64,000 nt of DNA from Dactylosporangium siamense. Lineage in GTDB: Bacteria > Actinomycetota > Actinomycetes > Mycobacteriales > Micromonosporaceae. The notes beneath the pieces were generated by a model. The model was not told the origin of the DNA. It saw only the letters and a list, made by a program, of their open reading frames with translations, and did not search any database. Of the stretch, positions 1-64,000 are shown one piece after another; the stretch's first letter is position 1, and each line of letters begins with the position of its first letter. The stretch spans positions 62,001 to 126,000 of the forward strand of contig NZ_BONQ01000069.1 in NCBI RefSeq assembly GCF_016862795.1, given 5' to 3'. Both the position numbers and the translations under genes were made by a program.

Positions 1-136
1 CGTTGCAGCCGACGACCACCCTGCCGTCGTCGACCAGCGCGGCCGCGCCGACCGGGAACTTGGAGTACGGCGCGTAGGCACGCGCCATCACGGTGACGGC
101 CGCCCGGCGCAGCGCCACCCAGTCAACGTCCGTCAC
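1..136 (-). CDS. cdd: cytidine deaminase, N-terminal part (cut by window edge)
   Basis: This would deaminate cytidine and deoxycytidine to the uridine forms in pyrimidine salvage. Only the first 45 codons lie in the window. They start at a GTG (134-136) and encode a sequence containing AYAPYSKFPVGAAALVDDG, the substrate-binding N-terminal signature of the family; the zinc-binding HAE and PCxxC motifs would lie beyond position 1. The gene starts 2 bp after the stop of the permease gene, so it is the last visible gene of the nucleoside transport operon. That context supports the assignment: imported cytidine would be processed at once. Confidence 0.85.
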   Translation of the reverse strand, partial: MTDVDWVALRRAAVTVMARAYAPYSKFPVGAAALVDDGRVVVGCN

Positions 137-138
137 GC

Positions 139-1392
139 TCAGCCTCCACGCCGGTACGGCTTGCCGTCCGCGGCGGGTGGTCGCAGGCGCTGGGCCGCGA
201 GTGCCAGCACCACCAGCACCGTGATGTAGGGCGCGGCCTGCACCAGCGCCGTCGGGATCTTGTCCACAGAGAAGAACAATACGTAGGAGAGCACGCCGAG
301 GACGGCGGAAGAGATCGCCACGACCCGGTTACGCCGGATGAACTCCCACACCGCTAGGGCCAGCAGCAGCGCACCGACCAGGATCAGCAGGGCGTGCACG
401 GACTCGCTGCCGCGCCGCAGCTGCAGCGCGTCGGTGTAGCCGAACAGCGAGGCGCCGACGGCGAGGCCGCCCGGCCGCCAGTTGCCGAAGATCATCGCGG
501 CGAGGCCGATGTATCCGCGGCCGCCGGTCTGCCCCTCGCGGTAGATCGCGGACGTGACCGTGGACAGGTACACACCGCCGAGCCCGGCCATCGCGCCGGA
601 GATCACCACGCCGTAGTACTTGTAGCGGTAGACGTTGAGACCGAGGCTCTCCGCCGCCTGGGGGTCCTCGCCGACCGACCGGACCCGCAGGCCGAACGCG
701 GTCTTCCACAGCACCCACGCGGTGAGCGGGATCAGCAGCACGGCGAGGATCGTCACCAGCGACACCTCGTGGAGCAGGCCGCGCAGCACTCCGGCGATGT
801 CGCTGATCAGGAACCACTGGTGTTCCTCGAGGCCCTTGAGGCTGTTGACGCCGGGCACCGACAGGCGCGGCACCTGGTCCACGACCTGCGGGGACTGGGT
901 GGCGCCGGCACTGCCCCAGGTGATGTAGGAGAGGTACCGCACGACGCCGGGCGCCAGGATCGTCATCGCGACGCCGGAGATGATGTGGTCGACGCCGAAC
1001 GTGACCGTGGCGACCGCGTGGACGAGGCCGCCGACGGCGCCGCCGAGGATGCCGATGAGCAGGCCGATCCACGGCCCGAACTCCAGGCTGCCCCACGCGC
1101 CGAACCAGGTGCCGAGGATCATCTGGCCCTCGAGGCCGATGTTGACCACACCGGCGCGCTCCGCCCAGAGGCCGCCGAGACCGGCGAGCCCGAGGGGGAC
1201 CGCCGCCTGGAGCGCGGCCTGGATGGCGCCGGACGACGTGACGTCGGGGGCGTTGGCGAGCTGGTGGACCAGGGACAGCCCGACCAGCGCACCGGCGACG
1301 ATGAGCAGGATCGTGCTGGTGGACATGCGCCGGCTTCGGGGTTTCGCCGCGGGCTGCGCCGCCGCCGCCGAGAGCGTCGTGTCGGTGCTCAC
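139..1392 (-). CDS. nucleoside ABC transporter permease, second subunit
   Basis: A 417-residue inner-membrane permease of the BPD_transp_2 family (YufQ/NupQ-like), which pairs with a BMP-type binding protein. The first 40 residues are Ala/Pro-rich and cytoplasmic; hydrophobic segments follow from MSTSTILLIVAGALVGLSLV to the C-terminus. The family stretches GLEGQMILGTWFGAWGS and GYIGLAAMIFGNWRPGG, typical of nucleoside/sugar permeases, are clear. The GTG start overlaps the stop of the upstream permease (GTGA at 1389-1392), so translation is coupled. A substrate of purine or pyrimidine nucleosides is inferred from the neighbouring cdd and BMP lipoprotein. Confidence 0.9.
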   Translation of the reverse strand: MSTDTTLSAAAAQPAAKPRSRRMSTSTILLIVAGALVGLSLVHQLANAPDVTSSGAIQAALQAAVPLGLAGLGGLWAERAGVVNIGLEGQMILGTWFGAWGSLEFGPWIGLLIGILGGAVGGLVHAVATVTFGVDHIISGVAMTILAPGVVRYLSYITWGSAGATQSPQVVDQVPRLSVPGVNSLKGLEEHQWFLISDIAGVLRGLLHEVSLVTILAVLLIPLTAWVLWKTAFGLRVRSVGEDPQAAESLGLNVYRYKYYGVVISGAMAGLGGVYLSTVTSAIYREGQTGGRGYIGLAAMIFGNWRPGGLAVGASLFGYTDALQLRRGSESVHALLILVGALLLALAVWEFIRRNRVVAISSAVLGVLSYVLFFSVDKIPTALVQAAPYITVLVVLALAAQRLRPPAADGKPYRRGG

Positions 1393-2537
1393 TTCGACTC
1401 CTCCACTACCTCGGCTGCTGCCGGGGCGGCCGCGGCGGTGGCCACGCCGACCCGCCGTTGCTGCGCGCGCCTGCCGATGCGGGCCGCGAGCTCGTAGGCG
1501 ATGACGACCGACAGGACGGTGACGCCCTGCATGATCAGGATGATCTCCTTGGGAATCCCGTCGAGGTCGAGGATGATCTGCGAGCTCGCCAGGAAGCCCC
1601 ACAGGATCGCACCGAGGGCCATGCCGATCGGGTGGTTGCGGCCGAGCAGGGCCACGGCGATGCCGGTGAACCCGATGCCGCCGAAGCCCTCCGTGTAGGT
1701 GTGGCTCTCCCCGAGCATCCGGGGGAGGTTGACCAGCCCGGCGACGGCGCCGGAGATCAGCATCGCGGTGATCACCATGCGCTTGGCGTTGACGCCGCTG
1801 GCGACCGCCGCGAACGGGTTGTATCCGGTGGCCCGCAGGTCGAAGCCGAAGCGGGTCCGGTTGATCACGAACCAGTACGCGGCGCCGAGGACCACCGCGA
1901 TGGCGAAGAAGCCGAGGACCTTCTGCTCGGTGCCGGAGACGATCGGCAGGCCGGGCATCCAGGAGTCCTCCGGCAGGATGCCGGTGGTCTTGATCTGCGC
2001 GCCGGGCTCGGTGACGCCCCAGTGGTCGTTGAGCAGCCAGGTGACGACCAGGCCGCCGATCGCGTTGAGCATCAGCGTGGAGATGACCTCGCTGACCCCG
2101 CGCTGGGTCTTGAGCAGCGCGGCGATCGACGCCCATGCCGCGCCGACGATCATCGCGACCACGACGATCAGCACGATGCGCAGGCCGCCGGGCATCCAGT
2201 CCATGAACGACGCGCTGGCCAGGGCGCCGGCGAAGAACGCGGCGACCTTGGACTGACCCTCGACGCCGATGTTGAACAGGCCCATCTTGAAGCCGAACGC
2301 CACCGCGACCGCGGCGATGTAGAGCTCGCTGGCCTTGTTGAGGATCTCGACCTTCTGGTCGGGCTGGGTGCCGAACTCGTACATGTGCTGGAACGCGGTC
2401 AGGGGGTCCTTGTCGCTGATCAGCAGGGCGATCGAGGAGATCGCGGCGGCGATGACGAGCGCGGCGACCGGCGCGATCAGCTGCGGCAGCAACTTCCCGA
2501 CATCGATGCGCCGGGCGCCCACGGCGGCCGTGGTCAT
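1389..2537 (-). CDS. nucleoside ABC transporter permease, first subunit
   Basis: A 382-residue integral membrane permease (YufP/NupP-like, BPD_transp_2 family), the heterodimer partner of the next permease. It has about eight to ten hydrophobic segments. The motif GVEGQSKVAAFFAGALAS in the first third and GFGGIGFTGIAVALLGRNHP in the last third are family hallmarks. The start ATG overlaps the stop of the ATPase gene (ATGA at 2534-2537). The C-terminal tail is Ala-rich and charged, facing the cytoplasm. Confidence 0.92.
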   Translation of the reverse strand: MTTAAVGARRIDVGKLLPQLIAPVAALVIAAAISSIALLISDKDPLTAFQHMYEFGTQPDQKVEILNKASELYIAAVAVAFGFKMGLFNIGVEGQSKVAAFFAGALASASFMDWMPGGLRIVLIVVVAMIVGAAWASIAALLKTQRGVSEVISTLMLNAIGGLVVTWLLNDHWGVTEPGAQIKTTGILPEDSWMPGLPIVSGTEQKVLGFFAIAVVLGAAYWFVINRTRFGFDLRATGYNPFAAVASGVNAKRMVITAMLISGAVAGLVNLPRMLGESHTYTEGFGGIGFTGIAVALLGRNHPIGMALGAILWGFLASSQIILDLDGIPKEIILIMQGVTVLSVVIAYELAARIGRRAQQRRVGVATAAAAPAAAEVVEESK

Positions 2538-4072
2538 GAAGGGGTCTCCTCACCAGTGGCGCCGGTCATGGCGACGCCGAGCTGCTCGGGGGTGACGGTC
2601 GACGGGTCGGCGTCGGCCACCAGCCGCCCACCGTAGATCACCTTCAGCGCGTCGGACAGGCCGATCAGCTCGTCCAGGTCGGCCGAGATGAGCAGCACAC
2701 CCATGCCGGCGATCCGGGCGTTGCGGATGTGGTCCCAGATGGCGGCCTGGGCGCCGACGTCCACCCCGCGGGTCGGATGGGCGGCGATGAGGACCTTGGG
2801 CTGGTGGCTCATCTCCCGGCCGACGATGAGCTTCTGCTGGTTGCCACCGGACAGCGCGACCGCGGCGACGTCGATGCTCGGCGTGCGCACGTCGTACTCG
2901 GCGACGATCCGGGTGGTGTCGCGGCGGGCGCCACCGACGTTGATCAGGAAGCCCTTGGCGTTGGGCGGCTCGGTCTGGTGACCGAGGATGCGGTTCTCCC
3001 AGAGCGGCGCGTCGAGCAGCAGGCCCTGCCGGTGCCGGTCCTCCGGGATGTAGCCGAGGCCGGCCTCGCGGCGCCGGCGGGTGTCCCACCCGGCGATCGC
3101 GACGCCGTCGAGCTCGACGGTGCCGGCGGAGTCGCGCATGCCGATGATCGCCTCGGCGAGCTCGGCCTGGCCGTTGCCCTCGACGCCGGCGATGCCGACG
3201 ACCTCGCCCTTGTGGATCGTGAAGGTGGCGTCGTCCACGATCGGCCGGCCGTCGGGGCCGCGGACCGTGAGCCCCCGCACGACCAGGACCGGCACGTCGG
3301 TGACAGTGGACTCGCGGGCCTCGGGGCTGGGCAGTTCGCTGCCGACCATGAGGGTCGCCAGCTGGCGGGCGGTGACCTGGTCGGGCTTGACGGACGCGAC
3401 CGTGGTGCCGCGCCGGATGACGGTGATGTCGTCGGCGACGCCGCGGACCTCGTCGAGCTTGTGCGAGATGAACAGCACGGTCAGGCCCTCGCGGATGAGC
3501 TCGCGCAGGTTGCCGAAGAGCTCGTCGACCTCCTGCGGGACCAGCACCGCGGTCGGCTCGTCGAGGATGAGGATGCGGGCGCCGCGGTAGAGGACCTTGA
3601 GGATCTCCACCCGCTGGCGGTCTCCGACGCCGAGGTCCTCGACCAGCGTGTCGGGTTCGACGCCCAGCCCGTACCGCTGCGAGATCTCGGTGATCTTGGC
3701 CTTGGCCTGGGTGCCGATCCCGTGCAGCTTCTCGGCGCCGAGGACCACGTTCTCCGTGACCGTGAAGTTGTCGGCGAGCATGAAGTGCTGGTGCACCATG
3801 CCGATGCCGGCCCCGATCGCCCCCTGCGGCGAGGAGAACTTCACCGGGTTGCCCTCGATGAGGATCTCGCCCTCGTCCGGCGGCTGCATGCCGTAGAGGA
3901 TCTTCATGAGGGTCGACTTGCCGGCACCGTTCTCACCGACGATCGCGTGGATCGTGCCCTTGCGGACGGTGAGGTTGACGTCGGAGTTCGCCACGACACC
4001 GGGGAACCGCTTGGTGATCCCCTTCAGCTCGACGGCGGGTGGGTCCGCGGTCACGAGAGGCTCCTTCAACAA
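2534..4072 (-). CDS. nucleoside ABC transporter ATP-binding protein (double ABC cassette)
   Basis: A 512-residue fused two-cassette ATPase of the sugar/nucleoside type (YufO/NupO, RbsA-like). The N-terminal cassette has Walker A GENGAGKST (residues 46-54), signature LGVGDRQRVEIL and Walker B ILILDEPTAVL. In the second cassette the Walker A is degenerate (GVEGNGQAE) while the signature LSGGNQQKL is intact, as usual in this group. It energises the two permeases whose genes follow with 4-bp overlaps. It lies 51 bp after the lipoprotein gene, in the same operon. Confidence 0.93.
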   Translation of the reverse strand: MLKEPLVTADPPAVELKGITKRFPGVVANSDVNLTVRKGTIHAIVGENGAGKSTLMKILYGMQPPDEGEILIEGNPVKFSSPQGAIGAGIGMVHQHFMLADNFTVTENVVLGAEKLHGIGTQAKAKITEISQRYGLGVEPDTLVEDLGVGDRQRVEILKVLYRGARILILDEPTAVLVPQEVDELFGNLRELIREGLTVLFISHKLDEVRGVADDITVIRRGTTVASVKPDQVTARQLATLMVGSELPSPEARESTVTDVPVLVVRGLTVRGPDGRPIVDDATFTIHKGEVVGIAGVEGNGQAELAEAIIGMRDSAGTVELDGVAIAGWDTRRRREAGLGYIPEDRHRQGLLLDAPLWENRILGHQTEPPNAKGFLINVGGARRDTTRIVAEYDVRTPSIDVAAVALSGGNQQKLIVGREMSHQPKVLIAAHPTRGVDVGAQAAIWDHIRNARIAGMGVLLISADLDELIGLSDALKVIYGGRLVADADPSTVTPEQLGVAMTGATGEETPS

Positions 4073-4123
4073 GTGATGGCGGGGGACCGGATCACAGTCC
4101 CCCGCCTCACGCCCAGCTTCCGA

Positions 4124-5200
4124 TTACTTGGTCGGCACCGTGATCGTGCCGGCGACGATGTCAGCCTTGAACTTGTCGAGCTTGTCCTTGATGTCGTCGA
4201 CCTGGCCGCCGGAGGTGGAGTAGCCCACGCCGTCGGTCTTGAGGTCGAAGACGGTCGGACCGGCCTTGAACTTGTCCTCGCCGAAGTCCTTGACGAAGTT
4301 GAACACCGCGTTGTCGACCCGCTTGAGCATCGACGTCATGATGACCGTCTTCAGCGAGGCGTCGGTCACGGTGTTGTACTGGTCGGAGTCGACGCCGATG
4401 GCCAGGGCGTTCTTGGCCTTGGCGGCCTCGAACACGCCGGTGCCGGAGCCGCCGGCGGCCGCGTAGATGATGTCGGCCTTCTGGTCGTACATACCGGTGG
4501 CCGCCGTCTTACCGCCCGCGGGGTCGTTGAAGCCCTTGCAGGCCTCGGCGGGGGTCGACAGGTAGTTGGTCAGCACCTTGACGTCGGCCTTGGCGGCCTT
4601 GGCGCCGGCGGTGAAGCCCGCCTCGAACTTCTTGATCAGGTCGACCTGGCAGCCGCCGATGAAGCCGACCGTGCCGGTCTTCGACTTCAGCGCCGCGGCC
4701 GCACCGACCAGGAAGGAGCCCTGCTCCTCGGCGAAGACGAGGTCGGCCACGTTGTCAGCGGTGGTGCCGCCGTCGACGATGGCGAACTTGGTGTTCGGGC
4801 AGTCCTTCGCGGCACGTGCGAGCGGGCCGTTCTTGGCGTCCGCACCGTCGTAGACGAAGCCGACCGCGATGACCGGGTTGTAACCCGTCGTGCAGAGCAG
4901 CTTCAGTCGCGCGTACTTGTCGTTCTCGCTCTCGCCGGCGACGGCGGCCAGGTCCTTGACCTCAAGGTTCAGCTCGGACTTGACCCGGTCCAGACCGGTG
5001 GCGGCGGAGTCGTTGAACGACTTGTCGCCCCGGCCGCCGATGTCGAACGCGAGGCCGACCTTGACGCTCTTCTTCGTGGCCCCGCTGCTCGCGGTCCCCG
5101 GCGTGTCGCCCTTGTCATCGCCGCAAGCGGCCATGCTGCCCAACGCGACAATCGCCACCGCGGCGGCCGCGAGAACCTTCATCCCACGCACTCGGCGCAA
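4124..5200 (-). CDS. BMP-family nucleoside-binding lipoprotein
   Basis: The extracellular solute receptor of the importer, 358 residues. The N-terminus is a lipoprotein signal peptide: basic MRRVRGMK, a hydrophobic run, and lipobox LGSMAAC with Cys26 as the lipidated residue. The mature part carries BMP/PnrA-type sequences such as VGLAFDIGGRGDKSFND and the late GVDSDQYN. I chose the TTG at 5198-5200 because AGGGAG lies 6 bp upstream; in-frame GTG (5191) and ATG (5182) are alternatives. It is the first gene of the transporter-cdd operon. Possible -10 boxes on the minus strand are TACGCT (5255-5260) and TATAAC (5311-5316). Confidence 0.92.
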   Translation of the reverse strand: MRRVRGMKVLAAAAVAIVALGSMAACGDDKGDTPGTASSGATKKSVKVGLAFDIGGRGDKSFNDSAATGLDRVKSELNLEVKDLAAVAGESENDKYARLKLLCTTGYNPVIAVGFVYDGADAKNGPLARAAKDCPNTKFAIVDGGTTADNVADLVFAEEQGSFLVGAAAALKSKTGTVGFIGGCQVDLIKKFEAGFTAGAKAAKADVKVLTNYLSTPAEACKGFNDPAGGKTAATGMYDQKADIIYAAAGGSGTGVFEAAKAKNALAIGVDSDQYNTVTDASLKTVIMTSMLKRVDNAVFNFVKDFGEDKFKAGPTVFDLKTDGVGYSTSGGQVDDIKDKLDKFKADIVAGTITVPTK

Positions 5201-5310
5201 GACGGTCTCCCTTCACCAAAGCACCGCCCCAACGCGGTGAATCCCAACGGCGGGAGCGTACGCCCTCCGACCGACAGTTCCGCTGTTTGCTGCCGGGTTG
5301 GGAGGAGTGC

Positions 5311-5316
5311 GTTATA
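5311..5316 (-). promoter_or_regulatory. possible -10 box for the nucleoside transport operon
   Basis: TATAAC on the minus strand matches five of six bases of the consensus and lies about 110 bp before the lipoprotein start. No good -35 hexamer is visible at 16-18 bp. TACGCT at 5255-5260 is an alternative. Confidence 0.3.
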
Positions 5317-5375
5317 GGGCCGTGACGTGCGAGCGGTCCCTCCAGCCTACTGAGATCGATCTTGTAACGTCCGCT

Positions 5376-5717
5376 TTACTTCCAAAAGACGGCAACGGCG
5401 GCGTTAACGAGCGTTAGCCCCACCAAAGCCAGGAAATGCCCACGGTTGACCTGCTCACGCTTGCGTGAGAAGAACGCCATGGCGAAGATCGCCAGCCCGA
5501 TGATCGCCTTGACGGCGAGCTTGGCGGACGGCGGCTCGTCGCCGTCGCGCAACGGCGCCGACAGCGCGATGCCGGTCACCACCTGGACGATCGCACCCCA
5601 CAGCATCGCGCTGTTGATGCGCAGCGTGCCGGTGAGGTACTGGGTGATCGAACCGCCGAGCAGCAGCGCGAACCCGATGAGGTGCGCATAGAGGAGGATG
5701 AGCCGCAAAGGTTCCAC
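5376..5717 (-). CDS. small four-helix membrane protein, unknown function
   Basis: A 113-residue integral membrane protein with four predicted helices, for example LILLYAHLIGFALLLGG at the N-terminus and FLALVGLTLVNAAVAVF at the C-terminus. A basic cytoplasmic loop SRKREQVNRG separates the last two. The start is set at the GTG at 5715-5717; longer in-frame starts would run into the divergent MerR gene. Its function is not recognised. It is divergent from merR, so the intergenic MerR operator could also act on it, but this is only a positional inference. Confidence 0.7.
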   Translation of the reverse strand: MEPLRLILLYAHLIGFALLLGGSITQYLTGTLRINSAMLWGAIVQVVTGIALSAPLRDGDEPPSAKLAVKAIIGLAIFAMAFFSRKREQVNRGHFLALVGLTLVNAAVAVFWK

Positions 5718-5737
5718 CCGCGCAAGGTAGCGGTTCG

Positions 5738-5768
5738 TTGACTCTCCCCCTGCTGGAGGGTCCACGAT
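5738..5768 (+). promoter_or_regulatory. MerR-type promoter/operator with 19-bp spacer
   Basis: A -35 box TTGACT (5738-5743) and a -10 box CACGAT (5763-5768) are 19 bp apart, the over-long spacing known for promoters untwisted by MerR proteins. The spacer contains a dyad, CTCCC...GGAGGG (5743-5760). The -10 box ends 7 bp before the merR ATG, so the transcript is probably leaderless. Confidence 0.7.
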
Positions 5769-5775
5769 TGGCGGC

Positions 5776-6702
5776 ATGAACATCGGCGAGCTGTCCAGGC
5801 TGTCCGGCCTGCCGGTCAAGACCATCCGGTACTACTCCGACGTCGGGCTGGTCCCGGAGGCCGAGCGCTCCCACGCCAACTACCGCCGCTACGACCACGA
5901 CTCGCTGGTCCGGCTGGAGTTCGTGCGCACCCTGCGGGAGCTCGGCCTGGACATCGCCACCATCAAACGGGTCCTGGACCGCGGCGAGGACCTCGGCGCC
6001 GTCGCCGCCGCGCACGCCGAGGCGATCGGGGTGCAGATCCGGGTGCTGCGGCTGCGCCGGGCGGCGCTGCGCGCGGTGTCCCGACGCCCGGCCGGGGAAG
6101 GCCCCACTCCCGAGACCCTGGATCGGATGACCCGGATCGCGCAGGCCAGCACCGACGAGCGCCGGCGGATCGTGGACGAGTTCTTCGACAGCATCTTCAC
6201 CGGGATCACCGACTCGCCGGAGGCCGCGCAGTTCACGGCCCGGATGCGCGGCGTGTCCCCCGACCTGCCCGACGACCCCACCGACGCCCAGGTCGACGCG
6301 TGGATCGAGCTCGCCGAGATGCTCCGGGAGCAGGACTTCCGGGCCCGGCTGCGGGAGATGAGCAAGCGCAGCTTCGCCCCGGACGAGCGCCGCCTGGTCC
6401 CAACCGACATGTCGGAAATTTCGTGGTTCACCGGTCACATCGCGGCGCACATGGACGCCGGCGTCCCGCCCGGGAGTCCGGCGGCGGTGCCGGTGGTCGC
6501 CGCCGTCCTGGACCGGTGGGGTGTCGCCGAGGCCGACCGGGACGCGCTCGTCGACCATCTCACCCTCGCCGTCGACCCGCGCGCCGAGCGCTACTGGCAG
6601 CTCATGGCGGTGATCAACGGGTGGCCGCCGGTCCCGACGACGATGCACCGGTGGGAGTGGTTCCTGAACGCCCTCCGAGCGGGCCGCCGCCCGTTAGCGT
6701 GA
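5776..6702 (+). CDS. MerR-family transcriptional regulator
   Basis: 308 residues. The N-terminal 70 residues are a classic MerR winged-helix domain: MNIGELSRLSGLPVKTIRYY, then YRRYDHDSLVRLEFVRTLRELG. A helical dimerisation segment follows (to about residue 110), then a 200-residue C-terminal region without the Cys pattern of metal sensors, so the ligand is probably organic. The promoter immediately upstream has the 19-bp spacer and dyad expected for autoregulation. The gene ends 4 bp before the GH13 gene, so the two are likely co-transcribed and a sugar-like effector is possible, but this is speculation. Confidence 0.9.
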   Translation: MNIGELSRLSGLPVKTIRYYSDVGLVPEAERSHANYRRYDHDSLVRLEFVRTLRELGLDIATIKRVLDRGEDLGAVAAAHAEAIGVQIRVLRLRRAALRAVSRRPAGEGPTPETLDRMTRIAQASTDERRRIVDEFFDSIFTGITDSPEAAQFTARMRGVSPDLPDDPTDAQVDAWIELAEMLREQDFRARLREMSKRSFAPDERRLVPTDMSEISWFTGHIAAHMDAGVPPGSPAAVPVVAAVLDRWGVAEADRDALVDHLTLAVDPRAERYWQLMAVINGWPPVPTTMHRWEWFLNALRAGRRPLA

Positions 6703-6706
6703 CCTG

Positions 6707-8149
6707 GTGGAGTGGTGGCGGCACGCGGTCATCTATCAGGTCTACCCGCGCAGCTTCGCCGACGCCGACGGTGACGGTGTCGGCGACCTGCCCGGCATCA
6801 CCGCCCGGCTCGGCCACCTCGCCGACCTCGGGGTCGACGCGCTGTGGCTCTCGCCGTTCTACCGGTCCCCCATGATCGACGGCGGCTACGACGTCAGCGA
6901 CTACCGCGACGTCGACCCCGTCTTCGGCACCCTCGCCGACTTCGACGACCTGCTGGCCGAGGCGCACCGGCTGGGGCTGCGGGTGATCGTCGACATCGTG
7001 CCCAACCACACGTCGTCACGGCACCCGTGGTTCGTGGAGGGCCGGCGCGACCGGTACATCTTCCGCGACGAACCGAACGGGTGGCGGTCGCTCTTCGGCG
7101 GCCCCGCCTGGACGCAGGTCGCCGACGGGCAGTGGTACCTACACCTGTTCGCTCCCGAACAACCCGACCTCAACTGGCACAACCCGGACGTACGGGCCGA
7201 GTTCGACGACATCCTGCGCTTCTGGCTGGACCGGGGCGTCGACGGCTTCAGGGTCGACGTCGCCCACGGCATGATCAAGGACCTGGCCGGGGTGACGCTC
7301 TTCGACCACGAGGACGTCCACGAGATCCACCGCGGCTGGCGCAAGATCCTCGACTCCTACCCGGGCGAGCGGATGGCCGTCGCCGAGGTGTTCGACACCG
7401 CGCCGGACCGGGTGGCGCGCTACGTGTCCGTGGGCGAGCTGCACCAGGCGTTCAACTTCGACTTCCTGGAGGCGCCCTGGGACCCGGCCGTCCTGCGCCG
7501 GATCGTCGACGCGTCCCTGGCCGCCGCGGCGGCGGTCGGCGCGCCACCGACCTGGGTCCTGTCCAACCACGACCGGCGCCGGCACGTGACCCGCTTCGGC
7601 AGCGTCCGGCGGGCCCGGGCCGCGGTCCTGCTGATGCTCGGCCTGCCCGGCAGCGCCTACCTGTACCAGGGCGAGGAGCTCGGCCTGCCGGAGGTCCTGG
7701 ACCTGCCGGACGAGGTGCGGGTCGACCCGCAGTGGGTCCGCTCCGGCGGCGCCGAGCTCGGCCGGGACGGCTGCCGGGTGCCGCTGCCCTGGTCCGGCGA
7801 AGCACCGCCGTTCGGCTTCGGGCCGGGTGGCTCCTGGCTGCCGCAGCCGGCGGACTGGGCCGGGCTGACCGTGGCGGCGCAGCGCGACGACCCGGGCTCG
7901 ACGCTGCGCCTCTACCGGGAGGCGCTGCGGCTGCGCCGGCCCTCCACGACGCTGCGCTGGCTGGACGCGCCCGACGGCGTGCTGCTGTTCGAGACGGAGA
8001 CCCTGCGGGTCGCGGCGAACCTGAGCCCGGCCCCGGTGCTGATCGAGGGGCGGATCGAGGGGCCGGCCACCCCGCTGCTGAGCAGCAACGAGATGGCCGG
8101 CGAACTGCCACCGGACACGACCGCCTGGTGGGTCGTGCAGGAGCGTTAG
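6707..8149 (+). CDS. GH13 alpha-glucosidase / oligo-1,6-glucosidase-like enzyme
   Basis: A 480-residue cytoplasmic glycoside hydrolase of family 13, acting on alpha-glucosidic bonds of small maltooligosaccharides or isomalto-compounds. The TIM-barrel signatures are all present: DIVPNH (about residues 96-101), GFRVDVAHG with nucleophile Asp184, acid/base Glu227 in MAVAEVFD, and the transition-state Asp289 in VLSNHD. No signal peptide is visible. The protein is somewhat shorter than typical 530-560-residue members, mostly in the C-terminal beta domain. The GTG start lies 4 bp after merR. Exact substrate cannot be read from the sequence; trehalose synthase-type activity is less likely given the length. 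Confidence 0.88.
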   Translation: MEWWRHAVIYQVYPRSFADADGDGVGDLPGITARLGHLADLGVDALWLSPFYRSPMIDGGYDVSDYRDVDPVFGTLADFDDLLAEAHRLGLRVIVDIVPNHTSSRHPWFVEGRRDRYIFRDEPNGWRSLFGGPAWTQVADGQWYLHLFAPEQPDLNWHNPDVRAEFDDILRFWLDRGVDGFRVDVAHGMIKDLAGVTLFDHEDVHEIHRGWRKILDSYPGERMAVAEVFDTAPDRVARYVSVGELHQAFNFDFLEAPWDPAVLRRIVDASLAAAAAVGAPPTWVLSNHDRRRHVTRFGSVRRARAAVLLMLGLPGSAYLYQGEELGLPEVLDLPDEVRVDPQWVRSGGAELGRDGCRVPLPWSGEAPPFGFGPGGSWLPQPADWAGLTVAAQRDDPGSTLRLYREALRLRRPSTTLRWLDAPDGVLLFETETLRVAANLSPAPVLIEGRIEGPATPLLSSNEMAGELPPDTTAWWVVQER

Positions 8150-8586
8150 GCCGTCAGCTTCGCCGCGATCCGGGCGAACCCGGCACGGATCTCGTCGACC
8201 GACGGGGCCTCGTGCGTGTGGTCCGGGTCGTCGTGGTCGTGGTCGTGGTGATGATCGTGGTCGCCGTAGCCGGCGAGCTCGTCGTCGAGGGCCGCCGTCT
8301 CCAGGTCCTCGTTCTCGGCCGCCAGGCGGGCGGCGGCGATGTCACCGAGGATCTGCTCGGCGGTGACGTGCGGCTGGAGCGGCTCGACCACCGCCATCAG
8401 CTCCTCGTCGGCCACCACGGCCTCGGCGAGGGCGAGCGCGTGCGCCCGCTCGTAGGGCCCGCACACGACGGGCTCCCACTCCTCGTCCTCGTTCAACGGG
8501 CCGAAGGTGATGATCCACGGCAAGGTCAGCGCCGGCGCGTCGGCCGGCAGGTCCAAAGTCACTAGTGCACCCACGGCGCCCATCAT
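8146..8586 (-). CDS. hypothetical protein with His/Asp-rich segment
   Basis: 146 residues, not recognised as a named family. The N-terminal 95 residues look globular and acidic (LPWIITFGPLNEDEEWEPVV). A low-complexity stretch follows near residues 107-123, DHDHHHDHDHDDPDHTH, and then an amphipathic helix. The His/Asp run could bind divalent metal, but that is inference from composition alone. Its ATG overlaps the stop of the YihY gene (ATGA), giving translational coupling, and its stop overlaps the GH13 stop by 4 bp on the opposite strand. ATG at 8581-8583 is an equally possible start. Confidence 0.7.
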   Translation of the reverse strand: MMGAVGALVTLDLPADAPALTLPWIITFGPLNEDEEWEPVVCGPYERAHALALAEAVVADEELMAVVEPLQPHVTAEQILGDIAAARLAAENEDLETAALDDELAGYGDHDHHHDHDHDDPDHTHEAPSVDEIRAGFARIAAKLTA

Positions 8587-9716
8587 GACGGGTCGCGCGG
8601 CTCCGGTGCCGCCGAACCGCCGGACGGGCCGATCCGGCGGGCCATGTCGGCGGCGACCGCCACGGCGTCCGGATCCGCCGCCCTTGCCTTGGGACGGTCC
8701 GGCGACGGCGCCCCGGACTGGTCCGCCGGCGTCGTGAGGTGGTCCGCCCGCACCGCGGCCGCGGCCCGCTCGGTGGTCTCCGCGGCCTCCTCGACCAGCT
8801 GGGCGGCGCGGACCGCCGCCTGCACGTCGCTGCGCGGCTCACCGCCGGCGAGGTCCTTGGCCCGGCCGTGCGTGTCGGTGGCCGCGAGCGCGGCGGCGAA
8901 GAGCAGCAGCTGGTGCAGCAGGTACATGTACAGCAGCAACCCGATGGTGCCGGCGACCAGCTGGTAGGCGGGGTTGTCCTCGGTCCGGGTGATGTAGAGC
9001 TTCCCGAGCGACTTGAGCACGCCGAGCCCGACCGCGAAGAGCAGCGCGGAGGGCAGCAACCGCCGCAGGGACATCCGCAACCGCGGCACGCCGGCCAGCA
9101 GCGCCATGCCCAGGACCAGGTCCACGATGCCGGACAGCAGCGTCGACGTGCCCCGCAGCGCCACCCGCACCGGGTCCTGCTCGAAGTCGCCGGCCAGCCA
9201 GTACAGCAGTTCCTGGACGCCGGCGAAGATGCCGATCGACACGATCAGCAGGATGCCCAGGGCCACCAGGACGGCCAGGTCGACCAGCCAGCGCACGAAG
9301 TAGTTGCCGGGGTGCTCCTGCAGGTGCCACAGCGCGCGCTGGGACGAGCGCAGGTTCTCCACCCAGCCGACCCCGGCGATGATCAGGCCGAGCAGGGCGA
9401 TCAGCCCGATCTGCTGGCTGCCGGCGAAGATCTGGTCGGAGTGCAGCTGCGGCAGGTTGACCGCCAGGTAGCTCTGGACCCGGTCGACGACGGCCTCGCT
9501 GCCGCGCAGCACCCGGCCGAGGATGAAGAACGCCACGACCACCATCGCGAAGACGGCGAAGAAGCCGTAGTAGGCGGTGGCGGCGGCGAGGCGGGCGGCG
9601 TCGAGGTCGAAGTAGCGCTCCTGCGCCCGCCACACGTGATCGAACACACGGGAGCGACGGCGGCCGGCGGCCACCACCCGATCGAAGCCGGCTTCCAGCC
9701 GGTCAAACAGGCCCAC
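8583..9716 (-). CDS. YihY/BrkB-family membrane protein
   Basis: 377 residues with six predicted transmembrane helices. The first follows LAAATAYYGFFAVFAMVVVA, a typical YihY N-terminal sequence; GTIGLLLYMYLLHQLLLFAA near residue 250 is the last. The final 100 residues are a hydrophilic, Ala/Pro/Asp-rich cytoplasmic tail. The molecular function of the family is not settled (it was once called ribonuclease BN in error). The GTG start at 9714-9716 lies 4 bp after the stop of the RNA-ligase-like gene, so trpS, the phosphoesterase, yihY and the His-rich gene appear to form one transcription unit. Confidence 0.85.
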   Translation of the reverse strand: MGLFDRLEAGFDRVVAAGRRRSRVFDHVWRAQERYFDLDAARLAAATAYYGFFAVFAMVVVAFFILGRVLRGSEAVVDRVQSYLAVNLPQLHSDQIFAGSQQIGLIALLGLIIAGVGWVENLRSSQRALWHLQEHPGNYFVRWLVDLAVLVALGILLIVSIGIFAGVQELLYWLAGDFEQDPVRVALRGTSTLLSGIVDLVLGMALLAGVPRLRMSLRRLLPSALLFAVGLGVLKSLGKLYITRTEDNPAYQLVAGTIGLLLYMYLLHQLLLFAAALAATDTHGRAKDLAGGEPRSDVQAAVRAAQLVEEAAETTERAAAAVRADHLTTPADQSGAPSPDRPKARAADPDAVAVAADMARRIGPSGGSAAPEPRDPS

Positions 9717-9720
9717 CTTC

Positions 9721-11975
<2,255 letters not shown>

Positions 11976-11986
<11 letters not shown>

Positions 11987-13262
11987 CCTGGACTTCCGCA
12001 CGCTCCGGGCGCAGGTCGAGTCGGCCACCTGGATGCCGGACTTCAGCCTGCTGTACCGCCGGGCCGGCCGGGTGCGCATGCGCGACCGGATGGCCGTCGT
12101 CGGGGCCCTCGTCGGCACGCTCGCCGTGTTCGCGCCCGTCGCGCTCGCCGGCGTGTTCGGCCGGCCGGCCCCCGCCGCGCTCGGGCCCAACCCCGACCTC
12201 GGCGATCCCTGGAGCGCGCTGCCGTCGGTGTCGGCGCCGCCCAGCGGCAGTTTCGAGTCGACCCGGTCGATCCGGGCCGCCGCCGGTGACCTGCCGGGCG
12301 GCGTGATCGTCGCGGTCGACGTCTGCGTCGAGGTGCCGCAGGCCCGCCGGTGCAACCTCCAGGTGGTCGTGCTGCGAGCGGACTCCCCGCAGCGACGCGT
12401 CCCGTTCCTGCTCGACGCGTTGCGGCAGAGCCCGCTCGACAAGCTCGACCAGGTCCAGCTGACCCGGATCTCCCCGGACACGTTCATGCTCAGCGGTGAG
12501 GTCAGCGGCGGCTCCCGCACCAGCGTGAAGTTCCGCCTCGACGACACCTCGGCCAACCCGGGCGGCGCCCCGGTCATCGGCCCGGAGACCCGCGAGACGC
12601 TCGGCGCCGAGGACCGGGTGCTGCAGCTCGTGCAGTACGGCGACCTCTTCGGCGTCCGGCACAGCGACGGCATGCTCAGCCTGCTCGTCAACCAGCCGCC
12701 GATGGCGCGGCGGACCGTCGTCGCCGACCTGCCCGCCCAGGCCGGCTGGTGGACCACCGGCGCCGACCTGGGCACCGGCGCGCCCGCCATCGCGGTGAGC
12801 AAGGACCAGGGCCGGAACTGGCTGGCCCACCCGCTCAACGCCCCGCCTGGCATCGACGCGCCCACCGTCGTCACGTTGGACGGCACCACCGCGCACGCCT
12901 TCATCCGGTACAGCAAGGGCCTCCGGCACTTCCGCACCCGCGACGGTGGCAACAGCTGGCAGGAGGTGACCACGAAGATCGAGCTGCCGGCGCCGCTGAG
13001 CAACGACGGCGCCCTCAACGGTCGCGCCTTCGGCGCGCTGGTGCGCCCCGACCGGTCCGTGCTGCTGTGGGTGGCCGGCGACTCGGAAACCGTCTACCTG
13101 GAAAGTCTCGACGGGGAGCATTTCGGCATCGTCGCCGGTCCCGGCGGGTCCCTCGACCCGGTCGACAACGGCTACGCCTCGCTCGGCGCCTCGCCCAGGC
13201 TCTCCACCGACGGCCGCAACTGGCAGTCCGCGACCCTCTCGGCCACCGTCCTGCCCGACTGA
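11976..13262 (+). CDS. membrane-anchored Asp-box (BNR) protein, candidate anti-sigma/sensor
   Basis: 428 residues. A short cytoplasmic N-terminus of about 38 basic residues precedes one transmembrane helix (about 40-61), then a large extracytoplasmic domain. It contains Asp-box/BNR-like motifs VSKDQGRNW, TRDGGNSW and STDGRNW, typical of sialidase/sortilin-type beta-propellers. AGGAGG lies just before the ATG, inside the sigma gene, so the two are translationally coupled. The layout (sigma partner, cytoplasmic tail, one helix, outer sensor) suggests an anti-sigma factor, but no known anti-sigma domain such as ZAS (HxxxCxxC) is visible; that role is inference from context. Confidence 0.75.
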
Positions 13263-13306
13263 ACTTCGTCGGCAATACCTGGAACCACGGTGGCCGGTCG
13301 GGGATC

Positions 13307-13831
13307 GTGAGCGGTGTGAGCGAACTCGAGGGGGTCTACCACGCCTGCTACCGGAGGCTGGTGACACAGCTCTACGCGTTCACGACCGACCTCACCGAGG
13401 CGCAGGACGTGGTCCAGGAGGCGTTCGCCCGCGCCGCCGCCCGCCCGGGCGGCTTCACCGGCATCGACAACCCCGAGGCGTGGCTGCGCACCGTGGCGGT
13501 CAACGTGGTCCGCCGCCGCTGGCGCCGCCGGAAGCTGCTCGACCTGATCCTGCTGCGCGAACGCGCCGTCCAGCGGCACGTCGACGCCGGCCCGTCACCG
13601 GAGCGCACCGACCTGACCGAGGCGCTGGACGCCATACCCCGCACGTACCGGGAGGTCATCGTGCTGCACTACTACGCCGACCTCAGCGTCGAGGAGATCT
13701 CCGCGACGCTCGGCGTGCCCGGCGGCACCGTCAAGTCGCGGCTCTCCCGGGGACGCGCCGCCCTCGCCGAACGGCTGCCCGGCTATCGCACCCCCACCTC
13801 CGCACCCGTGAAGGAGGTGCGTCATGGCTGA
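13307..13831 (+). CDS. ECF RNA polymerase sigma factor (second of two)
   Basis: 174 residues, a paralogue of the sigma factor at 11.4 kb, with matching stretches such as DVVQEAFARAAARP and [20 protein letters not shown]. Region 4 ends GVPGGTVKSRLSRGRAALAE. Two GTG starts are possible (13307 and 13316); neither has a strong Shine-Dalgarno sequence, so the first residues are uncertain. It lies 44 bp after the first propeller gene and overlaps the next gene by 8 bp. Confidence 0.88.
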   Translation: MSGVSELEGVYHACYRRLVTQLYAFTTDLTEAQDVVQEAFARAAARPGGFTGIDNPEAWLRTVAVNVVRRRWRRRKLLDLILLRERAVQRHVDAGPSPERTDLTEALDAIPRTYREVIVLHYYADLSVEEISATLGVPGGTVKSRLSRGRAALAERLPGYRTPTSAPVKEVRHG

Positions 13832-15014
13832 CGACCTGGAGACCATGCTCCGCGCCCAGCGGCTCGACTTCACCCAGCCGCCGATGGCCGCGATCACCGC
13901 GCGGGCCCGCGTCCTGCGCCGCCGGCGCCGCGCCGCCCAGGTGGGCGTGGTCGCGCTGACCCTGGCCGCGGTCGCGGTGCCCTTCCTGGTCCCCGGTGAC
14001 ACCCCGCCCCCGCAGGTGGCGGCCTCGTCGCCCGCGCCGCCCGGCGGCGTCTACACGGGCGGCGGGATCACCGTCAACGGCCTGCCCAACCTGCCACGGG
14101 ACCTCCCCGGCACGATCGACGACGCGGAGTTCATCGACGCCGACCGGGGCTTCCTGCTGACCCGGACGTGCGCCGCCGCCTCCTGCACCGCCTGGATCAA
14201 CGCCACGACCGACGGCGGCCGGACGTGGAGCACGGCCCGCGCCCCGGGCGCCTTCGGCACGCCGCCGCTGGACGCCGTGCCGTCGCTGGTCGTGACCGGC
14301 TCCCGGATCGCCCTGATCGGCCCGGACGGCACCCGGTCGAGCAGCACCGACGGCGTCTCCTGGGACACCGCCGCCGGCCCGCCCACGACGCCCGGCACCG
14401 CCCTGCCCGGCGATGCCCGCCTGATCCTGCTCGGCTCGCAGGTCGCGGCGCTGCTGCACGACGGGACGACGCTCGTCGCACCGGCCGTCCAGCCGCCGCT
14501 GACGGTGTCGTGGGTGTCGCCCGTCCGGGCCGGTGACGCCTCCTGGTGGGTCGCCGGCACGATCGACGGCCACCCCGCGGTGGCGGTCTCCCGCGACGGC
14601 GGGGTGTCCTGGACGCCGAAGACCTTCCCGGGCGGCGGCACGGCGAGGGTGTCGTTCCTCGGCCGGGACGTCCACGTCGCGCTGATCGACCCCGCCGTCA
14701 AGCCGCCCGGACTGCTGGGCGTCGCCTCCTCCACCGACGGCGGCGCGACCTTCGCCGAGCCGCGGCCGCTGACCGGCACCTCGATCGGCGGCGACCTGGT
14801 GCCGCTGCTGGACGGCCGGCTCCTGCTGGTCGACGGCGCCGGGCACTGGCTCGTCTCCACCGACCGCGGCGGCACCTGGCAGCGGATCACGGGCCTGCAC
14901 CCCACCGACCGGCTGGCGAGGACGCAGACCGGCTGGGTCGCCTACGGCATGTCCACGATCTACACCGCGTACTCCGTCGACGGCACCACCTGGCAGAAGA
15001 TCGACGCCCAGTAA
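13824..15014 (+). CDS. membrane-anchored Asp-box (BNR) protein, second paralogue
   Basis: 396 residues with the same plan as the protein at 12 kb: about 38 cytoplasmic residues ending in a basic run (RVLRRRRRAAQ), one transmembrane helix (about 39-56), a Pro-rich linker and an outer domain with at least five Asp-box motifs (TTDGGRTW, STDGVSW, SRDGGVSW, STDGGATF, STDRGGTW). AAGGAGG precedes the ATG at a good distance. Coupled to the second sigma factor by an 8-bp overlap. A beta-propeller sensor that holds the sigma factor at the membrane is plausible but unproven. Confidence 0.75.
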   Translation: MADDLETMLRAQRLDFTQPPMAAITARARVLRRRRRAAQVGVVALTLAAVAVPFLVPGDTPPPQVAASSPAPPGGVYTGGGITVNGLPNLPRDLPGTIDDAEFIDADRGFLLTRTCAAASCTAWINATTDGGRTWSTARAPGAFGTPPLDAVPSLVVTGSRIALIGPDGTRSSSTDGVSWDTAAGPPTTPGTALPGDARLILLGSQVAALLHDGTTLVAPAVQPPLTVSWVSPVRAGDASWWVAGTIDGHPAVAVSRDGGVSWTPKTFPGGGTARVSFLGRDVHVALIDPAVKPPGLLGVASSTDGGATFAEPRPLTGTSIGGDLVPLLDGRLLLVDGAGHWLVSTDRGGTWQRITGLHPTDRLARTQTGWVAYGMSTIYTAYSVDGTTWQKIDAQ

Positions 15015-15041
15015 CCAGCCGGTCCGGCCGCCTCAGCTGCC

Positions 15042-16013
15042 TCAGCTGCGGATGAAGTCCCAGGCGTCCTGGACCATCGTGGCCAGCTCGGCGTGCCGCG
15101 GGGTCCAGGACAGCTCACGCTTCGCCTTGTCCGACGCGGCGACGAGCTGCTCGGGGTCGCCGGGCCGGCGGGGCGCCATCTCCACCGGGATCGGGTGGCC
15201 GGTCACCTCGCGGACGACCTCGACCACCTGGCGGTTGGAGAAGCCGGTGCCATTGCCGAGGTTGTACACGCGGTGGCCCGCGCCGTCCATCGTCGCCAGG
15301 GCCAGCAGGTGGGCCGCGCCCAGGTCGCCGACGTGGATGTAGTCGCGGATGTTGGTGCCGTCGGGGGTGTTGTAGTCGTCGCCGAAGAGCTGGAGCTTCT
15401 CGCGGCGGCCGAGAGCGACCTGCAGCGCGATCGGGATCAGGTGGCTCTCCGGGTCGTGCCGCTCGCCGATCATCGAGCCGTCGGGGCGGCGCAGGGCGCC
15501 GGCGACGTTGAAGTAGCGCAGGCTGACCGCGGCGATGCCGTGCCCGACGGCCTCGCCGGTGAGGGCGTGGTCGGCGGCGAGCTTCGAGGTCGCATACGGG
15601 TTCGGCGGCCGCACCGCGGCGGTCTCCGGGATCGGCACGACGTCGGGGTCGCCGTAGACGTTGGCGGTGGAGGAGAAGACCAGCCGGCGGGTGCCGGCCG
15701 CGCGCATCGCGTCGAGCAGCAGCAGCGTGCCGACGGTGTTGTTCTCCCAGTACTTCTCGGGCTTCTGCACGCTCTCCCCGGCCGCGATGAACGCGGCGAA
15801 GTGCAGGACGCCGTCGAACGCGGCGTCGCGGGTGAGCACGTCACCGATCGCGTCGTGGACCCTGCCACGGACGAAGACGGCACCCTGCGGCACCGACGAC
15901 TCGTGGCCGGTCGAGAGGTCGTCGAGGACCGTCACGTCGTGACCGGCGTCGAGCAGCAGGGCGGTGACGACGCTGCCGATGTAGCCGGCGCCCCCGGTGA
16001 CGAGCAGTTTCAC
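15042..16013 (-). CDS. galE: UDP-glucose 4-epimerase
   Basis: 323 residues of the extended short-chain dehydrogenase family. It interconverts UDP-glucose and UDP-galactose with bound NAD. The Rossmann motif TGGAGYIGS lies at residues 6-14. The catalytic YxxxK is YATSK, and the C-terminal FSNRQVVEVVREVTG is typical of GalE. The GTG start at 16011-16013 is preceded by GGAGGA at 7 bp, which excludes longer starts. Stand-alone gene, convergent with the second Asp-box gene. Confidence 0.92.
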   Translation of the reverse strand: MKLLVTGGAGYIGSVVTALLLDAGHDVTVLDDLSTGHESSVPQGAVFVRGRVHDAIGDVLTRDAAFDGVLHFAAFIAAGESVQKPEKYWENNTVGTLLLLDAMRAAGTRRLVFSSTANVYGDPDVVPIPETAAVRPPNPYATSKLAADHALTGEAVGHGIAAVSLRYFNVAGALRRPDGSMIGERHDPESHLIPIALQVALGRREKLQLFGDDYNTPDGTNIRDYIHVGDLGAAHLLALATMDGAGHRVYNLGNGTGFSNRQVVEVVREVTGHPIPVEMAPRRPGDPEQLVAASDKAKRELSWTPRHAELATMVQDAWDFIRS

Positions 16014-16085
16014 GACGTTCCTCCAAAAGTCATCAGGAACCAACAAATTTACACGTCCGAGGTGAACGATGGAGCACCCGGCACC

Positions 16086-16091
16086 TACAAT
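16086..16091 (+). promoter_or_regulatory. -10 box of the CBS-domain gene (leaderless)
   Basis: TACAAT matches the -10 consensus in five of six bases and ends 7 bp before the ATG at 16099, so transcription should start at or next to the start codon. No clear -35 hexamer is present. Confidence 0.5.
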
Positions 16092-16098
16092 TTCGGGC

Positions 16099-16881
16099 AT
16101 GCCGGAGCTTGGCCCCGGAACCATCAGGCAGACCGTGGCGGGCGTGCTGAGCCGTTGGGCGCACCGCCTTCACGCTACCAACGAGCCCCCCGACATCAGC
16201 GAGGCCGAGCTGCGGACCCTGATCGCGGTCAACACCGGCACCGGCCACGTCCGTGAGGTGATGGTCCCCCGCACCGAGGTGCTGTTCCTGGACGCGGGGC
16301 TGACGGTCGCGGAGGCGGTGACGCAGGTGCGGACCACCCGCCACTCCCGGTTTCCGGTGATCGACGGCGACCAGGACGACGTGCTGGGCTTCGTCCACGT
16401 GCGGGACCTGACGCTGCTGCCCGCGGTCGACCCGTGCCTGCGCCTGCGGGAGCTGACCCGCGAGGTGAAACGGCTGCCGGCGAGCAAGCGGGTCCTGGCG
16501 GCCCTGTCCGAGATGCGCCGGGAGGGTCACCACCTCGCGGTCGTCATGGACGAGTACGGCGGCACGGCCGGCATCGTCACCCTGGAGGACCTGATCGAGG
16601 AGCTCGTCGGCGAGATCCACGACGAGTACGACGCACCGCCCTCACCCGACGAGTCGGCCGAGGTCGACGGCCGCCTCAACCTCGCCGATCTCGCCGAGCG
16701 GACCGGCCTGGTGCTTCCCAGCGGCCCCTACGAGACGGTGGCGGGGTTCGTCATGGCCCGCCTCGGACGGCTGCCGAAATCCGGCGACGAGGTGCGCCAC
16801 GACGGCTGGCACCTGCACGTCAGGACCGTTGAAGGTCGCCGGGTGGCGCGGGTTTCAGTCATCCACCCGCGCCAGCCGTAG
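16099..16881 (+). CDS. CBS-domain protein, CorC/HlyC cytoplasmic type
   Basis: 260 residues. Two CBS motifs ([18 protein letters not shown] near residue 50, and a second with [20 protein letters not shown] near residue 150) are followed by a CorC_HlyC C-terminal domain. This arrangement occurs in cytoplasmic parts of magnesium/cobalt efflux factors and hemolysin-C-like proteins. The membrane DUF21 domain usually fused at the N-terminus is absent. The start is set by the -10 box TACAAT 7 bp upstream; no Shine-Dalgarno sequence exists. Ligand (adenine nucleotide) is inferred from the family. Confidence 0.85.
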
Positions 16882-16893
16882 CACGAAAAACCC

Positions 16894-18183
16894 TCAGCCC
16901 GCCTCGATGATCATGCCGGCGCCGACGGTGCGGTTGCTGGACTCGTCGATGATGATGAAGCCGCCGGTGGTGCGGTTGCGGCGGTACTCGTCGGCGAGCA
17001 GCGGCACCGTGGTGCGGAGCTTGACCCGGCCGATCTCGTTGAGCGCCAGGGACGTCGCCGAGTCGTCGCGGTGCAGCGTGTTGACGTCGAGCCGGTACTG
17101 CAGGCCACGGACCACGGCGCGGGCCGAGCGGGTCGTGTGCTTGATGGAGTACTTGGCGCCGACGGTCAGCGGGCGGGTCTCGTCCATCCAGCAGATCATC
17201 GCCTCGATGTCCTGGGCGACCGCCGGCGCGTTGTTCGGCCGGCAGATCAGGTCACCCCGGGCGATGTCGATCTCGTCGGCGAGCCGGATCGTCACCGACA
17301 TCGGCGGGTACGCCTCCTGCAGCTCCCCGTCCGCGGTCTCGATGTTCGTGATCTTCGTGGTGAAGCCCGACGGCAGGACCATGACCTCGTCGCCCGGCTT
17401 CATGATCCCGGAGGCGACCTGGCCCGCGTAGCCGCGGTAGTCGGCGACCGTGGTGGACTGCGGGCGGATCACGTACTGCACCGGGAAGCGCACGTCGACC
17501 AGGTTGCGGTCGGAGGCGATGTGCACGTGCTCCAGGTGGTGCAGCAGCGACGGTCCCTCGTACCACGGCATGTTCTCGGAACGGCTGACCAGGTTGTCAC
17601 CGTGCAGCGCCGAGATCGGGATGACCGTCAGGTCGGGCGCCTCGAGCTTCGCCGCGAACGAGGTGAACTCGTCGGCGATGCGGTCGAACACCTCCTGCGA
17701 GTAGTCGACCAGGTCCATCTTGTTGACGCACAGCACCAGGTGCGGCACGCGCAGCAGGGAGCACAGGAAGGCGTGCCGGCGGGACTGCTCCACGAGGCCC
17801 TTGCGGGCGTCGACCAGGATCAGCGCCAGGTCGGCGGTGGAGGCCCCGGTGACCATGTTGCGCGTGTACTGGATGTGCCCGGGCGTGTCGGCGATGATGA
17901 ACTTCCGCCGCGGGGTGGCGAAGTAGCGGTAGGCCACGTCGATCGTGATGCCCTGCTCGCGCTCGGCCCGCAGGCCGTCGGTGAGCAGCGCGAGGTTGGT
18001 GTACTCGTCGCCGCGGGAGCGCGAGGTGGCCTCGACCGCCTCCAGCTGGTCCTCGAAGATCGCCTTCGAGTCGTACAGCAGCCGGCCGATCAGGGTCGAC
18101 TTGCCGTCGTCGACGGACCCGGCGGTCGCGAACCGCAGCAGGTCCATCTGCCGCTGGGCGGGTGTCTCAACAACCGCGGTCAT
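16894..18183 (-). CDS. cysN: sulfate adenylyltransferase subunit 1 (GTPase)
   Basis: 429 residues, the GTP-hydrolysing subunit that drives ATP sulfurylase. GTPase motifs G1 AGSVDDGKST (residues 21-30), G3 DTPGH and G4 NKMD are present, followed by two beta-barrel domains as in EF-Tu. There is no fused APS kinase (CysC) domain. The ATG overlaps the cysD stop by one base (TAATG). Forms a heterodimer with CysD and makes adenosine 5'-phosphosulfate. Confidence 0.95.
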   Translation of the reverse strand: MTAVVETPAQRQMDLLRFATAGSVDDGKSTLIGRLLYDSKAIFEDQLEAVEATSRSRGDEYTNLALLTDGLRAEREQGITIDVAYRYFATPRRKFIIADTPGHIQYTRNMVTGASTADLALILVDARKGLVEQSRRHAFLCSLLRVPHLVLCVNKMDLVDYSQEVFDRIADEFTSFAAKLEAPDLTVIPISALHGDNLVSRSENMPWYEGPSLLHHLEHVHIASDRNLVDVRFPVQYVIRPQSTTVADYRGYAGQVASGIMKPGDEVMVLPSGFTTKITNIETADGELQEAYPPMSVTIRLADEIDIARGDLICRPNNAPAVAQDIEAMICWMDETRPLTVGAKYSIKHTTRSARAVVRGLQYRLDVNTLHRDDSATSLALNEIGRVKLRTTVPLLADEYRRNRTTGGFIIIDESSNRTVGAGMIIEAG

Positions 18184-19091
18184 TAGAAGTACCCCTCACG
18201 CTTGCGGTCTTCCATGGCCGCCTCGCTGACCTTGTCGTCGCCGCGGGTCGCGCCACGCTCGGTGATGCGGGTCGCGGCGACCTCGTCGATGACCTTGTCG
18301 ATCGTGTCCGCGTCGCTGCGGACGGCGGCGGTGCAGGACGCGTCGCCGACGGTGCGGTAGCGGACCCGCTCCACGAACGGCTGCTCACCGGACTTCAGCG
18401 GCAGGTACTCGTTGATCGCGTAGAGCATGCCGTTGCGGTCGACGACCTCGCGGTCGTGCGCGTAGTAGATGTCGGGCAGGTCGATGCCCTCCCGCGCGAT
18501 GTAGTGCCAGACGTCCAGCTCGGTCCAGTTGGACAGCGGGAACACCCGGATCGACTCACCGGGCGCGATGCGGGCGTTGTAGAGCGCCCACAGCTCGGGC
18601 CGCTGGTTGCGCGGGTCCCACTGGCCGAAGTCGTCGCGGAAGCTGAAGACGCGCTCCTTGGCGCGGGCCTTCTCCTCGTCGCGGCGGGCGCCGCCGAACA
18701 GCGCGTCGAAGCGGTACTTCTCGACCGCGTCGAGCAGGACCGGGGTCTGGATCCGGTTGCGCATGCCGTCGCCGGACTCGCGGACCAGGCCGCTGTCGAT
18801 CGCCTCCTGGACGCTGGCCACGATGAGCTGCACGTTGAGCTCGCTCACGCGGCGGTCGCGATACGCCAGGACCTCCGGGAAGTTGTGCCCCGTGTCGACG
18901 TGCATGACCGGGAACGGGATCCGCCCGGGCGCGAACGCCTTCTCCGCGAGGCGGAGCATGACGATCGAGTCCTTGCCACCGGAGAACAGCAGGACGGGTC
19001 GTTCGAACTCGGCGACCACCTCACGCATGATGAACAGGCTCTCGGCCTCGAGAGCGTCCAGATGCGAGACGCGGTATGGCGCGCGACTCAT
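18183..19091 (-). CDS. cysD: sulfate adenylyltransferase subunit 2
   Basis: 302 residues, the catalytic ATP-pyrophosphatase subunit of ATP sulfurylase. The PP-loop SGGKDS lies in VLLFSGGKDSIVMLRLAEKA near residue 38. The C-terminus AAMEDRKREGYF is characteristic of CysD. The start is the ATG at 19089-19091. The gene lies 19 bp after cysQ and overlaps cysN by one base, so cysQ-cysD-cysN form one operon. Confidence 0.95.
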   Translation of the reverse strand: MSRAPYRVSHLDALEAESLFIMREVVAEFERPVLLFSGGKDSIVMLRLAEKAFAPGRIPFPVMHVDTGHNFPEVLAYRDRRVSELNVQLIVASVQEAIDSGLVRESGDGMRNRIQTPVLLDAVEKYRFDALFGGARRDEEKARAKERVFSFRDDFGQWDPRNQRPELWALYNARIAPGESIRVFPLSNWTELDVWHYIAREGIDLPDIYYAHDREVVDRNGMLYAINEYLPLKSGEQPFVERVRYRTVGDASCTAAVRSDADTIDKVIDEVAATRITERGATRGDDKVSEAAMEDRKREGYF

Positions 19092-19110
19092 GGTTGGCGG
19101 AACCCTTTCC

Positions 19111-19950
19111 CTAGGGAGCGACAGACGCGCTGATCGCGGCCAGCAACTGAGGCGCCAGTGCCTTCCGACACACCACCAGGTCAGGCAGCCGTGGGTCGGG
19201 CTGGTTGTATTCCAACGTAGTCCCGTCGATCCGGGAAGCATGCAGGCCCGTGGCGACCGCCACAGCAACCGGTGCGGCGGAGTCCCACTCGTACTGCCCG
19301 CCGGCGTGGACGTAGGCGTCGACGGCACCGTCGATCACCGCGGCGATCTTGGCGCCGGCGGAGCCCATCGGGACCAGCTCGATCGGCAGCCGCTCGGCGA
19401 GCGCGCTGAGCAGCGCCGGCGGGCGGGTGCGGCTGGCCGCCAGGCGGATCGGCTCGCCCTGCACGCCGGGCATCGGCGGGAACGGCGGCGGCGCGTCGGT
19501 GCCGAGCACGCAGTGCTGCGCCGGCAGTGCCACCGCACCGGCGAGGAGCCGGCCCCAGCCGACGGCGCGCTCCGGCTGCGGGGTGCCGTCGCCGGCATAC
19601 TCGGTGATCCGCGCGGAGGTGCGCCCCCACAGGGCGACGTGGACCGCCCAGTCGGCGCGGCCCTCCTCGCCGAACTCGCGGGTGCCGTCGAGCGGGTCGA
19701 CGATCCAGACGCGGTCGGCACTCAACCGGGTGGCGCTGTCGGCGCCCTCCTCGGACAGGACCGCGTCGGCCGGGCGCCAGCGCTCCAGCTGGGCGACCAG
19801 CAGCTCGTGCGACAGCCGGTCACCGGCCTTGCGCAGGGCGGCCGGGTCGCCGTAGCCCGTCTCCTCGCGCAGCTTCAACAACAGGTCGCCCGCGCGCTGG
19901 GCCAGCCAGCGGGCGAACCCGCCGTCGGTGGCGGGTGGTAGGTCGGTCAT
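19111..19950 (-). CDS. cysQ: 3'(2'),5'-bisphosphate nucleotidase, CysQ type
   Basis: 279 residues of the inositol-monophosphatase superfamily. It hydrolyses PAP (or PAPS) to AMP, removing the by-product of sulfate transfer. Metal-binding motifs are VLSEEGAD (near residue 65) and IVDPLDGTREFGE (near residue 85), plus WDSAAPVAVAVATG in the C-terminal half. The ATG overlaps the stop of the upstream sugar transferase by one base (TGATG), so it is coupled to polysaccharide synthesis on one side and sulfate activation on the other. Confidence 0.92.
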   Translation of the reverse strand: MTDLPPATDGGFARWLAQRAGDLLLKLREETGYGDPAALRKAGDRLSHELLVAQLERWRPADAVLSEEGADSATRLSADRVWIVDPLDGTREFGEEGRADWAVHVALWGRTSARITEYAGDGTPQPERAVGWGRLLAGAVALPAQHCVLGTDAPPPFPPMPGVQGEPIRLAASRTRPPALLSALAERLPIELVPMGSAGAKIAAVIDGAVDAYVHAGGQYEWDSAAPVAVAVATGLHASRIDGTTLEYNQPDPRLPDLVVCRKALAPQLLAAISASVAP

Positions 19951-21998
19951 CAGTACGCTCCAGCCCCTCGGGTCACCGCGCTCAACGTCCGCAGCATGAT
20001 CACCAGGTCGAGCGACAACGACCAGTTCTCCACATACTGCAGGTCGAGGCGGACCGCTTCGTCCCACGATAGGTCCGACCGGCCGGACACCTGCCAGAGG
20101 CCGGTCATCCCGGGCCGCACCGCCAGCCGGCGCCGGGCGTCGTCCGGATACACGGCGACCTCCTCCGGCAGCGGCGGGCGCGGCCCGACCAGTGACATGC
20201 TGCCCCCGAGCACGTTGAGCAGCTGGGGCAGCTCGTCGAGCGAAAACTTGCGCAGAAGCCGCCCGACGCGGGTGACCCGTGGGTCGTTGCGCAGTTTGAA
20301 CAGCGCGCCGCCGACTTCGTTGAGGTGCCGCAGCTCCGCGAGGCGGGCTTCGGCGTCCAGGTGCATCGTGCGGAACTTGACGATCACGAACTCACGACCG
20401 TCTTTGCCCACACGTACCTGACGGAACAGTACCGGCCCTCGTGACTCTGCGCGAACCGCAAGCGCCAGACCAGCCAGAAGTGGGCTCAGCGCGACCAGGA
20501 GCACGACCGCGCCGATCCGGTCCACGACCGCCTTCAGCACCCGCCTCGCGCCGGTCAGCGTGGGATGCTCGACGTGCAGCATCGGCAGGCCGTCGACGGG
20601 CCGGATCGTGGTCCGGCTGCCGGCCACGTCGATCAGGGTGCTCGCCACGATCAGGTCGATGTCGTCGCGTTCGAGCCGCCACGCGAGGCGGCGCAGCGCA
20701 TGACCGTCCAGCTCCGGGCACGACAGCACCAGGACCGTGTCGGCCCTCGCCCGGCGCACCGCCCCGGCGATCTCGTCGAACGTGCCCAGCACCGGCACGT
20801 CCGGCACGCTGCCCTCGGCGGCGAGGCAGGCGCCGACGACCTTCAGGCCGTGGTACCGCTCCCGCCGCAGCTGGCTCGTCATCGCCTCGACGGCCAGCTC
20901 GTGGCCCACCACCACGACCCGCCGCATGCAGGCGCCGCGCGTCTTGCGGGCCCGGTGCAGCAGCTGCCGCAGCACGAACCGCGAGACCAGGCACCCGGAC
21001 GTGACCAGCGGCAACGCCACCACGAACCAGCCGCGGGCGATCTGGATCTCCGCGGCGTAGGCCCCGACGATGGTCGCGGCGGTCAGCGCCAGGCCGGCCC
21101 GCAGCACCCGCTGGTACTCGTCGGTGCCGACGAACAGGTACCGCTTCTCGTAGGCGCGGTTCGCGGCGAGGGTCGCGGTGAAGGCGATCGGCAGGAAGGC
21201 GGACAGCAGCGCGTAGCGGCTGTTGTAGTTGGTCAGGACCGAACCGAACCGGACCTCGAACGCGACCAGCCCGGCGAGCACCCCGATGACGGCGTCGATC
21301 AGCAGCAGGGTCCGCAGGTAGCGGCCCTCCCACGCCCAGCGGGCCCGGTGCCGGGGCGCCCTTCCGGCCTCACCGCCGGGTTCGGTCGCCGGTTCGGCGG
21401 GCTTGGCGGCGGGCACGAACGTCGCCGCCCCCGCGACCGCGTCCTCCACCTCGGCGGCGAGCTGGGCGGACACGTGTGCGGGCGGGACGGGAGGGCCCGG
21501 CGCCGGCGAGACGGGGGCGGCGGCGGTCCGGGCCGCCGCGGACGGCAACCGCTCGGGCTGCCGGGCGGCGGTCGGACCCATCGGGCTGGGCCGCCGCCGG
21601 ACGATCTGCCGCTCGACCGGCTCCGCGACCTTGACCCGCGCCACGGGCTCGGCGGCCACCGCGGAGGTCGACGGCCCGGCCGGCCTCGTGGGTTCGGCGG
21701 GCTCGGCGGGGCGTTGCAGAGTGTTGCTCTGCCGTTCCGGCCGGCGCAGGCCGCCGGAGCGTTCCTCGCGGCGGGTGCCGGCCGGCCGCTCCTGCCAGCG
21801 AAGCCCGGCGCGCGGACCGTGCTCCTCGTCGCGGCGCGGGCCGGTGGCGCGCTCCTCGCGGCGGAGCTCACCGGTGTGGTCGGAGCGGCGGAGCTCGCCG
21901 GTGCGGTCGGTGCGGCGCAGGCCACCCGGGCGGTCCTCGGGGCGGAGATGGGCCGGACGGTGGAAGCCGTCCCGCGTTCGCCCGCTGTCGACCGCCAC
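19950..21998 (-). CDS. polyprenyl-phosphate sugar-1-phosphate transferase
   Basis: 682 residues, a membrane initiating enzyme of exopolysaccharide or cell-wall glycan synthesis (WbaP/WcaJ class). About 230 N-terminal residues are disordered, rich in Arg, Glu and Pro with the recurring unit GELRR. Four hydrophobic helices follow, then a Rossmann-like CoA-binding segment (MRRVVVVGHELA). The C-terminal catalytic domain starts with one helix and carries VIVKFRTM, LDELPQLLNVLGG and SLVGPRP. The GTG start at 21996-21998 has GAGGAGG 5 bp upstream. The long basic/acidic tail is unusual for the family. Confidence 0.9.
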   Translation of the reverse strand: MAVDSGRTRDGFHRPAHLRPEDRPGGLRRTDRTGELRRSDHTGELRREERATGPRRDEEHGPRAGLRWQERPAGTRREERSGGLRRPERQSNTLQRPAEPAEPTRPAGPSTSAVAAEPVARVKVAEPVERQIVRRRPSPMGPTAARQPERLPSAAARTAAAPVSPAPGPPVPPAHVSAQLAAEVEDAVAGAATFVPAAKPAEPATEPGGEAGRAPRHRARWAWEGRYLRTLLLIDAVIGVLAGLVAFEVRFGSVLTNYNSRYALLSAFLPIAFTATLAANRAYEKRYLFVGTDEYQRVLRAGLALTAATIVGAYAAEIQIARGWFVVALPLVTSGCLVSRFVLRQLLHRARKTRGACMRRVVVVGHELAVEAMTSQLRRERYHGLKVVGACLAAEGSVPDVPVLGTFDEIAGAVRRARADTVLVLSCPELDGHALRRLAWRLERDDIDLIVASTLIDVAGSRTTIRPVDGLPMLHVEHPTLTGARRVLKAVVDRIGAVVLLVALSPLLAGLALAVRAESRGPVLFRQVRVGKDGREFVIVKFRTMHLDAEARLAELRHLNEVGGALFKLRNDPRVTRVGRLLRKFSLDELPQLLNVLGGSMSLVGPRPPLPEEVAVYPDDARRRLAVRPGMTGLWQVSGRSDLSWDEAVRLDLQYVENWSLSLDLVIMLRTLSAVTRGAGAY

Positions 21999-22132
21999 GC
22001 ACGCCTCCTCAAGTCCGCCTTCTTTGCAAAAGGTGCGACTTGGAGTACAACGTGCAACTCGGACATGCGTCACGGCGACACACGGAGCGGCATGGAAGGT
22101 TCGGACCGGACGTACGATGGACAACCGGGCCG

Positions 22133-22720
22133 TTACGACGCGTGATACTGGTTCTGCGCCGGCTCGAGTCCGCGCTCGATTACCATCTCCACGGCGTCGG
22201 CGGCGCGGTCCACGAAGAAGTCGAGCTCCTTGCGCTCCACCGCGGAGAAGTCTGCTAGGACGTAGTCCGCCGGGTCCTGCCGGCCGGGTGGCCGGCCGAT
22301 GCCGAACCGGACCCGGATGTAGTCCTTACCGCCCAGCGAGGACGACATGGACCGCAGCCCGTTGTGCCCGCCTTCGCCGCCGCCCTGCTTGAGCCGCAGC
22401 TGCTCGTAGGGCACGTCCAGTTCGTCGTGCACGGCGATGACCTGCGCGAGGGGCACCTTGTAGAACTGGGCCAGCCCGGCGACGGGACCGCCGGACAGGT
22501 TCATGAAGGTCAGCGGCTTGACCAGGACGATGCGCGGCCCGCCGACGCGCAGCCGGCCCTCGGCCACGTCGGCGGCGACCCGCCGGTGCCGGGAGAAGCG
22601 CAGCCCGGCCCGCTGGGCGATCAGGTCGGCGATCATGAAGCCGACGTTGTGCCGGTTGCGCGCGTACGCCGGGCCTGGGTTGCCCAGCCCGACGATCAGC
22701 CAGGGCGTGGTGTCCGTCAT
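22133..22720 (-). CDS. pth: peptidyl-tRNA hydrolase
   Basis: 195 residues, normal length. It recycles peptidyl-tRNAs that fall off the ribosome. Family motifs are all there: [18 protein letters not shown] with catalytic His24, [18 protein letters not shown] with the catalytic Asp, and [13 protein letters not shown]. Lies between the rplY terminator and the sugar transferase; the pth-rplY-prs-glmU order is common in actinobacteria. Confidence 0.95.
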
Positions 22721-22747
22721 GAGGTCCCCTCATTCAGCTTGAGTGGG

Positions 22748-22789
22748 AGCGCAGCGAGCATGGGGGGTGTGGGGAGGCGCAGCCCCCAC
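22748..22789. repeat. short hairpin repeat, copy A
   Basis: A 42-bp segment with core CGAGCATGGGGGGTGTGGGG, then 8 bp, then CCCCCAC; the G and C runs pair. Nearly the same element occurs at 34962-35006. In both places it lies just beyond the 3' end of a minus-strand gene (rplY here). Confidence 0.6.
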
Positions 22790-22828
22790 GGAACCGCGAG
22801 GTGCCGGCCTCGGGGAGCTGGAAACAGA

Positions 22829-22865
22829 CAAGGCCGCGGGTGCCTGTCAGGCGCCCGCGACCTTG
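22829..22865 (-). terminator. rho-independent-type terminator of rplY
   Basis: On the minus strand, CAAGGTCGCGGGCGCCTG and CAGGCACCCGCGGCCTTG pair over almost their whole length with a tiny loop, 11 bp after the rplY stop. The sequence continues TCTGTTTCC, a short T-rich tail. Confidence 0.75.
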
Positions 22866-22876
22866 TAGTGAACGAC

Positions 22877-23503
22877 TCAGGCGTCGGCCGGCTCCGGGGT
22901 CGCCTCGGCCTCGGCGGCCTCGGCGGCCTCACCGGTCTCGCCCTCGAGCGCCTCGGCGGTCGGGGCACCGGTGACGACGGCGACGACGACGGCCGGGTCG
23001 GCGGCCAGCTCGGACCCGGCGGGCAGCTGCACGTCACCGGCGGTGACGTGGCTGCCGGCCTCGAGGCCCTCGATGGAGACCTCGACGAACTCGGGCAGCT
23101 TGGTCGCGTCGGCCAGGATCGCCAGGGTGGTGTTCTCCACCATGACGAGGGTGTCGCGGGCGGCCTCACCGGTCAGGTGCACCGGGATCTCGACCGTGAC
23201 CTTCTCGCCGCGACGCACGACCAGCAGGTCGACGTGCTCGTAGGTGTCCTTGATCGGGTCACGCTGGATCGCCTTCGGCAGCGCGAGCGCGGTGCCGCCG
23301 CCGGTGATCTCGATGTTGAAGATCTGGTTCTTGCCGCCGTGCCGGATGGCGGCGGCGAACTCGCGGGCGGGGAGGGCGATGTGGCGGGGCGCTTCGCCGT
23401 GGCCGTACAGCACGGCGGGCACCTTGCCGGCCCGGCGCGTGCGGCGGGCACCACCCTTGCCGAACTCGGTGCGGGGCTCGGCGCTGATCTTTACCTCGGA
23501 CAC
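22877..23503 (-). CDS. rplY: 50S ribosomal protein L25/general stress protein Ctc
   Basis: 208 residues. The N-terminal L25 domain that binds 5S rRNA starts VSEVKISAEPRTEFGKGGAR and includes KVPAVLYGHGE; the C-terminal TL5/Ctc domain follows, ending in an acidic Ala/Glu tail. The GTG start at 23501-23503 has AGGAG 9 bp upstream, which excludes the longer reading. A strong hairpin terminates it. Confidence 0.93.
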   Translation of the reverse strand: MSEVKISAEPRTEFGKGGARRTRRAGKVPAVLYGHGEAPRHIALPAREFAAAIRHGGKNQIFNIEITGGGTALALPKAIQRDPIKDTYEHVDLLVVRRGEKVTVEIPVHLTGEAARDTLVMVENTTLAILADATKLPEFVEVSIEGLEAGSHVTAGDVQLPAGSELAADPAVVVAVVTGAPTAEALEGETGEAAEAAEAEATPEPADA

Positions 23504-23831
23504 GGCAAAAACTCCTGATGCGGTTGTGCGGCGGGCACCGGCCGGCGCGACCGGTAACAGTTGTCGTGGTGCGGCGCTCGGGCGAGGAGGCGCACGGGGC
23601 ACAGGCCCGGAGCACCGCGTCGATCACGGAGCCCGCGTGGCCGTCATGCCGATCTGGTGAGGACCGCTGAAACGGTCTTCACCGGAACGCACGCCCGGCC
23701 CTTGGCGCACCCTCGCCGTGGCAACCGCACAAGCTTACCCGAGACCGCTGAGCCCTCTCACATCGCACCCGTCCGGTTGTGCAGATCACGCGCCCGTGTC
23801 AACCGGACGGGCCGTGGCGCCCGCCTGAAAA
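23504..23831. other. intergenic region between prs and rplY
   Basis: 328 bp without a gene. The prs-proximal end holds the 12-bp-arm hairpin at 23768-23811. A TAAGCT hexamer on the minus strand (23732-23737) fits a TAnnnT -10 box and would give rplY a leader of roughly 220 bases. Nothing else is recognised; the longer in-frame extensions of rplY lack a ribosome binding site. Confidence 0.5.
23768..23811 (-). terminator. hairpin downstream of prs, likely terminator
   Basis: Perfect 12-bp arms CCCGTCCGGTTG (23768-23779) and CAACCGGACGGG (23800-23811) with a 20-base loop, starting 20 bp after the prs stop. There is no T-tract, common for actinobacterial terminators. Confidence 0.55.
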
Positions 23832-24812
23832 TCAGGACAGCCCGCCGAAAAGGGTCGTGACCGACCCGTCGTCGAACACCTCGCGGATCGCGCGGGCCAG
23901 CAGCGGGGCGATCGAGAGCTGCGTGATCTTGTCGACCTTCTTGTCACCCGGCAGTGGCAACGTGTTGGTCACCACGATCTCGCTGATCCGGCTCGCGTCG
24001 AGCCGGTCGCAGGCGGGGTCGGACAGCACCGCGTGGGTCGCGGCGACCACGACGTCGGCGGCGCCCTCGTTGAAGAGGATGTCGGCGGCGCCGACGATCG
24101 TGCCGCCGGTGTCGATCATGTCGTCGACGATCAGGCAGACCCGGCCCTCGACCTCACCCACGACCCGGTTCGCGACGATCTGGTTGGGCTTCATCGGGTC
24201 GCGGGTCTTGTGGATGAAGGCGAGTGGGCAGCCGCCGAGGCGGTCCGTCCAGCGCTCGGCGACCCGCACCCGGCCCGAGTCGGGCGCGACGACGGTGATC
24301 GGGCGCCCGGCGTACTTGGCGTCGATGTGGTCGGCGAGGGTGTTCATCGCGAACAGGTGGTCGACCGGGCCGTCGAAGAAGCCCTGGATCTGCGCGGTGT
24401 GCAGGTCGACGGTGAGGATCCGGTTGGCGCCGGCGGTCTTGAGCAGGTCGGCGACCAGCCGGGCGGAGATCGGCTCGCGGCCGCGGTGCTTCTTGTCCTG
24501 CCGTGCGTACGGGTAGAACGGCAGGACGACCGTGATCCGCTTGGTCGAGCCGCGCTTGAGCGCGTCGACCATGATCAGGCATTCCATCAGCCAGTCGTTG
24601 ATCGGCGCGACCATCGACTGCACGACGAACGCGTCCGAGCCGCGCACCGACTCCCGGTAGCGGATGAAGATCTCCCCGCTGGCGAAGTCGTAGGCATCCA
24701 TCGGTGTCGGCTCGACGCCGAGCACCGCCCCGATCTCCTCAGCGAGCGCGGGAAACCCCCGGCCGGAGAAGAGCATGAGGTTCTTGCGGTTCTCCGAACT
24801 GATGCTGGCCAT
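23832..24812 (-). CDS. prs: ribose-phosphate pyrophosphokinase
   Basis: 326 residues. It makes PRPP from ribose 5-phosphate and ATP for nucleotide, His and Trp synthesis. The catalytic flexible-loop region FYPYARQDKKHRGREPIS, the DLHTAQIQGFF segment and the PRPP-binding loop VDDMIDTGGT are all present. The ATG at 24810-24812 lies 33 bp after glmU, so prs and glmU probably form one operon. Confidence 0.95.
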   Translation of the reverse strand: MASISSENRKNLMLFSGRGFPALAEEIGAVLGVEPTPMDAYDFASGEIFIRYRESVRGSDAFVVQSMVAPINDWLMECLIMVDALKRGSTKRITVVLPFYPYARQDKKHRGREPISARLVADLLKTAGANRILTVDLHTAQIQGFFDGPVDHLFAMNTLADHIDAKYAGRPITVVAPDSGRVRVAERWTDRLGGCPLAFIHKTRDPMKPNQIVANRVVGEVEGRVCLIVDDMIDTGGTIVGAADILFNEGAADVVVAATHAVLSDPACDRLDASRISEIVVTNTLPLPGDKKVDKITQLSIAPLLARAIREVFDDGSVTTLFGGLS

Positions 24813-24845
24813 TACGGTCGCCCGCTCCCGATCTCGTGGTTGGGC

Positions 24846-26315
24846 TCATTGTTCGTCGCGTGGCCCCACGTCGGCCACCTGGGCCTGGGTGACGTGGTTT
24901 TGTTCACGTGCGAGGGCGTCGCGCGCGGCCTGCGCGGCGGCTGTGCCGGGTCGCTTGCGCTCGACCCAGCCCTCGATGTTGCGCTGCTGGGCCCGCGACA
25001 CCCCGAGCGCGCCCGGTGGCACGTCCTTGGTGATCACGCTACCGGCGGCGGTGTAGGCGCCGTCGCCGATGTGCACAGGTGCGACGAACATGTTGTCGGC
25101 GCCGGTCCTCGCGTGCGCGCCGATCACCGAGCGGCGCTTCTGCACCCCGTCGTAGTTGACGAAGACGCTCGCGGCGCCGATGTTGGTGCCCTCGCCGATC
25201 TCGGCGTCGCCGACATAGGAGAGGTGCGGGACCTTCGCGCCGTCGCCGACGGTGGCGGCCTTGGTCTCCACGAACGTGCCGATCTTCGACTTGCGCCCGA
25301 GCCGCGTGCCGGGGCGCAGGTAGGCGAACGGCCCGACCGACGCCTGCGGCCCGATCTCCGAGGACAGTGCGTGGGTCCGCACGACGGTGGCACCGTCGCC
25401 GACGACGACGTCGACGAGCGACGTGTCGGGGCCGACCACCGCACCCTCGCCGATGCGGGTCGCGCCGCGCAGGTGGGTGTTGGGCTCGATGACGGCGTCC
25501 CGCGCGAGGGTGACCGTGACGTCGATCCACGTGGTCGACGGGTCGATGATCGCGACGCCGTCGCGCATCCATTCGTCGTTGATCCGGTCCCGCAGGAGCG
25601 CCCGCAGCCCGGCGAGCTGCGCCCGGTCGTTGGCGCCGAGCGTCTCCGTCGCGTCCGGGGCGCGGTGCGCCACGATCGCCGCGCCGGCCTCGACGAGCAG
25701 CCCGATGACGTCGGTGAGGTACTCCTCGCCCTGGTCGTTGTCGGTGGAGAGCTTGCCGAGCATCTCGCGCAGCCGCTCGGCGTCGAACGCGTAGACCCCC
25801 GAGTTGATCTCGCGGATGCCCCGCTGGGCGGGGGTCGCGTCGCGCTCCTCGACGATGGCGACGAACTCGCCACCCCGGTTGCGCACGATGCGGCCGAGGC
25901 CGGTGGGGTCGTCGACCTCCGCGGTCAGCACGGTCGCGGCGGCCTTGGTGCTCTCGTGCGTGTGGACCAGCGCGCTGAGCGTCTCCGCGCGCAGCAGCGG
26001 GGTGTCGCCACCGAGCACGACCACCGTCCCGGTGAGCTCGGGCGTCTCGTCCAGCGCGATGCGCACGGCGTGACCGGTGCCGCGCTGCTCGATCTGGGTG
26101 ACCGGCACGGCGGCCGGCGCGACCTGCTCGAGGTGGGCCCGGACCAGCTCGCCGCCGTGACCGACGACCACGGTGGCGGCACCGCCGATCGCCTCCTCGG
26201 CGGCGGCGAGCACATGCCCCACCAGGGTCCGGCCGAGCAGCGGGTGCAGCACCTTGGGCAGGGCGGACTTCATCCGCTTCCCCTCGCCGGCGGCCAGGAT
26301 GATCACGTTTCGCAC
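24846..26315 (-). CDS. glmU: bifunctional UDP-N-acetylglucosamine pyrophosphorylase/glucosamine-1-phosphate acetyltransferase
   Basis: 489 residues with both domains. The N-terminal nucleotidyltransferase has LAAGEGKRMKS (residues 7-17; Lys in the position usually Thr), QRGTGHAV and GDTPLL. The C-terminal left-handed beta helix holds EIGPQASVGPFAYLRPGT and the acetyltransferase stretch KVPHLSYVGDAEIG. It makes UDP-GlcNAc for peptidoglycan. The GTG start has GAGGAG 7 bp upstream. TACGAT on the minus strand at 26348-26353 is a plausible -10 box, whose -35 region falls in the 3' end of the tRNA gene. Confidence 0.95.
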   Translation of the reverse strand: MRNVIILAAGEGKRMKSALPKVLHPLLGRTLVGHVLAAAEEAIGGAATVVVGHGGELVRAHLEQVAPAAVPVTQIEQRGTGHAVRIALDETPELTGTVVVLGGDTPLLRAETLSALVHTHESTKAAATVLTAEVDDPTGLGRIVRNRGGEFVAIVEERDATPAQRGIREINSGVYAFDAERLREMLGKLSTDNDQGEEYLTDVIGLLVEAGAAIVAHRAPDATETLGANDRAQLAGLRALLRDRINDEWMRDGVAIIDPSTTWIDVTVTLARDAVIEPNTHLRGATRIGEGAVVGPDTSLVDVVVGDGATVVRTHALSSEIGPQASVGPFAYLRPGTRLGRKSKIGTFVETKAATVGDGAKVPHLSYVGDAEIGEGTNIGAASVFVNYDGVQKRRSVIGAHARTGADNMFVAPVHIGDGAYTAAGSVITKDVPPGALGVSRAQQRNIEGWVERKRPGTAAAQAARDALAREQNHVTQAQVADVGPRDEQ

Positions 26316-26359
26316 GGGCGCACTCCTCGACGGTGTCGGTGCGCCCCATCGTAGTCAGG

Positions 26360-26434
26360 TGGCTGGGGTGCCAGGATTCGAACCTGGACTGCGAGGCTCC
26401 AAAGGCCTGCGGGCTGCCGTTACCCCACACCCCA
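26360..26434 (-). tRNA. tRNA-Gln (anticodon UUG)
   Basis: The minus strand folds as a full cloverleaf. The acceptor arms TGGGGTG and CACCCCA pair perfectly, followed by G73 and an encoded CCA. The D stem is GGGT/GCCC, the anticodon loop CTTTGGA gives anticodon TTG, and the T arm is CCAGG-TTCGAAT-CCTGG. The lowest pair of the anticodon stem is a C-C mismatch. It is 75 bases including CCA and lies 44 bp upstream of glmU in the same orientation. Confidence 0.93.
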
Positions 26435-26466
26435 AAGATCTGCCTGTGCAGCCTACCGGGCGCATC

Positions 26467-26491
26467 AACCGGCCTCGTATCGAGGCCGGTT
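26467..26491. repeat. 11-bp-arm palindrome upstream of tRNA-Gln
   Basis: AACCGGCCTCG (26467-26477), three bases, then CGAGGCCGGTT (26481-26491): a perfect inverted repeat 33 bp before the tRNA 5' end. It may be a terminator or an operator. No T-tract follows on the minus strand; on the plus strand TCTCTC follows. Confidence 0.5.
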
Positions 26492-26559
26492 CTCTCACCC
26501 AGCGGACGGGCCCGCCGATCTTTCCGGACGAAGATCACACAAGACGGCGGGTAATCAGC

Positions 26560-26619
26560 TTGACACAGAGCTCGTATGGCGAACCTACGCTCCCGTAAGT
26601 TACGGTGACGTAAGCGTAG
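26560..26619 (+). promoter_or_regulatory. desaturase promoter with nested TetR-type operator
   Basis: TTGACA (26560-26565) is a perfect -35 box; the best -10 (TACGCT, 26586-26591) is 20 bp away. Overlapping dyads cover the start region: CTACGCT...AGCGTAG (26585-26619), CGTAA-G-TTACG (26594-26604) and TTACG-GTGA-CGTAA (26600-26613). Nested dyads of this kind fit binding of a TetR dimer, and a TetR gene is co-transcribed with the desaturase. Confidence 0.6.
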
Positions 26620-26663
26620 CCCGTCGATCTCCCCCGCCCGGCGAAGAGCCCGTGAGAGGTGCC

Positions 26664-27656
26664 ATGTCCGCTGTACTCCTTGATCCCGTCCCAGGTCAGA
26701 CCCCCGATCGCGGGTCAAAAGCCCTCACCGAGGGGCGTCAGAGCATCGGGATCCTGGTCGCCCTCTGGGGCTTCGTGGTTCTGCCGTTCGTCGCCCTCCT
26801 GGCCGCCGTCCCGGTCGCCTGGGGATGGGGGCTCACCTGGCTCGACGTCGCGCTCGGCACGGTCTTCTACGTGATCGGCGGGCTCGGCATCGGCTCGGGC
26901 TTCCACCGGTACCTCACGCACGGCGCCTTCAAGGCCAACCGGGGGCTGCGCATCGCCCTGACGATCGCCGGCAGCACCGCGATCGAGGGCAACCCCACGC
27001 AGTGGGTCGCCGACCACCGCCGCCACCACGCGTTCTCCGACCGCGAGGGCGACCCGCACTCGCCGTGGCGCTTCGGGGAGTCCTTCGGCGGCCTCGTGAA
27101 GGGCCTGTTCTACGCCCACGTGGGCTGGCTGTTCTTCCGTGAGCTGTCCAACCGGGAGCGCTTCGCCCCGGACCTGCTCGCCGACAAGGACATCCGCCGC
27201 ATCGACAAGCTGTTCCCGGTGATCGTGGTCCTGTCCGCCACGCTGCCCGCGATCATCGCCGGCCTCGTCACCTGGTCGTGGCAGGGTGCCCTGTCGGCGT
27301 TCTTCTGGGCCGGGATCGTGCGGATCGGGCTGCTGCACCACGTCACCTGGTCGATCAACTCGATCTGCCACGTGTACGGCGAGCGCCCGTTCGAGACCCG
27401 CGACGGCGACAAGGCCAGCAACTTCTGGCCCCTGGCGATCCTGTCGTTCGGTGAGAGCTGGCACAACCTGCACCACGCCGACCCGACGTGCGCCCGCCAC
27501 GGCGTCGACAAGGGCCAGATCGACATCAACGCCAGGCTCATCTGGATCTTCGAGAAGCTCGGCTGGGCCACCGACGTGCGCTGGCCGAAGCGTGACCGGC
27601 TCGATGCGAAACGGGTCGCCGCCGCCGATGGCGCGGCTGGCACGATGAGCGGGTGA
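26664..27656 (+). CDS. acyl-CoA desaturase (stearoyl-CoA 9-desaturase type)
   Basis: 330 residues, membrane di-iron desaturase that introduces a double bond into saturated acyl chains. The three histidine boxes are HRYLTH (near residue 81), HRRHH (near residue 118) and HNLHH (near residue 270). Four transmembrane helices are visible. The ATG at 26664 has GAGAGG 6 bp upstream and is preferred over 26652. Its stop overlaps the TetR start (GTGA), and a dyad-rich promoter lies upstream, so membrane fluidity control by the TetR protein is a reasonable inference. Confidence 0.93.
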   Translation: MSAVLLDPVPGQTPDRGSKALTEGRQSIGILVALWGFVVLPFVALLAAVPVAWGWGLTWLDVALGTVFYVIGGLGIGSGFHRYLTHGAFKANRGLRIALTIAGSTAIEGNPTQWVADHRRHHAFSDREGDPHSPWRFGESFGGLVKGLFYAHVGWLFFRELSNRERFAPDLLADKDIRRIDKLFPVIVVLSATLPAIIAGLVTWSWQGALSAFFWAGIVRIGLLHHVTWSINSICHVYGERPFETRDGDKASNFWPLAILSFGESWHNLHHADPTCARHGVDKGQIDINARLIWIFEKLGWATDVRWPKRDRLDAKRVAAADGAAGTMSG

Positions 27657-28351
27657 CCGACCTTCCGGAGGAAACACCGCACATCCCCCAACGGCTGAGC
27701 CCGCTACCAGGCCCTCCGCCACCGGTATCGCCGAAGTCACGGGTGCGGATGTCCGCCGCCCAGCGCCGCGAGCAGCTCATCGCCATCGGGCGGGCGCTGT
27801 TCGCGGAGCGGGGATTCGACGCCACCTCCATCGAGGAGGTGGCGTCGCGTGCGAAGGTCTCCAAACCCGTGGTCTACGAGCACTTCGGCGGCAAGGAAGG
27901 GCTCTACGCGGTGGTCGTGGACCGCGAGGTCCGCAACCTGCTCGACCGGATCACCAACGCGCTGACCGCGGGTCACCCGCACGAGCTGCTCGAGCAGGCG
28001 GCCCTCGCGCTGCTGGACTACATCGAGCACGAGACCGACGGCTTCCGGGTCCTGGTCCGCGAGTCGCCGGTGATGTCGCCGAACGGCAACCTCATGAGCG
28101 TCCTCAACGACGTCGCGCACCAGGCCGAGGGAATACTGGGCTCGGAGTTCAAACGTCGCGGCTTCGACCCGAAGCTCGCCGAACTCTACTCGCAGGCCCT
28201 GGTGGGGATGGTCGCGCTGACCGGCCGGTGGTGGCTGGAGGTGCGCAAGCCGCGCAAGGAGGTCGTCGCGGCCCACCTGGTCAACCTGGCGTGGAACGGG
28301 CTGTCCAACATGGAGGCCAAACCGACTCTCGTCACCCGGCAGGGCAAATAG
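27653..28351 (+). CDS. TetR-family regulator, probably of the desaturase
   Basis: 232 residues. A Pro-rich N-terminal extension of about 30 residues precedes a standard TetR HTH (RREQLIAIGRALFAERGFDA, then ASRAKVSKPVVYEHFGGKEG). The rest is a helical ligand domain with FRVLVRESPVMSPNGNL. The GTG start overlaps the desaturase stop by 4 bp. By position it should bind the dyads at 26585-26619 and sense acyl-CoA or a related lipid; the ligand is inference. Confidence 0.88.
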   Translation: MTDLPEETPHIPQRLSPLPGPPPPVSPKSRVRMSAAQRREQLIAIGRALFAERGFDATSIEEVASRAKVSKPVVYEHFGGKEGLYAVVVDREVRNLLDRITNALTAGHPHELLEQAALALLDYIEHETDGFRVLVRESPVMSPNGNLMSVLNDVAHQAEGILGSEFKRRGFDPKLAELYSQALVGMVALTGRWWLEVRKPRKEVVAAHLVNLAWNGLSNMEAKPTLVTRQGK

Positions 28352-28352
28352 C

Positions 28353-28380
28353 GGAAGGCGGCGCCGCGGCGCCGCCTTCC
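28353..28380. terminator. bidirectional terminator
   Basis: A perfect 28-bp palindrome, GGAAGGCGGCGCCG followed directly by its complement, lies between the convergent TetR gene (stop 28351) and the DUF4383 gene (stop 28382). Confidence 0.75.
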
Positions 28381-28381
28381 G

Positions 28382-28864
28382 TCACGCCGTCTCGCTCACC
28401 GTGCGGGGTCCGCGCCGGAACTGCTCCTCGGCCTCGGCCGCCGCGGCGCTGCCGACGCGGTCGTAGAGGCTGGCGATGCCGGTGATGCCCCCGAGGATGA
28501 ACGTGACGATCACGTTGACCATCGAGAACGCGAAGATGTTGGCCTCGGTCTGCATCAGCGCGAGCGAGCCCATGCCGACGATCGTTAGCACGATGCCGGC
28601 GAGCTGGTTGATGTGGTGGGCCAGGTTGCGGCCGATGAGGTTGGCGCCGAGCACGACGACCCCGGCGACCAGCGACAGCAGCGCGAACGCGGGGTTGGTG
28701 CGCAACCCCAGCACCCACTCCGCGTCGTCCTGGGTGAAGAACTCGTTCCCCGACGTCTGGACGAAGCCGACCACGCCGAAGACCAGCATGTAGAGGCCCG
28801 CGAGGATGCAGAGCAGCCGGTACAGGGGCCGGAGGTGGTGGTTGATCGGAAAGTGAGCGGCCAT
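28382..28864 (-). CDS. DUF4383-type membrane protein
   Basis: 160 residues with four transmembrane helices (LLCILAGLYMLVFGVVGFV first) and the sequence RNLAHHINQLAGIVLTIVG typical of the actinobacterial DUF4383 family. Function unknown. The minus-strand -10 box TAGAAT (28871-28876) ends 6 bp before the ATG, so the message is probably leaderless and independent of the ABC-F gene upstream. Confidence 0.85.
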   Translation of the reverse strand: MAAHFPINHHLRPLYRLLCILAGLYMLVFGVVGFVQTSGNEFFTQDDAEWVLGLRTNPAFALLSLVAGVVVLGANLIGRNLAHHINQLAGIVLTIVGMGSLALMQTEANIFAFSMVNVIVTFILGGITGIASLYDRVGSAAAAEAEEQFRRGPRTVSETA

Positions 28865-28884
28865 GACCGCATTCTAGGACGGGG

Positions 28885-30687
<1,803 letters not shown>

Positions 30688-31647
30688 CTACAGCACTCTC
30701 GCTCCGGGCACGGGACCGGCGGCGGTGCGCACCGCGCGGCAGCAGTTGGCGGCCTCCAGGTCCGCCGCGAGCAGTGCGGCGTGCCTGGCGTCCTCGGCCA
30801 GGAAGACAACGGTCGGGCCGGAGCCGGAGACCAGCCCGGCGAGCGCGCCCGCGTCGAGCCCCGCGTCCAGCACCCCTCGCAGCTCCGGACGCAGGTGCAG
30901 CGCCGCGGCCTGCAGGTCGTTGACGAGGTGCGCGGCGAGCACGTCGGGGTCCTTCTGGCGCAGCGCGGCCAGCAGCCCGTCCGGCGCTCCCGCCTCGCTC
31001 TGGGCGCCCAACTGGTCGAACGTCTTGTAGACGGTCGGCGTCGACAGGCCCTCCTCGGCGACGGCCAGGACCCAGTGCCACGCGTGCCCGCCGGTCAGGA
31101 CGGGGCTGACCAGCTCGCCGCGGCCGGTGCCCAGCGCGGTGCCGCCCAGGACCAGGAACGGGATGTCCGAGCCCAGGGTCGCGGCGATGCCGGCGAGGTC
31201 GTCCCGGGACAGCCCGGTCCCCCACAGCTGGTCGCAGGCGACCAGCGCGGCGGCCGCGTCGGCGCTGCCGCCGGCCAGGCCCGCGGCGATCGGGATCTGC
31301 TTCTTCAGGTGCAGCCGGGCGTGCGGGTCGTGACCCGTCTCGTCCGCCAGGGCCCGCGCCGCCCGGATGACGAGGTTGTCCTCGTCGAGCGACAGCTGGC
31401 CGGTGCCCTCACCCTCCATGGTGAGCGTCAGCGTGTCGCCGCGGCGGGCGGTGATCTCGTCGTAGAGCCCGATCGCGTGGTACACCGTGGTCAGCTCGTG
31501 GAAGCCGTCGGAGCGCAGCGGGCCGACGTGCAGATGGAGGTTGATCTTCGCGGGCACGCGGACCCGGACCGGTCCGTGCGCGGCCAGGCGCGGCCGGTCG
31601 AACTCCTCGTCATCGTCGGAGAAGAGCGGCTCGGTCACGTGGTGCAC
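30688..31647 (-). CDS. ispE: 4-diphosphocytidyl-2-C-methyl-D-erythritol kinase
   Basis: 319 residues of the GHMP kinase superfamily; fourth step of the MEP isoprenoid pathway. The motif PIAAGLAGGSADAAAAL (ATP-binding, near residue 119) and VPAKINLHLHVG near the N-terminus identify it, as does LVSGSGPTVVFL in the C-terminal part. GTG at 31645-31647 is taken as start; GTG 31636-31638 has a similarly weak AGG-containing site. It follows rsmA by 21 bp in the conserved tatD-rsmA-ispE order. Confidence 0.93.
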   Translation of the reverse strand: MHHVTEPLFSDDDEEFDRPRLAAHGPVRVRVPAKINLHLHVGPLRSDGFHELTTVYHAIGLYDEITARRGDTLTLTMEGEGTGQLSLDEDNLVIRAARALADETGHDPHARLHLKKQIPIAAGLAGGSADAAAALVACDQLWGTGLSRDDLAGIAATLGSDIPFLVLGGTALGTGRGELVSPVLTGGHAWHWVLAVAEEGLSTPTVYKTFDQLGAQSEAGAPDGLLAALRQKDPDVLAAHLVNDLQAAALHLRPELRGVLDAGLDAGALAGLVSGSGPTVVFLAEDARHAALLAADLEAANCCRAVRTAAGPVPGARVL

Positions 31648-31668
31648 CCTACCTGGGCCGCGCCTCCG

Positions 31669-32508
31669 TCAGGCCCGCACCTGCCGCTGGCTCGCGATGC
31701 GGGCGAAGTCCTGCACCGTGAGCTGCTCCCCGCGGGCGCCGGGATCGACCGCCGCGGCCCGCAGGATCCGCTCGGCGACGTCGGGCCCGCCGGCCCAGCC
31801 CGCGAGCGCGGCCCGCAAGGTCTTGCGGCGCTGCGCGAACGCGGCGTCCACCACGGCGAACGTCGCCTTGCGGTCGGCGCCGGCGGGCGGCTCCCGCCGC
31901 GTGAACGCGACGAGGCCCGAGTCGACGTTCGGCACCGGCCAGAAGACGCTCGGCGGCACCTTGCCGGCCAGCTTCGAGGTGGCATACCAGGCGAGCTTCA
32001 CGCTCGGCACGCCGTAGACGCGGCCGCCGGGGCCGGCGACGAGCCGGTCCGCGACCTCCTTCTGCACCATGACCAGACCCTTGCGCAGCGACGGCAGGGT
32101 CGCCAGGAGGTGCAGCACGACGGGCACGGCGACGTTGTACGGCAGGTTCGCCACCAGCGCGGTCGGCTCCTGGTCGACCTCGGCCCTCAGCGCGTCGCCC
32201 TCGATCACGTGCAACCGGTCCGCGTGCTCCGGGGCGAACCGGGCGGCCGTGCCGGGCAGCGCCTTGGCCAGCACCGGGTCGATCTCCACGGCACACACGG
32301 TCTTCGCCGCTTCGAGCAGGCCGAGGGTGAGCGAGCCGAGTCCCGGGCCCACCTCCAGGGCCACGTCCTCGCCGGTGAGCTCGGCGGCGCGCACGATCCG
32401 GCGGACCGTGTTGGGGTCGTGGACGAAGTTCTGCCCCAGCTGCTTGGTCGGCCGGATGCCGAGCGACGCGGCGAGCTCCCGGATCTCCGCCGGCCCGAGC
32501 AGCGTCAT
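31669..32508 (-). CDS. rsmA: 16S rRNA A1518/A1519 dimethyltransferase
   Basis: 279 residues. It dimethylates two adenosines in the 3' loop of 16S rRNA (KsgA). SAM-binding motif I is [18 protein letters not shown]; the catalytic motif IV is NLPYN; QNFVHD near residue 25 is the family N-terminal mark. The ATG overlaps the tatD stop (ATGA at 32505-32508). Confidence 0.95.
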
Positions 32509-33362
32509 CGCCACTCGCCGAACGCGCGGGTGCCGTTGGCGGAGATGGCCGCGCACAGCGCGTCCAGGTCGTGCCCGGTCACCTCGGCCAGGGCGCGGAC
32601 CGTCAGCGGGATCAGGTAGCTGGCGTTCGGCCGGCCGCGGAACGGTGTCGGGGTGAGGAACGGCGCGTCGGTCTCCACCAGGAGCCCGTCCAGCGGGGTG
32701 ATCGCGGCGGCGGCCCGCAGGTCCTTCGCGTTGCCGAAGGTGACGGTGCCGGCGAAGCTCAGCAGGAAGCCACGGTCCAGGCACTCCCGGGCGAACGCCT
32801 CGTCGCCGGAGAAGCAGTGCATGACGACCTGGTCCGGGGCACCCTCCTCGTCCAGCACCCGCAGGATGTCCTCGTGCGCGTCGCGGTCGTGGATGACGAG
32901 GGTCTTGCCGTGCCGCTTCGCGATCCCGATGTGCGCCCGGAAGCTCTCGTGCTGAGCCTTGCGCCCGTCGTCGCCGGTGCGGAAGTAGTCCAGCCCGGTC
33001 TCGCCGATGCCCCGGACCCGCGGGTGTGCGGCGAGGCGCTCGATCTCCCGCAGCGCGTCGTCCAGGTCCGGCAGGCGCGGGGCGTCATTGGGGTGCAACG
33101 CCACCGTCGCGACCACACCGGGGTGCCGCTCCGCCACCTGTACACCCCACTGCGACGACGCCACGTCGACTCCGACCTGCACGAGCCGGTCGACGCCGGC
33201 CGCTTCGGCCAGCGCGATGGCGTCGGCCACGGTCGACGGACCGCCGACCCCGTCGTCCTCGAGGGTGATGTCGATGTGGGTGTGGCTGTCCAGCACCGCG
33301 ACCGGCAGCGGCTCGGGCGGCGGAGGGAACGTGCCCTCCCGGCTGTGTTTTCTGGCACTCAT
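32505..33362 (-). CDS. tatD: TatD-family metal-dependent hydrolase
   Basis: 285 residues. Metal ligands are in DSHTHID near the N-terminus, [14 protein letters not shown] and VETDAPF. Family members have DNase or D-aminoacyl-tRNA deacylase-like activity; the exact role is unsettled. The ATG at 33360-33362 is preferred; a longer reading to 33398 exists without a ribosome binding site. Confidence 0.9.
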
Positions 33363-33443
33363 CGGCGTTAAGCATGCCACCCCCGGTCCGGCGTTCACGA
33401 TTCGTTCACCTGAGGTGCATCACCCCGCCTTAGCGTCGCGAAT

Positions 33444-34664
33444 GTGACAGTCATCGGGCATGCGGAAGGGTCGGCGACCCACAGCGTGACCCTCGACGGG
33501 ACCACATATCCCGCGGAGGAGATCGCGCAGGGCGCCGCCTTCGAGGTGTACGCGACCCAACCCGGCCCCGGCTTCCTGCCCAACCCGCGCCCCGGCGCCC
33601 GCTGGCCGTTCCGGCGTTTCGTGCACGCCACCGAGGTCGCCGCCTTCACGAGCCCCTCGGGCCCGGCGGGCTTCTCGGGTTACGAGGACGAGCCGCTGCT
33701 CATGCCGGTGACCCGGGCCCTGGACTGGACCGGCCTGCACAAGCTGACCCAGACCCCGTCCGCCGCCGCCCAGCTCGCCCCGATCCGCCGCACCGCGGCC
33801 ATCCGGCGCGGCACCCGCATGATCAAGTTCCTGACCGGCCGCCAGCTCGGCGGCCACCTGCGCGGCTGGCCGATCAGCGGCTTCTGCTACCGCGCCTTCG
33901 ACGTCGCCCACCTGCGCACCCCGATCGACCTGGCGATCCTCAGCGGCGGCATCCCGGAGTCCGACGGCGGCGTCGTCTTCGCGATCCGCTGGCGGGCCGT
34001 GGACGAGTGGGACTACGAGGTGCCCCTCGCCGACTCGTACGCCGGCCTCATCTCCATGCCACCGCACGACCGGCTCGGCTCCCCCGTCATCGGCACCGGC
34101 TTCGCCCCGAGCGGCCGGCACATCGTGCCCGAGTTCGTCACCCGCGACCTCGCCGAGCTGCCCGTCCCGGCCAACACGTCCCTGGTCGCCTACACCGGCG
34201 ACGGGACCGAGGTGACGCTCTACACGTACCTGCCGGAGCAGCGCGCGTGGAGCCGCATGCACGGCCCCCAGTGGCGCCACCTGCTGCCCGAGACGATCGC
34301 CGCGGACCAGGAGTACTTCCCGACCGCCACGCCCCTGACCCGGTACGTGGGCCGCTACCGCGACAACGTGTACGAGGCGATCGTCGACCCGCCCGGCGAG
34401 TTCCGGGTCGCGGCGAAGACCCGCGCCGCCCGCTACCCCCTGGACGCCCTGGCCCGCCGCATCCCGTCGGCCACCTGGCGCAACGCGCCCTGCACCGTCA
34501 TCCGCGAGGAGGGCGACTGGCTCCGCCTCCGCCTGAGCCGCCCGGACGGCGACGCCGTCGCCCGCCTCGGTGCACACTGCGTGGAGCGCGGCCTGTACGA
34601 AGCCTGGGCCCCAGGCGCCGAGGTCACCGACGCCCGCGAAGACGACCACTGGTTCGACTTGTAA
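33444..34664 (+). CDS. protein of unknown function, 406 residues
   Basis: I do not recognise a named family. The protein is soluble by composition, with no signal peptide or transmembrane helix. Three similarly sized parts can be seen: an N-terminal region with many Pro and aromatic residues (PGPGFLPNPRPGARWPFRRF), a middle part rich in beta-type sequence (LVAYTGDGTEVTLYTYLPEQ), and a C-terminal part with RYVGRYRDNVYEAIVDPPGEF. The minus-10 box TAGCGT (33431-33436) ends 7 bp before the GTG, so it is probably leaderless. GC-rich third positions along the whole length show it is a real gene. Confidence 0.75.
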   Translation: MTVIGHAEGSATHSVTLDGTTYPAEEIAQGAAFEVYATQPGPGFLPNPRPGARWPFRRFVHATEVAAFTSPSGPAGFSGYEDEPLLMPVTRALDWTGLHKLTQTPSAAAQLAPIRRTAAIRRGTRMIKFLTGRQLGGHLRGWPISGFCYRAFDVAHLRTPIDLAILSGGIPESDGGVVFAIRWRAVDEWDYEVPLADSYAGLISMPPHDRLGSPVIGTGFAPSGRHIVPEFVTRDLAELPVPANTSLVAYTGDGTEVTLYTYLPEQRAWSRMHGPQWRHLLPETIAADQEYFPTATPLTRYVGRYRDNVYEAIVDPPGEFRVAAKTRAARYPLDALARRIPSATWRNAPCTVIREEGDWLRLRLSRPDGDAVARLGAHCVERGLYEAWAPGAEVTDAREDDHWFDL

Positions 34665-34726
34665 GTAGGGCTGTTTCTTCCAGCCGGAAACCCGCCGATC
34701 ACCAAAGTGGCAGCACCAGGGGCCTC

Positions 34727-34782
34727 GCGACTACCTGGTTGATCGGTGGCCCGCGGCAGCCACTCATCAACCAGGTAGTCGC
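34727..34782. repeat. long palindrome with 17-bp perfect arms
   Basis: The arms GCGACTACCTGGTTGAT (34727-34743) and its exact complement (34766-34782) enclose 22 bases. The inner GTGGC and GCCAC also pair, leaving a loop of about 8 bases. The strand-symmetric hairpin lies between convergent genes and could act as a bidirectional terminator or be a REP-like unit. Confidence 0.75.
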
Positions 34783-34961
34783 CGTGTCAACAGCCCGGAG
34801 GCGGGGCAGCGCCCGGTCCGGTGGTCGGGCCCGCCTCCGTCGTCTCGCGCGCAGGGCGGGCGAGCCGGACGACAGACCTTGAGTGCCTCAAACCTCAACC
34901 CCCGGTCTTCAAATTGCCACGCGCACGCGTCCGAGTCGACCGCGCCCTCGGGGCGCAGGTC

Positions 34962-35006
34962 GTGCGAGCAACGCGAGCATTGGGGGTGTGGGGTGAGAAT
35001 CCCCCA
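34962..35006. repeat. short hairpin repeat, copy B
   Basis: The core CGAGCATTGGGGGTGTGGGG, then 7 bp, then CCCCCAC matches copy A at 22748-22789 apart from the loop and one base in the core. It lies 45 bp beyond the 3' end of the minus-strand marR gene. Confidence 0.6.
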
Positions 35007-35050
35007 CTGCTCTTCCGGCCGCAGGCCGCCGCGGAAGAAACAGCACAGCT

Positions 35051-35542
35051 TCAGCTGGCCTGCGCTTTTGTCGAGCCAGCTACGGGAGTACCCGCGGCGT
35101 GGGAGAACGACTGGAGGCCCTGGACCAGGGCGGCCCGGTCGTCCGGGGACATGCGGCGCAGGACGGCGGCGATCGTCTCCTGGCGCTGGCGGCCGAGCCC
35201 GTCCAGCAGCCGGCGGGCCGTCGGGGTCAGGACCAGCCACACCTCGCGCCGGTCGCGGTCGTCGTTGGTGCGGCGGAGCAGGTCGGCGGCCTCGAGGCGG
35301 TCGCAGAGGCGGCTGGCCGAGGAGGGCGCGGTGTGCAGCGCGATCGCCAGCTGGGTCAGGTTGATCGAGCCGGCCTGGTCCACGACGCCGAGGACGCGCA
35401 GCTGGGCGGCCGACACGCCGGAGTTGTCGTTGGCGGCGCTGGTGGCGAGGACCAGTGCCTGACCCGCGGCATCGACCAGTGCCGCGGCCAAGGAGGCCGC
35501 GTCGTCACTGCCAGCCGGGTGCGGTGAGGGTCGGCTCCGCAC
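35051..35542 (-). CDS. MarR-family transcriptional regulator
   Basis: 163 residues. The winged helix covers INLTQLAIALHTAPSSASRL with wing DDRDRREVWLVLTPTARRLL. The N-terminal 20 residues are Ser/Pro-rich. It lies 24 bp after the phosphatase gene at 35.6 kb and is probably co-transcribed with it. No conserved ligand residues can be named. Confidence 0.88.
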   Translation of the reverse strand: MRSRPSPHPAGSDDAASLAAALVDAAGQALVLATSAANDNSGVSAAQLRVLGVVDQAGSINLTQLAIALHTAPSSASRLCDRLEAADLLRRTNDDRDRREVWLVLTPTARRLLDGLGRQRQETIAAVLRRMSPDDRAALVQGLQSFSHAAGTPVAGSTKAQAS

Positions 35543-35566
35543 GTCGTCCTCCGGGGGTCGCGGGGA

Positions 35567-36751
35567 TCACGGGTCGGCTCTGGGCGACCAGTCGAGACAG
35601 ACGATCAGCGCATCGTCAGCGAGCTCGGCACCCGCGTGGTAGTCACGAAGGCTCCGCATGACGCTGCCGATGGCCTCGGCCGGTGGTTGCAACCGGGTCG
35701 ATCGTATGGCACGACTCAACTCACGCTCACCGTACGCGGCCTCGTTCGGCCGGGTGGCGGCGTGCACCCCGTCGCTGACGATGAAGAGACGGTCGCCGGG
35801 TTGGAGTCGCTCCTGCTCCTCGACGTATCTGGTGTCGCCGAACATGCCCAGTGGCAGCTGCGGGTCGAGGACCATGTCGCGGACCTGGCCGCCGCGGACC
35901 AGGAGCAGGCGGGGTGAGCCGGCGTCGATGACCCGCAGCTCGCCGGTGGCGATGTTGAGCGACAGCAGGAGGGTCGCCACGTGGCGGGTGCCGCCGTACT
36001 GGGAGGCGATCGCGTCGGCGGCGAGGACGGCCTGGTCGGCGAGGTCGCCGGGGGCGCTCTGGCCGGTGGGGATGGAGCGGCGGGCGTTGCGCATGGCGTT
36101 GACCGCGAGGGTGCTGAGCAGCGCGGCGTCCAGGCCGGTGCCCATGCCGTTGAGCGCGGTGACGGTGAGCCAGTCGCCGTTGACGGACCAGTCGAAGTGG
36201 TCGCCGCCGACGGCGTACGCCGGCTCCAGCTGCCCGGCGAACTTGATCCCGGGCTGGTCGTAGCCCCGGGCGGGTAGGAGGTCCCACTGCATCTCGGCGG
36301 CCATCGTCAGCCGCCCGCCGCGCCGGCGGTCGAGGTGGTAGCGGTCGGTGCGCTTGTACGCCGCCTGCAGCGCCACCGCGAAGGTGCCGGCCAGGTCGCG
36401 CAGCCCTTCCCGGGCCTGCTGCGCCCGCTCGGCGTCCAGGACCACGCTGAGCACCCCGACGCGCTCACCCCACGCGGTGATCGGCAGGTGCACCCGCGCC
36501 AGGGCGTGGCCCTCCCGGGCGTCCACGACGACCGTCTGGCTGGCGAACGCCCTGGTGGCCGCGGTCAGCTGGCTGTCCGCGGCGTCGGGTTCGTCGCCGC
36601 TGGGCGACAGCGTGGTGGAGCGGTAGTCGGCGAGCCACACGGTGCTGCTCTTCGTGCCGTGTGCCACGCTCAGGTGTGCGTCGAGCACCTCCACCAGGCG
36701 ATCAGGTGGTGTGGTGCGCAAAGCCTTCTCGATGGAGCCAACGCCGGACAT
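35567..36751 (-). CDS. GAF-like plus PPM/SpoIIE serine phosphatase
   Basis: 394 residues. The first 135 residues resemble a GAF sensor domain; the rest is a SpoIIE-type PPM phosphatase that would reverse phosphorylation of an anti-sigma antagonist-like protein. Metal-binding Asp residues are present in VGGDHFD, SDGVHA and ADDALIVCL. In the motif usually DVMGHG it reads LNGMGTG, so the metal-binding Asp is Asn and the His is Thr. Activity may be reduced or altered. It is upstream of marR in the same direction. Confidence 0.85.
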   Translation of the reverse strand: MSGVGSIEKALRTTPPDRLVEVLDAHLSVAHGTKSSTVWLADYRSTTLSPSGDEPDAADSQLTAATRAFASQTVVVDAREGHALARVHLPITAWGERVGVLSVVLDAERAQQAREGLRDLAGTFAVALQAAYKRTDRYHLDRRRGGRLTMAAEMQWDLLPARGYDQPGIKFAGQLEPAYAVGGDHFDWSVNGDWLTVTALNGMGTGLDAALLSTLAVNAMRNARRSIPTGQSAPGDLADQAVLAADAIASQYGGTRHVATLLLSLNIATGELRVIDAGSPRLLLVRGGQVRDMVLDPQLPLGMFGDTRYVEEQERLQPGDRLFIVSDGVHAATRPNEAAYGERELSRAIRSTRLQPPAEAIGSVMRSLRDYHAGAELADDALIVCLDWSPRADP

Positions 36752-36785
36752 GCGAGCCCTTCACCATCCACGACCGAAGCCTTTG

Positions 36786-36810
36786 CTTGCCGTGCGGCAA
36801 ACAATATAAG
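36786..36810 (-). promoter_or_regulatory. candidate -10 box and palindrome upstream of the phosphatase
   Basis: TATATT on the minus strand (36805-36810) is an AT-rich -10-like box in otherwise GC-rich DNA. Directly downstream lies TTGCCG-TG-CGGCAA (36786-36799), a perfect dyad that could be an operator. No -35 box is recognised. Confidence 0.4.
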
Positions 36811-36851
36811 GCAGTCCGTCGACTGTGGTGGTACCCAGCCACCTCGTGGTG

Positions 36852-38420
36852 CTACACCCAGCGCGATCCGAGCCACATCCGGGAGAACCACTCGGTGTAC
36901 GTAATGTCCATACCACTATAGATTGGGTAGAAATAGAAGAAACAGGCGGCGACGAGCAGGACGTACGCGCCCGCGACGACCGCCCCGATCAGCCGGTGGT
37001 CGCTGGCGGGCTTCACGTGCCGGGGCGGGCCGATGATCGCGCCCAGCACGTACACCACCGCCAGGACCAGGAACGGCTCGGCCGGCAGGGCGTAGAAGTA
37101 GAACATCGTGCGGTGCTCGGGCATCGACTGGAACCAGGGCACGATGCCGGCGAGGGCGCACACCATGATGAGCCAGGCACGGCCGTCGCGGCGGGCGATC
37201 GCGAGCCAGCCCAGCGCGATCAGCGCCGGCAGGAACGACCACCACAGCACCGGCGTGCCGAGCAGCAGGATCTCCGAGGCGCAGCTGCTCGCGTCGCACG
37301 GCCCGTCGGTGTTCCAGTAGAACGCCACCGGGCGGCCCAGCAGCAGCCACATCCAGGGCCAGGACTGGTACTGGTGTTTCGTGCTGAGCCCGGTGTGGAA
37401 CTTGTACGCCTCGTGGTGGTAGTGCCACAGGTTGTACAGCGGGTCGATGATCGGCCGGTCGCTCGAGAGCCCGTTGGTCTGCGCGTACCAGTGCCGGAAG
37501 TAGCCGTCGTCGGAGAGGAACCAGCCGGTCCAGGTCACGAGGTAGGCGGCGAGCGCGAGGCCGAACACGGCGAAGATCCAGCCGCCGTCGTCGAGGATGC
37601 CGTCGCGGATCGAGTGCCGCGAACCGGCCGCGCGGCGGGCGCTGATGTCGAAGATCAGCGTCAGCGCGACGAAGAGCAGCACGTACCACAACGCGCTCCA
37701 CTTGACGCCGCAGGCGAGGCCGAGGGAGACGGCGCAGGCCAGCCGGTACCAGGGGATCCCGAGGTGGGGCCGGTTGCCGGCACCGGGCCGGCTCGGGTCG
37801 ACGCCGCGCTCCAGGGCCGCGAGCCACCTGGCCCGGCGCTGCTCGCGGTCCAGGACCAGGAAGTAGAACGCGACCACGATCCAGAACATCAGGAAGATGT
37901 CCAGCAACGCCGCCCGCGACAGCACGAAATGCATGCCGTCCAGCGACATCAACAACCCCGCCGTCGCCGCCAGCAACGTCGAACGGAACAACCGCCGCGC
38001 CGCCAGGACGATCAGCAGGATCGACACCACCCCGACCGTGACCGCCGCGATCCGCCACCCGAACGAGTTGTACCCGAAGATCTGCTCGCCGAGCCCGATC
38101 ATCCACTTCCCCAGCGGCGGATGCACCACATACTGCGGGGTGCTGTCCTCCGGGTTCCACTCCACCCCGTGCTGCAACAGGTCCCACGCCTCGTTCGCGT
38201 AGTAGACCTCGTCGAAGATCGTCTCCTTCGGATGCGACAGATTCACCATCCGCAGCAGCAGACCGATCCCCGTGACCAGGATCGCCGCCAACCAGAACCC
38301 CGGCGTCGCACGCGCCGGCCGGGCGAGCCGGCGACGCACCGCGTCGTCAACCGCATGGACCGGGGAAGGCTCAACCGCCGGCGGCGGCGTCTGGCTTGCG
38401 TCGGTCAGCACCGAGGTCAT
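36852..38420 (-). CDS. pmt: dolichyl-phosphate-mannose-type protein O-mannosyltransferase
   Basis: 522 residues, a multi-spanning GT39 enzyme that moves mannose from polyprenyl-phosphate-mannose to Ser/Thr of exported proteins (like M. tuberculosis Rv1002c). The catalytic DE pair is in TIFDEVYYANEAW in the first outer loop; HPPLGKW and GLACGVKWSALW are further family marks. About ten to eleven helices. The minus-strand -10 box TACGAT (38427-38432) ends 6 bp before the ATG, so the transcript is probably leaderless. Divergent from rsmI, a conserved actinobacterial arrangement. Confidence 0.92.
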   Translation of the reverse strand: MTSVLTDASQTPPPAVEPSPVHAVDDAVRRRLARPARATPGFWLAAILVTGIGLLLRMVNLSHPKETIFDEVYYANEAWDLLQHGVEWNPEDSTPQYVVHPPLGKWMIGLGEQIFGYNSFGWRIAAVTVGVVSILLIVLAARRLFRSTLLAATAGLLMSLDGMHFVLSRAALLDIFLMFWIVVAFYFLVLDREQRRARWLAALERGVDPSRPGAGNRPHLGIPWYRLACAVSLGLACGVKWSALWYVLLFVALTLIFDISARRAAGSRHSIRDGILDDGGWIFAVFGLALAAYLVTWTGWFLSDDGYFRHWYAQTNGLSSDRPIIDPLYNLWHYHHEAYKFHTGLSTKHQYQSWPWMWLLLGRPVAFYWNTDGPCDASSCASEILLLGTPVLWWSFLPALIALGWLAIARRDGRAWLIMVCALAGIVPWFQSMPEHRTMFYFYALPAEPFLVLAVVYVLGAIIGPPRHVKPASDHRLIGAVVAGAYVLLVAACFFYFYPIYSGMDITYTEWFSRMWLGSRWV

Positions 38421-38458
38421 TGCGCGATCGTAGGCGGTGGGATGCCACCATCGCACAT

Positions 38459-39280
38459 GTGCCATTGATTCTGCTCGGAGCTCCGCTGGGCAATCCCGAG
38501 GACGCCTCGCCCAGGCTGCGGTCGGTCCTCGCCACCGCTGACATCGTCGCCGCCGAGGACACCCGCCGGCTGGGCCGCCTCGCCCAGGCCCTCGGTGTCA
38601 CCATCGGCGGCCGGCTCGTCAGCTATTTCGAGGGCAACGAGGAGCGCCGCACGCCCGAGCTCGCGGACCTGCTCGCCGGCGGGGCGACCGTCGCGGTCGT
38701 CACCGACGGCGGCATGCCCAGCGTCTCCGACCCCGGGTTCAGGCTGGTGCGGGCGGCGGTGGCGTTGGGGGTACCGGTGAGCGTCGCACCCGGTCCGAGC
38801 GCCGTCACGACCGCCCTCGCCGTGTCCGGGCTGCCCTGCGACCGGTTCTGCTTCGAGGGGTTCCCGCCCCGGAAGCAGGGCGAGCGGCGCGCGTACTTCG
38901 CGTCCCTGGCGGCCGAACCACGGACCCTGGTCTTCTTCGAGTCCCCGCACCGCGTCGAGGACACCATGCGCGACCTGGCCACCGCCTTCGGCGCGGACCG
39001 CCCGGCGGCACTGTGCCGCGAGCTGACGAAGACCTACGAGGAGATCCGCCGCGGCACGCTCGGCGAGCTGGCGCAGGACGCGGCGTCGGCCCGCGGCGAG
39101 ATCACCCTGGTCGTCGGCGGCGCGCCCGCGGTCCAGCAGGAGCGCCCGAGCGATGAGGCCCTGTCCGCGTCGGTCGCCGCGCTGGTCGCCGCGGGCGCGA
39201 CGAAGAAGGACGCGATCACGGAGGTGGCGACCCGGTTCGACCTGCCGAGACGCGAGGTGTACGCGGCCGCCCACGCCTGA
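38459..39280 (+). CDS. rsmI: 16S rRNA 2'-O-ribose C1402 methyltransferase
   Basis: 273 residues of the tetrapyrrole-methylase fold. Marks: VPLILLGAPLGNPEDASPR at the N-terminus, VAAEDTRR, VTDGGMPSVSDPG and FEGFPPRKQGERR. GTG at 38459-38461 is the start. CACCAT (38446-38451), 7 bp upstream, is a weak -10 and would make it leaderless. It is convergent with the next gene, and a 21-bp-arm palindrome separates them. Confidence 0.93.
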   Translation: MPLILLGAPLGNPEDASPRLRSVLATADIVAAEDTRRLGRLAQALGVTIGGRLVSYFEGNEERRTPELADLLAGGATVAVVTDGGMPSVSDPGFRLVRAAVALGVPVSVAPGPSAVTTALAVSGLPCDRFCFEGFPPRKQGERRAYFASLAAEPRTLVFFESPHRVEDTMRDLATAFGADRPAALCRELTKTYEEIRRGTLGELAQDAASARGEITLVVGGAPAVQQERPSDEALSASVAALVAAGATKKDAITEVATRFDLPRREVYAAAHA

Positions 39281-39294
39281 AACTTCCACGTCCG

Positions 39295-39347
39295 GTTGAC
39301 CTTGGACACTTTGTCACCCAGGACCCGACAAAGTGTCCAAGGTCAAC
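39295..39347. repeat. palindrome with 21-bp perfect arms between convergent genes
   Basis: The left arm (39295-39315) begins GTTGACCTTGG and ends ACTTTGTC; the right arm (39327-39347) is its exact complement. The loop is 11 bases. It starts 14 bp after the rsmI stop and its last base is the first base of the TAG of the gene on the other strand. Symmetry and position suggest a bidirectional terminator or a REP-like unit. Confidence 0.8.
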
Positions 39348-40324
39348 TAGTAGCTGGCGATCAGCACGCCCAGGCCGAGGACGAGCGGCGCGGCGACCGT
39401 CACCGCGTAGGCCGCGAGGCGGGTCCGGAGGCGGCCCAGGCGGCCGGCCCCCGTGGCCCAGCACAGCGCGGCGCCGCACAGCAGGATCAGCGCGAGCCCA
39501 ACCGTCCAGCGCACGCGCAGCCCCGACGGGTTGCCGGCGTACGCGATCCGCCCGCCGGCGCGCATGCGGGCGTCGAGGGTGGTGCCGGGGGCGTCGTCGG
39601 CGCCGACGAGGGGTACCCCCGCCACCGCCGCCCGGACGTCGGACTGGAACGTCGCGTAGCAGCGGCGCAGGACGCCGTCGCCCTTGCAGCGGGTGATCTG
39701 GGCGTGGCCGTGCTCGCCCTGGCCCATGTCGAGCCAGAACGGTTCGGCGCTGGTCCACGCGAAGAACCCGGCCAGCAGGGCGATCACCAGCATCGCGGGC
39801 AGGCCGAAGGCGGGGTTGCGCAGGCGGCGGACCTTGCGGGGCGAGCGTTTCGGCGGCGGCGAGGTGACCGCGGCGTCGCGCGGCCGGCGCATGACGCGCA
39901 TCGCGGGTGGGGGCCAGCTCTCGCCGGCGTCGGCGAGCTGCGCCGCGGTCTCCTCCAGGCGGGTGGTGGCGACCTGGAGGTGTTCGACGACCGCGGCGGC
40001 GCCGGCGTCGTGGGCGGCCGGGTCGACGAGGTCGTGGGCGAGGCCGGCGGGCACGACGGCGGTCCCCGGCACACCGGCGGGCTCGGTGCCGGGCCCACTG
40101 CCGGACTCACTGCCGGGCCCACTGCCAGGCTCACTGCCGGACCCGCTGTACTGCGAGTCGTACTGCGAGCTGGAGTGCTCACCGTCGGGCGAGGGTGCCC
40201 GGACCGTGGTCGTCGTCGTGGTGGGCCACAACGGGAACCCGTCGGAGTCTGGGGCCTTGGGCGGGATTCCGGCGGCCTGGCCGCGCCACCACGCTGCTTC
40301 GTCGTCCACGTTCCCATTGGACAA
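39347..40324 (-). CDS. membrane protein of unknown function with Ser/Gly-rich N-terminal region
   Basis: 325 residues. The N-terminal 90 residues are low-complexity (TTTTTT, then GSGPGSESGSGPG). A helical segment and a basic stretch SPPPKRSPRKVRRLR precede helix 1 (FGLPAMLVIALLAGFFAW). A roughly 70-residue outer segment contains two Cys (ITRCKGDGVLRRCYATF), and two more helices end the protein. The start is a TTG at 40322-40324; GTG 40307-40309 is an alternative. Family not recognised. Confidence 0.65.
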   Translation of the reverse strand: MSNGNVDDEAAWWRGQAAGIPPKAPDSDGFPLWPTTTTTTVRAPSPDGEHSSSQYDSQYSGSGSEPGSGPGSESGSGPGTEPAGVPGTAVVPAGLAHDLVDPAAHDAGAAAVVEHLQVATTRLEETAAQLADAGESWPPPAMRVMRRPRDAAVTSPPPKRSPRKVRRLRNPAFGLPAMLVIALLAGFFAWTSAEPFWLDMGQGEHGHAQITRCKGDGVLRRCYATFQSDVRAAVAGVPLVGADDAPGTTLDARMRAGGRIAYAGNPSGLRVRWTVGLALILLCGAALCWATGAGRLGRLRTRLAAYAVTVAAPLVLGLGVLIASY

Positions 40325-40333
40325 CGGGCTTTA

Positions 40334-40347
40334 TCCGAAATTTCGGA
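40334..40347. promoter_or_regulatory. 14-bp AT-core palindrome between divergent genes
   Basis: TCCGAAATTTCGGA is a perfect palindrome 10 bp upstream of the minus-strand start and about 70 bp upstream of metG. It stands out by its AT-rich core and could be an operator for either gene. Confidence 0.4.
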
Positions 40348-40417
40348 CTTACCCTAGCGTGTCGGGAGAAACTATCCGTTCGCCGAACGCGGGGACGGGT
40401 CACTACGCTTGCAGGTC

Positions 40418-42181
40418 ATGAGTCGTGTTCTCGCCGCGGTCGCCTGGCCTTATGCCAACGGGCCGCGCCACATCGGTCACGTGTCCGGCTTCGGGGTCCC
40501 CTCCGACGTGTTCAGCCGCTACATGCGGATGGCCGGTCATGACGTGCTGATGGTCTCCGGCACCGACGAGCACGGCACCCCGATCCAGGTCCAGGCCGAC
40601 GCGGAGGGGGTGACCCCGCGCGAGCTCGTCGACCGGTACAACCGCGTCATCGTCGAGGACCTGCACGGGCTCGGCCTGACGTACGACCTGTTCACCCGCA
40701 CCACCACAGGTAACCACTACCAGGTCGTCCAGGAGCTCTTCCAGGGGCTGCACGACAACGGGTACATCATCGCGAAGACCACCCTCGGCGCCCGGTCGCC
40801 GTCGACGGGGCGGACGCTGCCCGACCGGTACATCGAGGGCGAGTGCCCGATCTGCCACTACGACAGCGCCCGCGGCGACCAGTGCGACAACTGCGGCAAC
40901 CAGCTCGACCCCGACCAGCTGATCAACCCCCGGTCGAAGATCAACGGTGAGACGCCGGAGTTCGTGGAGACCGAGCACTTCTTCCTGGACCTGCCCGCGT
41001 TCGCCGACCAGCTCAACGCCTGGCTCGACACGCGTGACGGCTGGCGGCCCAACGTGCTGAAGTTCTCCCGCAACCTCATCGCCGACCTCCAGCCGCGGGC
41101 GATCACCCGGGACCTGGAGTGGGGCGTGCCGATCCCCCTCGACGGCTGGCGCGACCGCGACGACAAGCGCATCTACGTGTGGTTCGACGCGGTCATCGGC
41201 TACCTGTCGGCGTCGGTCGAGTGGGCCCGCCGCACCGGTGACCCCGAGGCGTGGCGCAAGTGGTGGCAGGACCCGGACGCCGAGGCGTTCTACTTCATGG
41301 GCAAGGACAACATCGTCTTCCACTCGGTGATCTGGCCGTCGATCCTGCTCGGCTACTCGGCGCCGAAGCCGGGCTCGCTCGGCGCGCTCAACCTGCCCAC
41401 CGAGGTCGTCTCGTCGGAGTACCTGACGATGGAGGGCAGGAAGTTCTCCTCGTCCCGCCGGGTCGTCATCTACGTGCGGGACTTCCTGGAGCGCTACGAC
41501 GCCGACGCGCTGCGCTACTTCATCGCCGTGGCCGGCCCGGAGGCGACCGACACCGACTTCACCTGGTCGGAGTTCCGCCGCCGCAACAACGACGAGCTGG
41601 TCGCCGGCTGGGGCAACCTGGTCAACCGGTCGATCTCGATGGCCGCGAAGAACTTCGGGGAGATCCCGGCCGCGGGCGAGCTGACCGCCGAGGACTCCAC
41701 GCTGCTGGCGGCGGTCCGCGCCGGCTTCGGCAGCGTCGGCGACCTGCTGGCCAAGCACCGGCAGAAGGCGGCGATCAACGAGGCGATGCGCATCGTCGGC
41801 GAGGTCAACAAGTACTTCTCCGACCAGTCGCCGTGGAAGCTCAAGGACGACAAGGACCGGATGGGCACCGTGCTGCACGTCGCCCTGCAGGCGGTGCGTG
41901 ACTGCAACACGCTGCTCACGCCGTTTCTGCCGCACGCGGCGCAGCGGATCCACGAGCTGCTCGGCGGCGCCGGGGTGCACGCGCCGATGCCGCGGATCGA
42001 CGAGGTCGAGGACCTGGACAACGGCATCACGTATCCGATCCTGACCGGCGACTACACCACCGGCGCGACCTGGACCCCGCAGGAGATCGTCGCGGGCACC
42101 GCCCTGGCGGCGCCGACGCCGGTGTTCAAGAAGCTCGACGAGTCGATCGTCGAGGAGGAGCTGGCCCGGCTGCAGGGCTGA
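40418..42181 (+). CDS. metG: methionyl-tRNA synthetase
   Basis: 587 residues, class I synthetase. The HIGH motif is in [12 protein letters not shown] (residue 17 region). The zinc knuckle is CPIC...CDNC near residue 150. The KMSKS position reads [10 protein letters not shown], a variant. The tRNA anticodon-binding helical domain follows; the C-terminal dimer domain (EMAP-type) is absent. TACGCT (40404-40409) lies 8 bp before the ATG, so the transcript is nearly leaderless. Confidence 0.95.
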
Positions 42182-42191
42182 CGCACGCGGT

Positions 42192-44411
42192 TCAGTGTGG
42201 GCGGAGCGGGATCTCCGCCCACACGATCTTGCCGTCGGCGACCACGCGGGTGCCCCAGCGGTCCGAGGTGGCGCGCACGATGTGCAGGCCGCGGTGGTGC
42301 TCGTCGTCGAAGGCCGGCTCGATCAGGAACGGCAGCCGGTTGTCCTGGTCGAAGACCTCGACCGCGATGTGGGCGGGCAGCAGGTGCAGGCGCAGCTCGA
42401 CCGTGCGGGTGCGGGCGTGGGTGGCCGCGTTGGCGAACAGCTCCGCGACGGCCGAGACCGCGGTGTCCACCCGCTCGCCGGGGACGCCCCACCCGAGCAG
42501 GGTCTGCTCCACGAAGCGCCGGGCGGTCCGGCTCCGCTCCGCCGACGCCGGGTAGGTCGCCCGGGCGGTGAGCGGCACCTCGTCCGGCGGCTGCCGGACG
42601 TAGAGCACCGCGATGTCGTCCTCGTGGTGGGCCGGGTCGACCATCCCCGCGACGAGGTCGTCGAGCGCGGCCAGGGACGGTCGCGGGTGCAGGGCGACGC
42701 GGACCTGCAGGTGGGCGAGCCGGTCCTCGATGTTGCTGTCGCGCCGTTCGACCAGGCCGTCGGTGTACAGCAGCAGCGCCTCGCCGGGCGGCACGGCCAC
42801 GACCTGTTCCGTGTACGGGAAGTCGACCGTGCCCAGTGGCGGCCCGACCGGCCCGGTCAGCAGCCGCGACGGCTGGCCCTCCAGGACCCCGACGGCCGGC
42901 AGGTGCCCCGCGTTGGCGTAGCTCAGGGTCCCGTGCACCAGGTCATAGACGGCATACAGGCAGGTCGCCATCTCCGTGTCGAGGTCGGTCGCGAGCAGCG
43001 TGTTCAGCTGCCGCATCAGCCGGCCCGGGGACAGGTCCAGCGACGCGTACGAGCGGATCGCCGTGCGCAGCTGCCCCATGACGGCGGCCGCGCGGATGCC
43101 CTTGCCCATGACGTCACCGACGACGAGGGCGACCCGGCCGGCCGACAGCGGCACCAGGTCGACCCAGTCGCCGCCGACCTCGACCCCCTTCGCCGCCGGC
43201 AGGTACCGCGAGACCACCTCGAGCCCGTCCAGCCGCGGGATCCGGGGCAGGAGGCTGCGCTGCAGCTCGACCGCGGCGTTGCGCTGCCGCAGGTACATGC
43301 GGGCGTTGTCGAGCGCGACGGCGGCGTGCGCGGCGACGCCGACGGCGAGGCGTTCGTGCCGCGCGGTGAAGCGGGCTGGTCGCGGGTGGCCGAAGAAGAA
43401 GCCGCCGAGCACCTCACCGGTGGAGGACACGACGGGCACGGCCAGGTAGCTCACGACCGGCAGGTGTCCCTCGGGGACGCCGAAGAACGGTTCGTTGCGT
43501 CCGTAGCGCGGGTCCTTGGTGATGTCGTCGCTGCGCAGGTGCCCGACGCCGCGGAACGTCGGGTCGAACACCTTGGTGTTGCGTGGCATCGGGAACTTCG
43601 CGAACGACTCCCTCGGCACCCCGGAGAGGGTGTAGAGCAGGTAGGACTCGCCGACCTCGTCGGTGACGTTGTAGAAGAACGAACCGAACGCCGCCCCGGT
43701 GAGGCTCGTCGCCACGTCGGTGGCGCGCTGGACGACCCGGTCGACGTCGAGCTCCGAGGACAGGTCGGTGCCGACGGCGTGCAGCGCCTCGACGAGGCTG
43801 GTCTCATCCCGCAGCCGGGCCTCCCGCTCGCGCAGTTCCTGCTGGCTGCGGCGCAGCCGGCCGGCGGCGTCGCCGAGCTCGGCGACGGTCTGCTCCAGGC
43901 GGGTCGCCTGGAGCGCCGCGGCCCGCTCCACGGCGGCGAGGAGGTCGCCGAGCGCCTCCTCGCGCTCGGCCGGGCCGGTGCCCAGGTGCCGCTGCAGGCC
44001 GATCCACAGGTTGCCGCCGATCAGCTCGAACAGCTGCGCGGTCTCCGGGTCCAGCCGCGCGGTGACCCCGGCGAGGAGCCGGTAGCCGGCGCCGCCGACC
44101 GCGAGCACGACCCGGACCGGATAGTCGTCGGCCTCGTGCAGCGTGACCCCCCGCGGCGCGGCGAGGGCCGCGGCACCGGCTGCCGGCGGGCCGCCGACGG
44201 TGATCGCCTCGCCGCCGGCGGCGAGGTGCAGCCAGGCGAACGCCGGCCCGTCGCGGCCGCCGCGGCCGTCCCCGTCGCGGATCCGGTCGCACAGCAGCGC
44301 CGCGACGGCCCGCAGCGCCGCCGGCAGGTCATGCGCCGCGGCGGCGGCCGCGCGGACATCCGTCCCGCAGCGCACGATCTCGCTCAACGAGAGGCTGTTG
44401 AGGTCGTACAC
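42192..44411 (-). CDS. multidomain GAF/SpoIIE phosphatase with C-terminal kinase-like ATPase domain
   Basis: 739 residues. Order: an N-terminal sensor-like region, a coiled-coil ([19 protein letters not shown]), a GAF domain (about residues 220-370), a SpoIIE phosphatase with intact [23 protein letters not shown] and EDDIAVL, and a C-terminal HATPase domain of the anti-sigma (RsbW-like) type with [10 protein letters not shown] and HHRGLHIV. Such proteins set the phosphorylation of anti-sigma antagonists. GTG 44409-44411 is preferred because GGAGG lies 4 bp upstream; an in-frame GTG at 44499-44501 would add 30 residues. Convergent with metG. Confidence 0.85.
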
Positions 44412-45132
44412 CGGACCTCCGGTCCTGGAACATTCGCGGACGAACCATCCAAACCGACGACCGGGCGGAGGCGCAACGGCGGCGGCGGCCGCGCCGGTCA
44501 CAGCGTGCGCCTGGAATGCCCTCTATGCCGGTTGTCAGGACGTGCAACTTGCAGAATGGCATGCGTTTGAGCAACGGTTCCGACACCTATGAGGAGTGTT
44601 GCTGATGACACCGTTGTAATTATCCGCAACAAAGTCGTCTTTGCGGCGCTGTCGTAAGTAGTTAGGAACGATGACCTCAGTAGCATCGCGTGGCGACACG
44701 CCGGGTCGGCAAGTGGGAGGATCTTCGCAGTCGTGCAGGACGGGTCCGCCACGGGTCGAAACGGGCCATTCCCCCCAGCTCTGCGAGGCACCCCGGATGC
44801 CGTCCAGCCCCGGGATCACGCTGTGTAGCCACAAGACGCGCAGTAACAACTGACGCTCACAGCAAAACCGGACGAAGTGCGCCTATCGCGCCACCCGCCG
44901 CGCACACGGCGTACGGCAAGACCCTGTTATCAATCGACATTTATCGACACGTAGAGCGCTCAACTGTACGATGGTCGTCAATGTTTGTAGCTATGCAATC
45001 GACGCAGGCGAATGTGAGGCTCCCCTCCGGACGGGTCGGAGTTCTATGGTGGTCGGCGTCAGTTGTCCGACCATTACCACCCTCCGGGAAGGGCTGACCG
45101 GCACGTCGGAAACCGCGTCTTCGGGAGTGACG
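44412..45132. other. intergenic region between divergent SpoIIE and LAL genes
   Basis: 721 bp, visibly lower in GC than its surroundings around 44530-44680 and 44920-45000, with no supported gene: open frames here lack GC-biased third positions and ribosome binding sites. It holds the LAL promoter at 44944-44972. On the minus strand, TTGCAC followed 16 bp later by TAGAGG may be the SpoIIE promoter. ACGTGCAACT near 44540 also occurs upstream of the sugar transferase gene near 22060. Confidence 0.55.
44944..44972 (+). promoter_or_regulatory. promoter of the first LAL gene
   Basis: TCGACA (44944-44949) and TACGAT (44967-44972) match the -35 and -10 consensus in five and four of six bases with an ideal 17-bp spacer. 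ATCGACA occurs twice, at 44933 and 44943, exactly 10 bp apart, the second copy overlapping the -35 box. The start site predicted near 44979 excludes the ATG at 44971. Confidence 0.6.
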
Positions 45133-47931
45133 GTGCAAACGAGCCATCACGGCGTTCCACGCGAGAGCACTCTTGACATATTGGCGCACAACGACGCGGC
45201 CGAACGGTTCCGCAGCTGGAACGCGCCGCACCGGCCGGTCGAGGCGCCGCTGGTCGCACCGCGTGGCGACACGCCCGCGCTGCCGACGGTACACCTGAGC
45301 CGGGACCGCCTCATGGAGCACCTCGACGCCGCCGTGTCGCACCCGGTCACCCTGCTCTGCGCGCCGACCGGCTGGGGCAAGACCGCCCTGGTGGCGTCGT
45401 GGATCCATGCCGGTCGCGCGCCCGGCCGGGCCGCCTACGTGCGGTTCGAGGTCAACTGCGGCGCCACGGCCTGGCGGCAGCTGACCAACGCCCTCACCGC
45501 CGCCGGCATCGCCGTCGACCCGGCCACCTACGCCTGGACCAACGCGAGGAGCAACGCCCACCACCACGAGCGCGCCGTCGTCGTCCTCGACGACCTGCAC
45601 CACGTCACCAACCACACCGTGCTGCGCCGGCTCGAGCGGCTCATCACCCGCCTCGGCGACCGGATCAGCTTCCTCATCCTCGCGCGGACCGAGCCGCCGC
45701 TGTCGCTCTACCGGTGGCGGGTCCGCGGCCAGCTGCACGAACTGCGCACCGACCACCTGGCGCTCACCCAGGACGAGGTGTCCGGCCTCGCCGAGGGCTA
45801 CGGGGTCCGCCTCGCCCAGCACTTCCGCTTCGCCCTGTGGCACGTGACCGAGGGCTGGCCGGCGGCGGTCGCGGTGATCCTCTCCGCGATGGTCGGCCGG
45901 CACGAGCCGGAGCGGATGGTCACCGACATCATCCTCGGCCAGGCGGGGCTCAACGAGGAGGTCGGGCTCAGCGAGTACGTCCGGCGCGAGATCCTGCAGC
46001 ACCTCGACCCCGAGATACGCGAGGTCATGCTGCGCACGTCCATCCTGGAGACGGTGTGCCCGGGCCTGGTCGAGGCGCTCACCGGCAGCCGCGGCGGCGC
46101 CCGCCTGCTGGCCCAGATGAGCCGCGCCAACGCCCTCGCCAGCTTCTACGGCGGCTCGCACTCCTGGTACCGCTACCGCCGGCTGCTGCGTGCCATGCTG
46201 CGTGCCGAACTGCGCAGCACGCTGCCCTTCGCCGAGGAGCGGGCGCTGCACCGGGCCGCCGCCGGCTGGTACGCCGCCAACGGGCTGCCCAGCGACGCCC
46301 TGACCCACGCCATCGCCGGCAGCGACTGGGTCTCGGCCGAGCGATTATTCGTCCAGTACTGGCCTGAGCTGGCCGGGTCGGGACCGCGGGCGATGACGGC
46401 GCGGGACGGGACCCAGCCGCCGCCGGACATCGCCGAGCGGCCCATGCTCGCCCTCGCCCTCGCCCTGTACTGCCGGGACACCGGCGACCTGGTCGGCATG
46501 TCGGCGTTCATCCGGCTCGGGGAACGCGGTCTCGGCGAGGCGCCGACCGCCGTGCAGGCCGAGGTCCTCGCGGCGATGCGGCTCGCGGAGGCGGTCGCGG
46601 CGGAGAGCCCGGAACGCGCCGGCGCGGCGGCGGCGCGGCTGCTGGAGCGCACCGAGGACGCGGCGGACGAGCACGTCTACGCGGACTTCACCGCCGCGGC
46701 CCGCGCCGTCGCGCACCTGACCTTCTCCGGTGCGGCGGTGGCCGACGGACGGCTCGAAGAGGCCGACGAGGCCCTCGAGCACGGCGCCGACCTGGCCCGC
46801 AAGTCCGGCTTCAACCTGCTCACCGTGCAGGCCAACCGCCTGCAGGCGCTCACGCACCTCAGCCGCGGGCGGCTGTCGGCGGCGGCGGCCTGCGCCCGGC
46901 GGGTCCTGGACAGCTGCCGCGACGCGGGGATCGCCGAGTCGCGCAACATCAGCTACGCCCGCCTGGTGCTGGCCACCGTCTGCCGGGAGCGCGGCCAGCT
47001 GGACGAGGCCCGCTTCCACATCGAGGAGAGCGTCAACGCCAACGCCGTGCCCGACCCCAACGGGTGGGTCAGCGGGGCGATCGCGCTCGCGCTGCTGCTC
47101 TTCGACCGCGGCGACCACGGCGGCGCCCTCGAGGCCCTCGAACCGCTGCTGGACAGCCGGGTCGGCGCGATGCCCCGCTACGCGGACGTCACCGCGCGGG
47201 CGCTGCACGCCGAGCTGTGCCTGCACGACGGCCGGCTGGACCGGGCGCACGCGGTCATCGCCGAGGCGCTGCGGCACTGGCCCGAGGCCGACGAACCGCT
47301 GCTGACCCTCGCCCGCCTGCACCTGGCCGACGGCCGCCCGGCCGCCGCCGCGCAGGTGGCCGACCGGGTCCTGGTCAACGGGCCCGGCTCGCTGGTCACC
47401 GTCGTCACCGCGACGGTCGTGCTGGCCCAGGCCCTGCGGCAGCTCGGCGACGTCGCCGGCGCGTCGGACCAGCTGGACCAGGCGCTGCGGATGGCCGGGC
47501 CGGAAGGCATCCGCCGGCCGTTCCAGGGGCACGCCACGTGGATCGCGGAGGTCCTCGCGTCGCCGCCGGTGCTGGCCGTCACCCACCCCCGTGAGCTGGA
47601 GCGGGACGAGCGCTCCGGCCTGGCCGACGACCGGGCACAGCCGCCCGCCACCCCGCCGCCCGCCACCGTGCCGCCGGAGGAGCCGGTCCCGGACGGCCTG
47701 GTGGCGTGGTCCGCGCCCGGCGCCGCCGGCGCGATGGCCGACCCGCTCACCGAGAAGGAGTCGCAGGTGCTGCTGTACCTGCGCAGCATGCTGTCCATCG
47801 CGGAGATCGCCGCCGTGCTCAGCGTGTCGACGAACACGGTCAAGACCCACGTCCGGCACGTCTACCGCAAGCTCGGCGTCAGCCGGCGCCGGGACGCGGT
47901 GCGCCGGGCCCGTGAACTGAGCCTGATCTGA
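45133..47931 (+). CDS. LuxR-family LAL (MalT-like) ATP-dependent regulator, first of three
   Basis: 932 residues. An N-terminal STAND ATPase has Walker A APTGWGKT (77-84) and Walker B VVVLDDLH. A long helical/TPR-like centre and a C-terminal LuxR HTH (DPLTEKESQVLLYLRSMLSI...STNTVKTHVRHVYRKLGVS) follow. LAL proteins assemble on DNA when a ligand and ATP are bound. The GTG at 45133 has GGGAG 5 bp upstream and lies after the predicted start site; ATG 45046 is an alternative. Unlike the other two LAL genes, no TCACCC/GGGTGA operator precedes it. Confidence 0.9.
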   Translation: MQTSHHGVPRESTLDILAHNDAAERFRSWNAPHRPVEAPLVAPRGDTPALPTVHLSRDRLMEHLDAAVSHPVTLLCAPTGWGKTALVASWIHAGRAPGRAAYVRFEVNCGATAWRQLTNALTAAGIAVDPATYAWTNARSNAHHHERAVVVLDDLHHVTNHTVLRRLERLITRLGDRISFLILARTEPPLSLYRWRVRGQLHELRTDHLALTQDEVSGLAEGYGVRLAQHFRFALWHVTEGWPAAVAVILSAMVGRHEPERMVTDIILGQAGLNEEVGLSEYVRREILQHLDPEIREVMLRTSILETVCPGLVEALTGSRGGARLLAQMSRANALASFYGGSHSWYRYRRLLRAMLRAELRSTLPFAEERALHRAAAGWYAANGLPSDALTHAIAGSDWVSAERLFVQYWPELAGSGPRAMTARDGTQPPPDIAERPMLALALALYCRDTGDLVGMSAFIRLGERGLGEAPTAVQAEVLAAMRLAEAVAAESPERAGAAAARLLERTEDAADEHVYADFTAAARAVAHLTFSGAAVADGRLEEADEALEHGADLARKSGFNLLTVQANRLQALTHLSRGRLSAAAACARRVLDSCRDAGIAESRNISYARLVLATVCRERGQLDEARFHIEESVNANAVPDPNGWVSGAIALALLLFDRGDHGGALEALEPLLDSRVGAMPRYADVTARALHAELCLHDGRLDRAHAVIAEALRHWPEADEPLLTLARLHLADGRPAAAAQVADRVLVNGPGSLVTVVTATVVLAQALRQLGDVAGASDQLDQALRMAGPEGIRRPFQGHATWIAEVLASPPVLAVTHPRELERDERSGLADDRAQPPATPPPATVPPEEPVPDGLVAWSAPGAAGAMADPLTEKESQVLLYLRSMLSIAEIAAVLSVSTNTVKTHVRHVYRKLGVSRRRDAVRRARELSLI

Positions 47932-47939
47932 GGCCTCAC

Positions 47940-47966
47940 CCGGTGGTGTGGCGCGACCACCACCGG
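47940..47966 (+). terminator. hairpin after the first LAL gene
   Basis: Perfect 9-bp arms CCGGTGGTG and CACCACCGG with a 9-base loop, starting 8 bp after the stop; no T-tract. Confidence 0.5.
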
Positions 47967-48069
47967 CAACCACCCTTTCCGGGCGAGCCACCCACCCGGT
48001 CGTGAGGGCCACGATATGGGCGGTTGCCGGTGCTCCGGCCGTCGACCGACGAAGGCTCAGGGGTGTGAC

Positions 48070-48747
48070 GTGGTGACGACGGATGTTGCGGTCAACGGTG
48101 TGCGGGTCGGCGTGCGATACGCGGTCGCCGACACGATCGCCGGCGTCGGCGGGGACTGGTTCCTCGGCATCGCCCTGCCGGGCGGCGACGTGATGCTGGC
48201 CGTCGGCGACGTGATGGGCCACGGTCCCGACGCGGCGGGCACGATGCGTCAGCTGCGGGCGTCGATGACGTCCCTCGCCCTCGCCGGTGACGAACCCGGC
48301 ACGATCCTCGCCTCCCTGAACCGGATGCTGTGCCGCCGCCGCACGACGATGCTCGCGACCGCCGTCTGCGGCCGGTTCAGTCCCGCCGACCGGATGCTCG
48401 TCTGGGCCCGCGCCGGCCATCTGCCGATCCTGCGGGCCAACGCCGACGGGGTCTGGCCGCTGCGCCAGCCGCCGGGCATGGCGCTCGGGGTCGAGGCCGG
48501 CGCCGCGTACCCGCACGCCGCCGTGCGCATCGAACCCGGCGAGCTGCTCTTCATGTACACCGACGGCGTCGTCGAGCGCCGTGACCAGGCCATCGACCAG
48601 GGGGTCCAGGGTCTGGTCGACGACGTGCGGGCGGCGATGCGCGCCTCCGCGCCGGACGAGCGCATGGACCGCGCCCTCGACGGCGCCCGGCGCGGCAACC
48701 CCGACGACGACGCCTGCCTGTTGGCCGCCGAGCCGGTCGCCAGATGA
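48070..48747 (+). CDS. single-domain SpoIIE/PPM serine phosphatase
   Basis: 225 residues consisting of little more than the phosphatase domain. All metal-binding motifs are intact: GVGGDWF, VGDVMGHG, YTDGVVE and NPDDDACLL. With no sensor domain, input must come from a partner or from expression level. The GTG at 48070 has AGGGG 6 bp upstream; GTG 48073 is equivalent. A longer reading from 48016 has no ribosome binding site. It follows the LAL gene in the same direction, separated by a hairpin. Confidence 0.85.
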   Translation: MVTTDVAVNGVRVGVRYAVADTIAGVGGDWFLGIALPGGDVMLAVGDVMGHGPDAAGTMRQLRASMTSLALAGDEPGTILASLNRMLCRRRTTMLATAVCGRFSPADRMLVWARAGHLPILRANADGVWPLRQPPGMALGVEAGAAYPHAAVRIEPGELLFMYTDGVVERRDQAIDQGVQGLVDDVRAAMRASAPDERMDRALDGARRGNPDDDACLLAAEPVAR

Positions 48748-48756
48748 CCCGGAACC

Positions 48757-48802
48757 TCACCCATCGAGGGTGATCCCTGCTCACCCGCCTACCTCCAATC
48801 AT
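48757..48802 (+). promoter_or_regulatory. composite operator-promoter 1 (DUF7144 gene)
   Basis: TCACCC (48757), 5 bp, GGGTGA (48768), 7 bp, TCACCC (48781-48786), then 10 bp and the -10-like AATCAT (48797-48802). The three-part spacing is the same as at five other sites in this cluster. It points towards the gene at 49022, giving a leader of about 210 bases. Confidence 0.7.
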
Positions 48803-48867
48803 GTTCCCAGGCACGACGTGGACGTTCCGGGCGCGCGGGCGGCGCGTTCGGCAACGTCCATCCGGGC

Positions 48868-48943
48868 CTGTTCCGGGGGGAACAGATAACAACGGGGGAG
48901 ATAGGCCGTGCCGGTCCTGGTTTCGACCGGGGCCGGCACGGCC
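48868..48943 (+). other. structured leader with two hairpins
   Basis: CTGTTCC-GGGG-GGAACAG (48868-48885) and a stronger hairpin with 11-bp arms GGCCGTGCCGG (48904-48914) and CCGGCACGGCC (48933-48943). Both lie between the predicted start of transcription and the gene at 49022. GGGGGAG precedes a GTG at 48908, but the codons from there to 49021 are not GC-biased in third position, so this stretch is probably not translated as part of the gene. Confidence 0.5.
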
Positions 48944-49021
48944 CGCACGTATTTCCCGCTTGTTTATCCCCTGGTGAAACCGATTCAGCAGACGGCAGAG
49001 GCAGTAGGGAGAGTACGGCGG

Positions 49022-49864
49022 ATGGACAGCGGCGGCGGTGTGGTGAAGGAATGGACCATGTTCGGGACGACGATGCTCGCGCTCGTCGGCACGTTGAACG
49101 TCTCGCAAGGATTGCTGGTGGGATTCGCCAGTGGCGGCATCGGCTTCGACAAGAATGACGTGGCGTTCACCAGCGCCACGACCTGGGCGGCCGCGACGGT
49201 GACGCTCGGTGTGCTGCTCGGCGCGACCGGCCTCGCGCTGCGCGCCCGCAAAGGCAGCGCCCGGGCCGCCGCGATCAGCGTCGTGGCCCTGCACGCGATC
49301 TCGCAGCTCGCCATGCTCCGGGCCTACCCGGCGTGGTCGCTGCTCATGGTCACGCTCGACGTGATCATCCTGTTCATCCTCACGGTCGCGAGGAGCAAGG
49401 CGGCCGGCCCCGACGCCGAACCGGCCGAGATCCCCATCGCCTCGGTCACGAAGCTCGCGCTGCGGCGCAACAGCCGCTCCGACCGGTACCGGGGCCGTCA
49501 CAAGGCCGGCCGCCCGATCGTGCGCCACGAGGACGTGATCCTGGTGGACATCGTCGAGGAGCTCGAGCCGGCCGTCGAGGCGCTGCACGTCGACGTGGAC
49601 CTGGACGTCATCGACTTCGACTCGCCCACCTCATGGGTCCGCGCGGTCGGCCACGCCACGGTCCCGATGGCCCTGGCGGAGCCGGTCGAGGAGTCGCTGG
49701 TCCCCGTTCAGCGCGCCTCGCTCGACCCGCTGATGGACCCGCTGCCGGTGCTGATCGCCGCGACCGCCGACACCGCGATCATCGAGGGTGTGATGGTCGA
49801 GGACGACGAGGAGATCGCCGACGAGCTCGCCGCCATCGGCGCCCGGCCGTACGTGACCCAGTAG
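49022..49864 (+). CDS. DUF7144-type membrane protein with long acidic tail
   Basis: 280 residues. Four transmembrane helices form the N-terminal 125 residues. They align with the protein at 54.0 kb over the whole membrane part, for example AISVVALHAISQLAMLRAYPAWSLLMVTLD against AIVIVALHALIQVGSLGAYPVWSLLMITLS (excerpts). A basic segment (RRNSRSDRYRGRHKAGR) and a 100-residue acidic C-terminal tail follow. The ATG at 49022 has AGGGAGAG 8 bp upstream. Function unknown. Strong terminator downstream. Confidence 0.8.
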   Translation: MDSGGGVVKEWTMFGTTMLALVGTLNVSQGLLVGFASGGIGFDKNDVAFTSATTWAAATVTLGVLLGATGLALRARKGSARAAAISVVALHAISQLAMLRAYPAWSLLMVTLDVIILFILTVARSKAAGPDAEPAEIPIASVTKLALRRNSRSDRYRGRHKAGRPIVRHEDVILVDIVEELEPAVEALHVDVDLDVIDFDSPTSWVRAVGHATVPMALAEPVEESLVPVQRASLDPLMDPLPVLIAATADTAIIEGVMVEDDEEIADELAAIGARPYVTQ

Positions 49865-49885
49865 TTCGGAACAGCCCCACCGCCG

Positions 49886-49925
49886 ACGGCGGCGCCCACA
49901 ACGACGTGGGCGCCGCCGTTCTTTT
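49886..49925 (+). terminator. rho-independent terminator
   Basis: Perfect 14-bp arms ACGGCGGCGCCCAC and GTGGGCGCCGCCGT, 6-base loop, followed by TCTTTT: the clearest intrinsic terminator in the window, 21 bp after the stop at 49864. Confidence 0.92.
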
Positions 49926-50000
49926 GTCGGGTGCGGGCGCGCACCGGGCCCCCCTCTCCTTTCCTCTCGGAGCCGCACTCCCCACCCACCCCACGCCGAA

Positions 50001-50036
50001 AAGGGCGGCCCCCGGGAATTCCCGGGGGCCGCCCTT
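50001..50036 (-). terminator. rho-independent terminator of the second LAL gene
   Basis: A perfect 36-bp palindrome: AAGGGCGGCCCCCGGGAA followed directly by its complement. On the minus strand it is followed by TTTTCGG, and it starts 19 bp after the stop of the gene at 50056. Confidence 0.88.
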
Positions 50037-50055
50037 CGTGGGTCCGGTGAACCGC

Positions 50056-52686
50056 CTACAGCAGGTTCAGTTCCCGGGCCCGCTCGATCACCTCTCGCCG
50101 CCTGCCGACCCCCAGCTTGCGGTAGATGTTCTTCATGTGCGTCTTCACCGTGTTGACGGACACGTAGAGCATCGAGGCGATCTCGCCCGCGGACAGGGTG
50201 CCCTGCAGGTACCGCAGGACGGCCAGTTCGCGTTCGGTGAGTGGTTCGGCCAGTTCTCCCGCCACCGCGGCCGGGCGGCCGAAGCCGTTGAGCTCGGTCG
50301 CGATGTCCTCGGCGACGCCGCGGTATCCGCTGCCCGCCGGCAGGTAGGTCACCAGCAGCTCCCGGACCGGCTGGCCGCCGGCCACGAACGGCCAGCGGAT
50401 GCCTTCGTCCTCGGCGCAGCGCAGCGCCTGTTCCAGAGCGCGGCCGGCCTTGGACCGGTCACCGAGCGCCCGCAGTGCCCGGGCGCAGGTGAGGTTCGCG
50501 TCGACCGTCCACACCAGCGAGCCGGTGGTGTACTCCAGGAACGGCTGGACCGCGCCGAGGGCCGCCGCCGGCCGACGTTCGGCGAGGTGGGCCTTCGCGC
50601 GGACGACACCCAGCCACGGCGCGAGGAGCTCGACCGGTTCCAGGTTGAGCAGCCGCTTGGCCGCCTCCACGTCGCCGGCGGCCAGCCGCAGCTCGGCCTC
50701 GGCGAGCGTGACGCAGTGCTGGAGCCGGGGCGTGTACCGCCAGTCCGCGAGCTGCCGCCGGATCGCGGCGAGCTCGGTGCAGGCGGCCCTGGCGTCGCCG
50801 GCGGCGGCCCGGATGTGCGCCCGGGACATCGTCGCCACCGCCACCAGGCCCGGGTCGGCGAGACCGCCGCCGTCCAGGGCACGGTCCAGGTAGTGCTCGG
50901 CCGCCCGGACCCGGGCCTGCAGGTAGCAGACCTCGGCGACGGTCAGCTGGGCCCAGACCACGTCACTGCCCTGGGTCTGGCCTTCGCGGTCGGCGAGGGC
51001 CAGGGCCTCCTTGCCGTAGCGCATCGCCGCGGACAGCCGGCCGCGGGTCGCGTTGAGCTGCGCGAGCTGTCGCAGCGCGGCCAGCTGGGACTGGACGCCG
51101 CCGCAGCGCCGGGCCAGGTTGAGCGCCTCGGTGAGCGCGAGCTCCGCCGCCGCCAGGTCACCCTGCAACAGCCGGGCACCGCCGACGGCGACGAGCGCCA
51201 GGGCCCGCATCCGGGCGGTGTCCTGGTCGTCGAGGCCCATGTCGTCGCGCAACAGCATCGGTGCCGTGGCCAGGATCAGCTCGGGCTTGCCGGACTGGTG
51301 TGCCTCGGCCATGCGGAAGCTGTCGACGATGGGTCGCAGCGCCACCCGGGCCGACTCGACGAGGGTGTGCTGGGAACGGTCGACCAGGTGCAGGAACGTC
51401 TCCGTGCCCTGCGGGTCGCTGGCGTCCAGTCGCTCCGCCGCGAACGCCAGGGCGAGCCGCGGGTCGTTGCGGACCTCCTGCGGAGGCGGCGGGACCAGTT
51501 CCTTGATGGTCCGCAGCCGCGCCCCGGGCACCAGCTCCTGCCAGCTCGCCGCGAGCAGGTCCGAGGCCTGGTCCCAGTTGCGGGCGGCGAGCGCGTGCCG
51601 CAGCGCGTCGGCCGGCAGGTCGTGCGCGGCGAACCAGTCCGCGGCCCGCCGGTGCAACTGGCGGACCTGCTCGGGCCGGCGGTGGCGAAGCTCGTCGTAG
51701 AGCATGAGACCGAACAGCGGGTGGCACCGGTACATGCCGGCGTTGCCACTGCCCTGCACCACGAACAGGTTCGAGTGCTCCAGCTGCGCGAGGATCCGCG
51801 CGCCGTCGACCCGGCCGGTGAGTGCCTCCACGAGCTCCGCGCTGACCTGGTCGAGCACCGAGGTGCACAGGACGACCTCGCGGATGTCCTCCGGCAGCGT
51901 GTCGAAGACCTCGCCGACGAGGTACTCGCCGAGCGCCCGGTCCTGCAGCGCGAAGCGGGGCACCAGGCTGTCGGGTTCCGGGTGCCCCTGCACGGCGAGG
52001 GCGGCGAGTCGCAGTCCCGCCGCCCAGCCTCGCATCACCGCGTGCAGCTCGACCAGCGCCGACTCGGCGAGCCGGACGCCGTGCGCGTTGAGCATCTGCG
52101 CGGTCTCGTCGAGGGTGAAGCCCAGCGTCCCGTTGCGCAGCTCGGCGAGCGCTCCGCGGATGCGGAAGCGATACAGGGTGAGCGCCGGGTCGGTCCGGCA
52201 GGCGATGACGAGACGCAGGCGGTCACCCGCCTGGGAAAGCAGCGTCTCGAGCTCACCCCACACCCGCGGGACGGACAGCTCCTGCAGGTCGTCCAGGATC
52301 ACGACCACCGGCGGACCCGGCCGGCGCAGCAGCACGATCAGTTCGTCGAGTGCCTCGCCACCGTCGGCGGGTGCCGCGGTGACCTGGTGCTCCGCGGTCG
52401 CCGCGGCGACAGCACCCAGCACGTGCTCCCAAAAGCGTGGGCCATGGTGCGCCTCGACCGTCAACCACGCCAGCGGCCAGGGTGATCGCCCCGCCGCCAC
52501 CCACTCGGCCAGCAGGGTGGTCTTGCCCCACCCCGCCGGAGCTGAGATCAATGTCAAAGGCCCCGCCACCGCCCGATCCAGCGCGTCCAGAAGACGCGGT
52601 CGTGGCACGTGATAGCGGGGCGGCTCAGGCACTGCGAAGTGCAGCGCGGGACGGGTGATCGTGTCTACAAGCGTCTTCTGCCCCAA
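50056..52686 (-). CDS. LuxR-family LAL (MalT-like) regulator, second of three
   Basis: 876 residues. Walker A APAGWGKT (49-56), Walker B VVVILDDLQ, TPR-like helical repeats from about residue 440, and a C-terminal LuxR HTH (PLTERELAVLRYLQGTLSAG, then SVNTVKTHMKNIYRKLGVGR). The start is uncertain. TTG 52684-52686 follows GGGAGGGGG; the longer GTG at 52731 would lie upstream of the start of transcription predicted from the -10 box. Its own promoter carries the composite operator, so autoregulation is likely. It is a close relative of the third LAL protein. Confidence 0.88.
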   Translation of the reverse strand: MGQKTLVDTITRPALHFAVPEPPRYHVPRPRLLDALDRAVAGPLTLISAPAGWGKTTLLAEWVAAGRSPWPLAWLTVEAHHGPRFWEHVLGAVAAATAEHQVTAAPADGGEALDELIVLLRRPGPPVVVILDDLQELSVPRVWGELETLLSQAGDRLRLVIACRTDPALTLYRFRIRGALAELRNGTLGFTLDETAQMLNAHGVRLAESALVELHAVMRGWAAGLRLAALAVQGHPEPDSLVPRFALQDRALGEYLVGEVFDTLPEDIREVVLCTSVLDQVSAELVEALTGRVDGARILAQLEHSNLFVVQGSGNAGMYRCHPLFGLMLYDELRHRRPEQVRQLHRRAADWFAAHDLPADALRHALAARNWDQASDLLAASWQELVPGARLRTIKELVPPPPQEVRNDPRLALAFAAERLDASDPQGTETFLHLVDRSQHTLVESARVALRPIVDSFRMAEAHQSGKPELILATAPMLLRDDMGLDDQDTARMRALALVAVGGARLLQGDLAAAELALTEALNLARRCGGVQSQLAALRQLAQLNATRGRLSAAMRYGKEALALADREGQTQGSDVVWAQLTVAEVCYLQARVRAAEHYLDRALDGGGLADPGLVAVATMSRAHIRAAAGDARAACTELAAIRRQLADWRYTPRLQHCVTLAEAELRLAAGDVEAAKRLLNLEPVELLAPWLGVVRAKAHLAERRPAAALGAVQPFLEYTTGSLVWTVDANLTCARALRALGDRSKAGRALEQALRCAEDEGIRWPFVAGGQPVRELLVTYLPAGSGYRGVAEDIATELNGFGRPAAVAGELAEPLTERELAVLRYLQGTLSAGEIASMLYVSVNTVKTHMKNIYRKLGVGRRREVIERARELNLL

Positions 52687-52734
52687 CGTATTTCGCCCCC
52701 TCCCACCCACCGCAGCACGGCGGATGACCACGGG

Positions 52735-52780
52735 ATTGTGAGGCGATTAAAGGTGAGGACGCCTCACCCGTAGGGGGTGA
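52735..52780 (-). promoter_or_regulatory. composite operator-promoter 2 (second LAL gene)
   Basis: Read on the minus strand: TCACCC (52780-52775), 5 bp, GGGTGA (52769-52764), 7 bp, TCACCT (52756-52751), 10 bp, then -10 CACAAT (52740-52735). GGTGAGG-ACG-CCTCACC (52752-52768) is an additional perfect dyad formed by two of the half-sites. Confidence 0.75.
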
Positions 52781-52798
52781 ACAAATGACGCTGCGTGC

Positions 52799-53689
52799 TC
52801 ACCCGAGGCGACGGACGCAGCGGAAGCCGACGTGGCAGCTGCCGTTGTCGACCGCCTCCGGCTGCCGGGCGGCGGGACGGAACCGGTGGTCATAGCCGGT
52901 GGAGCACAGGTAGGAGCCACCCTTGACGACCCGGCTGGCATAGACGGCCGCCCCTGCCGGGGTGTCGACGCGGGGGTTGTCCGCGATCTCACCCTGCGGT
53001 TGCAGCGGGTCGTCACCCAGATCGAATCTCGCGTTGCCGGACCGGTAGTAGTCCGACGTCCACTCCCACACGTTACCGACCACGTCGAAGAGCCCGTACG
53101 CATTGGCGGCGAACGCACCGACCGGGCTGGTGCCGTGCCCGCCGTCGCTGCGGTCGAGCCAGGGGAAGATGCCGTGCCAGATGTTGGCACGCCCCGGCTC
53201 GGCCTCGTCACCCCATGGGTACACCGACTGCTCGAGCCCACCACGGGCGGCGAACTCCCACTCCGCCTCGGAGGGCAGGTCCTTGCCGGCCCAACGGGCG
53301 TACGCGGCGGCGTCCTCGTAGGCGACGTGCACCACCGGGTGCGCCGACTTCCCCCGGATGTCGGAATCCGGGCCCCACGGATGTCGCCAGGACGCGCCGG
53401 GACGGAACTCCCACCACACCCGCCAGTCGCGCAGCGGCACCGGACCCGGTGGCTGCACGAAGACCATCGAGCCCGGCTGCGGGCCCGGCTCAGGGCCCGG
53501 ATCGGGGTGGCGCTCCGCCACCGTCTCGTAGCCGGTCTCCTGCGCGAACAGGGCAAACTCGGCGTTCGTCACGGGATGCGAGTCGATCCAGAAGCCGTCG
53601 ACGGTGACCTTGCGCACCGGCGCCTCTTCCGGATAGAAGCCATCCGCCCCCATGGCGAACGTGCCACCAGGTATCCAGGCCATCTCCAC
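52799..53689 (-). CDS. formylglycine-generating-enzyme-like (FGE-sulfatase) domain protein
   Basis: 296 residues with the full FGE fold: MAWIPGGTFAMGADGFYPEE, PSEAEWEFAARGG, YPWGDE, NVWEWTSDYY and VVKGGSYLCSTGYDHRFRPA. True FGE oxidises a sulfatase Cys using two active-site Cys residues five apart. Here the first (GGSYLC) is present and the second is Asp (CSTGYD), so classical FGE activity is doubtful. No signal peptide. The GTG at 53689 lies 6 bp after the -10 box, so the message would be leaderless; ATG 53683 is an alternative. No sulfatase gene is nearby. Confidence 0.85.
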   Translation of the reverse strand: MEMAWIPGGTFAMGADGFYPEEAPVRKVTVDGFWIDSHPVTNAEFALFAQETGYETVAERHPDPGPEPGPQPGSMVFVQPPGPVPLRDWRVWWEFRPGASWRHPWGPDSDIRGKSAHPVVHVAYEDAAAYARWAGKDLPSEAEWEFAARGGLEQSVYPWGDEAEPGRANIWHGIFPWLDRSDGGHGTSPVGAFAANAYGLFDVVGNVWEWTSDYYRSGNARFDLGDDPLQPQGEIADNPRVDTPAGAAVYASRVVKGGSYLCSTGYDHRFRPAARQPEAVDNGSCHVGFRCVRRLG

Positions 53690-53695
53690 GACCGC

Positions 53696-53742
53696 ATTGT
53701 GCTGGCGCCGCCGGGTGAGAAGTCCTCACCCGGTGCGGGTGA
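53696..53742 (-). promoter_or_regulatory. composite operator-promoter 3 (FGE-like gene)
   Basis: On the minus strand: TCACCC (53742-53737), 5 bp, GGGTGA (53731-53726), 7 bp, TCACCC (53718-53713), 11 bp, then -10 CACAAT (53701-53696). All three half-sites are perfect. Confidence 0.78.
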
Positions 53743-53786
53743 CGGGCAGTTGATCGATGGACGGATCGATGAACGGGCACCCCGGC

Positions 53787-53832
53787 TCACACGGGCAGGG
53801 TGATGCCCGGTCATCCGGATCCCCGGCAACGT
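53787..53832 (+). promoter_or_regulatory. composite operator-promoter 4 (second DUF7144 gene)
   Basis: TCACAC (53787), 5 bp, GGGTGA (53798), 7 bp, TCATCC (53811-53816), 10 bp, then CAACGT (53827-53832). Two half-sites have one change each, but spacing is exactly conserved. It faces the gene at 54013. Confidence 0.65.
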
Positions 53833-53898
53833 TCGGTCCAAAAGCACCGGTTCGCAATTTCCGCAAGGGAGGGAGGTCGCCACACGAGCTTCGCCGGA

Positions 53899-53938
53899 TC
53901 CGGCCGCGGCGCCTCCTCTCTTGTCCGCCGCGGCCGGA
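53899..53938 (+). other. leader hairpin with 13-bp arms
   Basis: TCCGGCCGCGGCG (53899-53911) and its complement (53926-53938) enclose the pyrimidine-rich loop CCTCCTCTCTTGTC. It lies between the predicted start of transcription (about 53839) and the ATG at 54013. Confidence 0.6.
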
Positions 53939-54012
53939 CGACGAACCTGCTCCCTTGGCCTACCTGCCTCCTGCCGGTGTCCCGCTCGTGCAGAGGAAGG
54001 AACACAGAGGCC

Positions 54013-54927
54013 ATGACCAGGAGCAGAACCGTGTGGTTCGGCTGGGTCACCTTCGCGGCCGTCATGCTCGTCGTGCTCGGGCTCCTCAATGTGCTCGAAG
54101 GACTCGTCGCGCTGCTGCGGAACCAGGTGGCATTCATCGACGGCGACAGTCTCGTCATCGTCAACCTGACCGGCTGGGGCATCCTCATGCTGGCCTTCGG
54201 TGGCCTGTTGCTGGCCGCCGGCATCGGGCTGTTCACCCGCAACACCGCCGCCCGGGTGGCGGCGATCGTGATCGTGGCGCTGCACGCGCTGATCCAGGTC
54301 GGGTCGCTCGGCGCGTACCCGGTCTGGTCGCTGCTGATGATCACGCTCAGCGTGGTGGTGCTGTTCGCGCTCACGGTGCACTGGGACGACTCGCTGGAGC
54401 CGGCGGTGGCCGCGACCACCATGGCGGCGGCGGGCGCGCAACCGGGCGTCCACCGGGCGGAGCGGGAGCCGCACCGCGACGTCCAGCCCGAGTACCAGCC
54501 CGAGTACCAGCCCGAATATCAGCCCGAGTACCAGCCCGGCTACCAGCCGGACTACCAGGGACAGGGCAGCGGCATCCCGATGAACTCCCCGACGTCGCCG
54601 AGCCACCCGGCCGGGCGGCCGTCCGGGGTGCCCGCACACGGCGTGGGTCCGACGTCCGGGCCGAACGTCGGCCCGTACCCGCCGGGTGGTCCCTACCAGT
54701 CGGGGCGGCCGGGGTCCACGGCCCGGCCCAACGAGGGCGCGCACCCGGGCGAACCGGCCCGTGGGGAGACCGCCCGGCACGGCGGCGGCGGCGATCCGGG
54801 GCAGGGCGAGTTCCCGCGGTACGGCGACATGGGCGAGACGACCGGCCGGCACGCCGACACGGGTCGCTGGTCCGATCCGCCGCGCGGCGCGCACGCCGCC
54901 CCCACGTCGGACTACGGCATCATCTGA
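54013..54927 (+). CDS. DUF7144-type membrane protein with Tyr/Gln/Pro repeat tail
   Basis: 304 residues. Four transmembrane helices (WFGWVTFAAVMLVVLGLLNV first) are paralogous to those of the protein at 49.0 kb. The C-terminal 170 residues are disordered: five or more tandem copies of EYQP (coded at about 54481-54560 by a 12-bp DNA repeat), then Gly/Pro/Arg-rich sequence ending SDYGII. The start ATG is supported by the homology of the helix region; the ribosome binding site (GAGG 2 bp away, or AAGG further) is poor. Function unknown. Confidence 0.8.
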   Translation: MTRSRTVWFGWVTFAAVMLVVLGLLNVLEGLVALLRNQVAFIDGDSLVIVNLTGWGILMLAFGGLLLAAGIGLFTRNTAARVAAIVIVALHALIQVGSLGAYPVWSLLMITLSVVVLFALTVHWDDSLEPAVAATTMAAAGAQPGVHRAEREPHRDVQPEYQPEYQPEYQPEYQPGYQPDYQGQGSGIPMNSPTSPSHPAGRPSGVPAHGVGPTSGPNVGPYPPGGPYQSGRPGSTARPNEGAHPGEPARGETARHGGGGDPGQGEFPRYGDMGETTGRHADTGRWSDPPRGAHAAPTSDYGII

Positions 54928-54970
54928 ACCGAGGGGGTCCCACGCGGGAAGAAGAGGTACAGAAGAACAG

Positions 54971-54999
54971 AAGGTGGCTGCCCCCGTGGCAGCCACCTT
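54971..54999 (+). terminator. terminator hairpin after the second DUF7144 gene
   Basis: Perfect 12-bp arms AAGGTGGCTGCC and GGCAGCCACCTT with a 5-base loop, 43 bp after the stop codon. Symmetric, so it may work in both directions. Confidence 0.7.
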
Positions 55000-55033
55000 C
55001 GTCGCGTTCGTCGCGTTCGTCGCGTTCGTCGCG
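54998..55033. repeat. 9-bp tandem repeat, four exact copies
   Basis: TTCGTCGCG is repeated four times without change. It lies between two hairpins. In one plus-strand frame it encodes (Phe-Val-Ala)n. Confidence 0.85.
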
Positions 55034-55044
55034 TGGAAACGTTT

Positions 55045-55082
55045 GAGGCGCCGACGCGGGCCTGGGAGCGCGTCGGCGCCTC
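55045..55082 (-). terminator. terminator hairpin after the 93-residue gene
   Basis: Perfect 13-bp arms GAGGCGCCGACGC and GCGTCGGCGCCTC with a 12-base loop, starting 27 bp after the minus-strand stop at 55110. Confidence 0.65.
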
Positions 55083-55109
55083 TCGCGCCGTCCTTCGGTG
55101 TCAGACGTC

Positions 55110-55391
55110 CTAGGTGACTTGCGATGGGTGGGCGGCCTCCTCCGGATCAGCCGCCCACCCATCGGCTCCCGCCGCCCTCGCTGAAGAGCGCCCGGTGCGC
55201 AGGATGCGGGCCGTGTCCACCGCTCCTCCTGCCCCGTTGAGTACCCCCTGCTCAACGGTGTTCACCTGACGCTCCAGCTGGGTCGTCACGTCGGGGACCA
55301 CCGACGACGTGACGCCCGCGGCTGGCGGGAACGGGCGGACCATCGCGGATGGTGCAGCAGTCACCATCAGGGCCGCCCGCAGTTCGTTCAT
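55110..55391 (-). CDS. small protein of unknown function, 93 residues
   Basis: Not recognised. Hydrophilic, Ala-rich, with a possible short helix SSVVPDVTTQLERQVNTVEQ in the middle and an acidic/His end (DPEEAAHPSQVT). No signal peptide or transmembrane segment is convincing. The case for a real gene is its promoter: a composite operator followed by CAGGAT, whose end lies 7 bp before the ATG (leaderless), and a hairpin just after the stop. It is divergent from the DUF1269 gene. Confidence 0.65.
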   Translation of the reverse strand: MNELRAALMVTAAPSAMVRPFPPAAGVTSSVVPDVTTQLERQVNTVEQGVLNGAGGAVDTARILRTGRSSARAAGADGWAADPEEAAHPSQVT

Positions 55392-55398
55392 GGCAGGA

Positions 55399-55444
55399 AT
55401 CCTGCTGGCTGTCAGAGTGATGCGTCCTCACCCCGGCGGGGTGA
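55399..55444 (-). promoter_or_regulatory. composite operator-promoter 5 (93-residue gene)
   Basis: On the minus strand: TCACCC (55444-55439), 5 bp, GGGTGA (55433-55428), 7 bp, TCACTC (55420-55415), 10 bp, then CAGGAT (55404-55399), which ends 7 bp before the ATG. Confidence 0.72.
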
Positions 55445-55519
55445 TCGGCCAGCGGGCACATCGTCACTCCGCACAGGTGGGGCAGGACGTCGTCCGGCGC
55501 CGCGACGCTCGATCTACCT

Positions 55520-55561
55520 GTCGACGCACGTCACGGAAACGTCGACACACGTCACGGAAAC
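55520..55561 (+). repeat. 21-bp tandem direct repeat in the DUF1269 promoter
   Basis: Two adjacent 21-bp units, each beginning GTCGAC and ending CACGTCACGGAAAC, differ at one base only. They end directly before the ribosome binding site GGAG of the gene at 55573. A period of two helical turns would put both copies on the same face of the DNA. Confidence 0.75.
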
Positions 55562-55572
55562 GGAGAACGGCG

Positions 55573-56055
55573 ATGGCCACGTTGACCGTCTGGAAGTTCG
55601 AGACGCCGGAAGGCGCCGAACGGGCCGCTGAGAAGCTCCAGCAGCTGTCCAAGGAGGGCCTGGTGAAGGTCGAGGACGCCGCGACGGTGTCCTGGGCGGA
55701 GGGCTCGAACAAGCCCAAGACCCGCCAGCTGCACAACCTCACCGCCCGCGGTGCGCTCGGTGGCATGTTCTGGGGGATGCTGTTCGGCCTGATCTTCCTC
55801 ATCCCGCTGTTCGGCATGGCGGTCGGCGCGGCCGCGGGCGCGCTCGCGGGTTCGCTGAGGGACGTCGGGATCGACGACGAGTTCATCAAACGGGCCCGCG
55901 ACGAGATCCAGCCCGGGACCTCGGCGCTGTTCCTGCTGACCACCGACGTGGTGGTGGACCGGGTCCGCGACGCGTTCGCCGGCGAGCGGCCGAAGCTGCT
56001 CCACACCAACCTGTCCAAGGAGCAGGAAGACCACCTGCACGAGGTCTTCGCCTGA
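55573..56055 (+). CDS. DUF1269-type membrane-associated protein
   Basis: 160 residues. An N-terminal soluble part (TLTVWKFETPEGAERAAEKL) leads to a glycine-rich hydrophobic hairpin (GALGGMFWGMLFGLIFLIPL then GMAVGAAAGALAGSL), then a second soluble part with a helix and LFLLTTDVVVDRV. This is the usual DUF1269 plan, often found in stress-linked actinobacterial clusters. ATG at 55573 has GGAG 7 bp upstream. A degenerate operator-like sequence (TCACTC, 5 bp, AGGTGG at 55464-55480) is too weak to assign. Confidence 0.85.
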   Translation: MATLTVWKFETPEGAERAAEKLQQLSKEGLVKVEDAATVSWAEGSNKPKTRQLHNLTARGALGGMFWGMLFGLIFLIPLFGMAVGAAAGALAGSLRDVGIDDEFIKRARDEIQPGTSALFLLTTDVVVDRVRDAFAGERPKLLHTNLSKEQEDHLHEVFA

Positions 56056-56098
56056 GACCACCGAAGTCCGAGCAACCCCGAGCCGGCCCGGAACAGGG

Positions 56099-56132
56099 CG
56101 GTGCCCGGTGTCTTCGCGGACACCGGGCACCG
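56099..56132. terminator. bidirectional terminator
   Basis: Perfect 14-bp arms CGGTGCCCGGTGTC and GACACCGGGCACCG with loop TTCGCG, between the convergent genes ending at 56055 and 56153. Confidence 0.8.
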
Positions 56133-56152
56133 GGACGGGGCAGTACGGTCGT

Positions 56153-56794
56153 TCAGGCATTGGACAGGTCGGCCATCTCCTTCTCCGCGGTCTCGACCTC
56201 CGTGGTCAGCTTGGCGTGCTGTTCGGACAGCGCGTCCAGCAGCCTCCGGGTGGTCTGCAGGCTTTCGGCGCCGATGGAACGGGTCGTCGCGAGGAGGTTC
56301 TCGGCCGCCTCGCGCTGCCGCTGCCGGCGGGTGTCCCACTGCACGCGGCGGGACTGCTCGGCGCGGGCCTCTTCGGAGCGGCGTTGCGCCAGTGCGGTCT
56401 GGAAGTCGCGGATCGCGTCCTCGGCGTGCTTGCGCGCGTCCGCGAGCATCGCCTCCGCCGCGACCCGGGCACCGTCCAGCTCCTCGGCGGCCTGCTTGCG
56501 CAGCGCGTCCGCCTCCTGCTCCGCCAGCTCGATCATCTGCTGGATCCGGCCTCCGACGGCCTTGGAGCTCTCGTCGCCGCACGTGCACTGGCGCAGTTCG
56601 GTGTTGAGCCGTTCGACTCTGCCCGCGAGCTGCTGCTCGCGGTAGCGCGCCGAGGCAAGCTCCGTCTCCACCGTGGTCAACCGCATCTGCAAGGTGGCCA
56701 CGTAGCGGTCGACCTGGGCGCGGTGGTAACCCCTGAGGCTCAGCTCGAACCCGTTCTCACCGCGGAGTTCGATCTCGCCGACAAGCGCGCTCAT
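56153..56794 (-). CDS. DivIVA-like coiled-coil protein
   Basis: 213 residues. The N-terminus FELSLRGYHRAQVDRYVATL matches the DivIVA-domain signature of polar-growth proteins in actinobacteria. The rest is almost entirely charged heptad-type helix (ELASARYREQQLAGRVERL and so on), interrupted by CTCGDESSKAVGG near residue 70. It may bind curved membrane or organise other proteins at the cell pole. The ATG follows a GGGGGAGGGG-containing leader of about 43 bases. Its promoter carries the composite operator. Confidence 0.8.
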   Translation of the reverse strand: MSALVGEIELRGENGFELSLRGYHRAQVDRYVATLQMRLTTVETELASARYREQQLAGRVERLNTELRQCTCGDESSKAVGGRIQQMIELAEQEADALRKQAAEELDGARVAAEAMLADARKHAEDAIRDFQTALAQRRSEEARAEQSRRVQWDTRRQRQREAAENLLATTRSIGAESLQTTRRLLDALSEQHAKLTTEVETAEKEMADLSNA

Positions 56795-56844
56795 CCTGGG
56801 CTCATCCCCTCCCCCGCCCGTCGAAGCAACGGGCGATAGCGGGA

Positions 56845-56890
56845 ACGCTGCCGATCATTGTGGTGACCGCGCGTCATCCGTTCCGGGTGA
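56845..56890 (-). promoter_or_regulatory. composite operator-promoter 6 (DivIVA-like gene)
   Basis: On the minus strand: TCACCC (56890-56885), 5 bp, GGATGA (56879-56874), 7 bp, TCACCA (56866-56861), 10 bp, then CAGCGT (56850-56845). The GGATGA half-site is even closer to the MalT box. Confidence 0.65.
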
Positions 56891-56975
56891 GCCTCCTGCG
56901 TCCGGCGTGCCGGTCCAGCGATGTCGATGGAACCGTTGCTACGCAAGGCAAACAGCCACATCCGCACAGGGAAGA

Positions 56976-56992
56976 CCACCCAGGCAGGGTGA
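56976..56992 (+). promoter_or_regulatory. two-half-site operator upstream of the third LAL gene
   Basis: CCACCC, 5 bp, GGGTGA: the same inverted pair and spacing as the composite sites, but no third half-site is found at +7 on either strand and no convincing -10 box at the usual distance. It lies 67 bp before the start codon. Confidence 0.45.
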
Positions 56993-57059
56993 GGCCCCGC
57001 AGCTGCGGGCGGTGCTTTGCTCGTCACGTTTGGCGAGGTATGAAATCGGGGGGCACCGA

Positions 57060-60000
57060 GTGTCGCAAGCGCTGGTACAGCAGGATCGCCGTGGAACGGC
57101 CCCGTCGACGTTGGCGGTGCCGGATCTTCCGCCCGGATACGTGCTGCGCGAGCGCGTCGTCGCGCAGCTGGACGCCGCGGTGCGTGCGCCGCTGACGCTG
57201 GTGACCGCGCCCGCCGGATGGGGCAAGACCGCGGCGCTGGTCGCCTGGGCCCGCACCGTGCGGATCGGCGACGAGATGCCGGTGGTGCGCTGGGTGACCT
57301 CGCACTCGCCGGACGGCGCCGACGTGCCCGGCCGGCTGCGCGGCGCGCTGTCCGCCGGTGACACCAGTGACCTGAAGGCCGACTCGGACGACGAGCTCGC
57401 CCGGGCCGTCGACTCCCTCGACCGGCCCCACATCGTGGTCGTCGACGACGTCCGCGAGATCAGCGACCCGGCCGCCCTGTCGGAGCTGGAGTCGTTGGTA
57501 CGCCACGGCATGGGCCGCCTGCACCTGGTGCTGTCCTGCCGGCGGGACCCGGCGCTGCCGCTGTACCGGTGGCGGGTCAACGGCTCGCTGACGGAGATGC
57601 GCACGACCGACCTGTCGCTGACCATCACCGAGACCGCGCAGCTGCTCGCCGCGCACGACGTGGTCCTGCCGGGCAGCACCCTGTACGCGCTGCACTCGAT
57701 GACCGAGGGCTGGCCGGCCGGCGTGCGGCTCGCCGCCATGGCGATGCGCGGGCACCCGGAGCCGGAGCGGGTCCTCGACGACGGCGGCGCCTACAGCACC
57801 GCGGTCGGCGACTTCCTCACCGGCGAGGTCATCGAGACGCTGCCCGCCGACACCCGCCGGCTGCTGTTCGACACGGCGGTCGCGACCCGCCTCAACGCCG
57901 GTCTGGTCGAGGCGATCACCGGCCGGGACGACGGCGCGCGGGTCCTCGCCGAGCTCAAGGGCTCCAACGCGTTCCTGACCCGCAACGCCGGCCCCGGCGG
58001 CTGGTACCGGTTCCACCCGCTCTTCGCCCGCACGCTGCACTCCGAACTGCTGCGCCGCAACCCGGAACGGGTCGCCGAGCTGCACCGCAGGGCGGCGGCC
58101 TGGCACGCGACCTACGGCATCCCGGCGGAGGCGATGCGCCACGCGCTGCTCGCCGAGGACTGGCCGGGCGCGGTCGAGACCCTCGAGCGCCACTGGCCGG
58201 ACATCGTCGGCGGGGTTCGCTACGACCGCCCGCACGAGGCCGCGCCGCACGCGCCGGCCGGCGACGAGCACACCGACCCGCGGCTGGCACTGGCGTTCGC
58301 GGCGGAGCGTCTCCGCGTGGGCGACCTCGAGGGCACCCGCGACTTCCTGCGCCGCAGCAACCGCGCCAGCGACGCCCCGGACCCGGCACCCACCACGACC
58401 ACCGCCACGACGAGCGCCACGAGCGGCGCAGCCACCGGCACGACCAGCGGCACCGGCACCGCGAGCGGCAACGGCACGAGTGGCAACGGCACCGGCACCG
58501 GCACCGCGGGCAGCGCCGGCAACGGCACGAGCGGCGGCACGGCGAGCGGCACCGGCACCGGCGACGCGGCCGCGGGTCGCCGGGAAGGTCCGGCGGCCAC
58601 GGGCCCCGGCGCCCCGACCGGCAGCGCGGCGGGCCTGACCGCCCGGGCCGGCCAGAGCGCCCCGGGCATGCCGGCCGCCCAGCACACCCCGGCGGGATCG
58701 GCCGCCCCGGCCGCGCGGCCCACCTCGGGCGGCGCCACCGCGGTCATGACCGCCCCGGCCCCGGCCACCGGCCAGCCCGCCACCACGTCGGCCACCGACC
58801 AGCCCGCCGCCACGACCCAGCCGCCGACGAGCGAACCGCCGGCCGCCGCCGCGAAGGGCCCGGTCCGGGTCAACGCCCGCATGATCGCCGGGTTCGCGGC
58901 CGCCGAGGCGTGGCTGTCCGGCGACCCGCGCAGGACCCTCACGGCGCTGGGCGACCTCAACCGCCCCGACGAGCAGAACGACGAGATCCGGGCACTGTCC
59001 ATGCTGGACGAGGGCGAGGCCCGGCTGCGGCTGGGCGAGCTCGCCGCCGCCGGAGCGCCCCTGCACGGCGCCCTGGTGCTCGCCCAGCGCACCGGAATGG
59101 CGCAGGCGCAGGTGTGCGCCGCGGCCCAGCTGTCGGTCCTCGAAGCGGCCCGCGGCCGGCTCCGGGCGTCGGCCCGGCTCGGCCGGCAGGCCCTGGTGAC
59201 CGCGGACCGGTTCGGCATCACCGACGCCACCGACCTCGGCTGGGTGCGGATGGCCCTGGCCAGCGTGTACGGCGAGTGGGACCGCATCGCGGAGGCCGAC
59301 CGCCTCCTGGACGAGGGCCTCGACCTCGCGGCCGGGGACCCGGACCTGCTCGTCGCGATCGCCACCGTCCGGGCGAAACTCCGCCACGGCGCGGGCCGGC
59401 TCGCCGCCGCGCTCGAGGTGCTGCACACCGCGCGGCGCGAGCTCGGCGGCGCGGCCCTGGCTCCCAGCGTGGAACGGGCCCTGGCGCTGACCGAGGCCGA
59501 ACTGCGCATCAGCGGCGGCGATCTCGGCGCGGCGCGCCGGCTCGTCGCTACCGGAGGCGACCCGGACGTGTACCCGGGCTGGGCCGCCTGTGTCGACGCG
59601 TCGGCGGCGCTGGTCGAGGGCAAGGCGGCCGCCGCCGCGTCGACCGCCCAGCAGTTCGCGACCCCGTCGGTGGACACGGCGCTGACGTGGACCGTGCACG
59701 CGGCGATCCTGACGTCCCTCGCGGGCCGGGCGCTCGGCGACCGGAACCGGGTGCTGCGGGGCCTGGAGGTGGCCCTCGACATCGCCGAGGAGGAGAGCTT
59801 CCGGCGGCCGTTCCTCGTCGGCGGGCACCCCGTGCGGGACCTCCTGGCGAACTTCGCGCCGCTGCTGCCGGTGTACCACCCCCTGGCCGCGGAGCTCGCC
59901 GCCGGTTCGTCGCCTCTCGCGGGTGGCGGGCGCGGCGCCGACGGCAGCCTGGTGGAGCCGCTCACCGAACGGGAACTGACGGTGCTGCGCTACCTGCAGG

Positions 60001-60146
60001 GCACGATGTCCAACCTGGAGATCGCCTCCACCCTGTACGTGTCGGTCAACACCGTGAAGACGCACGTGAAGAACATCTACCGCAAGCTGCACGCCGGCCG
60101 CCGGCGCGAGGCCGTCGAGCGGGCCCGGGAACTGCGGTTGCTGTGA
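57060..60146 (+). CDS. LuxR-family LAL (MalT-like) regulator, third of three, with low-complexity insertion
   Basis: 1028 residues. Walker A APAGWGKT (50-57), Walker B HIVVVDDV, then the helical domain (RFHPLFARTLHSELLRRNPE). From about residue 436 to 602 an insertion of almost only Thr, Gly, Ser, Ala and Pro separates it from the TPR-like part. The C-terminal HTH PLTERELTVLRYLQGTMSNL...SVNTVKTHVKNIYRKLHAGR is nearly that of the second LAL protein. GTG 57060 has GGGGGG 6 bp upstream. Its stop overlaps the next start (TGATG). Confidence 0.9.
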   Translation: MSQALVQQDRRGTAPSTLAVPDLPPGYVLRERVVAQLDAAVRAPLTLVTAPAGWGKTAALVAWARTVRIGDEMPVVRWVTSHSPDGADVPGRLRGALSAGDTSDLKADSDDELARAVDSLDRPHIVVVDDVREISDPAALSELESLVRHGMGRLHLVLSCRRDPALPLYRWRVNGSLTEMRTTDLSLTITETAQLLAAHDVVLPGSTLYALHSMTEGWPAGVRLAAMAMRGHPEPERVLDDGGAYSTAVGDFLTGEVIETLPADTRRLLFDTAVATRLNAGLVEAITGRDDGARVLAELKGSNAFLTRNAGPGGWYRFHPLFARTLHSELLRRNPERVAELHRRAAAWHATYGIPAEAMRHALLAEDWPGAVETLERHWPDIVGGVRYDRPHEAAPHAPAGDEHTDPRLALAFAAERLRVGDLEGTRDFLRRSNRASDAPDPAPTTTTATTSATSGAATGTTSGTGTASGNGTSGNGTGTGTAGSAGNGTSGGTASGTGTGDAAAGRREGPAATGPGAPTGSAAGLTARAGQSAPGMPAAQHTPAGSAAPAARPTSGGATAVMTAPAPATGQPATTSATDQPAATTQPPTSEPPAAAAKGPVRVNARMIAGFAAAEAWLSGDPRRTLTALGDLNRPDEQNDEIRALSMLDEGEARLRLGELAAAGAPLHGALVLAQRTGMAQAQVCAAAQLSVLEAARGRLRASARLGRQALVTADRFGITDATDLGWVRMALASVYGEWDRIAEADRLLDEGLDLAAGDPDLLVAIATVRAKLRHGAGRLAAALEVLHTARRELGGAALAPSVERALALTEAELRISGGDLGAARRLVATGGDPDVYPGWAACVDASAALVEGKAAAAASTAQQFATPSVDTALTWTVHAAILTSLAGRALGDRNRVLRGLEVALDIAEEESFRRPFLVGGHPVRDLLANFAPLLPVYHPLAAELAAGSSPLAGGGRGADGSLVEPLTERELTVLRYLQGTMSNLEIASTLYVSVNTVKTHVKNIYRKLHAGRRREAVERARELRLL

Positions 60147-60583
60147 TGCTGGTCCGGGTCGTCGACGAGGGACCCGGACCGGCCGCGGCGGCCACCCACC
60201 GGTGCGTCTGGGGCGCGCTCGCCGCGACCGTGGCCTGGCCGGTGCTCAACCTCGGCGGGGTCGCGCACCCGCAGGCCGCGGCGGTCGGGGTGGGGCTGCT
60301 GACGGTCCTGCCGCTGCCGGGCCCGGCGCTGGGCGTGGCCCTCGCGGCCGGGCTGGTCCTCGCCTCCGGCCAGCCCGCCGCGGCGCTGCTCGCCCTGGCC
60401 GGCGCGTCCCTCATCGCGCTGGTGGGGGTGCCGGCGCAGCACCTGCCGAGATGGGTGGGCCCGCTGCCGCTGCCCGTGCTCGTCGCAACGGCCCTGTTCG
60501 CCGGGGTCGTCGGCGGCCTGCCGGGGGTCCTCGCCGGGCTGCTGCTCGTGAGCGCCTGCTCGGCACTGGCCCGGCATGCTTGA
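60146..60583 (+). CDS. small membrane protein of unknown function
   Basis: 145 residues, almost all hydrophobic, with about five helices (for example LALAGASLIALVGVPAQHL and VLVATALFAGVVGGLPGVLA). No family recognised. The ATG overlaps the LAL stop by one base and its own stop overlaps the next gene by 8 bp, so the three genes are translated in series. Confidence 0.7.
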   Translation: MLVRVVDEGPGPAAAATHRCVWGALAATVAWPVLNLGGVAHPQAAAVGVGLLTVLPLPGPALGVALAAGLVLASGQPAAALLALAGASLIALVGVPAQHLPRWVGPLPLPVLVATALFAGVVGGLPGVLAGLLLVSACSALARHA

Positions 60584-61421
60584 GTACCTGCGCGGCCGGC
60601 GGACCGCGATCGTGCGCCGGCAGGCGTCCCGCGCCCTGGACCGGGTGGTCGGCCGGGGGCTGGCGGGTGCCGCGGAACAGCCGCGCAGCGGGCCGTACTG
60701 GCCCGCTGACAACTGGGTGTTCGTGGCCTACGCCGTCGCCCTGACCTGCGCGGCGGTGGTGGCACTCGGCATCCACTGGCTGGACCCGTCGCCGCTGGGC
60801 CGCGCGTTCCTCGCCGCCGTCGCCGCGGCCGGGTTCCTGTTCGCCGGGCTGCACGTGGTGCGCACGCCGGCGCGCCGGGAGCGGGCACTGCGGCAGTTCC
60901 TCACCGACCCGCGGGACCGGGTCGCGTTCGAGGAGGCCGCCGCGCATGCGGACCGGATCATGCTGACCTGGCCGGCGCTGGAGCGCCTCGGCGACCCGAC
61001 GGACCCGCGGGACACCCTGGAGCGCACGCTGTGGGACCTGGCGCACGCCCTCGCCGAGCGCGGTGAGCTGCGGACCGCGGTGCGGGAGCTGCGCGCGTCG
61101 GTGGGCGAGCCGATCGGCGCCGGGGTGTTGTTCGCGGCGGTCACGGACCGGCAGGCCGAGCTCACGTCCCGGCTGACCGAGGTCGACGCGGAGGTCAGCC
61201 GGCGGGTCGACCGGCTGCGCCACCTCGCCGGGCTGTGCCAGGCGTTCCTCGACCACCGCGCCGCGCAATCACGGGCCCGGGTGCGGGTCAACGCCGCCGA
61301 CGTGCTGCTCGGCGCGATCAACGCCCGGCCCGGACGCGACCCGGAGCCCGCCGAAACCCTGACGGAACGGACGGAAACGGTACTAGCCGCATACCGCGAA
61401 CTCGCCGACGAGTTCGACTAG
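60576..61421 (+). CDS. membrane protein with cytoplasmic helical domain, unknown function
   Basis: 281 residues. A basic N-terminus (LRGRRTAIVRRQASR) precedes two helices (WVFVAYAVALTCAAVVALGI and FLAAVAAAGFLFAGLHVV). The C-terminal 190 residues are predicted helical and charged (TSRLTEVDAEVSRRVDRLRH), probably a coiled-coil domain. Function not recognised. Overlaps the preceding gene by 8 bp. Confidence 0.7.
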   Translation: MLEYLRGRRTAIVRRQASRALDRVVGRGLAGAAEQPRSGPYWPADNWVFVAYAVALTCAAVVALGIHWLDPSPLGRAFLAAVAAAGFLFAGLHVVRTPARRERALRQFLTDPRDRVAFEEAAAHADRIMLTWPALERLGDPTDPRDTLERTLWDLAHALAERGELRTAVRELRASVGEPIGAGVLFAAVTDRQAELTSRLTEVDAEVSRRVDRLRHLAGLCQAFLDHRAAQSRARVRVNAADVLLGAINARPGRDPEPAETLTERTETVLAAYRELADEFD

Positions 61422-61434
61422 CTACCCTGCCGGG

Positions 61435-62976
61435 GTGCTGAAAACCAGGTTGGTGACCGGGTTCGGAGTCGCCGTGGCGGCGGTCGGGCTGTTCTTCGCC
61501 TACCTGCGGATGGCGTACGCGTTCCCGATCAACGCCGACGGCGCCAGCAACGCGATGCAGGCGTGGGACATGTTCCACGGCAACCCGCTGCTGTCGGGGT
61601 GGACGCTGTCGGACGTCGCGTTCTATCCGAGCGAACTGATCCAGTACGCGATGATCCAGGTCTTCACCGGCCCGACGGTGGCGCAGATCCACATCGCCGC
61701 GGCGATCACGTACACGACGATCGTGCTGCTGGCCGCGATCCTCGCGAAGGGCCGCGTCACCGGGCTGCAGGGCTGGCTGCGGGTCGGGATCACGGTCGCG
61801 ATCCTGATCGCGCCGGTGCCCGGCACCGGATACCAGACGCTGCTGTCCTCGCCCAACCACACCGGCTCGGCCGTGCCGCTGCTGCTCGCCTGGGGCGCGA
61901 TCGACCGGATGCGCGACACGAAGTGGAAGCCGGTCGTGGTGGCGCTGCTGCTGGGCTGGGGCGCGTGGGGCGATCCGCTGGTCACCTTCGTCGGCGCGCT
62001 GCCCCTGGCGCTGACCTGCCTGGTGCGGGCGTGGCGGCTGCCCGGGTCGTACCGGATCCGCTTGAAGAGCATGGACTTCCAACTGGCGGTGGCCGGCGGC
62101 ATGTCGGTGGTCCTGTCGCACGTCGCGACCTGGGCCGTGCACGCCATCGGCGGCTACCACACGCCGAAGCCGCCGATCGAGCTGTCGCCGTGGGACGAGT
62201 GGTTCGGCCGGGCGCACATGACGGCCCGGATGCTCGGCGTGCTGTTCGGCACCCACCGCCCGGGCTGGCAGCCGAAGTGGATCCAGCAGGGCGTGTCCTA
62301 CCTGCACCTCGGCGGTTTCGTGGTGGCGTTGATCGCGGTGCTGATCGTGCTGGTGCGCACCGTGCTCGGCACCGCCGACCGGGTCGAGTCGATCATGGCG
62401 ATCGCGATCTGCTGTGACATCGGCGCGGAGATCGTCTCCACGCTGCCGGTCGACCTGATGGCGGCGCGGGAGATCTCGCCGGTCCTGCCGATGGCCGCGG
62501 TCATCGCCGGGCGGGTCATCGCGCCACGGCTGGAGGCCCGCTGGCGGCAGGGTGTCCTCGCCGGCGTCCTGGCGCTGCTGACGCTCAACCTCGTCGCCTA
62601 CTCGCCGCCGCGGGCCGAGCCGTCCGAGGGTCAGGTCGTCGCCGACTGGCTGCAGGCGCGCAACCTCACCTACGGGCTCGGCGGCTACTGGGTGTCGAAC
62701 AACATCACCGTCACCACCGAGCGCCGGGTCACGGTCGTGCCGGTCCTCGGCGACGGCGACCGGGTGGCCCCGATGTGCTGGCAGTCCAAGACCAGCATGT
62801 ACGACGCCACCCACGACGCCCGGTTCATCGTCTTCGAGAAGGACCGGCCGTTCTACGGCACCCCGGCCCAGGCGGTGAAGATGTGGGGCCCGCCGAAGCA
62901 ACGGTTCGACACCGGTCGTTACGCCATCATGGTGTACGACGTGAACCTGCTGGTTGGTTTCCCGCCACCCTGTTGA
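61435..62976 (+). CDS. polytopic membrane protein, GT-C glycosyltransferase-like topology
   Basis: 513 residues with ten or more transmembrane helices and a soluble C-terminal domain of about 130 residues (WLQARNLTYGLGGYWVSNNI). The first outer loop NADGASNAMQAWDMFHGNPL sits where GT-C enzymes place their catalytic Asp. No family can be named with confidence, so a sugar-transfer role is only a suggestion. TACCCT (61423-61428) ends 6 bp before the GTG, so it is probably leaderless. Confidence 0.7.
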   Translation: MLKTRLVTGFGVAVAAVGLFFAYLRMAYAFPINADGASNAMQAWDMFHGNPLLSGWTLSDVAFYPSELIQYAMIQVFTGPTVAQIHIAAAITYTTIVLLAAILAKGRVTGLQGWLRVGITVAILIAPVPGTGYQTLLSSPNHTGSAVPLLLAWGAIDRMRDTKWKPVVVALLLGWGAWGDPLVTFVGALPLALTCLVRAWRLPGSYRIRLKSMDFQLAVAGGMSVVLSHVATWAVHAIGGYHTPKPPIELSPWDEWFGRAHMTARMLGVLFGTHRPGWQPKWIQQGVSYLHLGGFVVALIAVLIVLVRTVLGTADRVESIMAIAICCDIGAEIVSTLPVDLMAAREISPVLPMAAVIAGRVIAPRLEARWRQGVLAGVLALLTLNLVAYSPPRAEPSEGQVVADWLQARNLTYGLGGYWVSNNITVTTERRVTVVPVLGDGDRVAPMCWQSKTSMYDATHDARFIVFEKDRPFYGTPAQAVKMWGPPKQRFDTGRYAIMVYDVNLLVGFPPPC

Positions 62977-63003
62977 TGCCGTTTCGTCGATACGATCACC
63001 GGT

Positions 63004-64000
63004 GTGCGCAGATTCGTCGTCTGGGGTGACAACGCCCTCGCGCGGCGGCTGGTCGGCGAGCTGATCAACAGCTACGGCGCGCAGGTGACCGTGATCGTGC
63101 CGGCGCTGACGCAGAACCTGGCGCCGGAGATCGCCGAGCTGTGCGCGCCCGACCCGTGGTCGATGGTCGTGCAGGAGCGGCGCCTGAGCGCGGCCACCTT
63201 CCTGCGCCCGGAGCTCGCCGAGGCCGAGGCCATCGCGTTCGTCGACGCCGACGACGTGGCCAACGTCGACGCGGCGCTGATCGCCCGGGAGACCCTGCCC
63301 GACGTCCGGGTCGTGCTGCGGATGTTCAACACCGTCCTCGGCGAGGGGGTGGCGTCGCGGCTGCGCAACTGCGCGGTGCTGTCGGCGTCGGAGATCGCCG
63401 CGCCCGCGTTCGTCGCCGCGGCGCTCGGCGACAACACCCCGACGTCGATCCGGTTGACCGACGGTCAGCAGCTGACGGCGCTCGACCGGGACACCGCGGT
63501 GCTGTCGGTGAGCGACATCCGCTGCGGCCTCGCCGTCACGGCGACCGGGGAGAGCCTGCCCGCCGACGACGACGCGGCCGACCTCGTCCTGGTCAGCACC
63601 TACGGCCACCCGCTGCCGGCGCCGCGCCGGGTCGGCCGGCACCCGCTGCGCACGACCCGGCTCGTGCTCAAGGGCGGGCTGCGCCGGGTCCTGATCGGCG
63701 TCGCCGCGCTCATCGGCACCGGCTCGGTCGTGGTCGCCGCCGTCAAGGACCTGAGCCCGTGGCGGGCCCTGTACGTCACCGTCCTCACCACCCTGGGCGG
63801 CGCCAACGCCGACCTCGGGGCCCGGCGGGCCAGCCAGGCCGTCGACCTGGCGCTGGTCGTCGCGGGGGTCGCGGTCATCCCGGCGGTCACCGCCGCCGTG
63901 GTCAACACGCTCGTCAAGGCACGGCTGAAGATCGCCGCCGGCGGCCTCGCCGTGCCGGTCGGCGACCACGTCATCGTGATCGGCCTCGGCAACGTCGGCG
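63004..64000 (+). CDS. RCK/TrkA-N-domain ion channel-like protein (cut by window edge)
   Basis: 332 codons are visible. An N-terminal Rossmann-like RCK domain (RRFVVWGDNALARRLVGELI) runs to about residue 210. Next come a helix (about 227-248), a pore-loop-like stretch ALYVTVLTTLGGANADLG and a second helix (about 278-305). The sequence ends in GDHVIVIGLGNVG, the nucleotide-binding start of a second TrkA-N domain. The selectivity-filter position reads TTLGGAN rather than TVGYG. TACGAT (62991-62996) ends 7 bp before the GTG, so it is probably leaderless. Confidence 0.8.
   Translation, partial: MRRFVVWGDNALARRLVGELINSYGAQVTVIVPALTQNLAPEIAELCAPDPWSMVVQERRLSAATFLRPELAEAEAIAFVDADDVANVDAALIARETLPDVRVVLRMFNTVLGEGVASRLRNCAVLSASEIAAPAFVAAALGDNTPTSIRLTDGQQLTALDRDTAVLSVSDIRCGLAVTATGESLPADDDAADLVLVSTYGHPLPAPRRVGRHPLRTTRLVLKGGLRRVLIGVAALIGTGSVVVAAVKDLSPWRALYVTVLTTLGGANADLGARRASQAVDLALVVAGVAVIPAVTAAVVNTLVKARLKIAAGGLAVPVGDHVIVIGLGNVG

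Follow-up and report, generated by a model that had tools for sequence, protein, structure and literature searches.

Genes and three-box sites of the cluster

The window (the whole 64,000-nt stretch of Dactylosporangium siamense DNA that was analysed) carries genes for three LAL-type regulators, LAL1, LAL2 and LAL3, amid six copies of the pattern TCACCC-N5-GGGTGA-N7-TCACCC (Table 1). All six were located where the original prediction had placed them, with a spacer of five bases between boxes 1 and 2 in 6/6 sites, against a mean of 0.15 sites and a maximum of two in 100 shuffles. Each site is oriented towards the gene that follows it, as had been claimed, and together they point at these targets named at the outset: the two DUF7144 genes, a LAL gene and the genes for the FGE-like, 93-residue and DivIVA-like proteins.

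The MalT model scores 285 bits on LAL2 and 231 bits on its paralogue LAL3, both below the cut-off of 537 bits. A resemblance to MalT is borne out for the LAL2 protein by its TPR_MalT domain and its match to PDB 8bob, but falls short of the E. coli MalT level. The first DUF7144 protein probably starts further in than its listed frame, near 49023 or 49059 as judged by eye, and searches of the 93-residue protein against Pfam and NCBIfam returned zero matches. A defence-system role for the LAL or FGE-like proteins was rejected, as PADLOC gave weak HTH matches only.

A seventh, two-half-site version upstream of LAL3, also predicted earlier, is present with one mismatch, and its palindrome recurs in four other aligned Dactylosporangium loci; however, it lacks box 3 and an in-register -10 element. 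It is the weakest of the set, and we rejected it as a full member.

Table 1. Features of the cluster (window coordinates; mismatches are counted over the 18 specified bases; 7/7, present in all seven Dactylosporangium genomes)
Feature	Position	Strand	Details
Three-box site, DUF7144 gene 1	48757..48786	+	0 mismatches; 7/7
-10-like hexamer AATCAT, DUF7144 gene 1	48797..48802	+	A at 42, T at 46
DUF7144 protein 1	48908..49864 (listed frame)	+	PF23636, E 1.6e-19
LAL2, MalT-like LuxR-type regulator	50056..52731	-	TPR_MalT and GerE domains; PDB 8bob MalT, E 7.7e-35
-10-like hexamer CACAAT, LAL2 gene	52735..52740	-	In register with site
Three-box site, LAL2 gene	52751..52780	-	1 mismatch; 7/7
FGE-like protein	52799..53689	-	PF03781, E 3.2e-78
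-10-like hexamer CACAAT, FGE-like gene	53696..53701	-	One base later than other five
Three-box site, FGE-like gene	53713..53742	-	0 mismatches; 7/7
Three-box site, DUF7144 gene 2	53787..53816	+	2 mismatches; 7/7
-10-like hexamer CAACGT, DUF7144 gene 2	53827..53832	+	In register with site
DUF7144 protein 2	54013..54927 (listed frame 53800-54927; start 54013 by eye)	+	PF23636, E 1.6e-30
93-residue protein	55110..55391	-	No family match
-10-like hexamer CAGGAT, 93-residue protein gene	55399..55404	-	In register with site
Three-box site, 93-residue protein gene	55415..55444	-	1 mismatch; 7/7
DivIVA-like protein, weak match	56153..56794	-	PF05103, E 0.0012, 19.3 bits, cut-off 28 not reached
-10-like hexamer CAGCGT, DivIVA-like gene	56845..56850	-	In register with site
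Three-box site, DivIVA-like gene	56861..56890	-	2 mismatches; 7/7
Two-box palindrome 5' of LAL3	56976..56992	+	1 mismatch; doubtful member
LAL3, LAL2 paralogue	57060..60146 (approximate start)	+	44% identity to LAL2 over 427 residues

Conservation and promoter geometry

The six sites are conserved upstream of the related genes in 7/7 Dactylosporangium genomes (the genome under study counted), where 2/108 columns vary in the boxes versus 36/72 in the spacers. A scan of the organism's own genome (12.7 Mb), which might have found the pattern at random positions, gave the contrary result: all four matches with at most one mismatch lie in this cluster, as do six of the eight with at most two, and the 27 matches with at most three mismatches compare with three for the reversed pattern.

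A -10-like hexamer, xAnnnT, stands in register at a fixed distance from 60/72 related sites (A at 42 and T at 46, site numbering; Dactylosporangium loci included, near-duplicates above 80% identity removed). This holds for five of the six window sites, and the one-base-later position at the FGE-like gene is shared by loci L235, L236, L237 and L241. No conserved -35 element was found among the sites, and the palindrome formed by boxes 1 and 2 overlaps the expected -35 position, judged from the predicted -10. Because the -10 stands at a fixed distance, we interpret the operator as the upstream part of a promoter. Box 3 repeats the hexamer of box 1, with 6/6 letters conserved (Dactylosporangium loci L028-L053 left out). 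Among 28 loci selected with the two-box pattern only, 7 had box 3 at offset 7, compared with 0-2 for other offsets. Chance or coding repeats might account for the pattern in DNA of 72% G+C, where some matches elsewhere do lie inside genes, but the shuffle and reversed-pattern controls, the conserved boxes with free spacers and the fixed -10 all contradict this explanation, which is almost certainly wrong.

Distribution of the sites and their association with LAL genes

Within the family, three-box sites with at most one mismatch were found in 17/19 genomes with a strong MalT-like LAL versus 3/26 others. The exceptions are G033 and G040, which have a strong LAL and no such site, and, on the other side, G008 (LAL fragment only), G010 (one site) and G011 (four sites). 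A three-box site lies within 4 kb of the LAL gene in 14/14 genomes, for an expectation of 0.16 that assumes evenly placed sites; these are 14 of the 17 genomes with both features (G029, G030 and G037 left out), with site lists at one mismatch or fewer in G009 and two or fewer elsewhere. In genera devoid of a strong LAL, the -10 is present at 4/11 sites. The association extends to 49 LAL loci of other families, which hold 55 exact N5 palindromes and 0 or 1 of every other spacing; these N5 sites also have a -10. At Streptomyces LAL loci, two-box sites are usual and box 3 is not enriched. A tree covered 77 of 79 loci (two with short proteins left out), and its 65/77 comes with no chance estimate. 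The G011 genome is 69% complete.

The original prediction regarded LAL proteins as the natural binders, which the co-occurrence makes likely for a MalT-like LAL, but it overlooked a rival with the same half-site. BldM, a developmental response regulator, resembles LAL proteins in having a LuxR-type DNA-binding domain and might occupy these sites. The footprinted Group I site of Streptomyces BldM, TCACcCgnncGgGTGA, has identical half-sites, TCACCC and GGGTGA, yet is described as a 16-bp palindrome with a spacer of 4 rather than 5, and the parts of that report drawn on here mention no third box (PMC4125116). Exact N5 palindromes go with the presence of the LAL gene: genomes with a strong LAL hold 56, those without LAL 8. 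Exact N4 palindromes show no such link (49 versus 60). The sites moreover adjoin LAL genes, and targets in relatives are stress genes, not whiB or ssgR. BldM was set aside because of the spacing, and it is quite improbable as the binder.

In Micromonospora, sites are scattered over the chromosome, and two three-mismatch sites with an in-register -10 lie on other contigs of the genome under study, one before an Hsp20 gene and one before a further DUF7144 gene, so that its regulon probably includes these genes. The proposal of a local regulon thus captured the clustering of the six sites but was too narrow, and we dropped a purely local one. The Micromonospora L081 and L085 sites (at a FAD-dependent reductase-like gene, by eye) were rejected as coding because they lie inside the called frame. 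Genes behind the sites in relatives encode BON, DUF2267, peroxiredoxin, Hsp20, DnaK and thioredoxin proteins. The Pfam survey of downstream proteins covered 67 of 107, hand-picked, none from Dactylosporangium, with sites lacking a -10 and uncertain frames mostly excluded; for three of the 67 (L076, L127 and L148:941-1390) the -10 is out of register or absent.

Predicted activation by a MalT-like LAL protein

We propose, with a probability of about 0.75 on the sequence evidence, that a MalT-like LAL protein drives each of these promoters as an activator bound at the three-box site. LAL2 is the most likely protein; LAL3, a second candidate that the sites do not separate from the first, may act as well. 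Boxes 1 and 2, at about -52 to -36, would replace the absent -35 element, and box 3, at about -28 to -23, would fall between the -35 and -10 places, ten bases ahead of a weak -10 (xAnnnT). A LAL dimer on boxes 1 and 2 would recruit RNA polymerase to this poor -10, and an extra LAL subunit on box 3 may strengthen or time the recruitment. LAL2 would also activate its own gene, which we infer from the one three-box site preceding LAL2.

Activators do not usually bind between -35 and -10; such a placement would suit a repressor and counts against this reading. Box 3 could accordingly be a brake, filled last and blocking polymerase, so that LAL would activate at low level and repress at high level. 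The position of box 3 and the presence of a three-box site at the LAL2 gene itself fit such a brake, but the retention of the site at six genes in 7/7 genomes and a box 3 in step with the -10 fit activation too, and we consider the brake unlikely. Two-box sites are functional in Actinoplanes (PMC7567727), which, like the two-box Streptomyces loci, would also suit a box 3 read by another protein or a sigma factor, boxes 1 and 2 being the LAL sites; the hexamer common to boxes 1 and 3, conserved in all its letters, speaks against a separate reader, and we give this version very little credence.

The closest known counterpart of the proposed LAL-driven promoters is MalT (ACSP50_3915) of Actinoplanes sp. 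SE50/110, a LAL-type regulator of the same family described as an activator from deletion and overexpression, which uses the two-box site TCATCC-N5-GGATGA over the -35 (PMC7567727). Its hexamer palindrome likewise has a spacer of 5, its sites are grouped around the regulator gene, and the palindrome ends 34.4±1.0 nt from the start, compared with about 35-36 here if transcription starts 7 nt after the -10 (PMC7567727). The half-site there is TCATCC/GGATGA and here TCACCC/GGGTGA; the system is therefore a variant and not the Actinoplanes MalT regulon itself. As reported, that regulon also differs in comprising a maltose-induced 51-gene region, mostly of unclear function, versus stress genes here, and the portions of the report used here describe no third half-site (PMC7567727). 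We rejected a third box as a general part of TCATCC-type sites, since it was absent from all 15 inspected (14 from five genus g30 genomes, presumed to be Actinoplanes, and one from the genome under study).

E. coli MalT binds multi-box arrays and shares the protein architecture and boxes near -35. It differs in that LAL2 stays under the cut-off of the MalT model and in its box, quoted as GGGGA(T/G)GAGG (PMC7567727). No maltose genes were seen among the targets. The S. coelicolor regulators SCO0877 and SCO7173 belong to the LAL family and have broad effects, but the sections of that paper used here give no binding motif (PMC3282765). Our literature search found no description of a third half-site between -35 and -10, and queries with the hexamers returned unrelated work only. 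The third box, the C-type half-site and the wider regulon thus look new, whereas the two-box core, part of a motif first taken to lack any prior description, is already known.

The predicted targets in this genome encode DUF7144 membrane proteins and FGE-like, DivIVA-like and Hsp20 proteins; together with the BON, DUF2267, peroxiredoxin, Hsp20, DnaK and thioredoxin genes of relatives, they suggest a stress response. There is also a hint that the recognition helix covaries with base 4 of the half-site: proteins with KTH[LMVI] have 205 C and 17 T, and those with KAH or KxHQ 13 C and 23 T, in groups defined after viewing the data and with related loci counted many times; by locus, C is the majority in 40/42 loci with sites versus 1/8 (three T-majority, four ties). 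A fuller picture, tentative and at somewhat less than even odds, would have a MalT-like LAL of Micromonosporaceae, with an odd subunit between -35 and -10, govern stress responses in general (Hsp20, DnaK, peroxiredoxin, thioredoxin, BON, DUF7144), as a branch of an old and little recognised Actinomycetota LAL/N5 system in which recognition-helix residues shift with base 4.

LAL proteins are widespread in actinobacteria. They are described as poorly studied (PMC3282765). A code of two boxes, a fixed-distance -10 and an optional box 3 would allow target prediction for the whole clade, from Micromonospora to Streptomyces, and would give the DUF7144, BON and DUF2267 genes a common stress context, while the third box may open a test of how the subunits of a MalT-like (STAND-type) activator are placed relative to RNA polymerase.

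Six conserved three-box sites

The original prediction placed six copies of TCACCC-N5-GGGTGA-N7-TCACCC (boxes 1, 2 and 3) in the window, and a pattern search allowing up to three mismatches recovers all of them at the predicted coordinates, six matches in total, compared with 0.15 expected from shuffles. Across the whole D. siamense genome (12.7 Mb, 296 contigs), all four matches with at most one mismatch and six of the eight with at most two lie inside this cluster; at three mismatches or fewer, 27 matches are found versus 3 for the reversed pattern used as a control. All seven Dactylosporangium genomes, including D. siamense, carry the six sites, with 2 of 108 box columns varying among the copies versus 36 of 72 spacer columns.

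Window features
Feature	Coordinates	Strand
Three-box site	48757-48786
Three-box site	52751-52780
Three-box site	53713-53742
Three-box site	53787-53816
Three-box site	55415-55444
Three-box site	56861-56890
SpoIIE-type phosphatase gene	42192-44501	-
SpoIIE-type phosphatase gene	48016-48747	+
LAL2	50056-52731	-
FGE-like gene	52799-53689	-
FGE-like protein end	52799-52930	-
DUF1269 gene	55573-56055	+
LAL3	57060-60146	+
LAL3 insert	about 58400-58900	+

The genes located 3' of these sites encode two DUF7144 proteins, LAL2, the FGE-like protein, a 93-residue protein of no known family and a DivIVA-like protein, the latter assignment being weak. LAL2 is MalT-like according to Pfam, NCBIfam (below cut-off) and PDB sequence searches. 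SpoIIE-type phosphatase genes, one of them encoding GAF and HATPase domains, lie on both sides of LAL1, and in a relative (L112) one of the sites precedes a SpoIIE gene. No site points toward the DUF1269 gene, which lies within the cluster. A long Thr/Gly/Ala/Ser-rich insert separates the ATPase and TPR parts of LAL3; the D. vinaceum LAL3, as called (L095:4200-6836), is about 150 residues shorter than the window protein. Active formylglycine-generating enzymes have two cysteines (LC...YC) and the stretch GGSYLCSTGYDHRF at the end of the FGE-like protein has one, so that this protein may be a non-catalytic relative.

LAL proteins as candidate binders

We profiled 45 Micromonosporaceae genomes, representing 44 genera and a second Dactylosporangium, for LAL2/3-type proteins scoring above 600 bits (strong LAL), which are present in 19 genomes, one counted as a split match. 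Three-box sites with at most one mismatch occur in 17 of these 19 genomes versus 3 of the 26 others. In 14 of 14 genomes drawn from the 17 with both, at least one site is no more than 4 kb from the LAL gene (0.16 expected under even placement). This co-occurrence and adjacency support the proposal that a LAL protein is the likely binder. Exact two-box N5 palindromes (the pattern of boxes 1 and 2) number 56 in the strong-LAL genomes, 19 in the 7 whose matches are weaker or partial and 8 in the 19 that lack a match; the corresponding counts for N4 palindromes, the BldM type, are 49, 8 and 60. Exact N5 palindromes are also found near weaker LAL matches (genomes G018, G036, G048 and G049, on contigs C54, C21, C102 and C110, respectively), and the link may therefore extend past the LAL2/3 clade. 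In one genome of genus g17 (G022), TCACCC-N3-GGGTGA accounts for 8 of the 14 palindromes with spacers of 2-9, perhaps reflecting another regulator using the same half-site.

The original prediction regarded the motif as undescribed. This appears to hold for the three-box form, no description of which was found by full-text searches of a collection with few subscription papers, but not for the two-box form. A study of Actinoplanes sp. SE50/110 describes MalT, likewise a LAL-family regulator, which activates a 51-gene region, with a TCATCC-5nt-GGATGA palindrome 34.4±1.0 nt from 17 starts, as supported by motif search, deletion and overexpression (PMC7567727). On that account, the Dactylosporangium sites share spacing, placement and kind of regulator with the MalT sites, but differ at half-site base 4 and have a third box. 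The half-site itself is identical to that of Streptomyces BldM, whose spacer is 4 rather than 5 (PMC4125116).

Predicted promoter geometry and the third box

An alignment of 88 near-unique sites from many genomes revealed two strongly conserved columns outside the boxes and no conserved -35 hexamer. Among 72 sites having no more than one mismatch, A42 and T46 (numbered from the first T of box 1) occur together in 60, versus 0-4 at other registers from -10 to +19; they do so in 4 of 11 matches from genera without a strong LAL and in 1 of 9 single matches outside the family. Together these columns match the A-11/T-7 signature of a -10 hexamer. Five window sites have it in exact register; at the FGE site it lies one base later, an offset recurring in four other Dactylosporangium loci. 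With a start at about position 53, boxes 1, 2 and 3 span -52 to -47, -41 to -36 and -28 to -23, respectively. Start codons are frequent there (11 ATG at 53/54 and 17 GTG at 52/54 among the 72 sites, some possibly spurious), as would be expected if some of the genes had leaderless messages.

Further evidence that box 3 is genuine comes from a two-box pattern search, which does not select for it: 7 of 28 loci carry a third box at offset 7, with 0-2 at other offsets. Where box 3 is present, the -10 lies at register 0 in 60 sites, -1 in 2 and +1 in 3. We also analyzed 49 named LAL loci from other families (879 kb in all, with Streptomyces contributing many of them), which contain 55 exact N5 palindromes and 0 or 1 at every other spacing from 0 to 12; 30 Micromonosporaceae LAL loci contain 23 N5, 6 N4 and 3 N3 palindromes, with 0 or 1 at the remaining spacings. 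At 87 near-unique other-family sites (174 orientations), the -10 lies at register -1 in 52 and register 0 in 27, against 0-6 at remaining registers between -20 and +30; a third box shows no enrichment at these sites, with 3 at offset 7. None of 15 TCATCC-type sites (14 from genus g30, taken as Actinoplanes, and one from D. siamense) has a third box, and 11 of their 30 orientations have a -10 at register -1 or 0. That the -10 keeps mostly to one register with box 3 and to two without it suggests that the two are read together.

In the mechanism we consider most likely, for which we infer the identity of the binding LAL, activation and the signal, a LAL dimer would occupy boxes 1 and 2, substitute for the -35 contact and bring polymerase to a weak -10 element. 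Box 3 lies between -35 and -10, which is unusual for an activator, and it may, less probably, act as a brake instead; in the activation mechanism, box 3, identical in sequence to box 1 and at a fixed spacing, would accommodate an additional LAL subunit.

Distribution and extent of the predicted regulon

In whole-genome searches beyond the family, few genomes contain the three-box form (9 out of 293 in the class, a single match apiece), although it occurs with the -10 at some uncultured actinobacterial LAL loci (L250 and L275). In L250, from a metagenome-assembled genome, the LAL gene neighbours DUF7144, FGE-like and DUF1269 genes as well as three-box sites, and a DUF7144 gene adjoins a LAL gene in Streptomyces (L285). 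An N5 site is present in 65 of 77 named LAL loci of our tree, a proportion uninformative on LAL proteins at large since these loci were picked as LAL2/3 relatives. At sites near LALs with KAH or KxHQ in place of KTH[LMVI] in the recognition helix (L235-L313), a grouping drawn post hoc, base 4 of the half-site tends to be T instead of C.

The prediction of a local regulon stands in part: a local core is likely and the best matches fall in the cluster, but Micromonospora sites are spread across the chromosome and D. siamense has probable further sites on contigs C122 and C224. Among its 19 matches with exactly three mismatches, five have a -10 that is at most one base out of register, and for three of these five the genes that follow encode an Hsp20 (C122), an additional DUF7144 protein (C224) and a protein without known family; four other Dactylosporangium genomes have sites that look like the one on C122. 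Pfam annotation of 67 chosen downstream proteins from relatives outside Dactylosporangium identified BON (18), DUF2267 (10), AhpC (6), SCP2 (6), Hsp20 (3) and Hsp70 (2) domains, along with one thioredoxin, one SpoIIE and one DUF7144. Taken with the off-cluster Hsp20 and DUF7144 sites, these families give the appearance of a stress regulon built around a local core.
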